Source: a virus. From it: 51,077 bases of DNA. How positions within the stretch are numbered: position 1 is the first letter of the stretch; every line of letters starts with the position of its first letter. Shown here one piece after another: positions 1-51,077 of this stretch. The position numbers and the translations under genes were made by a program. The notes under the pieces were generated by a model. It was not told the DNA's origin and made no database searches. It saw only the letters and a program-made list of their open reading frames with translations. The stretch spans positions 1 through 51,077 of IMG/VR virus record IMGVR_UViG_3300021373_001553; one strand, written 5' to 3'.

Positions 1-947
1 TTAGTGGTGGGGAAACTCCTCAGGCAACTACGCCTGGGGCTTTCCTTAACTTTGGTGGTACTAACGTTTATAAAAGTAAACAACTAGAAAAAATAGGAGA
101 AATGTTTTGCAATGGATCTGTTAAAGATGGTGACTATTTTCTCTATACCGATGCCTGGAATCCTACAGTTATTCAACTACGCTATATGGCAGAGCTATTG
201 GGTGTTGATATTAGCATTGGTGGTTTGTGGCACGCAGGTAGTTATGATCCGCAAGATTTTTTAGGTAGACTTATAGGTGATAAGCCTTGGGTTCGACACG
301 CTGAAATGTCAATGTTTGAATGTTATGATGATAACTTTTTTGCAAGCGAATTCCATATTGATATGTTTACAGATACAATGATGGACGACTACAATGTTGA
401 TATGGATAAAATACATCGTGTTGGTTGGCCTATGGAGTATCTAAAGAATAGTTTAGACAGTTACAAAGGTATGGAAAAAAGAGATCTTATACTCTTTCCG
501 CATCGTGTTGCTCCTGAAAAACAAGTCGAAATCTTTAGAGACCTTAAAGAGCGTTTACCGCAATACGAATTTATTGTATGTCAAGAATACGAACTAAGCA
601 AAAATGAATATCATAACTTACTAGGTGAAGCTAAACTTGTGTTTAGCGCGAACCTACAAGAAACACTTGGTATCAGTTGGTACGAAGGTGCATTAGTTGA
701 TAGTATTCCTATGGTGCCAGATAGACTAAGTTATTCAGAAATGGCACTGCCTGAGTTTAAGTATCCAAGTAAATGGACTGAAGATTATGATGCTTATATA
801 GATAATAAAGACAAAGTTGTTGCACAGATCGTTGAGTATATGGAAAACTACGATGACTTCCTTGTAAGTTTAGATAAGCAAAGAACAAAATTAAACAAAG
901 AATTTTTTAGCGGTACAAATCTTTATAGGACGATTGCAGATGAATGA
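1..947 (+). CDS. GT-B-like glycosyltransferase, 5'-partial
   Basis: The reading frame is open from base 3 to the stop at 945-947 and has no stop before the left edge, so the gene starts outside the window. The internal ATG at 102 is not a convincing start because coding-like sequence continues upstream. Counting from that ATG, the C-terminal half looks like a GT-B donor-binding domain. It has a beta-strand segment LILFPHRVAPEKQ (129-141), a second strand YEFIVC (155-160), and an E-x7-E arrangement (E187 and E195) followed by G-A-L-V-D-S-I-P, as in GT4-type enzymes. The role is probably transfer of a sugar to phage DNA, a virion protein or a host envelope component; the acceptor cannot be told. 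It overlaps the next gene at ATGAATGA. The family is fairly sure, the substrate unknown. Confidence 0.6.
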   Translation, partial: SGGETPQATTPGAFLNFGGTNVYKSKQLEKIGEMFCNGSVKDGDYFLYTDAWNPTVIQLRYMAELLGVDISIGGLWHAGSYDPQDFLGRLIGDKPWVRHAEMSMFECYDDNFFASEFHIDMFTDTMMDDYNVDMDKIHRVGWPMEYLKNSLDSYKGMEKRDLILFPHRVAPEKQVEIFRDLKERLPQYEFIVCQEYELSKNEYHNLLGEAKLVFSANLQETLGISWYEGALVDSIPMVPDRLSYSEMALPEFKYPSKWTEDYDAYIDNKDKVVAQIVEYMENYDDFLVSLDKQRTKLNKEFFSGTNLYRTIADE

Positions 948-1278
948 AGACGGAACATTTACACTAACACTCGATGAAAATTATACTTCTAGTGATACTA
1001 TTACTATAGACACAAGTTCGTGGGATAATAGTTTTACTACTGATCCTACATCAATTTATACTACTGGTGGCAGTGGCAATGTTGACATTCAAGGTAGTTT
1101 AAAAGTAGACGGTGTAGACGTTATGCAGTCTATTAAAGATATGCAACGTGTACTAGGTGTTGTAAGTAGAGATATTGAAAAAGAAGAAAAGTATGCAGGA
1201 CTAAAACGTGCCGCAGAAGCATACGAACGTGAACTAGCAAAAATTGAAACATTTGAAACTCTAAAGGATTCAGCTTAA
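940..1278 (+). CDS. Conserved phage protein of unknown function, 112 aa
   Basis: I prefer the ATG at 940 over an in-frame TTG at 934, because AGGA at 927-930 sits nine bases ahead of 940. The N-terminal half is rich in Thr, Ser and Asp and predicted beta (residues about 4-45). It is followed by a GSLKVDGVDVMQSI-type segment and a charged helical C-terminal tail (about 60-112). The beta-rich start plus the SLKVDGVDV segment is common in phage fibre or virion-associated proteins, so a structural role is possible, but I do not recognise a defined family. The gene starts inside the end of the glycosyltransferase and its stop overlaps the next start (TTAATG), so it is part of one tightly coupled transcript. 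Confidence 0.6.
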   Translation: MNEDGTFTLTLDENYTSSDTITIDTSSWDNSFTTDPTSIYTTGGSGNVDIQGSLKVDGVDVMQSIKDMQRVLGVVSRDIEKEEKYAGLKRAAEAYERELAKIETFETLKDSA

Positions 1279-1706
1279 TGTTTAATTTTTTAAAAGATCG
1301 TAAACGTGTAATTAGAGATAGAAACAGTAACGAGCCGTACTTAGTTCGTTGGTATTTGTTTCTAAAGGACAGAAAGAACTTTCCTTTCAATATCACTTTG
1401 CACAAGGTGCTAGTAAGCGACGAGCCTACGCTACACGATCACCCTTGGAGTTATGCTACTTTTATTATTAAAGGCGGCTACTATGAAAATACTCCAAAAG
1501 GACGTTTTTGGCGTGGACCGGGACATTTTCGTTATCGTAGTGCAGACGATTTACACTTTTTAGAACTTGCAAAAGACACAGAAGGTAATGAAATACCTTG
1601 TTGGAGTTTGTTCTTTATGGGTAAGAAAGCAACGGATTGGGGCTTCATTAAAGATGGAGAATGGATTCATAACGAAAAATACTTAGCTCGAGGTGCTAAA
1701 GAATGA
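1278..1706 (+). CDS. Cupin-like small protein, 142 aa
   Basis: The protein shows a cupin-type signature: L-H-D-H-P-W at residues 52-57 with H53 and H55 as likely metal ligands, then F-I-I-K-G-G-Y-Y-E (62-70), a Gly-rich turn, R-G-P-G-H (79-83), and a later H93 in D-L-H-F-L-E-L. This matches the His-x-His ... Glu ... His pattern of a single-domain cupin. Possible activities include sugar epimerisation or isomerisation, or dioxygenation; the sequence does not decide between them. Its position directly after a glycosyltransferase makes a role in modifying a sugar or a nucleobase attractive, but this is inference. It starts on the stop codon of the upstream gene and its own stop overlaps the ATG at 1703. 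Confidence 0.6.
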   Translation: MFNFLKDRKRVIRDRNSNEPYLVRWYLFLKDRKNFPFNITLHKVLVSDEPTLHDHPWSYATFIIKGGYYENTPKGRFWRGPGHFRYRSADDLHFLELAKDTEGNEIPCWSLFFMGKKATDWGFIKDGEWIHNEKYLARGAKE

Positions 1707-2260
1707 CAAATAAACATTATTATAATTGGCAGGATATAGAAAACTCCTGTATAAACATTGCTCTACAAATGTATAAAGACAACTGGCGTCCTGACTACAT
1801 TGTAGGTATTACTAGAGGCGGAAATGTACCTGCTACAATACTAAGCAATATGTTAGATGTGCCAGGTCAAGCATTAAAAGTAAGTTTACGTGACGATAAT
1901 GTAGATAACGAAAGCAACTGCTGGATGAGCGAAGATGCATTTGGTTATGTAGACGAGCAAGAACGCAAAACATACAAAACACGTTGGGATATTAGTAAAC
2001 GTAAAAATATTTTAATTGTAGACGACATCAACGACACTGGTGCTACGTTTAACTGGATTAAACAAGATTGGCAAGCAGGATGTTTGCCTAACGAAGAAAG
2101 TTGGAAGACAGTGTGGCATAATAATGTTCGCTTTGCTACTATCACAGATAATTTATCAAGTGAATTTGACGGTACTGTAGACTATAGCGTACACGAAGTA
2201 AACAAAGCAGAACAAGATGTTTGGTTAGTTTACCCCTGGGAGAATGTAGGTGAATATTGA
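1703..2260 (+). CDS. Phosphoribosyltransferase family protein, 185 aa
   Basis: The type I phosphoribosyltransferase signature is clear. Residues 103-115 read I-L-I-V-D-D-I-N-D-T-G-A-T, the PRPP-binding loop with its two acidic residues. Upstream, Y-I-V-G-I-T-R-G-G-N-V-P-A (32-44) matches the second phosphate-contacting loop. Length fits hypoxanthine/xanthine-type enzymes. It most likely salvages a purine or related base with PRPP in the cytoplasm, feeding phage DNA synthesis. The base specificity cannot be read. GAGG at 1690-1693 precedes the ATG by nine bases, and the gene overlaps both neighbours. It belongs to the same small-enzyme operon as the cupin and HIT genes. Confidence 0.8.
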   Translation: MTNKHYYNWQDIENSCINIALQMYKDNWRPDYIVGITRGGNVPATILSNMLDVPGQALKVSLRDDNVDNESNCWMSEDAFGYVDEQERKTYKTRWDISKRKNILIVDDINDTGATFNWIKQDWQAGCLPNEESWKTVWHNNVRFATITDNLSSEFDGTVDYSVHEVNKAEQDVWLVYPWENVGEY

Positions 2261-2624
2261 TACACTAGAAATTGCACAGCAGGAAGGAAGAGCTCCTTGG
2301 ACTAACGTAGAGTTTGATACACGTGACTTTGTTGTGTATAATGATATATACCCTGTTACAGAAGGCCATACACTAGTAGTACCTAGACAAGCAACACAAG
2401 AAGACATTTTAAAATGTATGAAGTTTGCACTTGCTATGGGTAACGATAATGTAAAGGCATCCAGTAATAACATTACAGGATTTAATATTGGCCTAAATAC
2501 TGGCGAAAGTGCGGGACAAACTTGTATGTATCCGCACGTACATTTAATCTTCCGTCGTGATGGAGATATGGAAGATCCGAAAGGTGGCGTACGGGGCGTC
2601 ATTCCATCTAAACAAAAATATTAA
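2250..2624 (+). CDS. HIT (histidine triad) family protein with altered triad, 124 aa
   Basis: The gene starts with GTG at 2250, inside the end of the phosphoribosyltransferase gene. Residues 77-92 (G-F-N-I-G-L-N-T-G-E-S-A-G-Q-T-C) and the C-terminal D-P-K-G-G-V-R-G-V-I-P (109-119) are typical of the HIT branch that hydrolyses nucleoside phosphoramidates or dinucleotides. The triad H-x-H-x-H appears here as Y94-P-H96-V-H98. The first histidine is therefore tyrosine, while the middle (nucleophile) and third histidines remain. It probably still binds a purine nucleotide and may hydrolyse it; the change may affect leaving-group protonation or zinc binding. Neighbouring genes point to nucleotide metabolism. 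Confidence 0.8.
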   Translation: MNIDTLEIAQQEGRAPWTNVEFDTRDFVVYNDIYPVTEGHTLVVPRQATQEDILKCMKFALAMGNDNVKASSNNITGFNIGLNTGESAGQTCMYPHVHLIFRRDGDMEDPKGGVRGVIPSKQKY

Positions 2625-2635
2625 GGAAAGGAACT

Positions 2636-2842
2636 ATGGACTTGAAGGAACAAATGATTAAAGCGGCAAGACTACACGCTGAAGCGGAGATAGAATTGCA
2701 CAAAACTAACATTGAAGTGTATATGCAAAAAGTTGTTGGTATTGGTGAACATTCGGATATTATTGAAACTATCCAAAAAGAACTAGATCAAATGGCTACA
2801 GCACACGACCGTCTTGAGATGTTAAACAAATATTTTGTTTAA
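2636..2842 (+). CDS. Small helical protein of unknown function, 68 aa
   Basis: The protein is almost entirely predicted alpha-helical. It has a charged N-terminal helix (L-K-E-Q-M-I-K-A-A-R, residues 3-12) and a second helix E-T-I-Q-K-E-L-D-Q-M (44-53) after a Gly-containing turn (V-G-I-G-E-H). It has no membrane segment or catalytic motif that I can see. A strong ribosome site (AAGGAAAGGA, 2623-2632) precedes the ATG. The gene ends six bases before a sigma70 -35 box, so it is the last gene of the upstream operon. Similar short helical proteins are common in marine T4-like phages, but the function is unknown. Confidence 0.65.
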   Translation: MDLKEQMIKAARLHAEAEIELHKTNIEVYMQKVVGIGEHSDIIETIQKELDQMATAHDRLEMLNKYFV

Positions 2843-2847
2843 TATAC

Positions 2848-2876
2848 TTGACAAAAACCTAAATACAATGTATAAT
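2848..2876 (+). promoter_or_regulatory. Consensus sigma70-type promoter ahead of folE
   Basis: TTGACA at 2848-2853 and TATAAT at 2871-2876 are separated by exactly 17 bases, a perfect match to the bacterial housekeeping consensus. Transcription would start near 2883, giving a leader of roughly 56 bases before the folE ATG at 2939. The -10 box lies inside a long dyad (2862-2900). Confidence 0.85.
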
Positions 2877-2900
2877 GTAAATTATATTGTACATTGTATT
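2862..2900. repeat. 39-bp inverted repeat overlapping the folE promoter
   Basis: The arms AATACAATGTA (2862-2872) and TACATTGTATT (2890-2900) are perfect complements. The bases between continue the pairing with two G-T mismatches, so the whole element is a near-perfect dyad centred at 2881. It covers the -10 box and the predicted start site. Only the right half would be transcribed, so it is better explained as a DNA-level protein-binding site (operator) than as an RNA hairpin. No regulator can be named. Confidence 0.6.
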
Positions 2901-2938
2901 TTTACTGGCAATCCACTGCCTTAACATCGGAGATTAAA

Positions 2939-3628
2939 ATGAGTAAAGTAAGACAAATTAGAGCAAAGTTAGAAGATGCTGGCATTCGCTATTGGGCGGG
3001 TGACAACATTTCAAAAGTGCTACAAAAACACGACAAAGAAGAATTAATTAACGAAGCAACTAGAGCATTTGAAGGTGTATTAGATGCACTGTTAATTGAT
3101 CGAATTAATGATCCTAACAGCCAAGGTACAGCAAGGCGTCTTGCTAAAATGTACTACAATGAAATTATGTCAGGGCGTTATGATCGTAAGCCAGATGCAA
3201 CATCATTTCCAAATGACAGCGATGATCGCTATGAAGGTATGTTAGTTGTACGTAGTGAACTTAAAAGTATGTGTTCACATCATCATCAACCAGTAGCAGG
3301 TGTTGCATACATTGGTATTATTGCCGCAAACAAACTAATTGGTTTAAGCAAATACACACGAATAGCACAATGGTGTGCTAGGCGAGGTACACTGCAAGAA
3401 GAACTTGCAAATGATATTGCAAAAGAAATACAATTTGCAACAGGTGCAGAACACTTAGGTGTTTACATTCAGGCAACGCACGGTTGTTGTGAGAATAGAG
3501 GCATTATGGCAACTAGCAGTCTTACACAGACAACTGTACTAAAAGGTGCGTTTAAGGATGACGCAGGTACAAAGAAAGAGTTCTTTGACAATATTAAATT
3601 ACAACAAGAATATGCTTGTGGAAAGTAA
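2939..3628 (+). CDS. folE: GTP cyclohydrolase I (FolE), 229 aa
   Basis: The enzyme converts GTP to 7,8-dihydroneopterin triphosphate, the first step of both folate and 7-deazaguanine (queuosine, preQ0) synthesis. The FolE signature is intact: S110-M-C112-S-H-H115-H supplies the first zinc ligands, H181-G-C183-C-E-N-R-G carries the third, and I-A-A-N-K-L-I-G-L-S-K-Y (128-139) matches the core helix and loop. I chose the ATG at 2939, preceded by GGAG, rather than an upstream in-frame codon at 2894 that lies inside the promoter dyad. The gene opens a transcript driven by the sigma70 site at 2848 and is followed six bases later by a queE-like gene, which suggests the pterin product feeds deazaguanine synthesis. 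Confidence 0.92.
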   Translation: MSKVRQIRAKLEDAGIRYWAGDNISKVLQKHDKEELINEATRAFEGVLDALLIDRINDPNSQGTARRLAKMYYNEIMSGRYDRKPDATSFPNDSDDRYEGMLVVRSELKSMCSHHHQPVAGVAYIGIIAANKLIGLSKYTRIAQWCARRGTLQEELANDIAKEIQFATGAEHLGVYIQATHGCCENRGIMATSSLTQTTVLKGAFKDDAGTKKEFFDNIKLQQEYACGK

Positions 3629-3633
3629 ATAAT

Positions 3634-4527
3634 ATGAAACTAAGATATTCAGAAGCGTTTTATAGCGTACAAGGCGAAGGCAAGTTTGTAGGTGTACCTA
3701 GTGTATTCCTACGTACATTCGGTTGTAACTTCCGCTGTATGAACTTTGGTGTTGATACTAAAAAGAATCGCACAGAGTTACACGCAGAAGGACAAAGATA
3801 CAATCAAGAAGTCAAAGACTTAATTGATGCAGATGTACACAAAACAACTGAAAAGTTTGAAGACTTACCTATTATTCATACAGGCTGCGATACATATGCA
3901 AGTATCTATCCTGAATTTAAACATTTTAATAAACAAGCAGATGTTAATGAAGTAGTTGAGCATCTGTTATCACTTACTCCTAATGGTAAATGGGTACAGG
4001 ATAACGGACAAGATATCCATTTAATTTTAACTGGTGGCGAACCATTGTTGGCGTGGCAACGATTGTACGTAGAGTTATTTGAACATCCACGAATGAGAGA
4101 CTTAAAAAATGTTACATTTGAAACGAACACTACACAACCTTTACACAACGAGCTCTACGACTATCTCAACAATAGCGACAGACTTACGATCACTTGGAGT
4201 TGTTCCCCAAAACTTAGTGTTAGCGGAGAACCTTGGGAGACTGCTATTAAGCCTGATATTGCTCGTGAGTATAGTCTTGTTTCTGATAGTGAACTTTATC
4301 TCAAGTTTGTTGTCGCTACTCAAGATGATTTTGAAGAAGTTGAAAGAGCTGTGGATGCTTACAGAGGTGCCGGGGTACAATGTCCAGTATATCTTATGCC
4401 GCTGGGCGGACGCAGTGAAGAATACGCTCTTAACGTTAAAGACGTTGCCGAAGCGTGTATGGAAAAAGGATGGCGATTTACCCCTAGACTCCATATCAGC
4501 CTATTCGGAAATGCCTGGGGGACCTAA
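3634..4527 (+). CDS. queE: QueE-like radical SAM enzyme (7-carboxy-7-deazaguanine synthase family), 297 aa
   Basis: The N-terminus (Y-S-E-A-F-Y-S-V-Q-G-E-G, residues 5-16) and the T-F-G-C-N-F-R-C start of the radical SAM site are typical of QueE, which turns 6-carboxytetrahydropterin into 7-carboxy-7-deazaguanine. L-T-G-G-E-P (132-137) is the SAM-binding GGE motif, and the C-terminal P-R-L-H (284-287) is also family-like. The [4Fe-4S] motif C-x3-C-x2-C is split. C31 and C35 are present, but position 38 is Phe, and the expected third Cys with its following D-T appears as C85-D-T, 49 residues after C35. The start at ATG 3634 has GGAAAG eight bases ahead; a longer TTG start at 3616 overlaps folE and is less likely. 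Confidence 0.85.
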   Translation: MKLRYSEAFYSVQGEGKFVGVPSVFLRTFGCNFRCMNFGVDTKKNRTELHAEGQRYNQEVKDLIDADVHKTTEKFEDLPIIHTGCDTYASIYPEFKHFNKQADVNEVVEHLLSLTPNGKWVQDNGQDIHLILTGGEPLLAWQRLYVELFEHPRMRDLKNVTFETNTTQPLHNELYDYLNNSDRLTITWSCSPKLSVSGEPWETAIKPDIAREYSLVSDSELYLKFVVATQDDFEEVERAVDAYRGAGVQCPVYLMPLGGRSEEYALNVKDVAEACMEKGWRFTPRLHISLFGNAWGT

Positions 4528-4531
4528 TACG

Positions 4532-4627
4532 ATGAGTGAGTATAAAAATGTACAACACGAAACAGCAATGAAGGCTAAAATTAATAAACCTCTTGATGTT
4601 GAATTAAGAGAAAAAGGACTACTATGA
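4532..4627 (+). CDS. Very small ORF, 31 aa, coupled to the next gene
   Basis: An ATG at 4532, four bases after the queE stop, opens a 31-residue frame ending in TGA at 4625-4627. The next gene's ATG overlaps it (ATGA). The peptide is hydrophilic and charged (starts M-S-E-Y-K-N-V, ends V-E-L-R-E-K-G-L-L) with no recognisable motif. Tight packing between queE and the next gene, and the stop-start overlap, argue that it is translated. It may act only to couple translation. No function is assigned. Confidence 0.5.
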   Translation: MSEYKNVQHETAMKAKINKPLDVELREKGLL

Positions 4628-5040
4628 AAAACTTTTTAAAAAAAATAACAGGACTTGAAAAAATTGAGCAAGAAAAAATTGCTCTAGAAAAAGAACGTAA
4701 AAGAGTTAGCAAACTGACTCCAGAAGAAGAACGACGAGAAGCTCTTGATAAAGAAAAAGAAGAAGCTACTAAAAAAGGCAAACCCTGGGTAGCCGTGTTA
4801 GATACGCAAGTTAATTCAGATAACATTAGAAACGGATTTTTTGAGCTCGACTGGAATAACGAATTTATTGAGCAACTACTCGATGCTGGCTATAAAGGTG
4901 AATCAAACGAAGAAATTGTTGATGCTTGGTTTAAGACTATTGTTACACAGATGCTTCAAGAAGACGGCCAAGATACTGATCGAGGTATGGGATATGTTAA
5001 TGTTGTGCCCATCGATAAAGGAAAGAGTGAAGTATCTTAA
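4624..5040 (+). CDS. Conserved T4-like phage protein of unknown function, 138 aa
   Basis: The first 60 residues are a strongly charged, Lys/Glu-rich helix, likely a coiled coil (E-K-I-E-Q-E-K-I-A-L-E-K-E-R). The remainder is a compact domain beginning W-V-A-V-L-D-T (53-59) with R-N-G-F-F-E-L-D-W-N-N-E-F in the middle and ending with G-M-G-Y-V-N-V. I associate this second part with a small protein widespread in marine T4-like phages, from memory and without a search. The function is unknown. It is the last gene of the folE-queE transcript: a new sigma70 promoter starts four bases after its stop. Confidence 0.7.
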   Translation: MKNFLKKITGLEKIEQEKIALEKERKRVSKLTPEEERREALDKEKEEATKKGKPWVAVLDTQVNSDNIRNGFFELDWNNEFIEQLLDAGYKGESNEEIVDAWFKTIVTQMLQEDGQDTDRGMGYVNVVPIDKGKSEVS

Positions 5041-5043
5041 TAC

Positions 5044-5072
5044 TTGACAACAGCCAGATCTGGTGTTATAAT
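5044..5072 (+). promoter_or_regulatory. Consensus sigma70-type promoter ahead of the RNase H unit
   Basis: TTGACA (5044-5049) and TATAAT (5067-5072) are spaced by 17 bases. The predicted start is near 5079. The spacer contains the perfect 10-bp palindrome CCAGATCTGG (5054-5063), a possible operator. Confidence 0.85.
5054..5063. repeat. 10-bp palindrome in the spacer of the RNase H promoter
   Basis: CCAGATCTGG is a perfect palindrome between the -35 and -10 boxes at 5044-5072. A bound protein would block polymerase, so it is a candidate operator. Confidence 0.4.
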
Positions 5073-5101
5073 AGTATTATAATTAACACAAAGGCAAAAC
5101 T

Positions 5102-5188
5102 ATGATAGAATTATTAGGCATTACATTACTTGTTGCATTCGTACAGAATGGCGACTTGTTCTCATTATGTATATCGGGGTGTTCGTAA
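5102..5188 (+). CDS. Small hydrophobic peptide, 28 aa, upstream of RNase H
   Basis: The first ATG after the 5044 promoter (5102, preceded by AAAGGC) opens a 28-residue frame ending TAA at 5186-5188, one base before the RNase H ATG. The N-terminal half is hydrophobic (M-I-E-L-L-G-I-T-L-L-V-A-F-V), so it could be a short membrane peptide. It could equally be a leader whose translation delivers ribosomes to the next start. No homolog is recognised. Confidence 0.4.
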   Translation: MIELLGITLLVAFVQNGDLFSLCISGCS

Positions 5189-5189
5189 T

Positions 5190-6173
5190 ATGACAACTTA
5201 TGTATTAGTAGATACACTCAATACTTTCTTTCGTGCAAGGCACGTAGTACGTGGCGACATTGACACTAAGGTTGGTATGGCATTACATATTACACTTAAT
5301 AGTGTTAAGAAGGCTTGGCAAGACTTTAATGCAGACCACGTTGTATTTTGTTTAGAAGGACGTAGTTGGCGTAAGGACTTTTACGAACCTTACAAACGTA
5401 ATCGTAAAGAAACACGCGATGCAATGACTCCTGTACAGGCAGAAGAAGATAAAGTATTCTTCGAAATATTTGACGAGTTTAAAGATTTTATTGATACAAA
5501 AACTAATTGTACTGTTATACAAAACTCTGTATTAGAAGCAGATGATTTAATTGCAGGTTGGGTACAGGCACATCCTAATGACAATCATATTATTATTTCA
5601 ACAGATGGCGACTTTGCACAGTTGATTGCACCTAATGTAAAGCAATACAATGGTGTTAGTAACACAACTATTACACACGAAGGTTACTTTGACGACAAAG
5701 GCAAGCCTGTAATTGATAAGAAAACTAAAGAAGCAAAGCCTGCTCCACAGCCCGAATTTATGCTGTTTGAGAAATGTATGCGTGGCGACACTAGTGACAA
5801 TGTGTTTAGTGCATATCCAGGTGTACGTAAAAAAGGCACTAAGAACAAAGTAGGCCTGCAAGAAGCATATGCAGACAAAGACACTAAAGGCTTTAATTGG
5901 AATAATATGATGCTACAGCGTTGGACCGATCATCAAGGTAACGAACACCGTGTGTTAGATGACTATACACGTAATGTTACATTGTGCGATTTAACTGCAC
6001 AACCTGCAGATATCAAAGAGATAATTAATAGCACTATTGCAGAAGTAGAACCTAAAGAAATATCACAAGTTGGTATGCGTCTTATGAAGTTCTGTGCTAA
6101 ATGGGATATGCAACGTATTGCAGATCAGGCAGCAACTTTTGCAGAACCATTACAAGCGAGGTACCCTAAATGA
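5190..6173 (+). CDS. rnh: RNase H / 5'-3' exonuclease of the T4 Rnh (FEN-like) family, 327 aa
   Basis: This is the T4-type RNase H, a flap-endonuclease-like nuclease that removes RNA primers from lagging-strand fragments. Metal-binding acidic clusters of the family are visible: D8 in V-L-V-D-T-L, E116-A-D-D119, S137-T-D-G-D141, and R198-G-D-T-S-D-N-V followed by Y-P-G-V, the helix-hairpin-helix entry. Length is close to T4 Rnh (305 aa). I chose the ATG at 5190, nine bases after GGGG, where the FEN core begins directly; an upstream ATG in the same frame at 5130 lies within the small peptide gene. It overlaps the following gene (ATGAG), so the two are coupled. Confidence 0.88.
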   Translation: MTTYVLVDTLNTFFRARHVVRGDIDTKVGMALHITLNSVKKAWQDFNADHVVFCLEGRSWRKDFYEPYKRNRKETRDAMTPVQAEEDKVFFEIFDEFKDFIDTKTNCTVIQNSVLEADDLIAGWVQAHPNDNHIIISTDGDFAQLIAPNVKQYNGVSNTTITHEGYFDDKGKPVIDKKTKEAKPAPQPEFMLFEKCMRGDTSDNVFSAYPGVRKKGTKNKVGLQEAYADKDTKGFNWNNMMLQRWTDHQGNEHRVLDDYTRNVTLCDLTAQPADIKEIINSTIAEVEPKEISQVGMRLMKFCAKWDMQRIADQAATFAEPLQARYPK

Positions 6174-6652
6174 GTATAAAAACAAAGACTATTCTTAAAG
6201 ATAAATTTTGGATTTTAGAAGATGACGGTGTACGAATTGGTACAATATCATTAGCAGACGAAAATCGTTTTATGTTTAGTGGTTCTAAAGGTACAACATA
6301 TTTTGATAGTAAAAAAGCATTAAAAAAAACGTTTGGTGATAATGTATTAATTAACGACATTACTTTACAACCCGAAAAAATTGCTGAAGCTGATAAGGAT
6401 GTATACGGATTTCCAACAAGTACAGTGCCTTTCAATACAATGTTAGATGTAAAACGAAAATTGCCATTATTTACAAAAAGCTCTAAAAGTAAAAGTTTAT
6501 ATTGTGCAGGTTATTATATTATTCATTTTGATAAAGGATGGGTTAAAAGTTTTTGTCCTAAACTAATTACTGTAGAACGATACGACACAAAGGGTCCGTT
6601 TAAGAGTGATCTAGAAATGCGTACAGCACTGAGTAAAGCAAATGCAAAATGA
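6170..6652 (+). CDS. Conserved phage protein of unknown function, 160 aa
   Basis: The protein has a beta-rich first half (K-F-W-I-L-E-D-D-G-V-R-I-G-T near the start) and a conserved-looking second half containing G-F-P-T-S-T-V-P-F-N, a Lys/Ser-rich turn (T-K-S-S-K-S-K-S), and Y-C-A-G-Y-Y-I-I-H-F-D-K-G-W followed by F-C-P-K-L. The two cysteines do not form an obvious zinc site. I recall similar proteins in cyanophages and pelagiphages, but know no function. Start ATG 6170 has GAGG eight bases upstream and overlaps the RNase H stop. The stop overlaps the region of the next start (ATG 6642). Confidence 0.65.
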   Translation: MSIKTKTILKDKFWILEDDGVRIGTISLADENRFMFSGSKGTTYFDSKKALKKTFGDNVLINDITLQPEKIAEADKDVYGFPTSTVPFNTMLDVKRKLPLFTKSSKSKSLYCAGYYIIHFDKGWVKSFCPKLITVERYDTKGPFKSDLEMRTALSKANAK

Positions 6653-6878
6653 ACCTTTAAATACTTCTAGCATACAGCAGTTTATTATGCAAGTTAAAAA
6701 CGCTGATGCTAGTAATGCTAGAGAAGTAAAACTTACAATACCACAGGCCAAAAATCTAGCATATACACTAGGTATTGTAATGGCAAGACTCGAAGGAGAT
6801 CTTGAAAGATACGTAAAGGACAATAGTAGTGGCGGAGATATCGAAGTTCGTTTAGACGGCGGAAACAACTGGAAGTAA
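6642..6878 (+). CDS. Small unknown protein, 78 aa
   Basis: A 78-residue frame starting inside the end of the preceding gene. It appears helical through the middle (T-I-P-Q-A-K-N-L-A-Y-T-L-G-I-V-M-A-R-L-E) and ends in a Gly/Asp-rich tail. It has no known motif and no membrane segment beyond a weak hydrophobic patch. Tight packing and same-strand overlap support it being real. It is the last gene before the short regulatory interval 6879-6941. Confidence 0.55.
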   Translation: MQNEPLNTSSIQQFIMQVKNADASNAREVKLTIPQAKNLAYTLGIVMARLEGDLERYVKDNSSGGDIEVRLDGGNNWK

Positions 6879-6902
6879 ACTACGTAGATAACTCAAAAAA
6901 GA

Positions 6903-6910
6903 GATAAATA
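6903..6910 (+). promoter_or_regulatory. T4-late-type promoter candidate
   Basis: GATAAATA matches seven of eight bases of the T4 late consensus TATAAATA, the site read by gp55-programmed polymerase. It lies 32 bases before the ATG at 6942, and a transcript would start near 6916. Confidence 0.45.
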
Positions 6911-6942
6911 TATGCGTATATAATTTAAGGAGTATACGCATA
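6911..6942 (+). promoter_or_regulatory. Hairpin presenting the ribosome site in its loop
   Basis: TATGCGTATA (6911-6920) and TATACGCATA (6933-6942) form a perfect 10-bp stem. The 12-base loop holds AAGGAG (6927-6932), and the last stem base is the A of the ATG at 6942. If transcribed from a site upstream, the fold would partly occlude the start codon while exposing the Shine-Dalgarno sequence. If transcription starts at about 6916 from the late site, the left arm is partly lost and the hairpin cannot fully form. Confidence 0.5.
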
Positions 6943-7232
6943 TGAGTAGGCCTAAACCCACTGTATTATTAGAATACATAGATAAAAAAACTTATAGGGC
7001 CGAACAGGTCTTAGATGCAGACGCTATTTGGGCTGTATTTTATAATGGTAAACCTTTTAATTTAAAAAGTAGTAACTCTATTACAAATTACCCTGGACCA
7101 AAATATAAAAAAGTTTCTTTTTCGAATCCTGGACACGCACATAATCTAGCAAAAAAACTAAATGAAATGTTCAATACTGATGAGTTTGAAGTATATATGA
7201 TGTCTAGTGGCGAAGTAGTAATTGAAGAATGA
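6942..7232 (+). CDS. Conserved phage protein of unknown function, 96 aa
   Basis: The protein contains a central I-W-A-V-F-Y-N-G-K-P-F-N-L segment (29-41), then Y-P-G-P-K-Y-K-K and S-F-S-N-P-G-H-A-H-N-L-A-K-K-L-N. From memory these segments occur in small T4-like marine phage proteins. No catalytic motif is apparent. The ribosome site AAGGAG sits in the loop of the 6911-6942 hairpin, so translation may be controlled. Its stop overlaps the next gene's ATG at 7229. Confidence 0.65.
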   Translation: MSRPKPTVLLEYIDKKTYRAEQVLDADAIWAVFYNGKPFNLKSSNSITNYPGPKYKKVSFSNPGHAHNLAKKLNEMFNTDEFEVYMMSSGEVVIEE

Positions 7233-7603
7233 ATTGGAAAGAAACATATACAAAGATCTTTCTTAATCAATTAGGTAAAACTTCAAACGATATTACAGTA
7301 AAAGAATACTTACCATTATGGTGGAAAAATACTAGAGACAAAGGCGGCCTTAGATTAACCGACGTTGGATTTGATGTCTTAACCGAAATTGATCTAGCTT
7401 CATACGAAGTTCCATATCCTAAAGATATGCCAATGACTACTCAAGTTGTTATATTTTTAGATAAATTTATTGATTGTCCGTATTATCTTACTAACAGAGC
7501 AATACACGTTACTAGTGAAAAGAAAGCAATGGAATTACATCTGTTTAGTGGAGATTTACGTAAATATGGACTAGCAAAAGCATTAAAAAGACAAAATAAT
7601 TAA
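7229..7603 (+). CDS. Conserved phage protein of unknown function, 124 aa
   Basis: The protein includes Y-L-P-L-W-W-K-N-T (27-35), G-G-L-R-L-T-D-V-G-F-D-V-L-T-E-I-D (39-55), Y-E-V-P-Y-P-K and F-I-D-C-P-Y-Y-L-T. I recall this pattern from small proteins conserved across T4-like cyanophages. The G-L-R-L-T-x-x-G-F segment resembles a winged-helix-like element, so nucleic-acid binding is possible, but this is a guess. The gene is coupled to its upstream neighbour by a four-base overlap and is followed by the ATPase promoter. Confidence 0.65.
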   Translation: MNWKETYTKIFLNQLGKTSNDITVKEYLPLWWKNTRDKGGLRLTDVGFDVLTEIDLASYEVPYPKDMPMTTQVVIFLDKFIDCPYYLTNRAIHVTSEKKAMELHLFSGDLRKYGLAKALKRQNN

Positions 7604-7611
7604 AAAAGTAC

Positions 7612-7640
7612 TTGACATTCGTCTCGTTTGAGCATATACT
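7612..7640 (+). promoter_or_regulatory. Sigma70-type promoter ahead of the MoxR-like ATPase
   Basis: TTGACA (7612-7617) and TATACT (7635-7640), a 17-base spacer. The transcript would start near 7647, about 49 bases before the preferred ATG at 7696. Confidence 0.8.
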
Positions 7641-7695
7641 ATATACATAGTAAGAAATTACTTATGCACTGATTATGACAAACGAGGAATACGAA

Positions 7696-8784
7696 ATGGA
7701 AAATGTAGTAACACGCACTGTAAGCCCTAACAAGGCAAAAACATCAATTAAACACGCTATGAAAAAGAAGCGTCCGATCTTTCTTTGGGGAGCTCCGGGT
7801 ATTGGTAAATCTGAAATTGTAGAACAGATTACTAAAGATCTTGGTAATTCGCATTTGATTGATATTCGACTATCTCTTTGGGAACCTACAGATATTAAAG
7901 GTATTCCATATTTTGATAGCAACTCAGGTACAATGGTTTGGGGAGCTCCAAGTGAACTTCCAACAGAAGAGTTTGCAAAAGCATACGACAACATTGTATT
8001 ATTTTTAGACGAAATGAATTCGGCAGCGCCGGCAGTACAAGCGGCAGCATACCAATTGGTTCTAAATCGTCGAGTAGGACAATATAAACTGCCAGACAAC
8101 GTTGTAATTGTTGCGGCAGGTAACCGTGATGCAGATAAAGGTGTAACATACAGAATGCCGGCACCGTTGGCTAACCGTTTTATTCACTTAGAATTAGCAG
8201 TTAGTTTCAATGACTGGTTTGACTGGGCAGTAGAGAACAAAATACATAATGATGTAGTAGGTTTTTTACAGTTTAGTAAGAAAGATTTATACGACTTTGA
8301 TCCAAAGTCACCAAGCCGTTCATTTGCAACACCTCGTACTTGGTCGTTTGTAAGTGAATTAATTGAAGATGACCTCGATAATGAGACTACAACTGATCTT
8401 GTATCAGGAGCAGTTGGTGAAGGTCTTGCTGTAAAGTTTATGGCACACCGTAAAGTAGCGGCATCAATGCCTAACCCAAGTGACATTTTGTCAGGTAAGG
8501 TTAAAGAGTTGAAACAGACAGAAATCAGTGCAATGTATTCCTTGACTATTTCACTCTGCTACGAACTAAAAGAAGCGTCGGACGCAAACGACAAGAAGTT
8601 TGACGACAAGGTTAATAACTTCCTACGCTTTGCAATGGACAATTTTGAAACTGAGCTAGTTGTAATGGGTGTTAAAGTTGCACTTACTCAGTATGCATTG
8701 CCCATTGATCCAGACGAAGTAGAATGCTTTGATGAATTCCACGAGCGTTTTGGTAAGTACATTAAGGCTGCACAACAGTCTTAA
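7696..8784 (+). CDS. MoxR-type AAA+ ATPase, 362 aa
   Basis: A complete AAA+ module of the MoxR/RavA/NorQ kind is visible. Walker A is G32-A-P-G-I-G-K38-S39, Walker B is V-L-F-L-D105-E106, sensor 1 is A-A-G-N143-R-D, and the arginine finger region is P-L-A-N-R161-F. Such ATPases work as hexamers with a VWA-domain partner to remodel or metallate client proteins. The next gene encodes just such a VWA protein, so the pair likely acts together in the host cytoplasm. The client is unknown. ATG 7696 is preferred over 7675 because CGAGGAA (7683-7689) lies seven bases ahead of it and the earlier ATG has no ribosome site. Confidence 0.88.
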   Translation: MENVVTRTVSPNKAKTSIKHAMKKKRPIFLWGAPGIGKSEIVEQITKDLGNSHLIDIRLSLWEPTDIKGIPYFDSNSGTMVWGAPSELPTEEFAKAYDNIVLFLDEMNSAAPAVQAAAYQLVLNRRVGQYKLPDNVVIVAAGNRDADKGVTYRMPAPLANRFIHLELAVSFNDWFDWAVENKIHNDVVGFLQFSKKDLYDFDPKSPSRSFATPRTWSFVSELIEDDLDNETTTDLVSGAVGEGLAVKFMAHRKVAASMPNPSDILSGKVKELKQTEISAMYSLTISLCYELKEASDANDKKFDDKVNNFLRFAMDNFETELVVMGVKVALTQYALPIDPDEVECFDEFHERFGKYIKAAQQS

Positions 8785-8799
8785 TGGGTGTGTTGGGTT

Positions 8800-8830
8800 T
8801 GGACGGTCCCGTAAAAAATCGTCCATTTTT
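8800..8830 (+). terminator. Possible weak intrinsic terminator after the ATPase gene
   Basis: TGGACG (8800-8805) pairs with CGTCCA (8820-8825) around a 14-base loop, followed by TTTTT (8826-8830). The stem is short and the loop long, so termination may be partial. The next promoter's -35 box begins at 8832. Confidence 0.4.
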
Positions 8831-8831
8831 C

Positions 8832-8860
8832 TTGACAATACTATTAAATAGTAGTATACT
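8832..8860 (+). promoter_or_regulatory. Sigma70-type promoter ahead of the HEXXH/VWA gene
   Basis: TTGACA (8832-8837) and TATACT (8855-8860), 17 bases apart. The spacer holds a perfect dyad TACTATT-A-AATAGTA (8839-8853), and the -10 box lies in the palindrome TAGTATACTA (8852-8861). Confidence 0.8.
8839..8853. repeat. 15-bp dyad in the spacer of the VWA-gene promoter
   Basis: TACTATT, a central A, and AATAGTA form a perfect inverted repeat between the -35 and -10 boxes. Together with TAGTATACTA at 8852-8861 it makes this promoter unusually rich in symmetry, and it may be a regulator site. Confidence 0.4.
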
Positions 8861-8893
8861 ATATGTATAGAATAACAAAGTGAGAGGCAAATT

Positions 8894-10240
8894 ATGTTAG
8901 ACTTTACATCAGAATATATCACAATGGCAGCCAAAGACACCGCAAGTAAACTGAAAAACTGGCAGCCTGATCCTAATATTACTCCAGAACAATTAGAAGA
9001 AATGCGTGTTGAAGTATACGACCGTATTATTGTTGCACGAGTAGGTTTACTATTACGTCATCCTTTCTTTGGTAATATGGCTACACGTTTACGTATTTTG
9101 GCAGCAGATGATTGGTTACCTACTGCCGCTGTAGACGGGCGCAACCTTTATTATAACACTCAATTTTTTAACGCAATGACGAATAAAGAAATTGAGTTTG
9201 TAGTTGCACACGAAATTCTGCATTGCGTATTTGATCATTTAACACGTAGAGAAGATCGTAATCCAATGATTTATAACATTGCGGCAGACTATAAAGTAAA
9301 TAATTTACTTGTAAGAGATCGTATTGGTGTTACTCCTAGTATTGTTGATTGTTTTCAAGACTTTAAATACGAAGACTGGACTTCAGAAGAAATTTATGAC
9401 GAACTATTTGAACAAGCAAAACAAAATGGTGAAGAATTTTTAGAACAATTAGGCGAAATGCTTGATGAACATTTAGATGGAGAAGGCGACGAAAACGGAG
9501 ACGGAGATGCAGGCGAAGAAAAAGATGCAAACGGAAACGGCGTTAGCAAAAAGAAGCCTAAATACTCTAAAGAACAAATTAAACAAATTAAAGACGAAAT
9601 CAAAGAAGGTATGATGCAGGCTGCACAGGCAGCAGGTGCAGGAAACACACCAGGTGAAATACAACGTATGATTAAAGAGCTTACTGAGCCTAAAATGAAC
9701 TGGCGTGAGATCTTACAGCAACAAATACAATCAACTATACGTAATGATTTTACATTTCAACGTCCTAACCGTAAAAGCTGGCACACTGGTGCTATACTTC
9801 CGGGTATGGATTTTGATGAGTCTATTGACATTTGTGTTGCTGTAGATATGTCAGGGTCAATTGGCAATGTGCAGGCACAAGACTTTTTAAGTGAAATACA
9901 AGGTATTATGGATCAGTATAAAGACTATAATATTAAAGTTTGGTGCTTTGATACTAAAGTTTATAACGAACAAGATTTTAGTGCAGACGGCGGTGAAGAT
10001 CTTAGAGATTATGAAGTAATAGGCGGTGGCGGAACTGACTTTGATGCTAATTGGATTTATATGAAAGATCACGACATACAGCCTAAGAAATTTATTATGT
10101 TTACAGATGGTTATCCTTGGGATAGTTGGGGTGACGAAGATTACTGTGATACAGTATTTTTAATTCATTCACACCACGATAAAAATACACAAGCACCATT
10201 TGGAACTACTGTACATTACGAGGATGCAATTGGCGCTTAA
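8894..10240 (+). CDS. HEXXH metallopeptidase-like / VWA domain protein, 448 aa
   Basis: Two domains are joined by an acidic, low-complexity linker (about 190-220, rich in Asp, Glu and Gly). The N-terminal domain carries H106-E-I-L-H110 followed by H115, a zinc-metalloprotease signature set in a helix as in the DUF2201-type proteins. The C-terminal domain is VWA-like with an intact metal-ion-dependent adhesion site: D318-x-S320-x-S322, T381 in G-G-G-G-T-D-F, and D405 in F-T-D-G. VWA proteins of this kind partner with MoxR ATPases, and the ATPase gene is immediately upstream. GAGAGG lies ahead of ATG 8894. Proteolysis, adaptor function, or both are possible; the target is unknown. Confidence 0.85.
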   Translation: MLDFTSEYITMAAKDTASKLKNWQPDPNITPEQLEEMRVEVYDRIIVARVGLLLRHPFFGNMATRLRILAADDWLPTAAVDGRNLYYNTQFFNAMTNKEIEFVVAHEILHCVFDHLTRREDRNPMIYNIAADYKVNNLLVRDRIGVTPSIVDCFQDFKYEDWTSEEIYDELFEQAKQNGEEFLEQLGEMLDEHLDGEGDENGDGDAGEEKDANGNGVSKKKPKYSKEQIKQIKDEIKEGMMQAAQAAGAGNTPGEIQRMIKELTEPKMNWREILQQQIQSTIRNDFTFQRPNRKSWHTGAILPGMDFDESIDICVAVDMSGSIGNVQAQDFLSEIQGIMDQYKDYNIKVWCFDTKVYNEQDFSADGGEDLRDYEVIGGGGTDFDANWIYMKDHDIQPKKFIMFTDGYPWDSWGDEDYCDTVFLIHSHHDKNTQAPFGTTVHYEDAIGA

Positions 10241-10517
10241 ATTAAAAGATCCTAATGCATTAAACTTCTTTGGTATTAGAAGGAGTAAGGTATGTGTTCC
10301 TCATTATGAATCTATAACCATTCCTTACACTTATAATATCGAAGAATCGTTAAATAAGTGGGTAAAACATAATTTAAAAGGCAGATATTATGTAGTAAAA
10401 ACACTTAATATCAAAAGTTCTAATAGTCAAATTGAAAATGCTATTAGAATAGGTTTTGAAGAAGGAAAAGAATTAGCATATTTTATGCTTGCTTGTCCAC
10501 TTTTAAAATACAAATAA
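10224..10517 (+). CDS. Small unknown protein, 97 aa
   Basis: An ATG at 10224 opens a frame that overlaps the end of the VWA gene by 17 bases. The protein starts M-Q-L-A-L-K-L-K-D-P-N-A-L-N-F-F-G-I-R, is basic, and ends with a helix (F-E-E-G-K-E-L-A-Y-F). No known motif is seen. The start is uncertain because GAGG directly abuts the ATG, leaving no normal spacing. A TTG at 10200 is in frame but deeper inside the upstream gene. It is probably translated by coupling to the VWA gene and so may belong to that module. Confidence 0.55.
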   Translation: MQLALKLKDPNALNFFGIRRSKVCVPHYESITIPYTYNIEESLNKWVKHNLKGRYYVVKTLNIKSSNSQIENAIRIGFEEGKELAYFMLACPLLKYK

Positions 10518-10553
10518 TTAACTACGCATATATACTTTACAAGGAGAAAAAAT

Positions 10554-10802
10554 ATGGCTGAAGAAAAGAAAAATGAATCAGTAGCACCAGAAGTAGCACC
10601 GGCACAAGAAGCGGCTGCGGCGGCTGAACTTACTGTTCAAGATCTTACTGCTATCAAGCAGATTATCGATGTTGCTAGTTCACGCGGTGCATTTCGTGCA
10701 AATGAAATGTCTGTTGTAGGACAAACATATAACAAACTAGAATCTTTCTTAGGTGCAGTACAAGCACAACAAGAACCTAAGGAAGAACCTAAAGGGGAAT
10801 AA
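10554..10802 (+). CDS. Small Ala/Glu-rich phage protein, 82 aa
   Basis: The N-terminal 25 residues are low-complexity Ala/Glu/Pro. They are followed by a helical region D-L-T-A-I-K-Q-I-I-D-V-A and a segment R-G-A-F-R-A-N-E-M-S-V-V-G-Q-T-Y-N-K-L that I recall as conserved in marine T4-like phages. The tail is again charged (P-K-E-E-P-K-G-E). Function is unknown. AAGGAG at 10541-10546 gives a strong start. It ends two bases before the next gene. Confidence 0.65.
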   Translation: MAEEKKNESVAPEVAPAQEAAAAAELTVQDLTAIKQIIDVASSRGAFRANEMSVVGQTYNKLESFLGAVQAQQEPKEEPKGE

Positions 10803-10804
10803 CT

Positions 10805-11425
10805 ATGGCACTAAAACACATAGGAAAAGACGCTAAGACCAATCGAAAAGTTATAGTAGCATACAGAGTAGTACCAGGTGAGCCTGATAACTGTGTTGTT
10901 ATAAAAACCGAAAGTCTTGACGCGGCATCACACGATTCAATAATGACAGCTCTTGAATCAAACGCTGGACAAACTGCATACGAGTTTGCTGAAGCAATGT
11001 TTAGAAATACATTACCAGATGGTATGAATATGTTGCAAGGAATGCAAAAGTATGGTAAAATGGTTAAAGTTCCAGCAAGTAGTATTATAATGACGCCCGA
11101 TACAAAGACGTCAATTAATCTTGATGAACTTAATAAGGTTATTGCTGAACAAAAAGGTGTTACAGTTGCCGAGCTTGCTCTTAAAGATGCCGGTGGCAAT
11201 ACTGTACAACCAGTTGATTCAGGTCCAGCTATTGATCCTGTAGAAACTTATAGTTCGGAAGCCGTTGTGTCATCAGAGGGTGTTCTAACCGACGAAGACC
11301 TAGCGGCACAATATCGTTCACAAGCTGATGCACTGTTTAAAGAAGCAAAAGCATTAAGAGAACAAGCAGAAGAATTAGTCCCGACAAAGAAGAAGACTAA
11401 ATCTAATGCAAAAGAAACGGCCTAA
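10805..11425 (+). CDS. Conserved phage protein of unknown function, 206 aa
   Basis: The N-terminal domain (H-I-G-K-D-A-K-T-N-R-K-V-I-V-A-Y-R-V-V-P-G, 5-25) and N-T-L-P-D-G-M-N-M-L-Q-G form a compact part that I associate with a protein widespread in T4-like cyanophages. A second helix-containing part (I-N-L-D-E-L-N-K-V-I-A-E-Q-K-G-V-T-V) resembles a small DNA-binding or protein-binding helical unit. The C-terminus is a coiled-coil-like, Lys-rich tail. No enzymatic motif is apparent. The ribosome site GGGGAA precedes ATG 10805. Its end overlaps the next gene by 20 bases. Confidence 0.65.
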   Translation: MALKHIGKDAKTNRKVIVAYRVVPGEPDNCVVIKTESLDAASHDSIMTALESNAGQTAYEFAEAMFRNTLPDGMNMLQGMQKYGKMVKVPASSIIMTPDTKTSINLDELNKVIAEQKGVTVAELALKDAGGNTVQPVDSGPAIDPVETYSSEAVVSSEGVLTDEDLAAQYRSQADALFKEAKALREQAEELVPTKKKTKSNAKETA

Positions 11426-11720
11426 AAAACTCCCAGACTCGGTTATCAGTCAATGGCCGGAGATACTCAGAGATGTCGACATAGACGTTGTACCGCTCGA
11501 GTATCTCCGTTCTGTTCGTGTTGAGTTTACTGATGGTAAACTATGGGAAATTGACATAGATACTAAGAAAAATCCTGCAAAAGAATTAGAAAAATCTCTC
11601 GAAGACCTATTTGAACAATACAAAGATCATATAAAAAACATTGACTTTAGATTAGACACCCACAAAGTCAAAACAGATATTACCAATCGAACAAAGAAAT
11701 TCTTAAAGCTAAGAAGATAG
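11406..11720 (+). CDS. Conserved phage protein of unknown function, 104 aa
   Basis: A basic N-terminus (M-Q-K-K-R-P-K-K-L) is followed by V-P-L-E-Y-L-R-S-V-R-V-E-F-T-D-G-K-L-W-E-I-D-I-D, a beta-hairpin-like segment, and a basic helical C-terminus. The gene starts within the tail of its upstream neighbour in another frame. The pattern is known to me from T4-like marine phage genomes next to tail-fibre genes, but no role has been assigned that I know of. It lies just upstream of a late-type promoter for the fibre gene. Confidence 0.6.
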   Translation: MQKKRPKKLPDSVISQWPEILRDVDIDVVPLEYLRSVRVEFTDGKLWEIDIDTKKNPAKELEKSLEDLFEQYKDHIKNIDFRLDTHKVKTDITNRTKKFLKLRR

Positions 11721-11735
11721 CAAACAGTTCAATCG

Positions 11736-11743
11736 GATAAATA
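11736..11743 (+). promoter_or_regulatory. T4-late-type promoter candidate ahead of the forward fibre gene
   Basis: GATAAATA followed by CT, 39 bases before the ATG at 11782 and 25 bases before its AGGAG site. The same GATAAATACT string occurs on the other strand ahead of the fibre gene at 16231. Confidence 0.6.
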
Positions 11744-11781
11744 CTAATAACAAATAAATATGTTATCAGGAGTTAACTAGA

Positions 11782-13509
11782 ATGGCATTACAGATCAGAC
11801 GTGGTACAGATGCTGAACGTACAGCAGGTGGTGGAGTAGTATTCGCAGAAGGCGAGTTAGTGTATGTTACAGATACCGACAAATTATACATAGGTGACGG
11901 TGCTACTGCAGGCGGAATAATACTAGCAGGACAATCGTTGTCAACAATAGGCGACTATATTGTTGCTGACACAATTAATACAACATTAGATTTACAACAA
12001 AATTTAGACTTAAATGGCAAAGACATTATTGGAACTGGTAATATTAATATTGCTGGTACTGTAACTGCTACTGGTGATATTAATTTAGGCGACGATGCCA
12101 ATACAGATACTGTTAACTTAGCAGCAAAAATAACAAGTTCATTAACTCCAAATGCAGATTCTACATTCAATATAGGTGCAATGAATGCACGTTGGAACAA
12201 CGGTTACTTTACTGGCTTATGGGTCGACGGACAAATAAACGCAGTAGCACTCAACGGTGACGTAATAGCAGATGATTCCACTGTAATGGTAGATGCTAGT
12301 ACTAATACACTTACAGGAAACTTAACCGGTGATGTGTTAGCAAGTGGTGGACAGACAGTACTTGAATCAGGTACTGATGGAACAGATGCTACATTCACAG
12401 GTGACATAACAGGTGATGTTACAGGTAACTTAACAGGAAATGTAACAGGTAACACAACTGGTTATCATACTGGCGATGTTAAAGGTTCAGTTTTTGGTGA
12501 CGATAGTACTCCTATTGTAGACGCAGTTAATAATACACTAGCAGGAAACTTAACAGGTGATGTTACAGGTAATGTTACAGGTGATGTTGTTGGTGATATT
12601 ACTGGACAAGTAAAGGGATCAAGCGGCACTAATGTTCTTAGTCCAAACACAGGACCAGCAGATGCAGAACTAAGTGTTTTAAATGTAACTACAACTGGAA
12701 CTATTAGCGGCAACGTAACTGGTAATGTAACAGGCAACTTAACTGGTAACGCTGCAGGCGACCATACAGGAACATTTACCGGTTCTGTTACAGCAACAGG
12801 AACATTAGATGGTGACGTTACTGGATCTGTATTTGCAGATGATAGCACTCCGTTAGTTGATGCCATTAACAAAACACTAACTGGTAATTTAACAGGTGAT
12901 GTTACAGGTAATGTATTTACAAATTTAATTGATAGTGCAGATAGTTCAGCTATTATTGTAACTCCGGTACTACAAGTAGAGTCAGATCTTATTGCAAGTA
13001 ATGCATTAATTGTCGGAAGTGGCAATGTTGCAGGTCCTGGATCAGAAAATGTAATTCTAAAAAACACAGGCGAAATAATAGGAGCTAGTGTTGTAACAGC
13101 ATCTATTAGCGGAGGCGCTGTTGATGTTGAAGTTGACGCTACGTCCAAGTTTAGTTTTAAAGAAGGTGTAACATTTGAAAAATTTACAACTTTTCAAAAT
13201 GAATTAACTGTTCAAACCGTTGCAGGAGAATTTACTGGTTCACTTACTGTAGAAACATTTACTGGTGACCCTGACGATGATGCTTCGGTTGCAGATGATG
13301 CAAATTATGACAAACACTTTGAAGCAACTACAACAAAAGTATCATTTGGTGTTCCGGCACAAATGGCAGTAGTAGCAGACGATACAGCTAGAGGAACATT
13401 AGTTCCAAGTCCGGCAGCAGGTATGATGTTGTTTATGACATCTGGTACATCGCCAAGTGCAACTAATCAACTACAAGTTTATAATGGAACTGCTTGGGTT
13501 AACGTTTAA
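11782..13509 (+). CDS. Repeat-rich tail fibre protein with Mtd-type N-terminus, 575 aa
   Basis: The start, L-Q-I-R-R-G-T-D-A-E-R-T (3-14), then G-E-L-V-Y-V-T-D-T-D-K-L-Y-I-G-D-G, is the short N-terminal domain found in many phage fibres and named for the major tropism determinant. The middle (about 170-380) is a run of short G-N-L-T-G-D-V-T-G-N repeats interrupted by D-D-S-T-P-x-V-D-A blocks, likely a trimeric beta-structured shaft. The C-terminus ends with L-Q-V-Y-N-G-T-A-W-V-N-V, a small tip element. The protein should lie on the virion tail and contact the host surface. It has its own late-type promoter and a strong terminator. It is the only fibre gene on the + strand here. Confidence 0.8.
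   Translation: MALQIRRGTDAERTAGGGVVFAEGELVYVTDTDKLYIGDGATAGGIILAGQSLSTIGDYIVADTINTTLDLQQNLDLNGKDIIGTGNINIAGTVTATGDINLGDDANTDTVNLAAKITSSLTPNADSTFNIGAMNARWNNGYFTGLWVDGQINAVALNGDVIADDSTVMVDASTNTLTGNLTGDVLASGGQTVLESGTDGTDATFTGDITGDVTGNLTGNVTGNTTGYHTGDVKGSVFGDDSTPIVDAVNNTLAGNLTGDVTGNVTGDVVGDITGQVKGSSGTNVLSPNTGPADAELSVLNVTTTGTISGNVTGNVTGNLTGNAAGDHTGTFTGSVTATGTLDGDVTGSVFADDSTPLVDAINKTLTGNLTGDVTGNVFTNLIDSADSSAIIVTPVLQVESDLIASNALIVGSGNVAGPGSENVILKNTGEIIGASVVTASISGGAVDVEVDATSKFSFKEGVTFEKFTTFQNELTVQTVAGEFTGSLTVETFTGDPDDDASVADDANYDKHFEATTTKVSFGVPAQMAVVADDTARGTLVPSPAAGMMLFMTSGTSPSATNQLQVYNGTAWVNV
12310..12910 (+). repeat. Degenerate tandem repeats coding the fibre shaft
   Basis: Copies of a roughly 12-base unit close to ACAGGTGATGTT or ACAGGTAATGTT recur many times and encode T-G-D-V or T-G-N-V/L. 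Two larger blocks containing GATAGTACTCC-type sequence (near 12500 and 12840) repeat the D-D-S-T-P motif. Such repeats can change copy number by recombination. Confidence 0.7.
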
Positions 13510-13533
13510 TACAATTACTTAAATTAAGTCACA

Positions 13534-13561
13534 AAAAAAGGAGCGTTAATGCTCCTTTTTT
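13534..13561. terminator. Bidirectional intrinsic terminator between converging operons
   Basis: AAAAAAGGAGC (13534-13544) and GCTCCTTTTTT (13551-13561) form a perfect 11-bp stem around the loop GTTAAT. A/T tracts lie on both sides, so it can work on both strands. It lies between the + strand fibre gene and the end of the - strand block. Confidence 0.92.
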
Positions 13562-13576
13562 AATGCCTAACGTTTC

Positions 13577-16231
13577 TTATACTTTAAGAACACATTCAAC
13601 TAATTTTTCGGCTTCGTCGCTGTTTGTTTCTAATGCTACGCCTACTAACGATCCGCCGTTAATTGCTGTACTTGCGTAACCATTATCATCTACATATACT
13701 GCTTGACCTTTTCTAACTGCACCAATAACACGTACAGGCAAACGTCCTTTAAGTCCAATATATTGTCCTTCAGCTTTGCTGTTCATCATAAGTGCAGGAT
13801 CAGTTGATACAACACCAATTGCTATGTCACCTCTATTGGCTGGGTCAACTTCGTGTCCTGGCATTCTACCTACTGCAACAACAGTTCCGTTTGGAAGTTC
13901 CTCTGCTGTTGAATATTTTTCTGCTAAGTCAGCGTATTCTGCACTAGTAGCAGTTCCTATAAATTGAAATCCGCCTTCTAGATTAATGCCTGAAGCTGTA
14001 ACTGCTCCGATTGTTACGCCAGCGTGTGTAAATGTTGTATCTGCATTGTTTGCAACTGAAACACTACTAGTACCATTGGATATTGAAGATGTACTTACAC
14101 CTCCTACACCTGATGAAATAGCACTATCAATTTCTGCTTGTGTATATGTTTCTGCTTTAGAATAAACATCTAAATTAGTTCTTGCTTGTGCAGCAGTAGT
14201 ACCGCCTGTGCCGCCGCTGCCAATTGCTATTGTGCCGGATACATCTGATAGGTCTGTAGTTGCACTAAACGTACCACTAACAACCAAATTACTAAACCAA
14301 CCACTGTTTGCAGTACCTGCTTGGTTAACATTTCCTTCAAGTCTAGTACTTGCTGTAATTGTTGAACCGTCTACTGTACCTACTGAAATATTACCTGCGG
14401 AAAAAGCACCAGCTGCATCTCGAGCAACAAGTGTGTTACCGTTATTTGCAGTATCAGCGTCTAATCCTATCTGTACACTACTAGATTCTCCGCCTGCGCC
14501 ATCTTGGGTGCCGTCAACAAAAATATTTATATAATCACTTTGATTAGCTTTTGTTGCTATACTTTGTACATAATTACCTGTTGTATCAGTTCCGAGTGCA
14601 ATACTGTTGCTGCCTGAAGTTACAGTTAATGTAACACCAGTTGATCCATCAAATGATGCACTACCGCTTACATCGCCGTCTAAAGTTAATGTTATTGGTG
14701 CTGCCCATTTATCAGCTGTAGATGCATTTCCGTTCATAGTGCCAATAAATTCGTTTGCGTGTAAACTACCGTTTTCATCTCTAATTGCAACACTATCTGG
14801 AACATCAGATAATCCGTTTGCTACACTAGCTGATCTGTACTCATATTGATTTACTCCAGTTGAAACTTGAACTGTAGCAGCCCTAGTAGCAACTCCATTA
14901 AATTGGTTAGCAAATAGGTTTCCGCTACTGTCTCTTAGTGCTAATTTGTCTGCTGTGCTTGTTGTAGTAGCGTTTACATAGGTGCTAGTACCGTCTACTT
15001 GTACACTATCAGCTTTAGTAACTCGCGCTGTAACAGCGTCTGCTGCGTTTGTACTGTTATATAATGCTGTTCCGCGGAAGCTAGTACCAAATATATCGCC
15101 TACACTATCACGTGTTACAATAGTATCTACAGTGTTTGCTTTATCAGCATTTTTATAAGTTCCGTTACTTAATAATTGATCAGCTTTATCTGCTGTACCT
15201 TTAAAGTTTAAAGCGTGTACTTCGTTCCATCTTTTATTACTACTACCTAAGTTAAATATGCCGCTCGAAGCATCTGCACTTGGCAAAATTCCTGTAGCAG
15301 TAATCTGTGCAGGAGTAACTGTACTTCCGCCACTGTCTTTTACTTTTAAATTTATTGGTGAGCCATTAACTGTTGACTCTATAATAGGTTCGTTTCCACT
15401 TATTTTTAATAAAAATTCATTATTTGGACCAATTTGTAATCCATCATTGTCATCAATATCAACTTGTGTTGTAAATACAGGATTTGTTCTTTGGACAAAT
15501 TCTGCTGCTAGTGTTCCGCCTAATCGTAATGCATTAGAAGAATTGCCGTGGAATTCGTAATTTCCAGTTGTTACACCATTATTTGCATTTTCAGTATTAA
15601 CAAGAGTAATACCTTTTTTAATTCTATCAAAACCAGCAATAGCATTGCTGTCATCTAAGTCAAACTCGTCGTTACTCATAGTAAAGACTACAACATCATT
15701 AATAAAGCCTTTTAGTATTTTGTGTTGATACGGTGTTGGGTCTGCTTGTCCTGCAAATAAATTATCGTAGACTACAGCATCTTCAATTATAGTTTTTACA
15801 CTTTGATTGCCTGCTGGACCAACTAATACAAACGGATCACCTGCCAATGCACCATTATGTACATACAACTGACTTGTAACATCGTCCCACCATAAATCGC
15901 CTTTGTTAACATTTGCTGCTGTAATTGCTGCGCCCGATGGTTTGGCACCAATATGAACATTTCCGAGGGGAACAAAAACGCTTTCATTATTGCCGTCATA
16001 GGCTTTTAATTTTTGATCACTAGTATCAAACCATAACTGACCTGCAATTGGCCTCGGTGGTTGATTTGCTCCTGCAAAATTTTCTAGTAGATAAACAAAA
16101 TTTTCATTTTGTATTTCGCCATAGCCGGCATAGTTTTTACCTATTAATTTTAGGTCTGTGGTATTATCAATTGTACCATCTTCAACTACTGCAAGCTCAT
16201 TATTGCGAGTATTAAATATTGTGTAAGCCAT
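13577..16231 (-). CDS. Tail fibre protein, paralog 1, 884 aa
   Basis: This is the last gene of the - strand block. The N-terminal module has L-I-G-K-N-Y-A-G-Y-G-E (28-38), L-L-E-N-F-A-G-A, G-Q-L-W-F-D-T and later G-D-L-W-W-D-D with L-V-G-P. It is shared with the next two genes and probably fixes the fibre to the baseplate or to another fibre segment. The long middle is a Thr/Ser/Ala-rich beta-helical shaft with recurring A-x-T-V-x-x-D elements. The C-terminus (about 740-884) begins A-E-Y-A-D-L-A-E-K-Y and contains G-T-V-V-A-V-G and R-V-I-G-A-V-R-K-G, a globular tip type found on other phage fibres. It has AGGGGAAG and a late-type promoter upstream. Confidence 0.78.
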   Translation of the reverse strand: MAYTIFNTRNNELAVVEDGTIDNTTDLKLIGKNYAGYGEIQNENFVYLLENFAGANQPPRPIAGQLWFDTSDQKLKAYDGNNESVFVPLGNVHIGAKPSGAAITAANVNKGDLWWDDVTSQLYVHNGALAGDPFVLVGPAGNQSVKTIIEDAVVYDNLFAGQADPTPYQHKILKGFINDVVVFTMSNDEFDLDDSNAIAGFDRIKKGITLVNTENANNGVTTGNYEFHGNSSNALRLGGTLAAEFVQRTNPVFTTQVDIDDNDGLQIGPNNEFLLKISGNEPIIESTVNGSPINLKVKDSGGSTVTPAQITATGILPSADASSGIFNLGSSNKRWNEVHALNFKGTADKADQLLSNGTYKNADKANTVDTIVTRDSVGDIFGTSFRGTALYNSTNAADAVTARVTKADSVQVDGTSTYVNATTTSTADKLALRDSSGNLFANQFNGVATRAATVQVSTGVNQYEYRSASVANGLSDVPDSVAIRDENGSLHANEFIGTMNGNASTADKWAAPITLTLDGDVSGSASFDGSTGVTLTVTSGSNSIALGTDTTGNYVQSIATKANQSDYINIFVDGTQDGAGGESSSVQIGLDADTANNGNTLVARDAAGAFSAGNISVGTVDGSTITASTRLEGNVNQAGTANSGWFSNLVVSGTFSATTDLSDVSGTIAIGSGGTGGTTAAQARTNLDVYSKAETYTQAEIDSAISSGVGGVSTSSISNGTSSVSVANNADTTFTHAGVTIGAVTASGINLEGGFQFIGTATSAEYADLAEKYSTAEELPNGTVVAVGRMPGHEVDPANRGDIAIGVVSTDPALMMNSKAEGQYIGLKGRLPVRVIGAVRKGQAVYVDDNGYASTAINGGSLVGVALETNSDEAEKLVECVLKV

Positions 16232-16258
16232 TAGTTAACTTCCCCTATTACGATATAG

Positions 16259-16266
16259 TATTTATC
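16259..16266 (-). promoter_or_regulatory. T4-late-type promoter candidate for fibre paralog 1
   Basis: On the - strand this reads GATAAATA followed by CT, 28 bases before the start codon at 16231. It sits in the 53-base gap between two fibre genes and would allow separate late expression of the last one. Confidence 0.6.
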
Positions 16267-16284
16267 GCATTTGCCTCAGTTTGA

Positions 16285-18570
16285 TTACGGTGTCCATCCT
16301 ACTGGTGGAATACTATCACCTGGTGATTCGCCGTAAGGTCCAATTGCAGAAGATTGCCAAACTTTTGTTCCGGCAACATCTACAACTTTATAAAATCGTT
16401 TTACTCTAGTTGATGCTGGAACTCCAGCACCATCGTCTGCTTTAATAGTAACAGTACCAGCTACTGAGCTAACAAAACCAATAGAGTCTATTATCTGTTG
16501 GTTGTTACTACCATTAGCAGTTGGTACAGCACCATATGGATCAACAGTATTAATATCACTAAAATCAACACCAATGCTTGATACTTGTATTGCATCTTCT
16601 ACGTTAATTCCTGATACTTGCCCTCTTAATGCCGTTGTAAGAACCCTTGCAAAAGTGTTTTCTCTTAGCTCATATGGTGGATGTAAAAATGTAATTGAGT
16701 CAATAATTTGGTCGTTTAGCGTTGCAAATCCTGGTTGCGGCATATCAGTAACATCTAGTTGTAATGAAATAGTTTTACTTTCCATACGTGTATCAACGTA
16801 GTCTTTATTAGCAACGTCAGCAGTATTACCAGTATAATATTGCGTAGTTGCCGCGCCAGTAAGCATAACATCACTTGAACTATTTTTAAACGTAATAGTA
16901 CCAGCACTATCAATTGTAAGACCTGCTGATGTTGCAATAGTTGGAACACCGCTAAGTTCGTCAAGTAGCATACTACTATGAACTCGTAAGCGATCCATAA
17001 TACCTACATCTCTTAATCCAGAAGCTTCTTCAATTGCAGCGCCTAGTTCGTGAAAAGAATTGCCGCTATTCTCTTGGATCATTGTAATGTCATTAATTTT
17101 GAATGCTTTACCATCAACAAGATTTATATTATCACTAAATTCCCAGTTAGTTCCATTAACTGTATCATTAATCCATTTAATATGTTTGTCGTATAGATTT
17201 ACAGTAGAAGCTGGACCTTTAATAATTATACCGGCGCCGTCTGCTGTTGCATCAGTTCGTTGTGCAACACTACCAACATTAACTTCAGTTACTCCGTCTG
17301 CTTGGTATAATACTCCTGCACTTGCCGCTGTCACTGTATTAGTACTAGCTGTAAAAAGTCCATCTCTTGGCTCTAATACTATTTGTGTTCTATCTGTAGA
17401 AATACTCTTAAAAAATCCACTTGCATTTGTTGTTGATTGTGTAATTATTTCGTTAACTGTTAACTGTGATGCAATATTTGATGCTACTGCAACATCTAAT
17501 GTTATTGTAGTATCAGCTGCGCCAAGTTCAATGTTATAATCATCTACAGTGAGCGTACTTGTTTCAATTGTAATACTACTACCCTGTACTGTCAAGTCAC
17601 CTCTAATAATTGTATCGCCATTAACTTCTAAGTTTGCTTCTGGTAAAGTACCTGCATCTAAATTAATACCGAATCCTCTATTTGACGGATTTATTACTAT
17701 TCCATCATAGTCTGTATTACCTAATAATCTATATCTAAATGTATCATTAATAGCATTGTTTTGTATTACTGTGCCTTCAGCAGTAACAAACATTCTAGCT
17801 TGTCCACTGTTACCAATAGTTAAACCTGACTGATTTTGAATAAACAACGAACCTGTTGTTGTTCCATTAGAACCAGATGGTAAAAACTGTCCAGCTGTTT
17901 TTCTAATTCTTAATCCAGTGTCAGGATCAATTTGGTCAGTAATTAACGAGTCGGCAGCATCAGCTACACCGTAAATTCTAAAATTATCTTCGTCAATAAA
18001 ACTAATACCTTTTCGAATACTAGTTGTTATTCCTAATTTTGATTGTTCTTCTAATGTAGGTGTATATACATCATTACTTATAAATGCAACTAGTATACCG
18101 CCTACGTACATTTTTAGTAGTGTATGGTCAACTGCTGATCTATCTCTAACAGTATCAACTTCCCATCCGCTTAGTCCTTGTGCATTATCGTATACCGGAC
18201 CAACTAATACTAAGTCTGTTCCATCAAAAAAGTATAATTTGTTTGTTGAATTATTAATCCAAATGTCGCCAGCAACCATTTGAGGCTGTGTGTTCTGTAC
18301 TATAGGACCATTTGACTTAAATGCAGAACCGTCATACACTTTTAGTCGTGCTTCTGACGAATCGTACCAAATTTGTCCTGTAATTGGTGTAGACGGAGCT
18401 CCGGTACTAGCAAAGTTTTCAAGCAATTTTATTAAGTTTTCATTAAATGCTTCGCCAAAGCCAACATAATTTCTACCTATAAGTGTTAAATCGCAGGAAG
18501 TAGTGTCTATTTGTCCATCTACTAATTCTGTTAGTAGTGTTCCGTTTGTTTTATTAAGTTTGTAAGCCAT
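16285..18570 (-). CDS. Tail fibre protein, paralog 2, 761 aa
   Basis: The N-terminal module repeats that of the neighbouring fibres: L-I-G-R-N-Y-V-G-F-G-E, L-L-E-N-F-A, G-Q-I-W-Y-D-S, then G-D-I-W-I-N-N and L-V-G-P. A middle region includes G-D-T-I-I-R-G-D-L-T-V-Q-G-S-S-I, typical of beta-structured phage shafts, and V-D-D-Y-N-I-E-L-G. The C-terminal part contains N-K-D-Y-V-D-T-R, a segment often seen before fibre tips, followed by a unique end (G-D-S-I-P-P-V-G-W-T-P). It starts with a TAATG overlap on the preceding gene's stop, so translation is coupled to paralog 3. It is expected on the virion tail, for host recognition. Confidence 0.78.
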   Translation of the reverse strand: MAYKLNKTNGTLLTELVDGQIDTTSCDLTLIGRNYVGFGEAFNENLIKLLENFASTGAPSTPITGQIWYDSSEARLKVYDGSAFKSNGPIVQNTQPQMVAGDIWINNSTNKLYFFDGTDLVLVGPVYDNAQGLSGWEVDTVRDRSAVDHTLLKMYVGGILVAFISNDVYTPTLEEQSKLGITTSIRKGISFIDEDNFRIYGVADAADSLITDQIDPDTGLRIRKTAGQFLPSGSNGTTTGSLFIQNQSGLTIGNSGQARMFVTAEGTVIQNNAINDTFRYRLLGNTDYDGIVINPSNRGFGINLDAGTLPEANLEVNGDTIIRGDLTVQGSSITIETSTLTVDDYNIELGAADTTITLDVAVASNIASQLTVNEIITQSTTNASGFFKSISTDRTQIVLEPRDGLFTASTNTVTAASAGVLYQADGVTEVNVGSVAQRTDATADGAGIIIKGPASTVNLYDKHIKWINDTVNGTNWEFSDNINLVDGKAFKINDITMIQENSGNSFHELGAAIEEASGLRDVGIMDRLRVHSSMLLDELSGVPTIATSAGLTIDSAGTITFKNSSSDVMLTGAATTQYYTGNTADVANKDYVDTRMESKTISLQLDVTDMPQPGFATLNDQIIDSITFLHPPYELRENTFARVLTTALRGQVSGINVEDAIQVSSIGVDFSDINTVDPYGAVPTANGSNNQQIIDSIGFVSSVAGTVTIKADDGAGVPASTRVKRFYKVVDVAGTKVWQSSAIGPYGESPGDSIPPVGWTP

Positions 18571-20744
18571 TAATTGTCTTCTCCTGCATAAATTAGATAG
18601 TTTAGTGTTACAAACGGATTTAATATATCAAACGGTTGACCAACAGTACTTTGTGAAAGTATTCCGCCTGTACCTGCATATAATGCACCAGTACTGGTTC
18701 CAATTAAGTCAGCATCTTGTATTGTATGATCTGCTGATAAATTTTGTACTGCGGCTGTCGGGCTAATTGCATAAAATTGCGAACCCGCTGCTTCTGCACC
18801 CGCTCTATCGTTTACCATATCGTGTTCGTGTTCTGGCAAATTAGTTATTGAAAGTGTTACTCTTTCTAAACCACTCTTACCACCGTGTTGATCAGCAGCA
18901 TCGCTATCTACAACATTTGCTGATCCTCTGCTACCCATACTGTCATTACCTAGTGGAAATCTTCCACGCATATCTGGAACAGCAAAATATTGGTCTGCTA
19001 CTCCTTGTTCTGCATCAACATCACCTTTTGGTTTAAAGCTATATCCAATTCTAGTAAACAACGATCCAAAGGAACTAATTAAATAGTTTGAACCGTCACA
19101 TATTAACCATCCTGCAGGCAACGGAATATTAACGTCATCAGTTATTCCTGCATAAGGCATAATTGATCCAATTGGAACAATTGCTTTAATGCCTCCTAGT
19201 ATTCTATCTCTAGGCATTTGAAATAATCCAGCAGGTTTACTTATTAAAAATAAATCTGTTGCTTCTGATGCTACTGGTTGAGCAGCGTCACCAACTCCTG
19301 TATTTGCCGGTGCTGTATTAATAAATGCACTGTCAATTACAGTATTAAATGTAACTGTACCTTGTTGGCCGTCAAAGCTAACATTATTTGCCGATACATC
19401 TCCAGTCATTTGGAATACTGTTGGTGATGACAGTCTGTCTGATTGTCCAGATCTACCTGATACTGATCCTTGTACATCTCCTCGTAAACTTCCTACAAAT
19501 TCTGTAGAATACATTGCACTAAAAACTTTATCAGGTTGGCCGATAGTTCTTAAATTATTTAAATCTGGTAAAATTGCTGCGGATACCGGATTGACTGACC
19601 CAGTATCTGGATTAATAAGATTTGGTTTACCTATAACTAGAGGTCCATCTATATCAGCAATGCCGCCAACACTTAAATTTTTAGCAATGCCAACACCACC
19701 ACTTGTTATGATGCTTCCGCTACTAACACCACTACTATCTGTTAAGCTAGTAACACGTATTTGTTCATCTGATTGTATTGTTCCGTCAACATCTAATGCA
19801 TATTGAGGACTTGGATTATTAATGCCAACTTTTTCAGTACTATCAACAGTTATTACTGTTCTAGTAGTACCTGCATTATTCATTCTTATTTGTAAATTAG
19901 AACCGCTTATATCGTGCTGTAGCACTCCTGCAAATCCATCTACATATAGTTTAAGCTCATTTGTAAGTCCAACATTAACACCGGCTGCATTTTTAATTTT
20001 GATAGGCCAATTAGTTGTATTTTCTGCGTCTTTACGCATAACATTGCTTGCTGTAATTAGTACATCATTTGCTGCAGATATTCCAGGAACAACCAAATTC
20101 AACGATTTTTCAGAGATACCGTTAAACTGTGGAACTCCGTCGCCTTCTATATTGTTTGCTGATAAATTAAACCCTGGTTTAATTCCAGTTGGAAATCCTT
20201 CTATTGAAGATTTAGGTGTAAACGCTTCACTTGCAATTACACCAAGTATTTTACCTTTTACTTCTACATATACAACATCATATTCGTTATTGTCAATAGC
20301 AATAACCTTTGCTGGTCGTGTACCAGTTGCTAACCCTTCAGCAAATTCTGGACCTACCAGTACCCATCCGGAGCCTGCAAACAAATAGAGTTGTGCGTTG
20401 TCTGTATCTACCCAAAGATCACCAATAATACTGTTTTGTGCTTCCGGTGGAAGATTTGATTTCTTTAATCCTCCGGCAGCTACCCAAGTTGTGCCGTCCC
20501 ATAATTTAAGCTGGTCAACGCCCGGACTATTATCGTACCATAATTGACCTTCTACTGGGTTAAGAGGTTGCGTTGCGTTAGCAAAATTTTCTAATAATTT
20601 TAAAAAATTGCCAGCAATACTAGCACCGTAAGCAGTTGTATTTCTACCTGGTAAATCTAAAGAAGTATCTTGGTTAATTGTGTTATCTTCAATTACAATA
20701 CTACCTTTGTTTACAAAATCTGAATATCTAATCTCGTATGCCAT
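18570..20744 (-). CDS. Tail fibre protein with collar domain, paralog 3, 724 aa
   Basis: The same N-terminal module as paralogs 1 and 2 is present (L-P-G-R-N-T-T-A-Y-G, L-L-E-N-F-A-N-A, G-Q-L-W-Y-D-N, G-D-L-W-V-D-T, L-V-G-P). The C-terminal 190 residues hold a phage tail collar domain: P-I-G-S-I-M-P-Y-A-G, L-P-A-G-W-L-I-C-D-G, F-A-V-P-D-M-R-G-R-F-P-L-G, and N-L-P-E-H-E-H-D-M. This domain usually forms the base or tip of short tail fibres such as T4 gp12. GAGGTG precedes the start. The gene lies downstream of the 205-aa structural gene with a two-base gap and is coupled to paralog 2. Confidence 0.85.
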   Translation of the reverse strand: MAYEIRYSDFVNKGSIVIEDNTINQDTSLDLPGRNTTAYGASIAGNFLKLLENFANATQPLNPVEGQLWYDNSPGVDQLKLWDGTTWVAAGGLKKSNLPPEAQNSIIGDLWVDTDNAQLYLFAGSGWVLVGPEFAEGLATGTRPAKVIAIDNNEYDVVYVEVKGKILGVIASEAFTPKSSIEGFPTGIKPGFNLSANNIEGDGVPQFNGISEKSLNLVVPGISAANDVLITASNVMRKDAENTTNWPIKIKNAAGVNVGLTNELKLYVDGFAGVLQHDISGSNLQIRMNNAGTTRTVITVDSTEKVGINNPSPQYALDVDGTIQSDEQIRVTSLTDSSGVSSGSIITSGGVGIAKNLSVGGIADIDGPLVIGKPNLINPDTGSVNPVSAAILPDLNNLRTIGQPDKVFSAMYSTEFVGSLRGDVQGSVSGRSGQSDRLSSPTVFQMTGDVSANNVSFDGQQGTVTFNTVIDSAFINTAPANTGVGDAAQPVASEATDLFLISKPAGLFQMPRDRILGGIKAIVPIGSIMPYAGITDDVNIPLPAGWLICDGSNYLISSFGSLFTRIGYSFKPKGDVDAEQGVADQYFAVPDMRGRFPLGNDSMGSRGSANVVDSDAADQHGGKSGLERVTLSITNLPEHEHDMVNDRAGAEAAGSQFYAISPTAAVQNLSADHTIQDADLIGTSTGALYAGTGGILSQSTVGQPFDILNPFVTLNYLIYAGEDN

Positions 20745-20747
20745 TTA

Positions 20748-21365
20748 TTACACCTCGTTAAAACCGGTTAAACTTTGCACTCTTACAGTGTAATCAATTT
20801 GGATAAGTCTATTAAGACTTTTTTGTACAGGATGGAAAATAACGTGTGTTAACAATCTTCCGTCAGCACCGCTTGGTCCTGCACTTATTAAGCCTAATTC
20901 GTCAAACACATATAAATTTTCTGTATTTGTTGTAGTATCAAAAGCATCTTGTCCACTAGGTTCACCGTAATCTAGTAAACAACTTACAAGTATATCAGTA
21001 TAGTTTGTACCACTTACGTGTCTAGTTTCTATTTTGTTTCTTACAGGATCTGTGTTGTTACTTGCTTGATCGTCTACTACTTTAGCAAAGGTTTGATTAT
21101 ATAAACTTGCGTTTGTGCAGGTACTGTTTGGAGTCAAGTAAGTAATAATGCCAGTTGGATCTACTGACGTGCCGCCGTTGCCAAATGCCATTTTATATAT
21201 AGGACCTTGTCCTGCATTCGCCAATGATTCGGCAAGTGCTATACTCATATTTTCATAATGAATAGCATTTCGTTTGTCTATTAAAACTTCGCCACTTTCA
21301 GGATCAGTAATTTTAATATGTCCTTGTAGTAGTACGCCGTTTAAGTCTTTAAATGTATCTGTCAT
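20748..21365 (-). CDS. Virion structural protein of unknown family, 205 aa
   Basis: The protein begins T-D-T-F-K-D-L-N-G-V-L-L-Q-G-H-I-K-I-T-D, then has G-E-V-L-I-D-K-R-N-A-I-H-Y-E-N-M-S-I-A-L-A and I-Y-K-M-A-F-G-N-G-G-T, followed by beta-rich sequence. The 'R-N-A-I' plus 'M-A-F-G-N-G-G' pattern is familiar to me from short structural genes next to fibre genes in marine T4-like phages. It may be a connector between the baseplate and the fibres that follow. It has an AGGAAG site and a late-type promoter that overlaps the stop codon of the giant gene. Confidence 0.6.
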   Translation of the reverse strand: MTDTFKDLNGVLLQGHIKITDPESGEVLIDKRNAIHYENMSIALAESLANAGQGPIYKMAFGNGGTSVDPTGIITYLTPNSTCTNASLYNQTFAKVVDDQASNNTDPVRNKIETRHVSGTNYTDILVSCLLDYGEPSGQDAFDTTTNTENLYVFDELGLISAGPSGADGRLLTHVIFHPVQKSLNRLIQIDYTVRVQSLTGFNEV

Positions 21366-21383
21366 TTTATCTTCCTGCTAGTG

Positions 21384-21391
21384 TATTTATT
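21384..21391 (-). promoter_or_regulatory. T4-late-type promoter candidate after the giant gene
   Basis: AATAAATA followed by CAC on the - strand, lying over the stop codon of the giant gene and 18 bases before the start at 21365. It would boost expression of the fibre genes independently of the 17-kb gene upstream. Confidence 0.5.
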
Positions 21392-24300
21392 TAGGTAAGT
21401 CAGTTGTTGCTCCGCGGATGAAATTCGCAATTGAATTATCTGCATATCTTAGTTGTTCTCCTGGTAATTGCCAAGTTTTTCCAATTTTTCTTACTACTAA
21501 TATCCTGCTATTCTCAGCTGGAGTTTCTACAAGACTGACTGTAGCAACATTATCGTCTATTGCTAATGTAAATTCTGGTTGTAGTACAATATCTCCCTCT
21601 GGGCTATTTTGATCAATAAGTCCTGTTGTTACGTTTCCGTTTGCATCAACTTCTTGGAACTGGTATGACGGTATTGCATTTTTACGTAATCTACGTCCGC
21701 CAACAAATATTTCAAACTCATTTACGCCTTTAGTTGGTACCCAATCAAGTACTATTTGCGTTGACTCGTCATCTAATGCAATTAACGAAACCATTTGATC
21801 AGTATAAGGAATAGTTTCAGAAGTACTTTGATCCATACATTCAGTGCCAACTTCGTATGTATCTTTTGGCCCTGTTCCTAATGTTCCTCTATGTAACTGA
21901 CCTAATGTATTATTAGTTACAGTAAAGTATTCAATGCGTTCACCTTCTACAAATAACACTCCCGGAACGTTAAGTTCTTTACTAGGTTGTGTAATACCTG
22001 TTGCATCAGCCAATACTATTGTCTTATCAGTAATATTTAACGGTTCTGCAAGCGTATAAATATTATCTTTGTTTAATCTCTTATAATGCGTTCTGTTAAG
22101 CATATCTTTAAACAATCTAAATCCAAACTTCGCGTTTGAAGGTGTTGCTGCAAAATGTATAACTTGAACTATATCGTTTGTTTCTAACTTTCTAGCAATA
22201 TGTATGTATGTATCTAATTTTACTAATTTGTAGTCTACATTAGGTGTTAAAAGTTCACCATTTAAACTTACCCAAACATATGCAGTATCAAGTGCAGCTG
22301 ATCTTAGTTTAATAAGGCCCCTGCCTAATCTATGAGCATCATAATAGTCCTCACTACCAACAGTAAGAGTACTACGAATTACATTTGTGCTTGTTTCCAT
22401 TTGAATATCTTGTATTTCGTGTCTGCTAAACTTATACACATCAATAGTATCACCTTCATTTGGAGCTTGTGTAAGTACTAGACTGTCGCCTGCTTCAATT
22501 AACGTTACTCCTAATATAGTTGCCGATGTTGCTCCACTGGTTACGCCTGTAACTGGTAAAGTATTATCGTCATCAACTGCTTCAACTAATCCTAAGATTG
22601 TTCCAACAATTACTAAATTTCCTGAACTATAAGATTTAACTACAGCACTATAAACTGTACTATCACCTGTTCCAATATTTACAGTTTCGCCTACTTCAAA
22701 AGTACCTGTAACGCTTGCAAGACTTATTCTAGTATTTTGCGAAAATTGATATTCTCTATTTTTTGGTATAACTATTTCAAGATCATCGCCTGTTTCTCCA
22801 ACATTATCAAATAGTACTACTTGACTATTAGCAAAATCCCAGTTATAATCGTTAAGTAAGACTAATTTTTTACCATTTAAATATACATCAACTTCATCTG
22901 GACTTAGACTACTTGGAGCCTGTTGTGCAGGATCTAATGGATACTCTCTAGTAGGAACCACATACCAGTGCTGAGTATAACCCGGATATAGTATTGTATT
23001 ATTAACTTTAACAATAATATTATGACTTAATGGTAGCTTCGTAAATGGTGCTGGATCTAATTGATATCCTACTGTGCTACCGTCTCCAACAAATCTATTA
23101 ACAGTTACTTCGCTATAACGCTGAATATCTTCTTCGTTAGTGTCATACAATGCATAAAATATATGTGAGTTTTCTTCCGGTGGAACAACAAATTCAATTC
23201 CAACTAATCCTTCAAGCTCACCGTAGGTGCTATCTGTTTTAAATACTTCAACTTTTGCCGATACACCATCTACTGTAATATATGATTGTATTCCGTCAAT
23301 ATGAACAACATTAGTTACAAATATTTTAGTAGTTCCGTCGCCGGTAAAGTAATCTATATCAAGAATTCTTTCTCCGTTTCCAGACATTGAAATTATGTTT
23401 ACTTTATCTCCCAAAGCTAACCCAGTGTTAAGAGTAATAATCTTTAAGTTATAATCAATTACATAATCATCTTCAGTAAGTAACACTCCGTTTACTTTTA
23501 CTAACAGTGAGTAAATGTTATGTGGTAGAATATCAAGAGCAAATATTTTTTGTGATGCTGTTGCAATATAATTTCGAGTTGATATTGCGCTGCCGCCGGC
23601 TGCTGCTCTATCATAAACTTTTAAGTCTAGTGTATCGTGTAATTGCCCCGGAACTAATTCTTCTGGACCTTTCGATGTTGTTGGAGTAACAAATCCATCA
23701 CCATCAATATTAATGTCTCCTGCGTCTAATCCTGTTGCAGTACCATATTGTAAGTTACCACCTTCAATAAGACTGTCAAATCCAGCACCACTTGGAAGGA
23801 AACTACCGTCACTTGTTGATTTTCTAATAGTAATAGTTGGATCTGAAGCAACGCCTGGTATTGCAGGAATTTCTGGTGATCCTTCTGATAATATGTCCAC
23901 AACATAGCCTGATGCACCTGCCAGGCTTGGATCATCTTGTGCTGGTGTGTTACCATCTTGGAATATGCTTCTAATAGTAGCAAGTGATGGTTTACTAATA
24001 ACCGGAGCAATGTATGTGTTGTGGAACGCATAACCTAATGGGTTATTTGCTTGAATTCCTGCTTGGGTACGCACACTATCTGCCCACTCAGGAGCAAGAC
24101 TGCCGCCATCCCATAATTCTGTATATTCAAACATACTAAAGTTTAGCAAGTACAAATACTCTTTTGCTGCTACTTCAAATGCGTCTGCATCTGTTTTCCA
24201 ATCATCTGGATTTACTTGATAACCTGTGGGATCCCAAAATCCACCGTCAAATGCTTCTTCCATTGCTGCATACAAATCACCTGTCTGCCAGTCAGCGGCT

Positions 24301-27300
24301 AAGAAACTATATAATTTTATATCATCTGCAGGTAGCCCGTGCATATGAAGTGTGTGGAATACGTGTTCAATAACTTCTTGTGCATCTATGTCGCCATCGC
24401 CATAGCCGTCACCAGTTGAGTTTAAATACCAAACCATATCATTTTGTACGTGAGTATCAAACAGGTTAGTTAGGTTCCAACTAATAACGCCTGCGTCAGT
24501 TAGGAAGTTTGGAGTATAATCTGCTCCTGCACCTCTTGCCACTCTTTGTATAGTTGGTAAGCCTGCGTGATAAGTTCCTGTGTCGCCACTTAGTGTTTTA
24601 ATTAACGCTCTTTGGTATGTTTGATTAATGCCTACTCCATTTGGATCTGTAAACAATTCAAACATACGAGCTACTTTTTCTAAGAATGCGTCTGGTACTG
24701 CTGTTTGTCCGCCCACTGTGCCAGCACCCATAATTCTTACACCGTTAGTTGTAACTTCACGTTTGAAGAAATCACTTCCGTCACCAACTACATCAATAAT
24801 TGCACCATTGTTGTATTCTGGATCTGCTGTTACTGCTGGTACTGCTGGTACTGCTGGAGTGCCTTCAGAAGCAAAAAAATCTTCCCATTCATCAACATTT
24901 TGTATATTAACTTTATAGACAGGCAATCCGTTTGCATCAGTAGTTATTTCGTATTCGTCACTTTCAGTAGTAAGTGTTTTCATTATTGCATTAGGATTTC
25001 CTAATGCAAGTATTGTAGAACCGTCGTCTGCTAGATAAGTTTTTGTACTACCGTCATAATTTGGATCATCAACTCTTGTAGTGTTTACATATACGTTATA
25101 AGATGAATCTTCGTCAAATGGTTTGCTTAGTACAAACGAAGTAGTTATACCTTCAGTAACAAAACTTTCATCGTCAAAATTTTCATCGTATGTGTCCCAG
25201 GCAGAAGTATACCAAGGTTGCGAATCAAATCCTGCATCTTGTCCAAATTCAAACGAACGTACTTCTACACCGCCGTAGTCAACGCCGTCCATTAACTGTC
25301 CTAAATCTTTGCCGTACTGTCCTGTAACAGGATTATATAGTAGATTAATTCTATCTGCGGCACTTAAAAGTTCATAGCCTTTATTATATTCTACTTTAAT
25401 AAGTGTTCCAGCAATCTTACTACTATCTAATAAAATATATCCAACTTCTTTAGTATAGGACTTATCACTAACTAATATTTCTTCGTTATTATAACTAAAT
25501 TCGCTACTTAGAGCTTCGATATTATTAAAGAAAACTCTAACATTAGCTCTAGCTAAATCCATTGGATATTTTAAAATTAATTTTAATTCAGTACCAGTGC
25601 TTGTAAATGTTTCAGTCTCAGGTAAATTAAATATTTCAAAATTTGGTGTAATTCTATCAAACTTTTGTTTTACATTAAGTGTCCTAACTTTTTTATTTTT
25701 AAGTATTACTGAAACACTAGGAAGTTTGCTATTTTCTGCCTGTGTTCCTATAATAGTAACTGTTGGTACACTAGTATAACCACTACCTGGATCAGTAACA
25801 ACAATTGACGTAACGCTTCCACTACCAATAAATGCTCTAGCCTTAGCACCGGTGCCGCCGCCTCCGGTAATAATTACTGTTGGTGCTTCAGAATATCCTG
25901 TTCCACCATCTTTTATAATAATTTCATCTATGCTATATGTAAAATTATCAATCCAATGTTTTTGTGGATATTCAGTTTCGTCAAAGTTTATTCCTGACAA
26001 TACACCGTCGGTTATTTGTACTTGTGGAGATACTATTTGTCCTAGTTGTACACTATAAAACGGAGATAATTCAAAGTCAGTTATAACACTCTGTGTGTTA
26101 TCTGTTTTGTCGTATGCCGATAAGTATTCTCTAATTTTAGTTTTATATGGTTTAACTTCGTTTGTGTATTGTTCAAAACTAGGCAAGTTATCATTTTGAT
26201 ATGTTGTTTTTTCAACTAATTGTCCAACATTGTGTTTTGCTTTTACAAAACTAGTTTTAAATAACCAGTCTGCATAATTTTGTTCTGACAGTACATAGCG
26301 CAAACTTGCAAAGAACAACTGATTATATTCGTTTGCTAATTCATTAATAAACAGGTTATCTCTAATAATTTCTAGTATTTTTCGTAATTCTGTTTTTCCT
26401 TCTTCAGTAGTATAAATTTTATCTAAGAATTTAATAGTTCCGTTTTCTCTACCAATAGTTTTGTAACCAGTTGTATAATCTGGTGTGTCAATATTAATAA
26501 TTTTTTCTAATAATATCCAGCCGCCAGTACCAACACTAGAAATTTTTACAATATCGCCAATAGAATCGTCAATAATGTTTAACTGATAATAGTCGTCTAT
26601 TAAGTAATCAAACGATGTTAAATTACTGTATCCTGTTGCATACCAATCTTTATATTCCCAATATTGAGATACATCAAACTGCTGTTGTTTAGACACTGTC
26701 CAATTTCTATTAACACTATCCCAAGAATATAATACCCATATTCCTCCTAGCGTAGAATCGGCACGTACAAGTGCTGTTAAGGGTCGTACAGCAAGGGTAA
26801 TAGTGTCTTGGTAGTTAGTGCCGCCATCTAATATATTAACACTAGAGATAGCTCCTATGTTGTTTAAAACAACCTGCAATTCTAAGCCTTGTCCTGTGCC
26901 TGTAACTGTAACGTTTGGTGGATTGCGATATCCTCTACCTGCATTAACTATATTAACTTTAGTTACAGTGCCATCTACAACTACAGCTTCAAGTTGTGCT
27001 TGTGTTGCTCGAACTGTGCCAACTAATCTTAATTCTGCTTCAGTATCAATTGCTTCATCATACTGTCCTGATAATAACGTTGGAGTAGGATCTTTTTCAG
27101 ATAATTTTGTAAGATCAAGATTATCAATAGCAAGTTGAGTTTCTAATACTCTATTAACTCTTTCAATTACTTCTTTTAGTGCTTCTACTCTATTAATAAA
27201 CCATCCTTGTCGAGGTCTATTCAAGTTACCGTATTTTTGCTTAACACTTAGTGTTGGATCAGGAACTGGTCTTTGATATAGATCTTGACCAACTAAACTA

Positions 27301-30300
27301 TCAAACCATTTTTGTTCAATTATGTTTTTTGGTCGACTTGTTTCTAGACCGTCTGTAATAATTTGATATTCTGTATGAATATTGTTATCTTGATTTTCAA
27401 TAGTCCAGTAACGGAAGTTAATTGCTATGTCTTTATTTTCAAGTAGGTTATTACAGTTGTAAAGAATAAACCTGTCGCTTCCAAGTATATTAACAAATTT
27501 TAACTTTTGTCCTGCAGGATCTGCAATGATATTTGCAATATCAAAGCCGCTGCGCACCCTTCCTTCTACATTTGGAACAATTTTTTTATTTTTAACCCAA
27601 AAGTAATATCGCTTACTAAAAGTTTGTGATATTTTATCATATACGTCTTTTTCAACATACTTAGTATCACCATATTTTGTTTGACCGCTATAACCTCTAG
27701 AAATGCCTTCGTTAGTATCTGCTTGACTATCCCAAGCACTCGGAAGTATTTTTGATTCAACCCATTCGTAAACATCTATACTGGCGCCTTTTGCTAGTGT
27801 GTTCCAAACGTTTTGTGCAAATGTAAGTTTACCCTGTCTATAGTCTAAGAATTTTACTGTACTTAAATCCCACCATAATTTACCTACGTTTTGATTGTCC
27901 CAAGTAATAAACTGTTCTTTAGTATTTGCAAAACCTACATTGTAATTTGCAGGATCATAGTATGTCTTATAAGACAATTCTTGTTCTGCAACTCCTGCAA
28001 TTTTTCCTTGTAATGGATCAATTATATCAAGCCTTGTTAACATTTTATTTTCAACAGTATTGTAAAGGAACGATCCTCTAAATTTCTTTATTGTAATTGG
28101 ATCAATTGGTTGTCTTAACACTCTCCAAGTTCTACTGTCTGACGCTTTAATATATACAGCAACTTTACCAGAAAGTTCGCCGACTACACTAAGGTTTGGC
28201 AGTCCTACCATAATGGTGTCATTTTTAACAAGAATATTATCACCAAAATCTTTAACATTAAAATTATTATATGTTAATCGTTGTCCAAATATTAATGTGT
28301 CATTTATATTTTCGTATATGAAAACAAGTCCGCTATCTTCAACTCTTCTTGCATAGGTTGTAAATCCGCCATCAAATAACGTTTCACCAACCTGTAATGC
28401 GCTTCTAGGATCATTAACATATGTTGACCCTGATTTTTTATTTTGATATCTATCAAAGGTAGTATCTAAAATTATATCACTTGTGGTACCGGTAACTACT
28501 AATTGATTACCGTCAAATCCTAGTCTAGAACCAAATCCTTCAGAAAGCTCTTTATTAGGACTACTTAATGTTTGGAATAAAGTAAATGTTCCGTTAACAT
28601 TTTTATATATAAAAATTTGTCCTTGTTTAAGTTGATCAGTGTCTGTAGAAGGTGCGCCAACTGCAATTAAGTTACCATTATCAGATACTGCAATAGCATT
28701 TCCAAATCCTGTACTAGTTGCTGGAGCAGTAAATTCGGTTACATATTCAAAGTGTGAGTCTTTTAATCGATAAATTACTAACTTACTAGTTCCGTCACTG
28801 TATTTTGCAATAGTTGCAAAAACACTTCCTGATTCACTTATATCAAACACAGTACCAAATTCACTGGTATTTAAATTAACTATACTCGAATCGTCTCCAG
28901 GAAATACAAATCCAGATGTGTTTGGAACATATCCAACAAAGTCAGCGTGGTCGCTAACTAGTTGCCATTTGGTACTATCAAATTCTTCATTGTCCAAATT
29001 AGTCAATGCTTTGTAAAAAGAATCTTGATAAATTACAATTTGATCAATATAATAAGCTGACGTATTTCTATAGATTCCTTTAAAGTTTTTGTTACGCCCT
29101 TGTTCCCAATTATAAGTACCAAACTCGTCCTGTCCATTAATAACAAAATAAACTCTTCCTTTGCCTGTAGGACTTACTTCTTGCTTTTCGTCATTTGCGT
29201 GTGACTCGTTACTATTAATTGCTAACTTATAAAAGTCTTGGTTATTAATTAACTTTACTTGTTTACCTAATTGTCTATTAGTTTCTCTATTAGGTAAAAT
29301 ATAACCGTTAACTAAATCATATTGATCAGTTTCGCTATTATGTTTGTATACAAAGTATGCACCTTCCTTAACTATTGTACTTGCGTCTCTGCCAACGTTT
29401 ATTGGAATATTGTTTATTTCTGCCCAGTCATTATTTTCTGTACTAGGTGCTAGAGAAACCCTAGAAGTACCTGGTTTAAATTCTTCAATCCAAGTTTGAT
29501 ATTCAACACCTGTTATAAATTCTACTTCGTAGTCTGCAATTTCATCAGTTTCACTATTAATTGCATAAGTTAATGTAGGCGGAATTGTTAAGTTTTCTGT
29601 GTGTTGGAATACTGCTAATTTACCAATATCATCATCAGCAAGTTGTCTAGATTCAGTAGTACCAACTCTCGTTAGTACAGCACCAACTTGTTTGTATAAA
29701 AACATAGACGCCGGAGCTACACCCGTTATATATCGAGTACCAAATGTAAATGTACCTGCAATATTTTTAACATAAACTCTGACTTGATCGCCATCGCGCT
29801 GATAGTACGCTACTTCTGCTGTTGCACCTGTTTCACCTTCTCTAATAGTATCTCCAACTTCTAAATCTAAAGTTAGGTCAAACACATCATAGTCAATATA
29901 CCCGTCCCATAAGTCTACTGGAACTTTTGTTTGATTTATAATACTGAAAACGTTTGTACCAAATCCTTTGTTTGTTAAGTCTGGAGTGTTGCCATTAGAA
30001 TCTGGAAGATCGTTTAAGAACACACCAATATACGGATTAGGAGTAGATTCATTAGCAAATGCTGACGTTGCTTTATCCGACACTATCTTAGGAATTCTAA
30101 CAACATAACGTGGATCTAACACATCAGTCTCAGTAACTACTCCTGCAACACCTTGGCTTTTATGACTCAGCACTCTAATTAAATCAATTTCTTTTTGGAA
30201 TGGTTGGTCAACGCCAACAAGTATTTGAACAGGATTATCTAATGCGTTTTGTAAACTACTCTTGTACGGTAATAATGTTGCACTTTCAGTCCAGGTTGCG

Positions 30301-33300
30301 TCTGGAGATGAATAGTTACTAGGATTATAATTATTTTTTACATCTCTAATAACTAACCCGTATGCATTGTCTTTATGAATATTAGTAGTAGTTATTGACT
30401 GTGGAAGTGCAATTTCCCAAAAGCCGCCTAGTACACTACTTCTATCAATCTCGTCGTGTAATGGACGCTCATAATTACCAATTTTAAATTGATCATTAAT
30501 AAACAATTCACCTGTTGCATCAAATACACCGTTTTTATTGTTAGCATAAATTACAAGTTTACCTAATTCATTACGTGCATATACAACTGTAGCATTACCA
30601 GTAGAAGTAGTTACACTTACTCCTTCATTGACAATAGTAGTAACTGCCGAAGGTGTAGTATTACTTGCTACTACTGTTGTTTCTCCGCTGGTGTAAGTAA
30701 TGTTTCCGCCGCCATCAGCACCAGTTTTAAATATACCCGAAACATTTATAACTTGTACTATGTTATTATTAATTTGTTTTATTGTTCCTACAACAGTATT
30801 ATTTTCTTGTCTTATAACATCGCCAACATTTATAGCATTAGGTAAATTTCCTGCTAATGTTAATTCTACAGGAATATCAGGAATGTTTACAGGATCTAAG
30901 ACATAAAATACATCAGTAACTTTACGTCTAATAGTATGAACATCAGATGTTAAAAATGTTTTCCAAGGAACTCCGGGTTCTGTAACACCATTTAGCGGTG
31001 TTTCAATTTGTCTTATTATTCCTTGTATAGAACCGTCGCCTAAATTTAAGTTTGCGGCTGCTGCACCAATTGGTTGCCCTGAAAATCCTATATTTGAATT
31101 TACTCTTTGTGATAATGCGGCATCTTCATATAACTCAATTTGTTGTGATGTAACAACTTTAACAAAATATGTTCTGTTTTCTAAGCCTTTAACACCTTGC
31201 TGTTGAATAGTATCATACGGAGTATTAACATCACTATTATCAAATTGTCCAGTGTCAGGTAACACAATGTTATCGTTTGGCACATCAGTAATTATTATTG
31301 GATCTGAGTCGGACAACCCGTGATCTGTTTGAGTAATTAGTTGCATTGGTGATGTCATATTAATCCCAGTGATATTAACACCAGAATTATTATCATAAGC
31401 GTTTGTTATATCATTCCAATCTAAATACAACTTGTCTCCAACATTACTTCCTTCATAAGAATCAATCGGAGCTCTTACTAAAATGTGATCAGTTGACACT
31501 GCTAATGGTAAATCGCCTAAGGCAAGTGTAGGAAAGTCTGCATAAGAATTATGTACTTTGTATAGTTCTGAGCGCCAGCGACTTGCACTGTCAAAAGAAC
31601 CAAATACTATATTATCAGCATTACCTTTTACGCTTCTTCTTGATTTATATAGTCCACCTTCATATTGTACAATAGCACCTAATTTATAATCATTTGTAAA
31701 TGTAAAGTCGTCTTTAAATGAACTTTTAACATATGTTGCTTCTGGAGCGCCAACAACAATATATTCTCCATCTGGACTCATCGTAACACTGGAGCCAAAC
31801 TTACTAGCACCGTTATCAAAATTTGCAATAGGTTCTAGCGTTTGGTGTGGTTGTAAGGTTCCGTAAACTGTGCTACCGTCTTGCTGTCGTTTATATACGT
31901 GAACTTTGCCTTCATTATTGTCTGGAGAGCCTATAGCAATAAAAGTATTTGTAGTGTCAGCAGCGATGGATTTACCAAAACTTGTATTTGATTGTGTTGG
32001 ATTTATAACATCTTCGTCTAAGTTATATGCAGGAGATGCCTGCAAAACATTCCATCTACCTTTGTCGTCGGCACTATCGATCCATATTTTTTCATCTTTG
32101 GTAGATTCTCGTTGTGCATATTCGTTTGCATCTTCTAATTTTGATACACGATTAGATATAAATGTTGTTAAGATTCCGCTAAGATTATCCTGTTGTTGGG
32201 CAAAGGCTACATCGCCTAAGTCTATACTAATCCTATTTACAGAACTACTTAATACTTTATAAAATCCATTAAGATCGGTAATGTTTTGAATTCCAATAAA
32301 ATCGCCTTCTTTAAAATTGCTTATTTTATTAAGAACTAATGTACAATTATCTCCATCAGGTATTGCGGACGTTATAGTGTAACTTGTGTCAATGTGTTTG
32401 TATACATTCCATTCTTGGTTTTCAAATGTTACCCAAACATATTCGTTTCTGTCAAACTGTGTTATGTCTAAATTTAAGATTTCGTCTTTATTAGTTACAA
32501 CGAAATCAACATCGTCTTGTCTTACATATCCAGCAGTTTTAATTGAAGTTTCTTCAACATATGCTGTTGGAAATGGTTTTCCATTGTAATCTTTAGGAGC
32601 AACATACACACTAGATGGTAATTGACGATATATTAAATCTGAAACATCATCAGGTATTGTATCTGTTAACAGTATAGGCTGAGGACTTAAACGGAACTGT
32701 TCTTCATCTAATAAGAATTCAAGTTCTTCATATCCGTCTGCTGCGCCGTATTGACCTGTCCTAACAGCCCATTCTTCATAAAAGTTTAAACTTTCTTTAT
32801 CTGCTGCGCCAAGAGCATCAAATAGTTTAGTTAATGCGTTCTTAGTACCTTTATCAGCAATAAATCCCTGATAAAATTTATACTGACTAACATCATCATT
32901 AATAATATTTGCTAGATAATCACGCTTTTGATAACCAATTAAATGTTGTGCAACTTCTTGCTGATTAATATCAAAGTTGTCAGTATCTAAATCGTAAAAG
33001 TCTGCAAATTGATTTGTTTTGTATTCTAAATTAGTTAACAGTCCTGGAGTTGGTTTTTCGGCTAACCTATACCAATCTTTAGGAACAAATACTTCGCTAC
33101 CAGTTATTTTTACAGTTGCAGTGTAGTAATATTCTTTGTACTTAACTACGTCACCAATTGCATAATCTTTCCAAGGTGTCCATTCTGTTACTACTGCTTG
33201 GTCGTATATAAATCCTGGAATATTTAATCCTCCAGACCAATCAGCAGTTCTATATCCTAATACACGAATTCTTTCTTGTCTATAACCGGGCTCTAAATCG

Positions 33301-36300
33301 TAAATAGTATCTTTAAATGCTGTTTCGTTGTCTAAGATTACTACGTGTTCTTTCTGAACTAATGGAAGTTTTATTGCATATATTCCGTCAGCAGTATTTT
33401 TAACTGTAAACAAAAATTCATTGTCATTAGTTCTTAAAATATTACAAAATTCTGATTTTAATTTCGTTCCATCTGCTTTTACAAGTCCGTAATCATAAAA
33501 CGTATCAAATACGTCATCAACAACTGCGTCATCGCGTTTAAACTGAATTCGCTGAGCTGACGGGCTTACTGTAAGCAAAGATCCGACATCCCAGTTTTGT
33601 AAAGTCCAGAATAAAAATTCTTTTGAACTCAATTTCCAATTTTCAATTTGTTCTAAATTGCTGTTAAAGTTGTTAAAAACAAAACCTTGATCTGATAGAT
33701 GCTCACCGTATCCTAACAAAAAGTCTACAACAGCTTGACTATCAGGTAGTACAGATCCGTATGGTAATTGTTGTACAAAAGTTTTATCAAACTTTGATCT
33801 AAATGTTGCAGATCTTCCGCCAGTTATTGGCAAGCTAGGTAATCTAGCAAATTTAGTTGTATCAAAAGTTTCAGTACTAGTATGTGCTTCTTTAGTCCTG
33901 TAATAGGATCCGCTGTATTCAACTATTGAACTTTCAGTATATCTTTTTCTTTCAGACCATTCAATATACGAAGCACTAATGCCACCAACACTAACTACTG
34001 GATCTTTTTCGTTTTTATTAAACTTATAGTATTTAAAAGTAGGGTTAGTTACATCGTATCCTCTAATAACATAACCTGATGATATTTTTTCTATAACAAC
34101 GCCGCTATATGTAACGATCTCGATAGGACTACTTGTTTGCAACGTTATATTATAATTTTCTTCTGGAATAAAAACATTGCCTTCATTTAAGGGTGTTCTA
34201 GAATCAAGTATTAGATTAAACTTAGACTTATCAGTAAATCCGCCTATTTTAAACGCCATTTGATTTGTAATACTTTTTACATTATTTTGATAGTTTTGAT
34301 AATTAACTAAAATATTACTTGCAAGATAATTTGAAATAAAGTTTATAAACCCAGAACTATATATTCGATTAGTAGTTTCTCGCGCTGAATTATTAGGAAA
34401 TACTAGGTCTTGCAACCGCAGTCTTTTATTGGTTTGAGAATAAACTAGCTGCCCGGTAGTATTTCTAATTGTACGTAATCTATCAAACCCTAAACCTATA
34501 ATTTTTGAAGGTTGATTTAAAATCCAAGATTTAAATAAAGAGAATGGGTAATCTGAACTTTTCCTCCAAGCTGTCTCAACTGGTGCTTCGTCGCCGAATT
34601 TAAATGGCTGACGAGTTAAAGCATTTACATAGTCTCGGGCATAGCCACTATCTAAAGGACTTAATAACTCACCTTGTCCGTTAACTGGTAAATTTGAAGT
34701 TAGATTTGGTCTAATATATTTTTTTAATATTACCTTTGCTTTGTTAGGCTCATTAATTATACCTTTTTCTAAATCAGACCACATAACATCATTATTACTA
34801 GTATAAGGAGCAGGACCATATTGTGTTTCCCACCAAGTTGGTTTGATTGTAAAACCTAACATTTCCCAAGGATGTGTATGTGGTCGGTCGGTATCATAAG
34901 CCTGTTTATATATTGCTCGCCAATAGCCTGGCAATGTCGTTCCAGTTGGAGACGTCATTGAGCTGTAGTTATATGTAAATCGGTCTTCTCTATTGTAAAA
35001 ACTTGAACTAGTATAATCAACATTGCCAACAGTGTTTAGCCAAGATGCAAAATCTTTTAACATTGTGTTGTTTATAGAATCAAAAGATATTCCGGTTGTT
35101 CTAGACGAGCCTGGAATAAAACTATGAATGTCAATTAGGTTACTATCATATTGTACTTTTAAATTATTATAAATTCTTTTTTCAAGTTCTAATAATAAGT
35201 CGTCCCTGTAATCATTAAATGCAGCAGTAATTGACCCATCGTGTCCCTGAATAACCGTTTGCGGTGTTGCATAAGAATCATCAATAAACATTTTTGGTTC
35301 GTATTTTGGATATAAACCTAACTTTGTCGGAGTTGGTGGAACATAACTTCCGTCAGTAGTTTCAAATTCAAATATAGTAATCTTATCAGTAGACTCTAAT
35401 GTAGCAGTAATTTCACAAAAGCCATCTGCATTAAATGTATAGTCCTTGCCGTAAGTTAATTGCACATCATTTAAATAAACGTGAACAGCTAATATACTAG
35501 GAACAGTGATATCAAATGCTTGTGTAAGTGCGTAATATATATTATCTGGTATTGCATCATAATCCAGCCTTCTTGCTGCGCCAGTTGCAACCATATCGCT
35601 AAAATAAAATGGTAGATTACTTGTTTTATTTTTGTTTAATTCTTTAAAGATTAAATCAACGTGTGCTTTAGGTGTACCGTCAAACCCTAATCCTAATGAT
35701 GTTTGTAAAAATAATCTTTTAAATTTTGCATATTCTCTTCTAGCAAAATCTACAGACTTAATAATATTTGCACTTTTATCTGTAATATGATAAAGTGATA
35801 AGTTAGCAGGGCCGCTGTGTTGTAAAAATCTTCTACCATACTGTGCAGGATTATTAATATCACGCAGGTTGCCCGGGCCTGGATAGATTCCAAAAAATTC
35901 ATCTGTTTCTTGTACTATAGTAGAAACGTGTTCGTTAACTTCACCTAATGTAAATGTTGTTACGTCATTGTTTAACGGATTACGTTCTAAGTTTCCAGCA
36001 AGTTCATATACACCATTTTTATTTTTAGTTGCAGCAGAACGTGTTCTTAGTACTATAATGTCATTTTCAATTAACGGATTGTTAAATCTTACAGTAGCGG
36101 TGGTTCCTACATTTACAATTTCATAATCTGTATTAATAAATTTAAGATCATTGTTTACTGTAATTCGAATATTTAAATCATCAAGTGTGCTGCTATTATC
36201 ATATACATCTACTGCAAAATCTGTTTGATTTGTATTAGCAACATACTGACGCAATACACGCTGAGTACTTTCAGTATTTGCTTTAATCCATCCGTTAACA

Positions 36301-38255
36301 CTATCATAATTAGTTCTAGTCAAATAATTGTGCAACACACAAACATCTGTCCCTTGTGTTACTGTTGCTAACGCTGTATCTGTATATGTAAATGTATCTA
36401 GTAATAAATTAAAGTTAAAAACTAGATCTCCAATATTTTGTATACTCTTATACGATAGCGAAAATCCTAACTCACTGTCAACAATTCCTGTGCCAACTTT
36501 ATAAGAAAATAGCTTAGTTCCGTTAAATGTTGAATTAGGATACATTGTTAAATCTGCATAACTATTACCTACGTCATCAAATAAATCAAATAACGGTGGC
36601 TGATTAACTTGTGTTTTTTCTTGTGTTAGATTCCACGAAGTTCCGTTATAGTAAAACATCTTTCCTTGATATGCTTCGCCTTGTAGTGCCAACACTGTTT
36701 CATTTTCTAAAGGAGTAGAATCGGGCTCTTCGACTAAACTTATTTGTTTACGACCTTTATGTGTAACAAATTTAATTTTATAGATTTTACCTGCTTCTCT
36801 AATATCTTCATCAGCAGTAAACAATACACGCATTCCATTTACAAGGTCTATTCCGTCAACGTTATACCCTATCGATCCTTCAATTATTGAAAATATATCT
36901 TTAGTAAATGTATCAATAACATCTACATTTTTCTTATTACTAGTACCAAAATTAAATAATTTTAATCCTGCTTCAAATTCAATAATTGGTCGTGTAGCTC
37001 TTGCTGTTTGATCAACACTAACTGTTTGTCCGTTTGCTAGAGCAGATGCTTCAATTACATCTTTATGGAACCAACGATTATAACGTGTCCACATATTCTT
37101 GTCAAGGCTTCCGCGATTAATTACAATATAATCTTTTGCAGTTGGGTATCCGTTAGCATTTGCAAACGGTAGTCTATCAAACGCATTAGTATCAAACGGA
37201 ACATCTTTATTATCTGCGTACGATCCAGGTATTTCTAAACTAGACTCTTTTATTAGTTTAATAGAATTGCCAACACCTTCTACGTACCAGTCACCTTCTG
37301 CATATTCTGCAGGAGTTACAATCCCTGCAAAAGATATTTTCATACCATTTGAAAGTGTTGTGCCTTGAGATGAGGTATATGATGTTTTTCCTAATACTTC
37401 TTTTTCTACATTAATTTCTGTATTTTCTTCAATATCTTTAATTTGTATTAAACCAGTATTGTTGATATCATTTTCAGCAACATAGTATAATACTTCTGGA
37501 GTAGAATTTCCAACTGTAAATGTTATTTTTCCTTTTTCTACACCTTGAGAACTAACACCATCATTATAATTAAAACTTTCTTCTAGTGTCCTCTTTGTTT
37601 TAATAGTAATTGGTGTGCCGGTTGTATCTATGTCAAACGTATATGTTTGTCCTCTATACAAAATTAATGTTGGGTTATTAACTAATTCATCTGTGCTAAA
37701 ACTATATGTAACATTGTCTACATTGTTAATAAGTTTAACGGCAATAGTACTTTCAACTCCGCGTTCTTGTCCTGCAATTCTTACAGTTTGCGGACCATAT
37801 GGTAGCCAATAATACTCACGAAAGTTACTAAATTTATCCCAATCAATATGAGGATTCCAAGCATAGAATTCTTGTGAGTTTAATATATCTTGATTTTCTA
37901 CGTTGCCGCCAAAGCTACTAATTTGATTCAAGTAGTCATTATAGTCTTTATAAAAAGTTACATTGTCTAAATTATCTTTAATTATTGTTGCGGGTTCAAA
38001 CTGATAGTTTTCTCTGCTCGTTGACACATCACCAACGTAGTTGTCGTCGGCATTATATGCTTTTGAAATTTGTCTACCGTAATAACCATTTAGCTTTTCA
38101 GCAACTCCTGGTTGCGTAAGCTGATCTAATGTTGCTTGTAAAAACTTTTTATTTGTTTCTGTTCTAAAAAATCGAGGTAGTAAAGATTCACTTTTTCTGT
38201 TGTTATTACCTTCGGCTGGTAACGGATATTCGTTTTGATCGTTATCGTAAGACAT
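21387..38255 (-). CDS. Giant baseplate/fibre-associated structural protein, 5622 aa
   Basis: One uninterrupted 16.9-kb frame in the place held by gp7 in T4 gene order (directly after gp6). T4 gp7 is 1032 aa, so any equivalence is positional only. Visible parts, by approximate residue: a conserved N-terminal region (1-160; L-L-P-R-F-F-R-T, F-Y-A-W-N-P-H-I-D-W-D-K-F); four carbohydrate-binding-like modules (near 1433, 1692, 2190, 3057); FG-GAP-like propeller blades (2090-2170 and 3130-3330); paired G-x-G-Y-x-x-x-P repeats (3760-3820 and 4115-4175); a His-rich inserted domain (4463-4805); and a C-terminal array of V-x-V-N-G-x-x-L beta modules (4860-5500). It starts on the gp6 stop (TAATG). It is most likely a very large wedge or fibre protein reaching toward the host surface. 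Confidence 0.8.
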   Translation of the reverse strand: MSYDNDQNEYPLPAEGNNNRKSESLLPRFFRTETNKKFLQATLDQLTQPGVAEKLNGYYGRQISKAYNADDNYVGDVSTSRENYQFEPATIIKDNLDNVTFYKDYNDYLNQISSFGGNVENQDILNSQEFYAWNPHIDWDKFSNFREYYWLPYGPQTVRIAGQERGVESTIAVKLINNVDNVTYSFSTDELVNNPTLILYRGQTYTFDIDTTGTPITIKTKRTLEESFNYNDGVSSQGVEKGKITFTVGNSTPEVLYYVAENDINNTGLIQIKDIEENTEINVEKEVLGKTSYTSSQGTTLSNGMKISFAGIVTPAEYAEGDWYVEGVGNSIKLIKESSLEIPGSYADNKDVPFDTNAFDRLPFANANGYPTAKDYIVINRGSLDKNMWTRYNRWFHKDVIEASALANGQTVSVDQTARATRPIIEFEAGLKLFNFGTSNKKNVDVIDTFTKDIFSIIEGSIGYNVDGIDLVNGMRVLFTADEDIREAGKIYKIKFVTHKGRKQISLVEEPDSTPLENETVLALQGEAYQGKMFYYNGTSWNLTQEKTQVNQPPLFDLFDDVGNSYADLTMYPNSTFNGTKLFSYKVGTGIVDSELGFSLSYKSIQNIGDLVFNFNLLLDTFTYTDTALATVTQGTDVCVLHNYLTRTNYDSVNGWIKANTESTQRVLRQYVANTNQTDFAVDVYDNSSTLDDLNIRITVNNDLKFINTDYEIVNVGTTATVRFNNPLIENDIIVLRTRSAATKNKNGVYELAGNLERNPLNNDVTTFTLGEVNEHVSTIVQETDEFFGIYPGPGNLRDINNPAQYGRRFLQHSGPANLSLYHITDKSANIIKSVDFARREYAKFKRLFLQTSLGLGFDGTPKAHVDLIFKELNKNKTSNLPFYFSDMVATGAARRLDYDAIPDNIYYALTQAFDITVPSILAVHVYLNDVQLTYGKDYTFNADGFCEITATLESTDKITIFEFETTDGSYVPPTPTKLGLYPKYEPKMFIDDSYATPQTVIQGHDGSITAAFNDYRDDLLLELEKRIYNNLKVQYDSNLIDIHSFIPGSSRTTGISFDSINNTMLKDFASWLNTVGNVDYTSSSFYNREDRFTYNYSSMTSPTGTTLPGYWRAIYKQAYDTDRPHTHPWEMLGFTIKPTWWETQYGPAPYTSNNDVMWSDLEKGIINEPNKAKVILKKYIRPNLTSNLPVNGQGELLSPLDSGYARDYVNALTRQPFKFGDEAPVETAWRKSSDYPFSLFKSWILNQPSKIIGLGFDRLRTIRNTTGQLVYSQTNKRLRLQDLVFPNNSARETTNRIYSSGFINFISNYLASNILVNYQNYQNNVKSITNQMAFKIGGFTDKSKFNLILDSRTPLNEGNVFIPEENYNITLQTSSPIEIVTYSGVVIEKISSGYVIRGYDVTNPTFKYYKFNKNEKDPVVSVGGISASYIEWSERKRYTESSIVEYSGSYYRTKEAHTSTETFDTTKFARLPSLPITGGRSATFRSKFDKTFVQQLPYGSVLPDSQAVVDFLLGYGEHLSDQGFVFNNFNSNLEQIENWKLSSKEFLFWTLQNWDVGSLLTVSPSAQRIQFKRDDAVVDDVFDTFYDYGLVKADGTKLKSEFCNILRTNDNEFLFTVKNTADGIYAIKLPLVQKEHVVILDNETAFKDTIYDLEPGYRQERIRVLGYRTADWSGGLNIPGFIYDQAVVTEWTPWKDYAIGDVVKYKEYYYTATVKITGSEVFVPKDWYRLAEKPTPGLLTNLEYKTNQFADFYDLDTDNFDINQQEVAQHLIGYQKRDYLANIINDDVSQYKFYQGFIADKGTKNALTKLFDALGAADKESLNFYEEWAVRTGQYGAADGYEELEFLLDEEQFRLSPQPILLTDTIPDDVSDLIYRQLPSSVYVAPKDYNGKPFPTAYVEETSIKTAGYVRQDDVDFVVTNKDEILNLDITQFDRNEYVWVTFENQEWNVYKHIDTSYTITSAIPDGDNCTLVLNKISNFKEGDFIGIQNITDLNGFYKVLSSSVNRISIDLGDVAFAQQQDNLSGILTTFISNRVSKLEDANEYAQRESTKDEKIWIDSADDKGRWNVLQASPAYNLDEDVINPTQSNTSFGKSIAADTTNTFIAIGSPDNNEGKVHVYKRQQDGSTVYGTLQPHQTLEPIANFDNGASKFGSSVTMSPDGEYIVVGAPEATYVKSSFKDDFTFTNDYKLGAIVQYEGGLYKSRRSVKGNADNIVFGSFDSASRWRSELYKVHNSYADFPTLALGDLPLAVSTDHILVRAPIDSYEGSNVGDKLYLDWNDITNAYDNNSGVNITGINMTSPMQLITQTDHGLSDSDPIIITDVPNDNIVLPDTGQFDNSDVNTPYDTIQQQGVKGLENRTYFVKVVTSQQIELYEDAALSQRVNSNIGFSGQPIGAAAANLNLGDGSIQGIIRQIETPLNGVTEPGVPWKTFLTSDVHTIRRKVTDVFYVLDPVNIPDIPVELTLAGNLPNAINVGDVIRQENNTVVGTIKQINNNIVQVINVSGIFKTGADGGGNITYTSGETTVVASNTTPSAVTTIVNEGVSVTTSTGNATVVYARNELGKLVIYANNKNGVFDATGELFINDQFKIGNYERPLHDEIDRSSVLGGFWEIALPQSITTTNIHKDNAYGLVIRDVKNNYNPSNYSSPDATWTESATLLPYKSSLQNALDNPVQILVGVDQPFQKEIDLIRVLSHKSQGVAGVVTETDVLDPRYVVRIPKIVSDKATSAFANESTPNPYIGVFLNDLPDSNGNTPDLTNKGFGTNVFSIINQTKVPVDLWDGYIDYDVFDLTLDLEVGDTIREGETGATAEVAYYQRDGDQVRVYVKNIAGTFTFGTRYITGVAPASMFLYKQVGAVLTRVGTTESRQLADDDIGKLAVFQHTENLTIPPTLTYAINSETDEIADYEVEFITGVEYQTWIEEFKPGTSRVSLAPSTENNDWAEINNIPINVGRDASTIVKEGAYFVYKHNSETDQYDLVNGYILPNRETNRQLGKQVKLINNQDFYKLAINSNESHANDEKQEVSPTGKGRVYFVINGQDEFGTYNWEQGRNKNFKGIYRNTSAYYIDQIVIYQDSFYKALTNLDNEEFDSTKWQLVSDHADFVGYVPNTSGFVFPGDDSSIVNLNTSEFGTVFDISESGSVFATIAKYSDGTSKLVIYRLKDSHFEYVTEFTAPATSTGFGNAIAVSDNGNLIAVGAPSTDTDQLKQGQIFIYKNVNGTFTLFQTLSSPNKELSEGFGSRLGFDGNQLVVTGTTSDIILDTTFDRYQNKKSGSTYVNDPRSALQVGETLFDGGFTTYARRVEDSGLVFIYENINDTLIFGQRLTYNNFNVKDFGDNILVKNDTIMVGLPNLSVVGELSGKVAVYIKASDSRTWRVLRQPIDPITIKKFRGSFLYNTVENKMLTRLDIIDPLQGKIAGVAEQELSYKTYYDPANYNVGFANTKEQFITWDNQNVGKLWWDLSTVKFLDYRQGKLTFAQNVWNTLAKGASIDVYEWVESKILPSAWDSQADTNEGISRGYSGQTKYGDTKYVEKDVYDKISQTFSKRYYFWVKNKKIVPNVEGRVRSGFDIANIIADPAGQKLKFVNILGSDRFILYNCNNLLENKDIAINFRYWTIENQDNNIHTEYQIITDGLETSRPKNIIEQKWFDSLVGQDLYQRPVPDPTLSVKQKYGNLNRPRQGWFINRVEALKEVIERVNRVLETQLAIDNLDLTKLSEKDPTPTLLSGQYDEAIDTEAELRLVGTVRATQAQLEAVVVDGTVTKVNIVNAGRGYRNPPNVTVTGTGQGLELQVVLNNIGAISSVNILDGGTNYQDTITLAVRPLTALVRADSTLGGIWVLYSWDSVNRNWTVSKQQQFDVSQYWEYKDWYATGYSNLTSFDYLIDDYYQLNIIDDSIGDIVKISSVGTGGWILLEKIINIDTPDYTTGYKTIGRENGTIKFLDKIYTTEEGKTELRKILEIIRDNLFINELANEYNQLFFASLRYVLSEQNYADWLFKTSFVKAKHNVGQLVEKTTYQNDNLPSFEQYTNEVKPYKTKIREYLSAYDKTDNTQSVITDFELSPFYSVQLGQIVSPQVQITDGVLSGINFDETEYPQKHWIDNFTYSIDEIIIKDGGTGYSEAPTVIITGGGGTGAKARAFIGSGSVTSIVVTDPGSGYTSVPTVTIIGTQAENSKLPSVSVILKNKKVRTLNVKQKFDRITPNFEIFNLPETETFTSTGTELKLILKYPMDLARANVRVFFNNIEALSSEFSYNNEEILVSDKSYTKEVGYILLDSSKIAGTLIKVEYNKGYELLSAADRINLLYNPVTGQYGKDLGQLMDGVDYGGVEVRSFEFGQDAGFDSQPWYTSAWDTYDENFDDESFVTEGITTSFVLSKPFDEDSSYNVYVNTTRVDDPNYDGSTKTYLADDGSTILALGNPNAIMKTLTTESDEYEITTDANGLPVYKVNIQNVDEWEDFFASEGTPAVPAVPAVTADPEYNNGAIIDVVGDGSDFFKREVTTNGVRIMGAGTVGGQTAVPDAFLEKVARMFELFTDPNGVGINQTYQRALIKTLSGDTGTYHAGLPTIQRVARGAGADYTPNFLTDAGVISWNLTNLFDTHVQNDMVWYLNSTGDGYGDGDIDAQEVIEHVFHTLHMHGLPADDIKLYSFLAADWQTGDLYAAMEEAFDGGFWDPTGYQVNPDDWKTDADAFEVAAKEYLYLLNFSMFEYTELWDGGSLAPEWADSVRTQAGIQANNPLGYAFHNTYIAPVISKPSLATIRSIFQDGNTPAQDDPSLAGASGYVVDILSEGSPEIPAIPGVASDPTITIRKSTSDGSFLPSGAGFDSLIEGGNLQYGTATGLDAGDINIDGDGFVTPTTSKGPEELVPGQLHDTLDLKVYDRAAAGGSAISTRNYIATASQKIFALDILPHNIYSLLVKVNGVLLTEDDYVIDYNLKIITLNTGLALGDKVNIISMSGNGERILDIDYFTGDGTTKIFVTNVVHIDGIQSYITVDGVSAKVEVFKTDSTYGELEGLVGIEFVVPPEENSHIFYALYDTNEEDIQRYSEVTVNRFVGDGSTVGYQLDPAPFTKLPLSHNIIVKVNNTILYPGYTQHWYVVPTREYPLDPAQQAPSSLSPDEVDVYLNGKKLVLLNDYNWDFANSQVVLFDNVGETGDDLEIVIPKNREYQFSQNTRISLASVTGTFEVGETVNIGTGDSTVYSAVVKSYSSGNLVIVGTILGLVEAVDDDNTLPVTGVTSGATSATILGVTLIEAGDSLVLTQAPNEGDTIDVYKFSRHEIQDIQMETSTNVIRSTLTVGSEDYYDAHRLGRGLIKLRSAALDTAYVWVSLNGELLTPNVDYKLVKLDTYIHIARKLETNDIVQVIHFAATPSNAKFGFRLFKDMLNRTHYKRLNKDNIYTLAEPLNITDKTIVLADATGITQPSKELNVPGVLFVEGERIEYFTVTNNTLGQLHRGTLGTGPKDTYEVGTECMDQSTSETIPYTDQMVSLIALDDESTQIVLDWVPTKGVNEFEIFVGGRRLRKNAIPSYQFQEVDANGNVTTGLIDQNSPEGDIVLQPEFTLAIDDNVATVSLVETPAENSRILVVRKIGKTWQLPGEQLRYADNSIANFIRGATTDLPK

Positions 38256-41200
38256 TAGTAACTATATCCTCCACCGCTACTTGATCCACTGCTACTTGAT
38301 CCACTGCTACTTGATCCACTGCTACTTGATCCACTGCTTAAGACATTGCCTGAGACATTGCTTCCTGATGCACTAACTACTCCTGATACTTGTGTTGCAT
38401 CAGTATATATTGCTCCGGTTGCTTTTAATTTTGACGCTGTTAGCGAAGACACTACTTCTATATTATCTACTGTTGCCGAACTTACAAAAATCTCATCAGC
38501 TTCGCTTCTTACCTCAAACATACTACCAAAAGACAACGAGTTTTGTACTGGAACAATTACAAACGCTGCAAGATCAGGAGCAAGTTGAGTCATTACATAA
38601 TTACTAAGTTCTGAAAAGTAAAATGTGTCTCCAAACTCCCAATTTTCAATTGCAAAAAATTCATTTATTGCTGCAATTACATTAGTTTTTAATTCGTTTT
38701 CGTTTACAACTCTATCTGGATTTTTAACTACTTTAAACATTGCTTTTAGATCATCCGATGCTTCGGTACCAAATAGTACTTTGTACTTAACCGGATGATA
38801 TATAACTTCATCTGATATTGACTTAATTTTATTAATTTCTTCTCCAAAGTTAACATATAAAGAATCAGAACTAGGTGCTAGTGGTTTAGTTTCTATTGCT
38901 CCTTGTAAATACTGTCTGTATAACGTATCATATTGCTTTGTAAGCATATATACATCAATAATGTTAGAACTACTAGGATCAATTCTACTACTTTCATCAG
39001 CAGCGTGTTCATATTGGAAAATAATTTTATCTCTTCCTGAATATGCTCTATAGTCAACTGACAAGTCTAATTTTTCTGTTGTTACATTATAAACTTTGAA
39101 TATGTCCTTATCTATTTGATAGAAAACAGAATTATCAGGATAGCTACTTATTCCATTGTCAGTTATTTCTGCTTCGTTAGCCACTACTTGTATATTTTCT
39201 GTTGTTTGATCAACATATCTAAAATCGTCAACATTATCAGTTGTAATATATTTCTTTAAGAATACATATTTTTTACTTGTATTAGTAGTAATAAATTTGT
39301 CAAATATTTCTGGATCATCAACCACACCATCGTCGTCACTATCAAAAAATCCTACTTCTATCTTCTTAGCATCAACATATCCTTCACCGTCTCTATACTC
39401 TTTAACAATTTCCCAATTGAACGGAACTGTAAACGGTGTTAAAGCATATCCGTCAGCATCTGGTTGTGTATTAATAGACATTAGCGATATCTTATCTTTT
39501 ATAATTTGATTAGTTAACGGATCGTATACTTTATCCGAACTATCATAATAGAATCGTATTTCTCTATCACTCTCAAACACATATCGCTGGCCTCTGTAGG
39601 TTATTGTATATGTTTCACCGTTAGTTTGGAATAACAACAACCAACTTGCATCTAAGTTTTGATTAGATAAATCTCCAGTTTTGCCAGTACTAAAGTTAGA
39701 GCGTATGTCAAGATCGGCTTCTAGTATAACACGCCAAGTGTTTGTTTGGAAGTCATATCGAAGTCCGAATGTCTTGTAAGTAAATATTTGGTCAATTATT
39801 TGTGTTTTAATTTGTGTTTCTATTTCTGTAGTAAATAGTGGTTTAATTTCTGTTAATTGGGGAGCTGTTGTTAAATCATTATTAATAGGTCCTGGAATAA
39901 TATCGTTTAAAACAATAGCACCTTGTCCGTCGTTTGTATTGTCAACTCCCGGACCGCTAACGCTTACAACCTTAGTCCATTTATAAGTTGTTGCTCCTGG
40001 ATGAGTTGCGGCGCCAGCCATTATAGTTCCGTCAGGCATAAAATGATATCCTGTTGGAGCTTCAAATTTAAGCATTGCTCCAGGTTCTAAGTACTGTAAT
40101 GTTGATGCTGTAAATGTTCCTGTTTTTAATTTAGAAAAATCTGCATCTGTAAGATAACCAGTAGTTATATTCTGCGCTCGGGTAACTTGATTCCACCTTG
40201 CTCCAAGATCGCTAACTAATATTTTTGCAAACTGTGCATAATAGAAGTTTTTAACTTTATAATCTTTTAAAATTCTTTCAATCTGAGTTTTAATAATACC
40301 TTCAATATCTGTTTTTGTATTAAAAGTAAATGTTTCTTTGTTTATTAGTGTTTGTGTGTAAAGTATTCCGTCTTTACCGTATAAATTAGTTTTACTATAT
40401 TTTCCAGTTGCATCTAGCAAATCGTAATATCTTGATATTCCGCTTGACGTTCTGTTTACACTTTTTACTTTTATAATTTCTTGACTAACTGCTAGTGGTG
40501 ATATCTGATAATCTTCACCTGTTACCATTCTATTTTGCGTATAATACGTTGCAGGTGCATTTGCTTTTATTTCATTATTTGATTCAGAAGTAGTACCGTT
40601 ATCAACAGTATATTTTAGCTCTAATCCTATTGTAAGTTTTTCACTTGTTCCTGTTTTACTTTGATAAGGGATACTAATTGTAATATTAATTAATTCATCT
40701 GGTGTAATAACATAATTTCTGTTATCGCTTGTTCTATAGTAAATTTTAAAATTTCCTTTAGGCAAAGATCCAAAAGTTCCGTCACTAAAAACTAAACTAA
40801 CTCTATCTTCTACACGAGTTAGTACACTATAAATATTTCTAATATTTTTACTTAAACTATTATATACAATATTGTTGCCTTCTACAGCATCAACCTTTGT
40901 CCACAATTCTGATTCATTACCAAGATTATCTAATTTGTATAACCAAGTATCTGAATTATTGACATTAATTGCATCAATAGCAACAACTTGATTTGCACTT
41001 GGTTTAGAAATGTTAAAATTGCCTTGGTCTAATCTTCCTTGTCTAAAATGTGCAAAAAATCCTGTGTTGTTTGATCCAGCGCCTTGACCGTCATCTCTAT
41101 ACAAAAATGCAAAATTACTTCCTGGTAAAGGTGCTTCTTCAACAATATTTCCGGAGCTAATATCAGTGCTAACTATTTCAAACTGTGTTGACTTACCGTC

Positions 41201-41815
41201 TACACTTTTACTAAATCCGTATACCGGAATGTCAGTATTTGTACCATTTACCCTATACTGTTCTGCGCTTATACCATTAACTATATCAGTTTTGTTTGGT
41301 CTACCAAAAACTCCATTTGCTGGTAGTGCTGAATTTAATACTTTAACAAACTGCTCGTACCAGTCTTGATTTGAAATATCGTTCCATACAATAGTCTGTC
41401 CTGATAAATTAGTTCCGTTAGAATCAAATAAATCTTCAGTTGTACTAATTGTTTCAAACTTTAATAATCCGTTGGATGCTTGATTACGTTTAGGATTATA
41501 GGAAAGCAATCTTGCTAAACGTAATACGCTTTCACGGCGTTCTGCTAATTCTAAAAAGTTTTCACGGGCATTTAAATCAATTCGAAAACTAATATTTTGA
41601 CCTAAGAAAGCAATAAGATCAATTAATGCCAAGTATTCACTTGACTCTACATAGTCATTAAAATCTTCTGGATAGTTTTCTCGTAAATATGAGATCATTG
41701 TTCTGCGAAGATTGTCAAAGTCATAGCTTTGAAAATCCGCATTGCGGAATGACTGGTAAACACGCTTCCAATCTTCTGCTAATAATAGTCTGTTTTGTCT
41801 GTCGGTTGTTGACAT
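38255..41815 (-). CDS. 6: Baseplate wedge protein gp6, 1186 aa
   Basis: The N-terminal 130 residues (D-F-D-N-L-R-R-T-M-I-S-Y-L-R-E-N-Y-P-E-D-F-type run, then E-Y-L-A-L-I-D-L-I-A-F-L-G-Q-N and N-A-R-E-N-F-L-E-L-A-E-R-R-E-S-V) are the hallmark of gp6-like baseplate wedge proteins, which ring the tail hub and link the wedges. D-G-T-F-G-S-L-P-K-G (near 350) and V-T-G-E-D-Y-Q (near 430) also fit the J-like baseplate family. At 1186 residues it is much longer than T4 gp6 (660), with extra domains in the second half. The C-terminus is a Gly/Ser-rich tail encoded by a 15-bp tandem repeat. AAGGAAAG and a late-type promoter precede the start, and it is coupled to the giant gene. Confidence 0.9.
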   Translation of the reverse strand: MSTTDRQNRLLLAEDWKRVYQSFRNADFQSYDFDNLRRTMISYLRENYPEDFNDYVESSEYLALIDLIAFLGQNISFRIDLNARENFLELAERRESVLRLARLLSYNPKRNQASNGLLKFETISTTEDLFDSNGTNLSGQTIVWNDISNQDWYEQFVKVLNSALPANGVFGRPNKTDIVNGISAEQYRVNGTNTDIPVYGFSKSVDGKSTQFEIVSTDISSGNIVEEAPLPGSNFAFLYRDDGQGAGSNNTGFFAHFRQGRLDQGNFNISKPSANQVVAIDAINVNNSDTWLYKLDNLGNESELWTKVDAVEGNNIVYNSLSKNIRNIYSVLTRVEDRVSLVFSDGTFGSLPKGNFKIYYRTSDNRNYVITPDELINITISIPYQSKTGTSEKLTIGLELKYTVDNGTTSESNNEIKANAPATYYTQNRMVTGEDYQISPLAVSQEIIKVKSVNRTSSGISRYYDLLDATGKYSKTNLYGKDGILYTQTLINKETFTFNTKTDIEGIIKTQIERILKDYKVKNFYYAQFAKILVSDLGARWNQVTRAQNITTGYLTDADFSKLKTGTFTASTLQYLEPGAMLKFEAPTGYHFMPDGTIMAGAATHPGATTYKWTKVVSVSGPGVDNTNDGQGAIVLNDIIPGPINNDLTTAPQLTEIKPLFTTEIETQIKTQIIDQIFTYKTFGLRYDFQTNTWRVILEADLDIRSNFSTGKTGDLSNQNLDASWLLLFQTNGETYTITYRGQRYVFESDREIRFYYDSSDKVYDPLTNQIIKDKISLMSINTQPDADGYALTPFTVPFNWEIVKEYRDGEGYVDAKKIEVGFFDSDDDGVVDDPEIFDKFITTNTSKKYVFLKKYITTDNVDDFRYVDQTTENIQVVANEAEITDNGISSYPDNSVFYQIDKDIFKVYNVTTEKLDLSVDYRAYSGRDKIIFQYEHAADESSRIDPSSSNIIDVYMLTKQYDTLYRQYLQGAIETKPLAPSSDSLYVNFGEEINKIKSISDEVIYHPVKYKVLFGTEASDDLKAMFKVVKNPDRVVNENELKTNVIAAINEFFAIENWEFGDTFYFSELSNYVMTQLAPDLAAFVIVPVQNSLSFGSMFEVRSEADEIFVSSATVDNIEVVSSLTASKLKATGAIYTDATQVSGVVSASGSNVSGNVLSSGSSSSGSSSSGSSSSGSSSGGGYSY
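38276..38335. repeat. Four perfect tandem copies of a 15-bp unit in the gp6 3' end
   Basis: The unit GCTACTTGATCCACT is repeated four times without change (38276-38290, 38291-38305, 38306-38320, 38321-38335). On the - strand each copy encodes five residues of a Ser/Gly tail (S-G-S-S-S in rotation). The unit length is a multiple of three, so copy-number change keeps the frame. Confidence 0.95.
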
Positions 41816-41840
41816 ACTTGCTTTCCTTTATTTGTAACAG

Positions 41841-41848
41841 TATTTATT
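41841..41848 (-). promoter_or_regulatory. T4-late-type promoter candidate for gp6
   Basis: On the - strand this reads AATAAATA preceded by TT and followed by CTG, 26 bases before the start at 41815, in the 61-base gap between gp25 and gp6. Spacing to the AAGGAAAG site is suitable. Confidence 0.6.
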
Positions 41849-41876
41849 AAGATTAGATAAGTGCGTATATAATTCT

Positions 41877-42323
41877 TTAAGTTAAAATAGAGTTGTCTTC
41901 ATCAAATTTCATACGCATACTTTCTGATATATTATAAGGCAAATATAGTAATGTACATTCTATCATAATGCCGCTTTCGTATGTATCTACAGTAACTTGT
42001 TCTACTTGAACACGCGGATCATAGTTGATAATATCTGTAACATTATTTGCTATCGCTTCTCTTAAAAGTTCTGTCATTGGTTCAAAAATTACGTCCCAAA
42101 TAATAGTACCAAATTCAGGATTCTCAAGTTTTTCACCTACACGAATATGAAAGTGATTGATAATGTCTTGTTTTATAAGAGCAATATCATAAAGATTAAA
42201 GCTAGTATTTTCTGGATTTGTTGTTGAAATACCTCTGTAGGCACGACTTTCTACAGGTACAGAAGGACGCTTATTTCCTTTTACTGTTATTTCTTTGTAT
42301 AATTTTTTTTCTTCTGTGCTCAT
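41877..42323 (-). CDS. 25: Baseplate wedge protein gp25, 148 aa
   Basis: Small wedge protein of the gp25/W family. The core G-E-K-L-E-N-P-E-F-G-T-I-I-W-D-V-I-F-E-P-M (63-83) carries the conserved E-F-G turn and the F-E-P that mark this family, followed by a helix (T-E-L-L-R-E-A-I-A) and a beta strand with Y-D-P-R-V. Length is close to T4 gp25 (132 aa). It joins gp6 at the hub-wedge contact that controls sheath contraction. Ahead of the start is GAGGG; this overlaps a TAAATAC motif that is too close to the start to be a normal promoter. Its place next to gp6 supports the call. Confidence 0.92.
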   Translation of the reverse strand: MSTEEKKLYKEITVKGNKRPSVPVESRAYRGISTTNPENTSFNLYDIALIKQDIINHFHIRVGEKLENPEFGTIIWDVIFEPMTELLREAIANNVTDIINYDPRVQVEQVTVDTYESGIMIECTLLYLPYNISESMRMKFDEDNSILT

Positions 42324-42328
42324 AACAG

Positions 42329-42336
42329 TATTTACC
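42329..42336 (-). promoter_or_regulatory. TAAATAC motif at the gp25 start, doubtful promoter
   Basis: GGTAAATA followed by CTG on the - strand, ending only five bases before the gp25 ATG. A transcript started here would be almost leaderless, so it may be a fortuitous match or may overlap the ribosome site GAGGG for other reasons. Confidence 0.25.
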
Positions 42337-42338
42337 CT

Positions 42339-44810
42339 CTATTGTGGACCTGCTGCAGGATCTACACGTTTTCCTGCTTCAATGTTTGTTCCTGCAGGTT
42401 CAGTCGTAATACTTGCTACTGGTACAAGATCGCCTGTAATAATCTTACTTGCAAAGCCTTTGCCAAGTCCTATTCGATTTGCAGTTTCTTTACCGCCTTG
42501 ATTTGCATATCCAACAGCTTTACGAAATTGTTCGCCTAATGCAGAATAGTCATAACTAGTCCAAGTTATTGATTTAGATTGTATGTATGCACACGCAATT
42601 CTTACAGCAATTTCTGGATCGTTGACTAAGTCTGGATTTGCAACAATTTCCGGATGACCTGCTTTAGGACCATATGTTTCGTAGTTGCCTTTAAATGTTA
42701 ACTGAATAAGTCCTCTACCACGATACTTGTAACCTTCGTTTTGGGCATTGCCGTAACGATTACCGTAAATAGTATTACCGATAGCTGCTGGTCCGGCTGC
42801 TGCAAGTTCTTGTGCAAATGCGTCTGTTTTAACACGAGTTGGAAATACTCGTCTCAGCGTAGATGCTCTATAATTTAAGTTTTCACTCCTTGGTTTGAAA
42901 CCGCACTCTGCTTGTATTTGTGCCATCGCCATACCAAGTGCTTCAGCATTGCCCGGTGTCTCACCTTCAGCAAGTCTAGCCGGATCTGCTGTTTTTAATG
43001 CGTTTGCAGGGTCTAGTCCAATCTTTTTAATAAGTTCGTTTAAGAAAAACTGTTGTAGTAGTGTAACTTCTACAGGTTTAGCAGGTTGATCGCCAATTGG
43101 TCCTACTTCTCCTGGTACAACAGTTTGTGGTCCATTTATGTTTGCTGCTGTTACTGTTGAGCCTGCTGCTGCACCTGCACTGGTAGTTAAGTCGCTATCG
43201 CTACTTAACAACGGTGTAGATTCTCGTAATGCTGGACTTGGTGAACTGCTTGCTTGTGTAAAGCCAGGAGTAAATGTTCCAGGATCTAAATGCTCGTGAC
43301 CTAACCAAGGTTCGTGTACTGGAACACGTACAGGCCAAAGTGCTGGTACTGCAACATCTGCTTGGGCCGCATTTCCTGCGGTTGCTGCTTCAGTTGCTGC
43401 TGGACCGTTCATATGAATTTCAGTAGCCGTCTCGTTATGGTTTCCACCACTAAGAATATCTGTATTTCCGCCTGCTGTAAGATAATTATATCCTCCAGTG
43501 TTTAAATCTAAATTTGCTTGTGTATCTTTTCTATCACCTTTAGTATTAATATCTAGTGTTGCGTTATTTGTAATAGTATGAGCACCAGTTACAATTAGAT
43601 CTCCGGTAGCGCCAACAAATATCTTCTGTGACGCTCCAACATAATGATTTTCATCAGCACCAATTTCTATATTGTGGTTTCCGCCAACTTTATAATCGCT
43701 GTTATTACCGACAGTAAGTTTGTAATCTCTACCTGCATTATAGTTAATATCACGTGCCGCAGTCATATTAATATCTCTATCAGCACTTATATTAAGATCG
43801 TTTTGAGTCCTAATACTAACACTGTCTTGTGCATAGATATCAATTTTGCCATTGGCTGTCATTTCTATCCAAGTACTACCTGTTGCATTGCCAATGTAAA
43901 TTAAGTCTTCTGAATTGTGTAAAAGAATTTGATGTCCTGTACGTGTTCTAATTCTAAAAGATTCGCCTTTAGGCAATGTCTTAATACCTGTGGTTGCTTG
44001 AGGGTCAGCAACTAAATCAGTATATAACATTGCGTCTTGTCCGGCAAAACTATTTCTTAAAAAGCGTTCGTCGCCGTCATCCATAACAATACTAGAACCA
44101 CCTAATATACTTGTAAATGTTTGTGTACTATATTCTTTTGGACCAACTTGGCTTTTAGGTGCACCGTCTCTTTTGTCTCGAGGTCCAGGTGTACTAATAC
44201 CAAATACACTACTAGGTAAGTTTCGTCTACTAGTACTATTAGCAGGGCCTCTAATATCGTCATCTACTAGACCTTGTCTTCCAAGTATAGTATAAAAGTC
44301 GTTGTTAACAGGTTTAATGTATTTCGAAGGATCATTTCCAACACCAGTCGAAAGTCGTTTATTATATTCTCCTGTAGGGAGTTTTTTAGAACTGTCAGTG
44401 TTGTTGTATATCGTGCCTGCCCACGGATCTGGTGTCATATGGTTTTGATATACATCCGGAACACATCCTATCCAATATCCTCTTGCTATGTTACCTTCTG
44501 CAAACATAACAAGTACTTTTGTTCCTACACTAGGAGGTACTGCCCAAAATCCGTAGCTTTTTTGAGTTCCTTGAAAATCGTCTTTAGATGTGGTTCCATC
44601 AATTGGTGTTACTCCAGCAAACGGACTCATATATTGCACTGTAACAATTTGACCCGATCTTTCAGGTTGATTGCCTGCTGTACTATTTTTTAATAGTTCA
44701 ACTTGTATTGCACCCATTCTTTTTGGATCGAGTAGAGATACAACCAATGCTTCATACGGCCCTGGATTAATTACTAACGTTTTTCTTGCTGAACGTCCGT
44801 CAATTGCCAT
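42339..44810 (-). CDS. 5: Baseplate hub/spike gp5 with C-terminal GH19 glycosidase, 823 aa
   Basis: Three parts are visible. The N-terminus (1-110) is the gp5 OB-fold type (Y-E-A-L-V-V-S-L-L-D-P-K-R-M-G-A-I-Q-V; Y-G-F-W-A-V-P-P-S-V-G-T-K-V-L-V-M-F). Residues about 300-480 form a spike beta-helix with short repeats (I-S-A-D-R-D-I-N-M-T-A-A-R-D-I-N). The C-terminal 570-785 is a GH19 chitinase/lysozyme-type domain: A-Q-I-Q-A-E635-C-G-F, S-E643-N-L-N-Y, N-T-I-Y-G-N-R-Y-G-N, Y-R-G-R-G-L-I-Q-L-T. T4 gp5 carries its lysozyme in the middle; here the muralytic domain is a different fold placed last. It should cut peptidoglycan during tail penetration. Start coupled by TAATG to the upstream gene's end. 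Confidence 0.9.
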   Translation of the reverse strand: MAIDGRSARKTLVINPGPYEALVVSLLDPKRMGAIQVELLKNSTAGNQPERSGQIVTVQYMSPFAGVTPIDGTTSKDDFQGTQKSYGFWAVPPSVGTKVLVMFAEGNIARGYWIGCVPDVYQNHMTPDPWAGTIYNNTDSSKKLPTGEYNKRLSTGVGNDPSKYIKPVNNDFYTILGRQGLVDDDIRGPANSTSRRNLPSSVFGISTPGPRDKRDGAPKSQVGPKEYSTQTFTSILGGSSIVMDDGDERFLRNSFAGQDAMLYTDLVADPQATTGIKTLPKGESFRIRTRTGHQILLHNSEDLIYIGNATGSTWIEMTANGKIDIYAQDSVSIRTQNDLNISADRDINMTAARDINYNAGRDYKLTVGNNSDYKVGGNHNIEIGADENHYVGASQKIFVGATGDLIVTGAHTITNNATLDINTKGDRKDTQANLDLNTGGYNYLTAGGNTDILSGGNHNETATEIHMNGPAATEAATAGNAAQADVAVPALWPVRVPVHEPWLGHEHLDPGTFTPGFTQASSSPSPALRESTPLLSSDSDLTTSAGAAAGSTVTAANINGPQTVVPGEVGPIGDQPAKPVEVTLLQQFFLNELIKKIGLDPANALKTADPARLAEGETPGNAEALGMAMAQIQAECGFKPRSENLNYRASTLRRVFPTRVKTDAFAQELAAAGPAAIGNTIYGNRYGNAQNEGYKYRGRGLIQLTFKGNYETYGPKAGHPEIVANPDLVNDPEIAVRIACAYIQSKSITWTSYDYSALGEQFRKAVGYANQGGKETANRIGLGKGFASKIITGDLVPVASITTEPAGTNIEAGKRVDPAAGPQ

Positions 44811-47254
44811 TATACAGCGGTGCTCCCTGTATTGTTTTTAATTTGTTCTTTACCAGGATCGTTATTTTCTGACGATTCTACTGCACCTGGATCACTAGTT
44901 TGTCCAGTAATTGGTGAGTCATCTTGTTTTGGTCTTCTATTCATACTTAACACCTGTGTAAATTTTCCGCCACTAAAACTGTTTTCAACAGTGTTTACTT
45001 TATATAAGCCACTAAATGCCTTTACAGGAATAGTGTCTTGTGGGAATATCATTGATCCTTTTTCACCGTCATAATCAATAGGTGTACGGAAATTAACATT
45101 CACTTCAACTTCGCTTCTTTGATAATCCATTGACCCATCAGCTGTGTACGCTTTTGCTGCAACCGGTGAACTATAATTTCCAACTCCACTATCTGCTAGG
45201 TAGTAAGGATCTCCAAGAACCGTAAGATCCATAACAATCATATCAACGTTGTTATTTACTATTGCTTCATTAAACATTCTAGCAACCTGAACTGCTGGAG
45301 AATCCATTGTTGATCCTCCTCCTTTACCTGTGCCGTTAGCATCTCCTACATCGGCTACATTAGGATTAGAAAATCCACTACCTTCAGAATTTCCTTCAGA
45401 TGCATTATAAGATTCTTCAGTAGACCCATTTGATCCGTTTTTTGCTTGAAGTCTAGAATCACCACTACCGTTTATATTTGTGTTTAATGCTTTGTAAAAT
45501 GCATTATTAAAATTAATTTCAAAGTCAAGTATGTCGTCGTTCTTTCCTGTATAGATATAATCATATGTTTTAGCTGCTTGCTGTTTACGTTTTTCAATAC
45601 CAACTGATGGTTGCGAAGCATTATTAAAAACTGATGAGTGAACTTTGTAAGGAACAACAGCATAAACGTATACCTTTGGATTTTCGCCACTTACGCTTCT
45701 TACTTGTTCATCAGGTACTAAAAATGTTTGAGTATGAATTCTGAACCAGTTTATCATTCCGTCTGAATCTGGAGTAAATTCTGTTGCGGCTGCTTTACCA
45801 TAAGAGCTTAAAATAACTATTTCTTCAATAATTTGTTCAACACTAGTACCTAGCGGAAATGTAAATTCTCTAAAATCATTTGAAATTGTAACTTTTTCAG
45901 AAACATATACATCTTTTTCGTTTTTTGTGTATGCTTCGATACCAAACGGAGTATTGCCGCCTTCAACCATTGACTTTGCAATAGTTCCCTTGCCAATTGG
46001 ATTAGATAATTCAGAACTTTCTGCAATTCTTCTAACAGCCGAAGCTACATTATTATTGGTTATATACAATTCTTTATACTGATCAAAAGCAGTTTGTACT
46101 TCTTCTTGCCCAGCTTTCGGAAGCTCGTTATAATTTTGTAAACCTTGGGACTTTCTATAAAATTCTTCTACGGTCATTGCTGCATTGTCACTGGTGCCAC
46201 TATCAGTCTGAGAGTCTAATCCTAAACTAGATGTTAGTTCTTTTGGAAACATAATAACATATTCATCTTTGTTTATCGGAGCAGTCTCTCCTTCAGCTTT
46301 TTCTCTTATGCGTTTGTTCATAACAGCAGTTAAACTATTTGGACCTTTTTGTAATAGTTCAAGCACACTATCGCCACTAATTTTTACATCACTTTTAGTA
46401 TGCTGTGCAATATTACTTAACGCACTTTCGTTAAATGCGTGTGCTGAAATATTATATGCCGATCCTCCAGCATTTACATCAAAATCCATTTTATTAATTT
46501 TTATTGGAAATACTCGTCTACCTAATGCTCCTACACTGTGTGGGTTTCCGTTATCATCAAATCCTTTAAAATCAATAATAAGAGCATACGGTGCTTTTAA
46601 GTAATCAGCGTGTCCTGCATCTAGAGCTGCAATCATTAATGTTTGTAGAAATAATCCCATACTGTATGGTTCGTGAACTACAAAACTAAAAGTAGTAGCA
46701 TTAGATGTTCTAGTTGCTGTTGTTGGAGCCATAACTGAATTCATCTTTAGCTCATCGATAAAATATTCTAATTGTGCGTTTGATGTTTCGTATGCTGTTA
46801 GTGCTTTTCCTGGAGCTCCGCCGCCTGAACGCAATACTGTTACTTGCGGTGCTTTGACACGATATGTAGTGTTAGGAAAATTTAATTCATTAACAGTTAA
46901 ACAAGCAAGGGTTATGTTATAGTTATATGAGGCATACTTTTTTAATACATTGTCAGTAGAACCTAAAACTAAATTTGGATTTAATGCTGTCTGCGTTATT
47001 ACTTCAGCTTGCTGTTCAAACGATGGCGTTGACAGCCCTATTTTATTAGCAACATCTATTGTTGACCCAGAAAATATATCTTCAACACTATCTTTAAAAC
47101 TTTCAATAACTTTAATGCCGCTGTTAAGAGCACTAGATCCCTGTCGAACTAAGTTTTCAGCTTGTGCAGACGGATCTGATAGTAGATCATCTCCAACGCC
47201 TTTAGCACGTTCAAGGCTTTTCTGGACTATTTTTGTCGCTCTAGGGATTGCCAT
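44810..47254 (-). CDS. Baseplate hub-region structural protein (gp27-like candidate), 814 aa
   Basis: The gene lies between gp53 and gp5. The first third contains Y-N-Y-N-I-T-L-A-C-L-T-V and H-E-P-Y-S-M-G-L-F-L-Q-T-L (near 199-211). The C-terminal region (about 640-790) contains V-D-M-I-V-M-D-L-T-V-L-G-D-P-Y-Y-L, then G-L-Y-K-V-N-T-V-E-N-S-F-S-G-G-K-F-T-Q. That last pattern (Y-x-V-x-x-V-x-N-x-F-x-x-G-x-F-x-Q) is typical of hub proteins of contractile tails, the gp27/gpD type, which hold the spike. T4 gp27 is only 391 aa, so this is a larger version or a fusion. A Ser/Gly/Asn-rich linker occurs near 590-640. The hub call is inferred from position and the C-terminal pattern. Confidence 0.55.
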   Translation of the reverse strand: MAIPRATKIVQKSLERAKGVGDDLLSDPSAQAENLVRQGSSALNSGIKVIESFKDSVEDIFSGSTIDVANKIGLSTPSFEQQAEVITQTALNPNLVLGSTDNVLKKYASYNYNITLACLTVNELNFPNTTYRVKAPQVTVLRSGGGAPGKALTAYETSNAQLEYFIDELKMNSVMAPTTATRTSNATTFSFVVHEPYSMGLFLQTLMIAALDAGHADYLKAPYALIIDFKGFDDNGNPHSVGALGRRVFPIKINKMDFDVNAGGSAYNISAHAFNESALSNIAQHTKSDVKISGDSVLELLQKGPNSLTAVMNKRIREKAEGETAPINKDEYVIMFPKELTSSLGLDSQTDSGTSDNAAMTVEEFYRKSQGLQNYNELPKAGQEEVQTAFDQYKELYITNNNVASAVRRIAESSELSNPIGKGTIAKSMVEGGNTPFGIEAYTKNEKDVYVSEKVTISNDFREFTFPLGTSVEQIIEEIVILSSYGKAAATEFTPDSDGMINWFRIHTQTFLVPDEQVRSVSGENPKVYVYAVVPYKVHSSVFNNASQPSVGIEKRKQQAAKTYDYIYTGKNDDILDFEINFNNAFYKALNTNINGSGDSRLQAKNGSNGSTEESYNASEGNSEGSGFSNPNVADVGDANGTGKGGGSTMDSPAVQVARMFNEAIVNNNVDMIVMDLTVLGDPYYLADSGVGNYSSPVAAKAYTADGSMDYQRSEVEVNVNFRTPIDYDGEKGSMIFPQDTIPVKAFSGLYKVNTVENSFSGGKFTQVLSMNRRPKQDDSPITGQTSDPGAVESSENNDPGKEQIKNNTGSTAV

Positions 47255-47255
47255 T

Positions 47256-47555
47256 TTAATATCCTAAAAATTTTTGTAATTGATCTTGTTTTGGCAAATA
47301 TATTTTTATACCAGCAACTAAATCAAACACAGGGTCTTTTAATACATCCATATTTCGTTGTGCAAAAACCCACCAAAGTTTTGATGTTCCGTATACCGAA
47401 TAAGCTAACAAATCAGGTCTATGTGTAAATTGTGGCTGTACTTCATACAAAACATCGTCATCTTGTTTAGGTACTGGTCTAATTGTTAATACATCTAAAT
47501 ATTGATTATTTTGAATTTTAGTTCTTCCCCAAGGGCTTTGCGACGAATATGACAT
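47256..47555 (-). CDS. 53: Baseplate wedge protein gp53, 99 aa
   Basis: F-T-H-R-P-D-L-L-A-Y-S-V-Y-G-T-S-K-L-W-W-V (44-64) followed by F-A-Q-R-N-M-D and I-K-I-Y-L-P is the conserved core of gp53-like wedge proteins in marine T4-like phages, which resembles a LysM-like fold. It is shorter than T4 gp53 (196 aa), as in other marine relatives. In the baseplate it joins wedges to each other and to the hub. The start overlaps the upstream stop as TAATG, and the next gene follows one base after its end. Confidence 0.88.
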   Translation of the reverse strand: MSYSSQSPWGRTKIQNNQYLDVLTIRPVPKQDDDVLYEVQPQFTHRPDLLAYSVYGTSKLWWVFAQRNMDVLKDPVFDLVAGIKIYLPKQDQLQKFLGY

Positions 47556-48403
47556 TAAATAAATCCTCCGCCGTTGCCGCCACTACCTAAATAGTCGCCT
47601 TTAACAAAAGAATTTAAACTAAACTGTGACACTTTTGCTCTTGAGAATACCGGAGTAACTGTAACAGAAACTTGGCTCTGTGCCGGTGCCCAACCAACTA
47701 ATCCTTTTGGATCGCTAGTTGTAACATTAATTCCTACATCGCCTTCAACTTGTGTTTTAATATAATCAACATCTGCAGGTAAGTCAACAGTAAAGTTTCT
47801 AATTGCAACAGGCACTTTAGGAAATACAAAGTCTCCGTAACCAGATAATTTTACGACAGGTGGCGGAGATCCTGAATTGTCGTCTGTTCCATAGTTCATT
47901 TTTGTTATACTTCTCAAATAATGCACCATTGCTGTCCAATATTGTGCATCGCGGGCATTTTCGCAGAAAAAGTCTCCAGTAATAACAATATCTTCAATTT
48001 GGCTGTTCTGATATTGTGGGAAAGGATAATTACTATGTACAGGCTGCAATGCATCATAGTTAGCCGTATGTTGAACTAATATTGTAGGAGTATAAGGGAA
48101 AACTAATCCGTTAGTTTCTATTAAAGGATCAAAAATCGCACCAGCATCTTTTCCAACAAAATTCGGCGGTAAACTTAACTTAACACGCCAGTCGTTACTA
48201 CCACTAGGCTCTCTAGCAATTGTCTGTGTTTTTAATGCAGGCATTGAACTAGGACCATTTAGTAAGGCTTTTAATAATCCTCCAGCAGGACCTATAGAGT
48301 CAAGTGCAGAGTTAGCAAGTTTATTTCCTAAACCTTTAGCTGTATTTTCAACAGACTGTTGGAGGTTTTTTACGTTTGATTGTATTATTTTGTTTAATGC
48401 CAT
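47555..48403 (-). CDS. 48: Baseplate tail-tube cap/initiator protein (gp48 or gp54 type), 282 aa
   Basis: The region L-S-L-P-P-N-F-V-G (75-83), L-V-F-P-Y-T-P-T-I (99-107), H-S-N-Y-P-F-P-Q-Y-Q-N-S-Q (123-135), and Q-Y-W-T-A-M-V-H-Y-L-R-S followed by K-M-N-Y-G matches the tube-like baseplate protein of marine T4-like phages, which sits on the hub and starts tail-tube assembly. T4 has two such related proteins (gp48 and gp54), and I cannot separate them from sequence alone; gp48 is preferred from annotations I recall. It is the first gene of the - strand block, with GGAG nine bases ahead and a late-type promoter at 48423-48430. Confidence 0.65.
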   Translation of the reverse strand: MALNKIIQSNVKNLQQSVENTAKGLGNKLANSALDSIGPAGGLLKALLNGPSSMPALKTQTIAREPSGSNDWRVKLSLPPNFVGKDAGAIFDPLIETNGLVFPYTPTILVQHTANYDALQPVHSNYPFPQYQNSQIEDIVITGDFFCENARDAQYWTAMVHYLRSITKMNYGTDDNSGSPPPVVKLSGYGDFVFPKVPVAIRNFTVDLPADVDYIKTQVEGDVGINVTTSDPKGLVGWAPAQSQVSVTVTPVFSRAKVSQFSLNSFVKGDYLGSGGNGGGFI

Positions 48404-48422
48404 TTTGGTAATCTCCTATAAG

Positions 48423-48430
48423 TATTTAGT
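48423..48430 (-). promoter_or_regulatory. T4-late-type promoter candidate opening the structural block
   Basis: On the - strand this reads ACTAAATA followed by CTT, 19 bases before the start at 48403. It abuts, on the opposite strand, the -35 box of the gp55 promoter. Confidence 0.5.
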
Positions 48431-48458
48431 TGACAGAATTATATACGTAGTTTATAAT
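48430..48458 (+). promoter_or_regulatory. Consensus sigma70-type promoter ahead of gp55
   Basis: TTGACA (48430-48435) and TATAAT (48453-48458) with a 17-base spacer. Transcription should start near 48465, 17 bases before the gp55 ATG, whose GGAG lies at 48472-48475. Confidence 0.88.
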
Positions 48459-48481
48459 AGAGTAATAACCTGGAGAAATAT

Positions 48482-49318
48482 ATGCGTAGAGTAAATTATC
48501 TTAATAATAAAGATATGTTAAAAGAGATACACAAGTCAAAAACTAATTTTTGTAGTTTTATAGAGCCCGAATACAGTCAATATGATATAATTTTATTAGA
48601 TATTGACAAAATTAACATAAGGACTATTGCAGAAGCTAAAAGAAATAAAGCAAAAAGACTAACATTAGCTGATTTTGAAGCCCGGAAAGCTGCCGGTGAG
48701 AAAGTTAAACAGGCTGAGTGCGAAGTTGATTACAAGAAAATAACAAAAGAAGAATTAATCTTTCGTATTATGACTTTTGATCATATTCCTGAAGAACCTG
48801 GACGTAAAAAGAATCCTAAAACAGTAGCAGACACAAAAGTAAAACTAAATTTTCCACCATTCCAACATTACAAGTTTAACGACGACGGTGAACTAGTGTT
48901 AGTTGGAAAGAGTCACTGGGAAGGTGGTATGGAAAACGGAAACTTTAGTATGAGACACGCTAAAGCAACAGACGAGCTTGCTCGAATGTGGATTAAATTA
49001 TGTGAAAGATATGCAACAAGGGGGAATGTACGTGGATATACATACAATGACGAAATGCGAGGACAGGCAATCTTACAATTATCACAAATTGGTCTACAGT
49101 TTGATGAATCAAAGTCCAACAATCCATTCGCTTATTACACAGCCGCCGTTACCAATTCGTTTGTCAGAGTTATTAACCTCGAAAAACGAAATCAAAACAT
49201 TAGAGACGACATACTCGAAATGAATGATATGAACCCTAGTTACACTAGGCAGCATAATGCTGAATGGGATGCCGCTATGAAAAGAGAGCAAGCTGAAAAA
49301 GCTGCCAAAAATACTTGA
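48482..49318 (+). CDS. 55: Late-transcription sigma factor gp55 with long N-terminal extension, 278 aa
   Basis: Residues about 150-265 carry the gp55 signature of marine T4-like phages: G-Y-T-Y-N-D-E-M-R-G-Q-A-I-L-Q-L-S (186-202), F-D-E-S-K-S-N-N-P-F-A-Y-Y (207-219), then V-T-N-S-F-V-R-V-I-N and R-N-Q-N-I-R-D-D. This part is a minimal sigma region 2 that reads the late -10 motif with host core polymerase. The first 130 residues are additional compared with T4 gp55 (185 aa in all) and are charged, with no motif I know. Its own sigma70 promoter suggests early or middle expression. The gene's stop (49316-49318) overlaps the -35 box of the gp47 promoter. Confidence 0.9.
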   Translation: MRRVNYLNNKDMLKEIHKSKTNFCSFIEPEYSQYDIILLDIDKINIRTIAEAKRNKAKRLTLADFEARKAAGEKVKQAECEVDYKKITKEELIFRIMTFDHIPEEPGRKKNPKTVADTKVKLNFPPFQHYKFNDDGELVLVGKSHWEGGMENGNFSMRHAKATDELARMWIKLCERYATRGNVRGYTYNDEMRGQAILQLSQIGLQFDESKSNNPFAYYTAAVTNSFVRVINLEKRNQNIRDDILEMNDMNPSYTRQHNAEWDAAMKREQAEKAAKNT

Positions 49319-49343
49319 CTTTAAGATATAAAGATAGTATTAT
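49315..49343 (+). promoter_or_regulatory. Sigma70-type promoter ahead of gp47
   Basis: TTGACT (49315-49320) and TATTAT (49338-49343) with a 17-base spacer, each one base off consensus. The -35 box overlaps the gp55 stop codon. The start would be near 49350, followed by GGAG and the GTG at 49371. Confidence 0.7.
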
Positions 49344-49370
49344 ATTGTTGTATATTATGGAGAACTTAAC

Positions 49371-50381
49371 GTGTTTAAGAAAGCAGCCGTCTTTACAGAC
49401 ATCCACTTTGGATTAAAAGGCAATTCAAAAGTACACAACCAAGACTGTGAAGATTTTATAGATTGGTTTATTGAGCAAGCAAAAGCTAACGGTTGTGAAA
49501 CTGGTATCTTCTGCGGCGATTGGCATCACAACAGAAATAGTTTGAATCTTACTACTATGGATGCTACAATTCGTAGTATGGAAAAACTTGGAAAAGCGTT
49601 TGATCAGTTTTTCTTCTTTGATGGTAATCACGACTTGTACTACAAAGACAAACGTGATGTAAACTCTACTGCATTTGCAAAACATATTCCAGGTATTACA
49701 TTTGTAGACGAAATTACTACAATTGAAGATGTAACTATTGTGCCTTGGCTTGTTGGCGACGAGTGGAAAAAACTTAAAAAATTAAAAAGCAAATATGTGT
49801 TTGGTCATTTCGAACTTCCTACATTCTATATGAATGCTATGGTACAGATGCCTGATCACGGAGAGCTTAGAGCAGAAGATTTTGCTAATCAATCGTATGT
49901 GTTTAGTGGACATTTTCATAAACGTCAACAGCAGGGTGTTGTTCATTATATAGGTAATGCATTTCCTCATAATTACGCAGATGCGTGGGACGATGATAGA
50001 GGTATGATGATACTTGACCGTGAAAATAACAAAGAGCCCGAGTATCTTAACTGGCCAGATTGTCCAAAATATCGTACAATTAAACTTAGCAAGTTAATAG
50101 ACGATGCCGATTCTTTTATTAAACCTAATATGTACTTGCGTGTTAACTTAGACTTGCCAATCAGCTACGAAGAAGCAAGTTTTATTAAAGAAACATTTAT
50201 TAACCAATATAAATGTCGTGAAATCAGTTTGATTCCACAAAAACAATTAGAAGAAATTAGTACACAACTAGATATACAACAATTTGAAAGTGTCGATCAA
50301 ATTGTTGCCGGCGAAATTGCTGCAATCGACTCAGACAACTTTAATAAAAAGATGCTAATGGATATTTACAACGAACTATGA
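49371..50381 (+). CDS. 47: Recombination nuclease subunit gp47 (Mre11/SbcD-like), 336 aa
   Basis: A calcineurin-type phosphoesterase with the Mre11 metal-binding motifs: F-T-D10-I-H12-F-G, F-C-G49-D50-W-H-H, D-G-N86-H87-D88, Y-V-F-G-H-F-E and F-S-G-H-F-H. With gp46 it processes DNA ends for recombination-dependent replication and host DNA degradation. Length matches T4 gp47 (339 aa). The start is GTG at 49371 with GGAG eight bases ahead, giving M-F-K-K-A-A-V-F-T-D. Its stop overlaps the gp46 start in ATGA, the coupling expected for two subunits of one complex. Confidence 0.95.
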   Translation: MFKKAAVFTDIHFGLKGNSKVHNQDCEDFIDWFIEQAKANGCETGIFCGDWHHNRNSLNLTTMDATIRSMEKLGKAFDQFFFFDGNHDLYYKDKRDVNSTAFAKHIPGITFVDEITTIEDVTIVPWLVGDEWKKLKKLKSKYVFGHFELPTFYMNAMVQMPDHGELRAEDFANQSYVFSGHFHKRQQQGVVHYIGNAFPHNYADAWDDDRGMMILDRENNKEPEYLNWPDCPKYRTIKLSKLIDDADSFIKPNMYLRVNLDLPISYEEASFIKETFINQYKCREISLIPQKQLEEISTQLDIQQFESVDQIVAGEIAAIDSDNFNKKMLMDIYNEL

Positions 50382-51077
50382 TAAAAATCAAAGACCTCAC
50401 AGTACGAAACTTTATGAGCGTAGGTAATCAAACTCAGGCCGTTGACTTTAATCGAGAACAACTTACACTTGTACTCGGTGAAAACTTAGATCAAGGCGGT
50501 GACGACAGCGGAAGTCGTAACGGTACTGGTAAAACTACTATTATTAATGCACTATCTTATGCATTATACGGCAAAGCTCTCACAAACATTAGAGCTAATA
50601 ACTTAATTAACAAAACAAATTCAAAAGGTATGCTTGTTACGCTACATTTTGAAAAGAATAATGTTGACTATCGTATTGAGCGTGGTCGTGGACCTAATCT
50701 ATTAAAGTTTTTTGTAGATGAACAAGAACAAGACCTAACAGACGAATCGCAAGGTGATAGTCGTAAAACTCAAGAATTTATTAATAACTTGTTAGATATG
50801 AGTCACGATATGTTTAAGCATATTGTTGCGCTAAACACATATACAGAACCTTTCTTAAGTATGCGACAAAATGATCAACGTGCTATAATTGAACAGTTGC
50901 TAGGTATTACTATATTAAGTGAAAAAGCAGAATCGTTAAAAGAACAAACAAAACAAACTAGAGAAGCAATTACCCAAGAAACACTAAAAATTGAAGCAAT
51001 ACAATCAGCAAACAGTAAAATAGAAAGCACAATTGAAAGTCTACAAGGTACACAACGTGCTTGGTTATCTAAAAAAG
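50378..51077 (+). CDS. 46: Recombination nuclease subunit gp46 (Rad50/SbcC-like), 3'-partial
   Basis: The frame opens with ATG at 50378 and has no stop before the right edge, so about 233 N-terminal residues are seen. The SMC-type ATPase head starts at once: I-K-D-L-T-V-R-N-F-M-S-V-G (4-16), then L-V-L-G-E-N and the Walker A motif N-G-T-G-K-T-T (48-54). Residues 165-185 (T-Y-T-E-P-F-L-S-M-R-Q-N-D-Q-R) lead into the start of the coiled-coil arm. Compared with canonical Rad50, several residues (L-D-Q-G-G-D-D-S-G-S-R) stand between G-E-N and N-G-T-G-K, as in T4 gp46. It pairs with gp47 directly upstream. T4 gp46 is 560 aa, so more than half lies outside. Confidence 0.93.
   Translation, partial: MIKIKDLTVRNFMSVGNQTQAVDFNREQLTLVLGENLDQGGDDSGSRNGTGKTTIINALSYALYGKALTNIRANNLINKTNSKGMLVTLHFEKNNVDYRIERGRGPNLLKFFVDEQEQDLTDESQGDSRKTQEFINNLLDMSHDMFKHIVALNTYTEPFLSMRQNDQRAIIEQLLGITILSEKAESLKEQTKQTREAITQETLKIEAIQSANSKIESTIESLQGTQRAWLSKK

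Follow-up and report, generated by a model that had tools for sequence, protein, structure and literature searches.

Where the wall-cutting enzyme of a contractile phage tail is carried is the question raised by this locus: in T4 gp5 the lysozyme is the middle part of the spike protein (passages of PMC3004832), while here a GH19 domain had been predicted at its far end. The stretch of DNA analysed (hereafter the window) comprises the 51,077 nucleotides of IMG/VR record IMGVR_UViG_3300021373_001553. The original prediction placed the gene at 42339-44810 on the minus strand, and we recovered the ORF with these coordinates and strand, with the following features.

42339..44810, minus strand: central spike of the gp5/VgrG type with a C-terminal GH19 domain; 823 aa, ATG start
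44454..44765, minus strand: OB-fold domain, about residues 16-119; Pfam Phage_base_V and an AlphaFold model matching central spikes of contractile systems
44055..44453, minus strand: insert between OB fold and spike, about residues 120-252; conserved in the family, at the place of the T4 gp5 lysozyme
43371..44054, minus strand: beta-prism/beta-helix spike, about residues 253-480 (borders approximate); sub-cut-off Pfam models
43293..43328, minus strand: tip peptide RVPVHEPWLGHE, residues 495-506; pattern RxPxxEP[WY]xxHE in relatives
43080..43292, minus strand: flexible linker, residues 507-577; composition, length and fewest invariant columns
42435..43079, minus strand: GH19 endolysin-type domain, residues 578-792; family matches and AlphaFold model
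42906..42908, minus strand: codon of E635, predicted first catalytic Glu of GH19; alignment with endolysins, invariant in 47/47 tails
42882..42884, minus strand: codon of E643, predicted second catalytic Glu of GH19; alignment with endolysins, invariant in 47/47 tails

Judged by its predicted domains, the 823-aa ORF is a central spike of the gp5/VgrG type, with an OB fold, a beta-prism, a linker and a terminal GH19 domain. First, the Pfam search of the ORF identified Phage_base_V over residues 84-117 (25.9 bits, cut-off 23.8), Gp5_trimer_C at 346-416 and DUF2345 at 317-470, the latter two slightly below their cut-offs (29.5 bits against 30.9 and 27.8 bits against 30.7), together with a weak match to the Gp5_C repeat (E 0.046). 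Second, a whole-protein search of the PDB matched the middle of the ORF to the T6SS VgrG spike 9jg8 (E 0.0015). Third, residues 16-330 were modelled by AlphaFold from 45 sequences with a pLDDT of 86, the models covering only the start of the beta-prism, and the best Foldseek matches of this N-terminal model were T4 gp5 and the spikes of a contractile injection system and of cyanophage A-1(L), with E 1e-4 to 5e-4 and a TM of 0.2-0.4 relative to the query. With VIA-align, about 150 residues of the model aligned to central spikes at Z 9-10, including 7aef_q, for which 157 residues align at Z 9.9. The row for A-1(L), at Z 11.0, was set aside because of its rmsd of 16.6 Å. The domain order OB fold, beta-helix, linker and GH19 that had been predicted was thus confirmed by Pfam and PHROGs, with the spike models slightly below cut-off. 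The contrast drawn with T4 gp5 also stood, as neither Pfam nor PHROGs matched a lysozyme model in residues 120-252, and a lysozyme remnant in this insert was dropped as a candidate for the same reason. The insert, of about 130 residues, did not appear in the original prediction; the well-fitting central spikes in VIA-align cover about 150 of the 315 residues of the N-terminal model, as though it were skipped.

The spike gene has a structural gene upstream and baseplate genes resembling gp25 and gp6 downstream.

44810..47254, minus strand: virion structural protein directly upstream of the spike; phrog_11190, E 1.5e-30
41877..42323, minus strand: gp25-like baseplate wedge protein, separated by a 15-base gap downstream of the spike; PF04965, 33 bits, cut-off 27.2
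38255..41815, minus strand: gp6-like baseplate wedge protein, probably gp6 from its position; phrog_10646 (E 1.3e-290) and phrog_219

Both phrog_10646 and phrog_219 are labelled 'baseplate wedge subunit' in PHROGs, and no Pfam model matched the gp6-like ORF. The position of the upstream structural protein suggests the hub ring protein, and 9 of 10 named relatives have a protein of 600-800 aa in the same place, the exception being Vibrio phage 2.275.O.

In our view, the product of this ORF is probably a tethered entry lysin: the central spike of a contractile tail like that of T4, with a peptidoglycan-cutting GH19 domain attached at the distal end of its needle. The needle would be formed by three chains, so that three GH19 domains would extend past the tip peptide on linkers of about 70 residues. 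Contraction would drive the needle through the outer membrane of a presumably Gram-negative host, and the GH19 domains would thereby enter the periplasm, cut glycan strands beside the tube and allow it to reach the inner membrane. The protein would accordingly be expected in the virion and its enzyme in entry rather than lysis. The spike itself may serve as a chassis, in which the place past the tip peptide takes other wall-cutting modules or nothing recognised.

The linker had been described as Pro/Ala-rich, and this applies in part: Pro and Ala make up 25% of residues 507-577 vs 12% of residues 1-480, but Ser, Thr and Gly are about equally rich. Its length is 69-85 residues in the distinct tails of 39 relatives with the same type of GH19 domain as the window (GH19a), and only 9 of the 74 columns covering residues 504-577 are invariant, the fewest of any part of the GH19 tail alignment; its dN/dS against nine relatives was 0.051-0.448, with dS near saturation in several of the nine pairs. 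When extended, such a linker could span the length of the spike, so the enzyme may lie beside the spike or beyond it before contraction. Domain order alone therefore does not fix its position, and the predicted location beyond the spike tip gives way to any place along the spike. An alternative, which we regard as unlikely, is that cleavage at maturation or ejection releases the GH19 domain, which then acts as a free lysin, with the linker as processing site. The mostly variable sequence, dN/dS range and changing length of the linker argue against such a site, although its end near QPAKPV is well kept in most of the GH19a relatives displayed and T4 gp5 provides a precedent, being cleaved in its linker at Ser351/Ala352 (passages of PMC3004832). 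The original prediction took a cleaved product to be one consequence of the domain order; nothing in our analysis shows cleavage, and because T4 gp5 is itself both tethered by linkers and cleaved, cleavage would be no sign of a novel mechanism.

As for the enzyme of the tethered lysin that we favour, PF00182 matched residues 690-742 with 24.8 bits in the Pfam protein scan, just below the cut-off of 25.5, and reached 26.7 bits, above the cut-off, in a six-frame search; in PHROGs, phrog_181 ('endolysin') matched residues 625-747 with E 1.4e-32. The solved GH19 endolysins 8p8e, 9ms6 and 4ok7 were at the top of the PDB search (E 2e-13 to 5e-10), and a profile of the domain retrieved 32 distinct PDB sequences at E <= 0.001, mostly named chitinase or endolysin, with E down to 5.8e-21 for the endolysins. 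On these sequence comparisons, chance is excluded as the source of the GH19 family match. Residues 572-800 were modelled by AlphaFold from 26 sequences with a moderate mean pLDDT of 72.8. Foldseek returned first the phage-type 7r6s and 9ms6 (E 2e-4 and 5e-4, TM about 0.5) and after them mostly GH19 chitinases. GH19 rows also topped the VIA-align list, with Z 13.1 for 8p8e (186 residues, 3.5 Å), 12.9 for 9eoi, 12.5 for 4ok7 and 10.6 for 8xcl (TseP) and a lytic transglycosylase at 8.2, values to be read with the caution, issued by the tool, that helical models, such as that of GH19, can commonly score as high as Z 13-14. The catalytic Glu pair (residues 64 and 72 of the model) falls within a stretch of pLDDT <50, so the model informs the fold and not the active-site geometry.

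The two Glu residues were assigned as predicted: in the PDB and profile searches, E635 and E643 align with the Glu pair of GH19 endolysins. Loss of these residues in relatives had been named as evidence against the prediction, and both were kept in all distinct GH19 tails (40/40 GH19a and 7/7 GH19b). The catalytic pair of GH19 endolysins, E49 and E58 in SPN1S, is reported as 99% conserved (passages of PMC8547705); PaGH19Lys has E51 and E60 at the equivalent positions, and its E60Q variant has been constructed and assayed (passages of PMC12329726). Also invariant in the 40 GH19a tails are Y682, G698, R699, G700, Q703, T705, N709 and Y710. Through the 4ok7 alignment and Table 1 of PMC8547705, T705 maps to the water-coordinating Thr130, and Y682, Q703 and N709 map to the substrate-binding Tyr106, Gln128 and Asn134. 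The Glu spacing is 8 residues vs 9 in GH19 endolysins, and in the profile alignment it equals that of TseP, a T6SS lysozyme with the dyad E655/E663 (E654 in another passage) whose E663D variant is inactive (passages of PMC11893102). Two positions count against full enzyme function. In 93% of GH19 endolysins a His stands directly before the first Glu (H48 in ELYS numbering; passages of PMC8547705); its counterpart here is A634, and this position is Ala in 39 of the 40 GH19a tails and Lys in the other; the position of the presumed Asn187 of the -2 subsite, residue 770 in a by-eye alignment, is variable (N 26, D 13, E 1 of 40). These changes would fit a domain that is non-catalytic and only binds peptidoglycan, holding the tip in the wall, but the invariant Glu pair and accompanying residues, together with the spacing found in active TseP, make this quite improbable.

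Compared with the nine relatives, the dN/dS of the GH19 part was 0.035-0.153 and that of OB plus insert 0.041-0.290, the GH19 value being lower than the spike value in 6/9 relatives; subject to the same near-saturation of dS, these codon-level estimates show purifying selection on the GH19 part. That the spike protein also serves as the lysis endolysin of the phage is very unlikely, since GH19 is spike-fused in all 68 of the 75 scored first-search loci that have one (loci partly picked by their spikes) and a separate endolysin may lie outside the 51-kb record, although the close families of the domain are endolysins and the Pfam scan of 25 window ORFs, which did not include the 5622-aa ORF, revealed no other lysis enzyme.

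To place the tethered GH19 among its relatives, we used four homologue searches, in which the best 80 matches each gave 79, 80, 80 and 76 new loci among the matches listed. In the first search (79 loci), two of the six patterns lay inside the GH19 domain, and the best segment was 100 to 37% identical. A total of 329 loci were fetched, with L001 and L081-L083 left out; 323 had a spike ORF and 311 its 3' end, and some contigs are listed under two locus ids. In these samples, which depend on the queries and are not a census, the module past the tip was none in 97 loci, VgrG3-like in 85, GH19a in 84, a low-complexity tail in 22, a second GH19 in 9, GH24 with an M23-like part in 6, the lysozyme-like 'lysX' in 6 and lysozyme-like plus trypsin-like in 2; by distinct ORF, the respective numbers were 67, 68, 51, 16, 8, 6, 3 and 2. 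Labels beyond the directly scanned proteins denote BLAST similarity to one representative. The first search alone gave GH19a 67, VgrG3-like 4, none 3 and second GH19 1 among 75 scored loci; L063 and L065, cut at the 3' end, and L070 and L071, lacking the N-terminal part, were left out. The lysX module had a weak Pfam match (PF06737, E 0.024) and takes its label from phrog_27932 (E 9.5e-38), the VgrG3-like C-terminal domain of L073 matched PF21277 with 86.5 bits (cut-off 27), and the single low-complexity member scanned, L290, contained no recognised enzyme.

Among the ten spikes of named phages examined, PA5oct (477 aa) and SCTP-2 (476 aa) are spike-only, and the PA5oct homologue carries an annotation of detection by ESI-MS/MS. 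Phage_lysozyme PF00959 (GH24) was above cut-off at the C-terminus in 121Q, GAP32, RaK2, Munch and Vibrio phage 2.275.O, with an M23 match below cut-off in all of these except 121Q, where it is absent. The Atu_ph07 spike ends in Trypsin_2 (E 6e-17) after an endolysin-like part (phrog_90, E 1e-22), and the modules of XaC1 and Phosso, neither of which has a Pfam match, were assigned by similarity. The survey of domain order suggested earlier thus revealed that an enzyme at the end is common in the spike family, with VgrG3-like, GH24, lysozyme-like or trypsin-like modules or none. The same order is known in RaK2 gp078 and CBB_240, and by itself it does not support the different penetration mechanism that had been read from it. 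Relatives with no recognised module show that some members can do without an enzyme in cis. A neighbouring gene supplying the enzyme in such cases was considered and dropped on the evidence of loci L104 and L115, in which the spike gene is directly followed by a 143-aa ORF of the size and position of gp25, with no ORF of at least 60 aa between them on the same strand. A scan of bacterial genomes, able to reach only close relatives of the GH19 domain, gave 34 pattern matches, of which none was confirmed. GH19 matches in Proteus phage 10 and Aeromonas phage AhC3_1 were rejected, as the proteins exceed 1,700 residues and are not spike-like on reading.

On a tree of 115 non-redundant spikes, built with module columns excluded by a quick method that flags long branches, the 8 module states required 8 changes, compared with a minimum of 7 and a shuffled mean of 63. 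VgrG3-like, GH19a, second GH19, GH24/M23 and lysozyme-trypsin each changed once, lysX and low-complexity twice, and none six times. Support was 57 for all GH19a rows and 99 for a 16-row group that includes the window. With five of the six enzyme modules at one change each, swaps look rare and old; on this tree, the modules appear to be inherited within groups and seldom changed.

A conserved peptide, RVPVHEPWLGHE, lies between the spike and the linker; it did not feature in the original prediction. The pattern RxPxxEP[WY]xxHE was found in 75/75 scored loci of the first search, in which it was not among the patterns used, and in no shuffled control of these loci. This is the fair count, as the 195/221 distinct spike ORFs with the pattern (a whole-ORF count over all fetched loci) include loci from the three later searches, each of which had the peptide as one of six patterns. 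By class, it occurs in 51/51 GH19a, 8/8 second GH19, 68/68 VgrG3-like, 3/3 lysX and 65/67 no-module ORFs, and in 0/6 GH24, 0/2 lysozyme-trypsin and 0/16 low-complexity ORFs. Nine of these 16 low-complexity ORFs show, in full or in part, a degenerate version such as RVPQAGAWTGAEN in the displayed stretch, and in the other seven the displayed stretches fall elsewhere. In PA5oct, SCTP-2, Atu_ph07 and Phosso the peptide is shorter and reads (H/F)EP(C/F)xxH, and six RaK2-type spikes have HxH near the spike end and no RxPxxEP[WY]xxHE. The RxPxHEPWxxHE peptide ends most spikes of the family, with or without an enzyme. That it is a metal-binding or cap-binding apex is our conjecture; at E <= 0.001 no PAAR tip protein was found in the window, which is a fragment. 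A broader and tentative idea, one we rate as possible but doubtful, is that RxPx(H)EP(W)xxHE sets apart a class of phage spikes whose actual tip it would form, as a trimeric His/Glu cluster, perhaps metal-bound, in place of the HxH apex or PAAR cap. GH19, VgrG3-type muramidase, other lysozyme-like or trypsin-like warheads, or none, would be plugged in behind it, and among phages the clade would correspond to the evolved VgrGs.

These results present the T4 layout, with the enzyme inside the spike protein, as one solution among others. Across a group made up of uncultivated phages and jumbo phages, the end of the spike appears to act as a constant chassis to which different wall-cutting modules are fitted, as happens in evolved VgrGs, and we find this chassis (one spike end, one tip peptide, several modules) more interesting than the GH19 case itself. 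It raises testable questions, such as whether the enzyme type tracks the host wall and whether the tip peptide is a metal-bound apex, and the survey supplies a set of candidate virion lysins.

Comparison with known systems sets the novelty of the arrangement in proportion. The order of spike followed by enzyme is already in print for RaK2 gp078 (2013) and CBB_240 (2017). CBB_240 (CBB_250 in part of the text) is described with an N-terminal gp5 OB domain, a C-terminal lysozyme and a noted M23, in an order stated to differ from T4, and is among the virion proteins detected by MS (passages of PMC5259590). The RaK2 homologue was undetected by MS in the RaK2 virion (passages of PMC3622015), which counts against the tethered entry lysin. 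Among the literature listed, subscription papers and preprints aside, we found no report of a phage spike that ends in GH19; the Atu_ph07 spike, gp699, is listed as a predicted lysozyme in the available passages of PMC6102473, in which a protease domain is unmentioned.

The RaK2-like spikes (RaK2 gp078, 121Q gp587, GAP32_234 and CBB_240) share with the window the OB fold, spike and terminal wall-cutting enzyme, homology over about 400 residues at about 30% identity, and downstream gp25- and gp6-like wedge genes. However, their enzyme is GH24, in several cases with a sub-cut-off M23-like match, spike and gp25 are often separated by a second lysozyme gene, and the six sequences read have HxH but no HEPWxxHE. 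T4 gp5 has in common with the window spike the OB fold, a trimeric needle (as would be formed here) and a peptidoglycan glycosidase on linkers, which in T4 are long and run beside the helix (passages of PMC3004832), and its structure 1k28 matches our N-terminal model in Foldseek (E 5e-4); in contrast, its GH24 lies between OB and needle, and its C-terminus is the needle. Evolved VgrGs of the VgrG3 type have an OB fold, a prism and a C-terminal muramidase past the spike, and a T6SS spike with such a muramidase works in the periplasm of the target (passages of PMC9927483). The window spike, however, belongs to a virus record and is surrounded by phage tail genes with no T6SS cluster, and its 15-base gap to gp25 contains no gene, and hence no immunity gene. 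The endolysins of SPN1S (4ok7), PaGH19Lys (9eoi) and KTN6 gp46 (8p8e) have the same fold and catalytic Glu, but are stand-alone, with a Glu spacing of 9 and a His before the first Glu. In phage A-1(L), wall-cutting domains are in the hub protein and not the spike (passages of PMC10966104). Delftia phage PhiW-14 also has GH19 in a protein annotated as gp5 and adjoining gp25, but the domain is near the N-terminus (match about 61-246 of 588), and it was therefore dropped as an instance of the same arrangement. Thus, the window spike is a real, well-formed and conserved variant that belongs to a known kind of arrangement, and GH19 in the spike-end place looks like a new version of it.

Outside the spike gene, which encodes the central spike protein with a C-terminal GH19 domain, the window carries the following genes.

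2894-4527 (+): genes for GTP cyclohydrolase I and a QueE-like radical SAM protein
7675-10240 (+): AAA ATPase, then a DUF2201 metallopeptidase/VWA protein, both from domain matches
11782-13509 (+): ORF encoding an Mtd_N domain in its N-terminal part
21387-38255 (-): 5622-aa ORF adjoining the gp6-like gene, a predicted baseplate wedge gene

The GTP cyclohydrolase I and QueE-like genes suggest a deazaguanine or queuosine pathway. MoxR-like was among several family matches of the AAA ATPase, and this protein and its VWA neighbor are perhaps a chaperone-like pair. The Mtd_N match (PF18454, 'major tropism determinant') scored 35.9 bits against a cut-off of 26.3. Window positions 1-24000 had 85 matches; in the ten listed, approximately 110 bases within the giant ORF (23888-24000) showed 90-93% identity to cyanophage records, and three of these ten were annotated as 'baseplate wedge initiator'.

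C-terminal features were also observed among the spike relatives.

L088 2905-5502: Agrobacterium phage Atu_ph07 spike, a lysozyme-like part, then a trypsin-like domain at the end
L092 3914-7048: Sinorhizobium phage Phosso spike

One GH19 spike (locus L029, 6001-8856; 952 aa in total) possesses approximately 130 additional Thr/Ser/Glu/Pro-rich residues beyond its GH19 domain. The Phosso protein, which resembles the Atu_ph07 spike by sequence, carries a very long Gly/Ser linker past the spike part.
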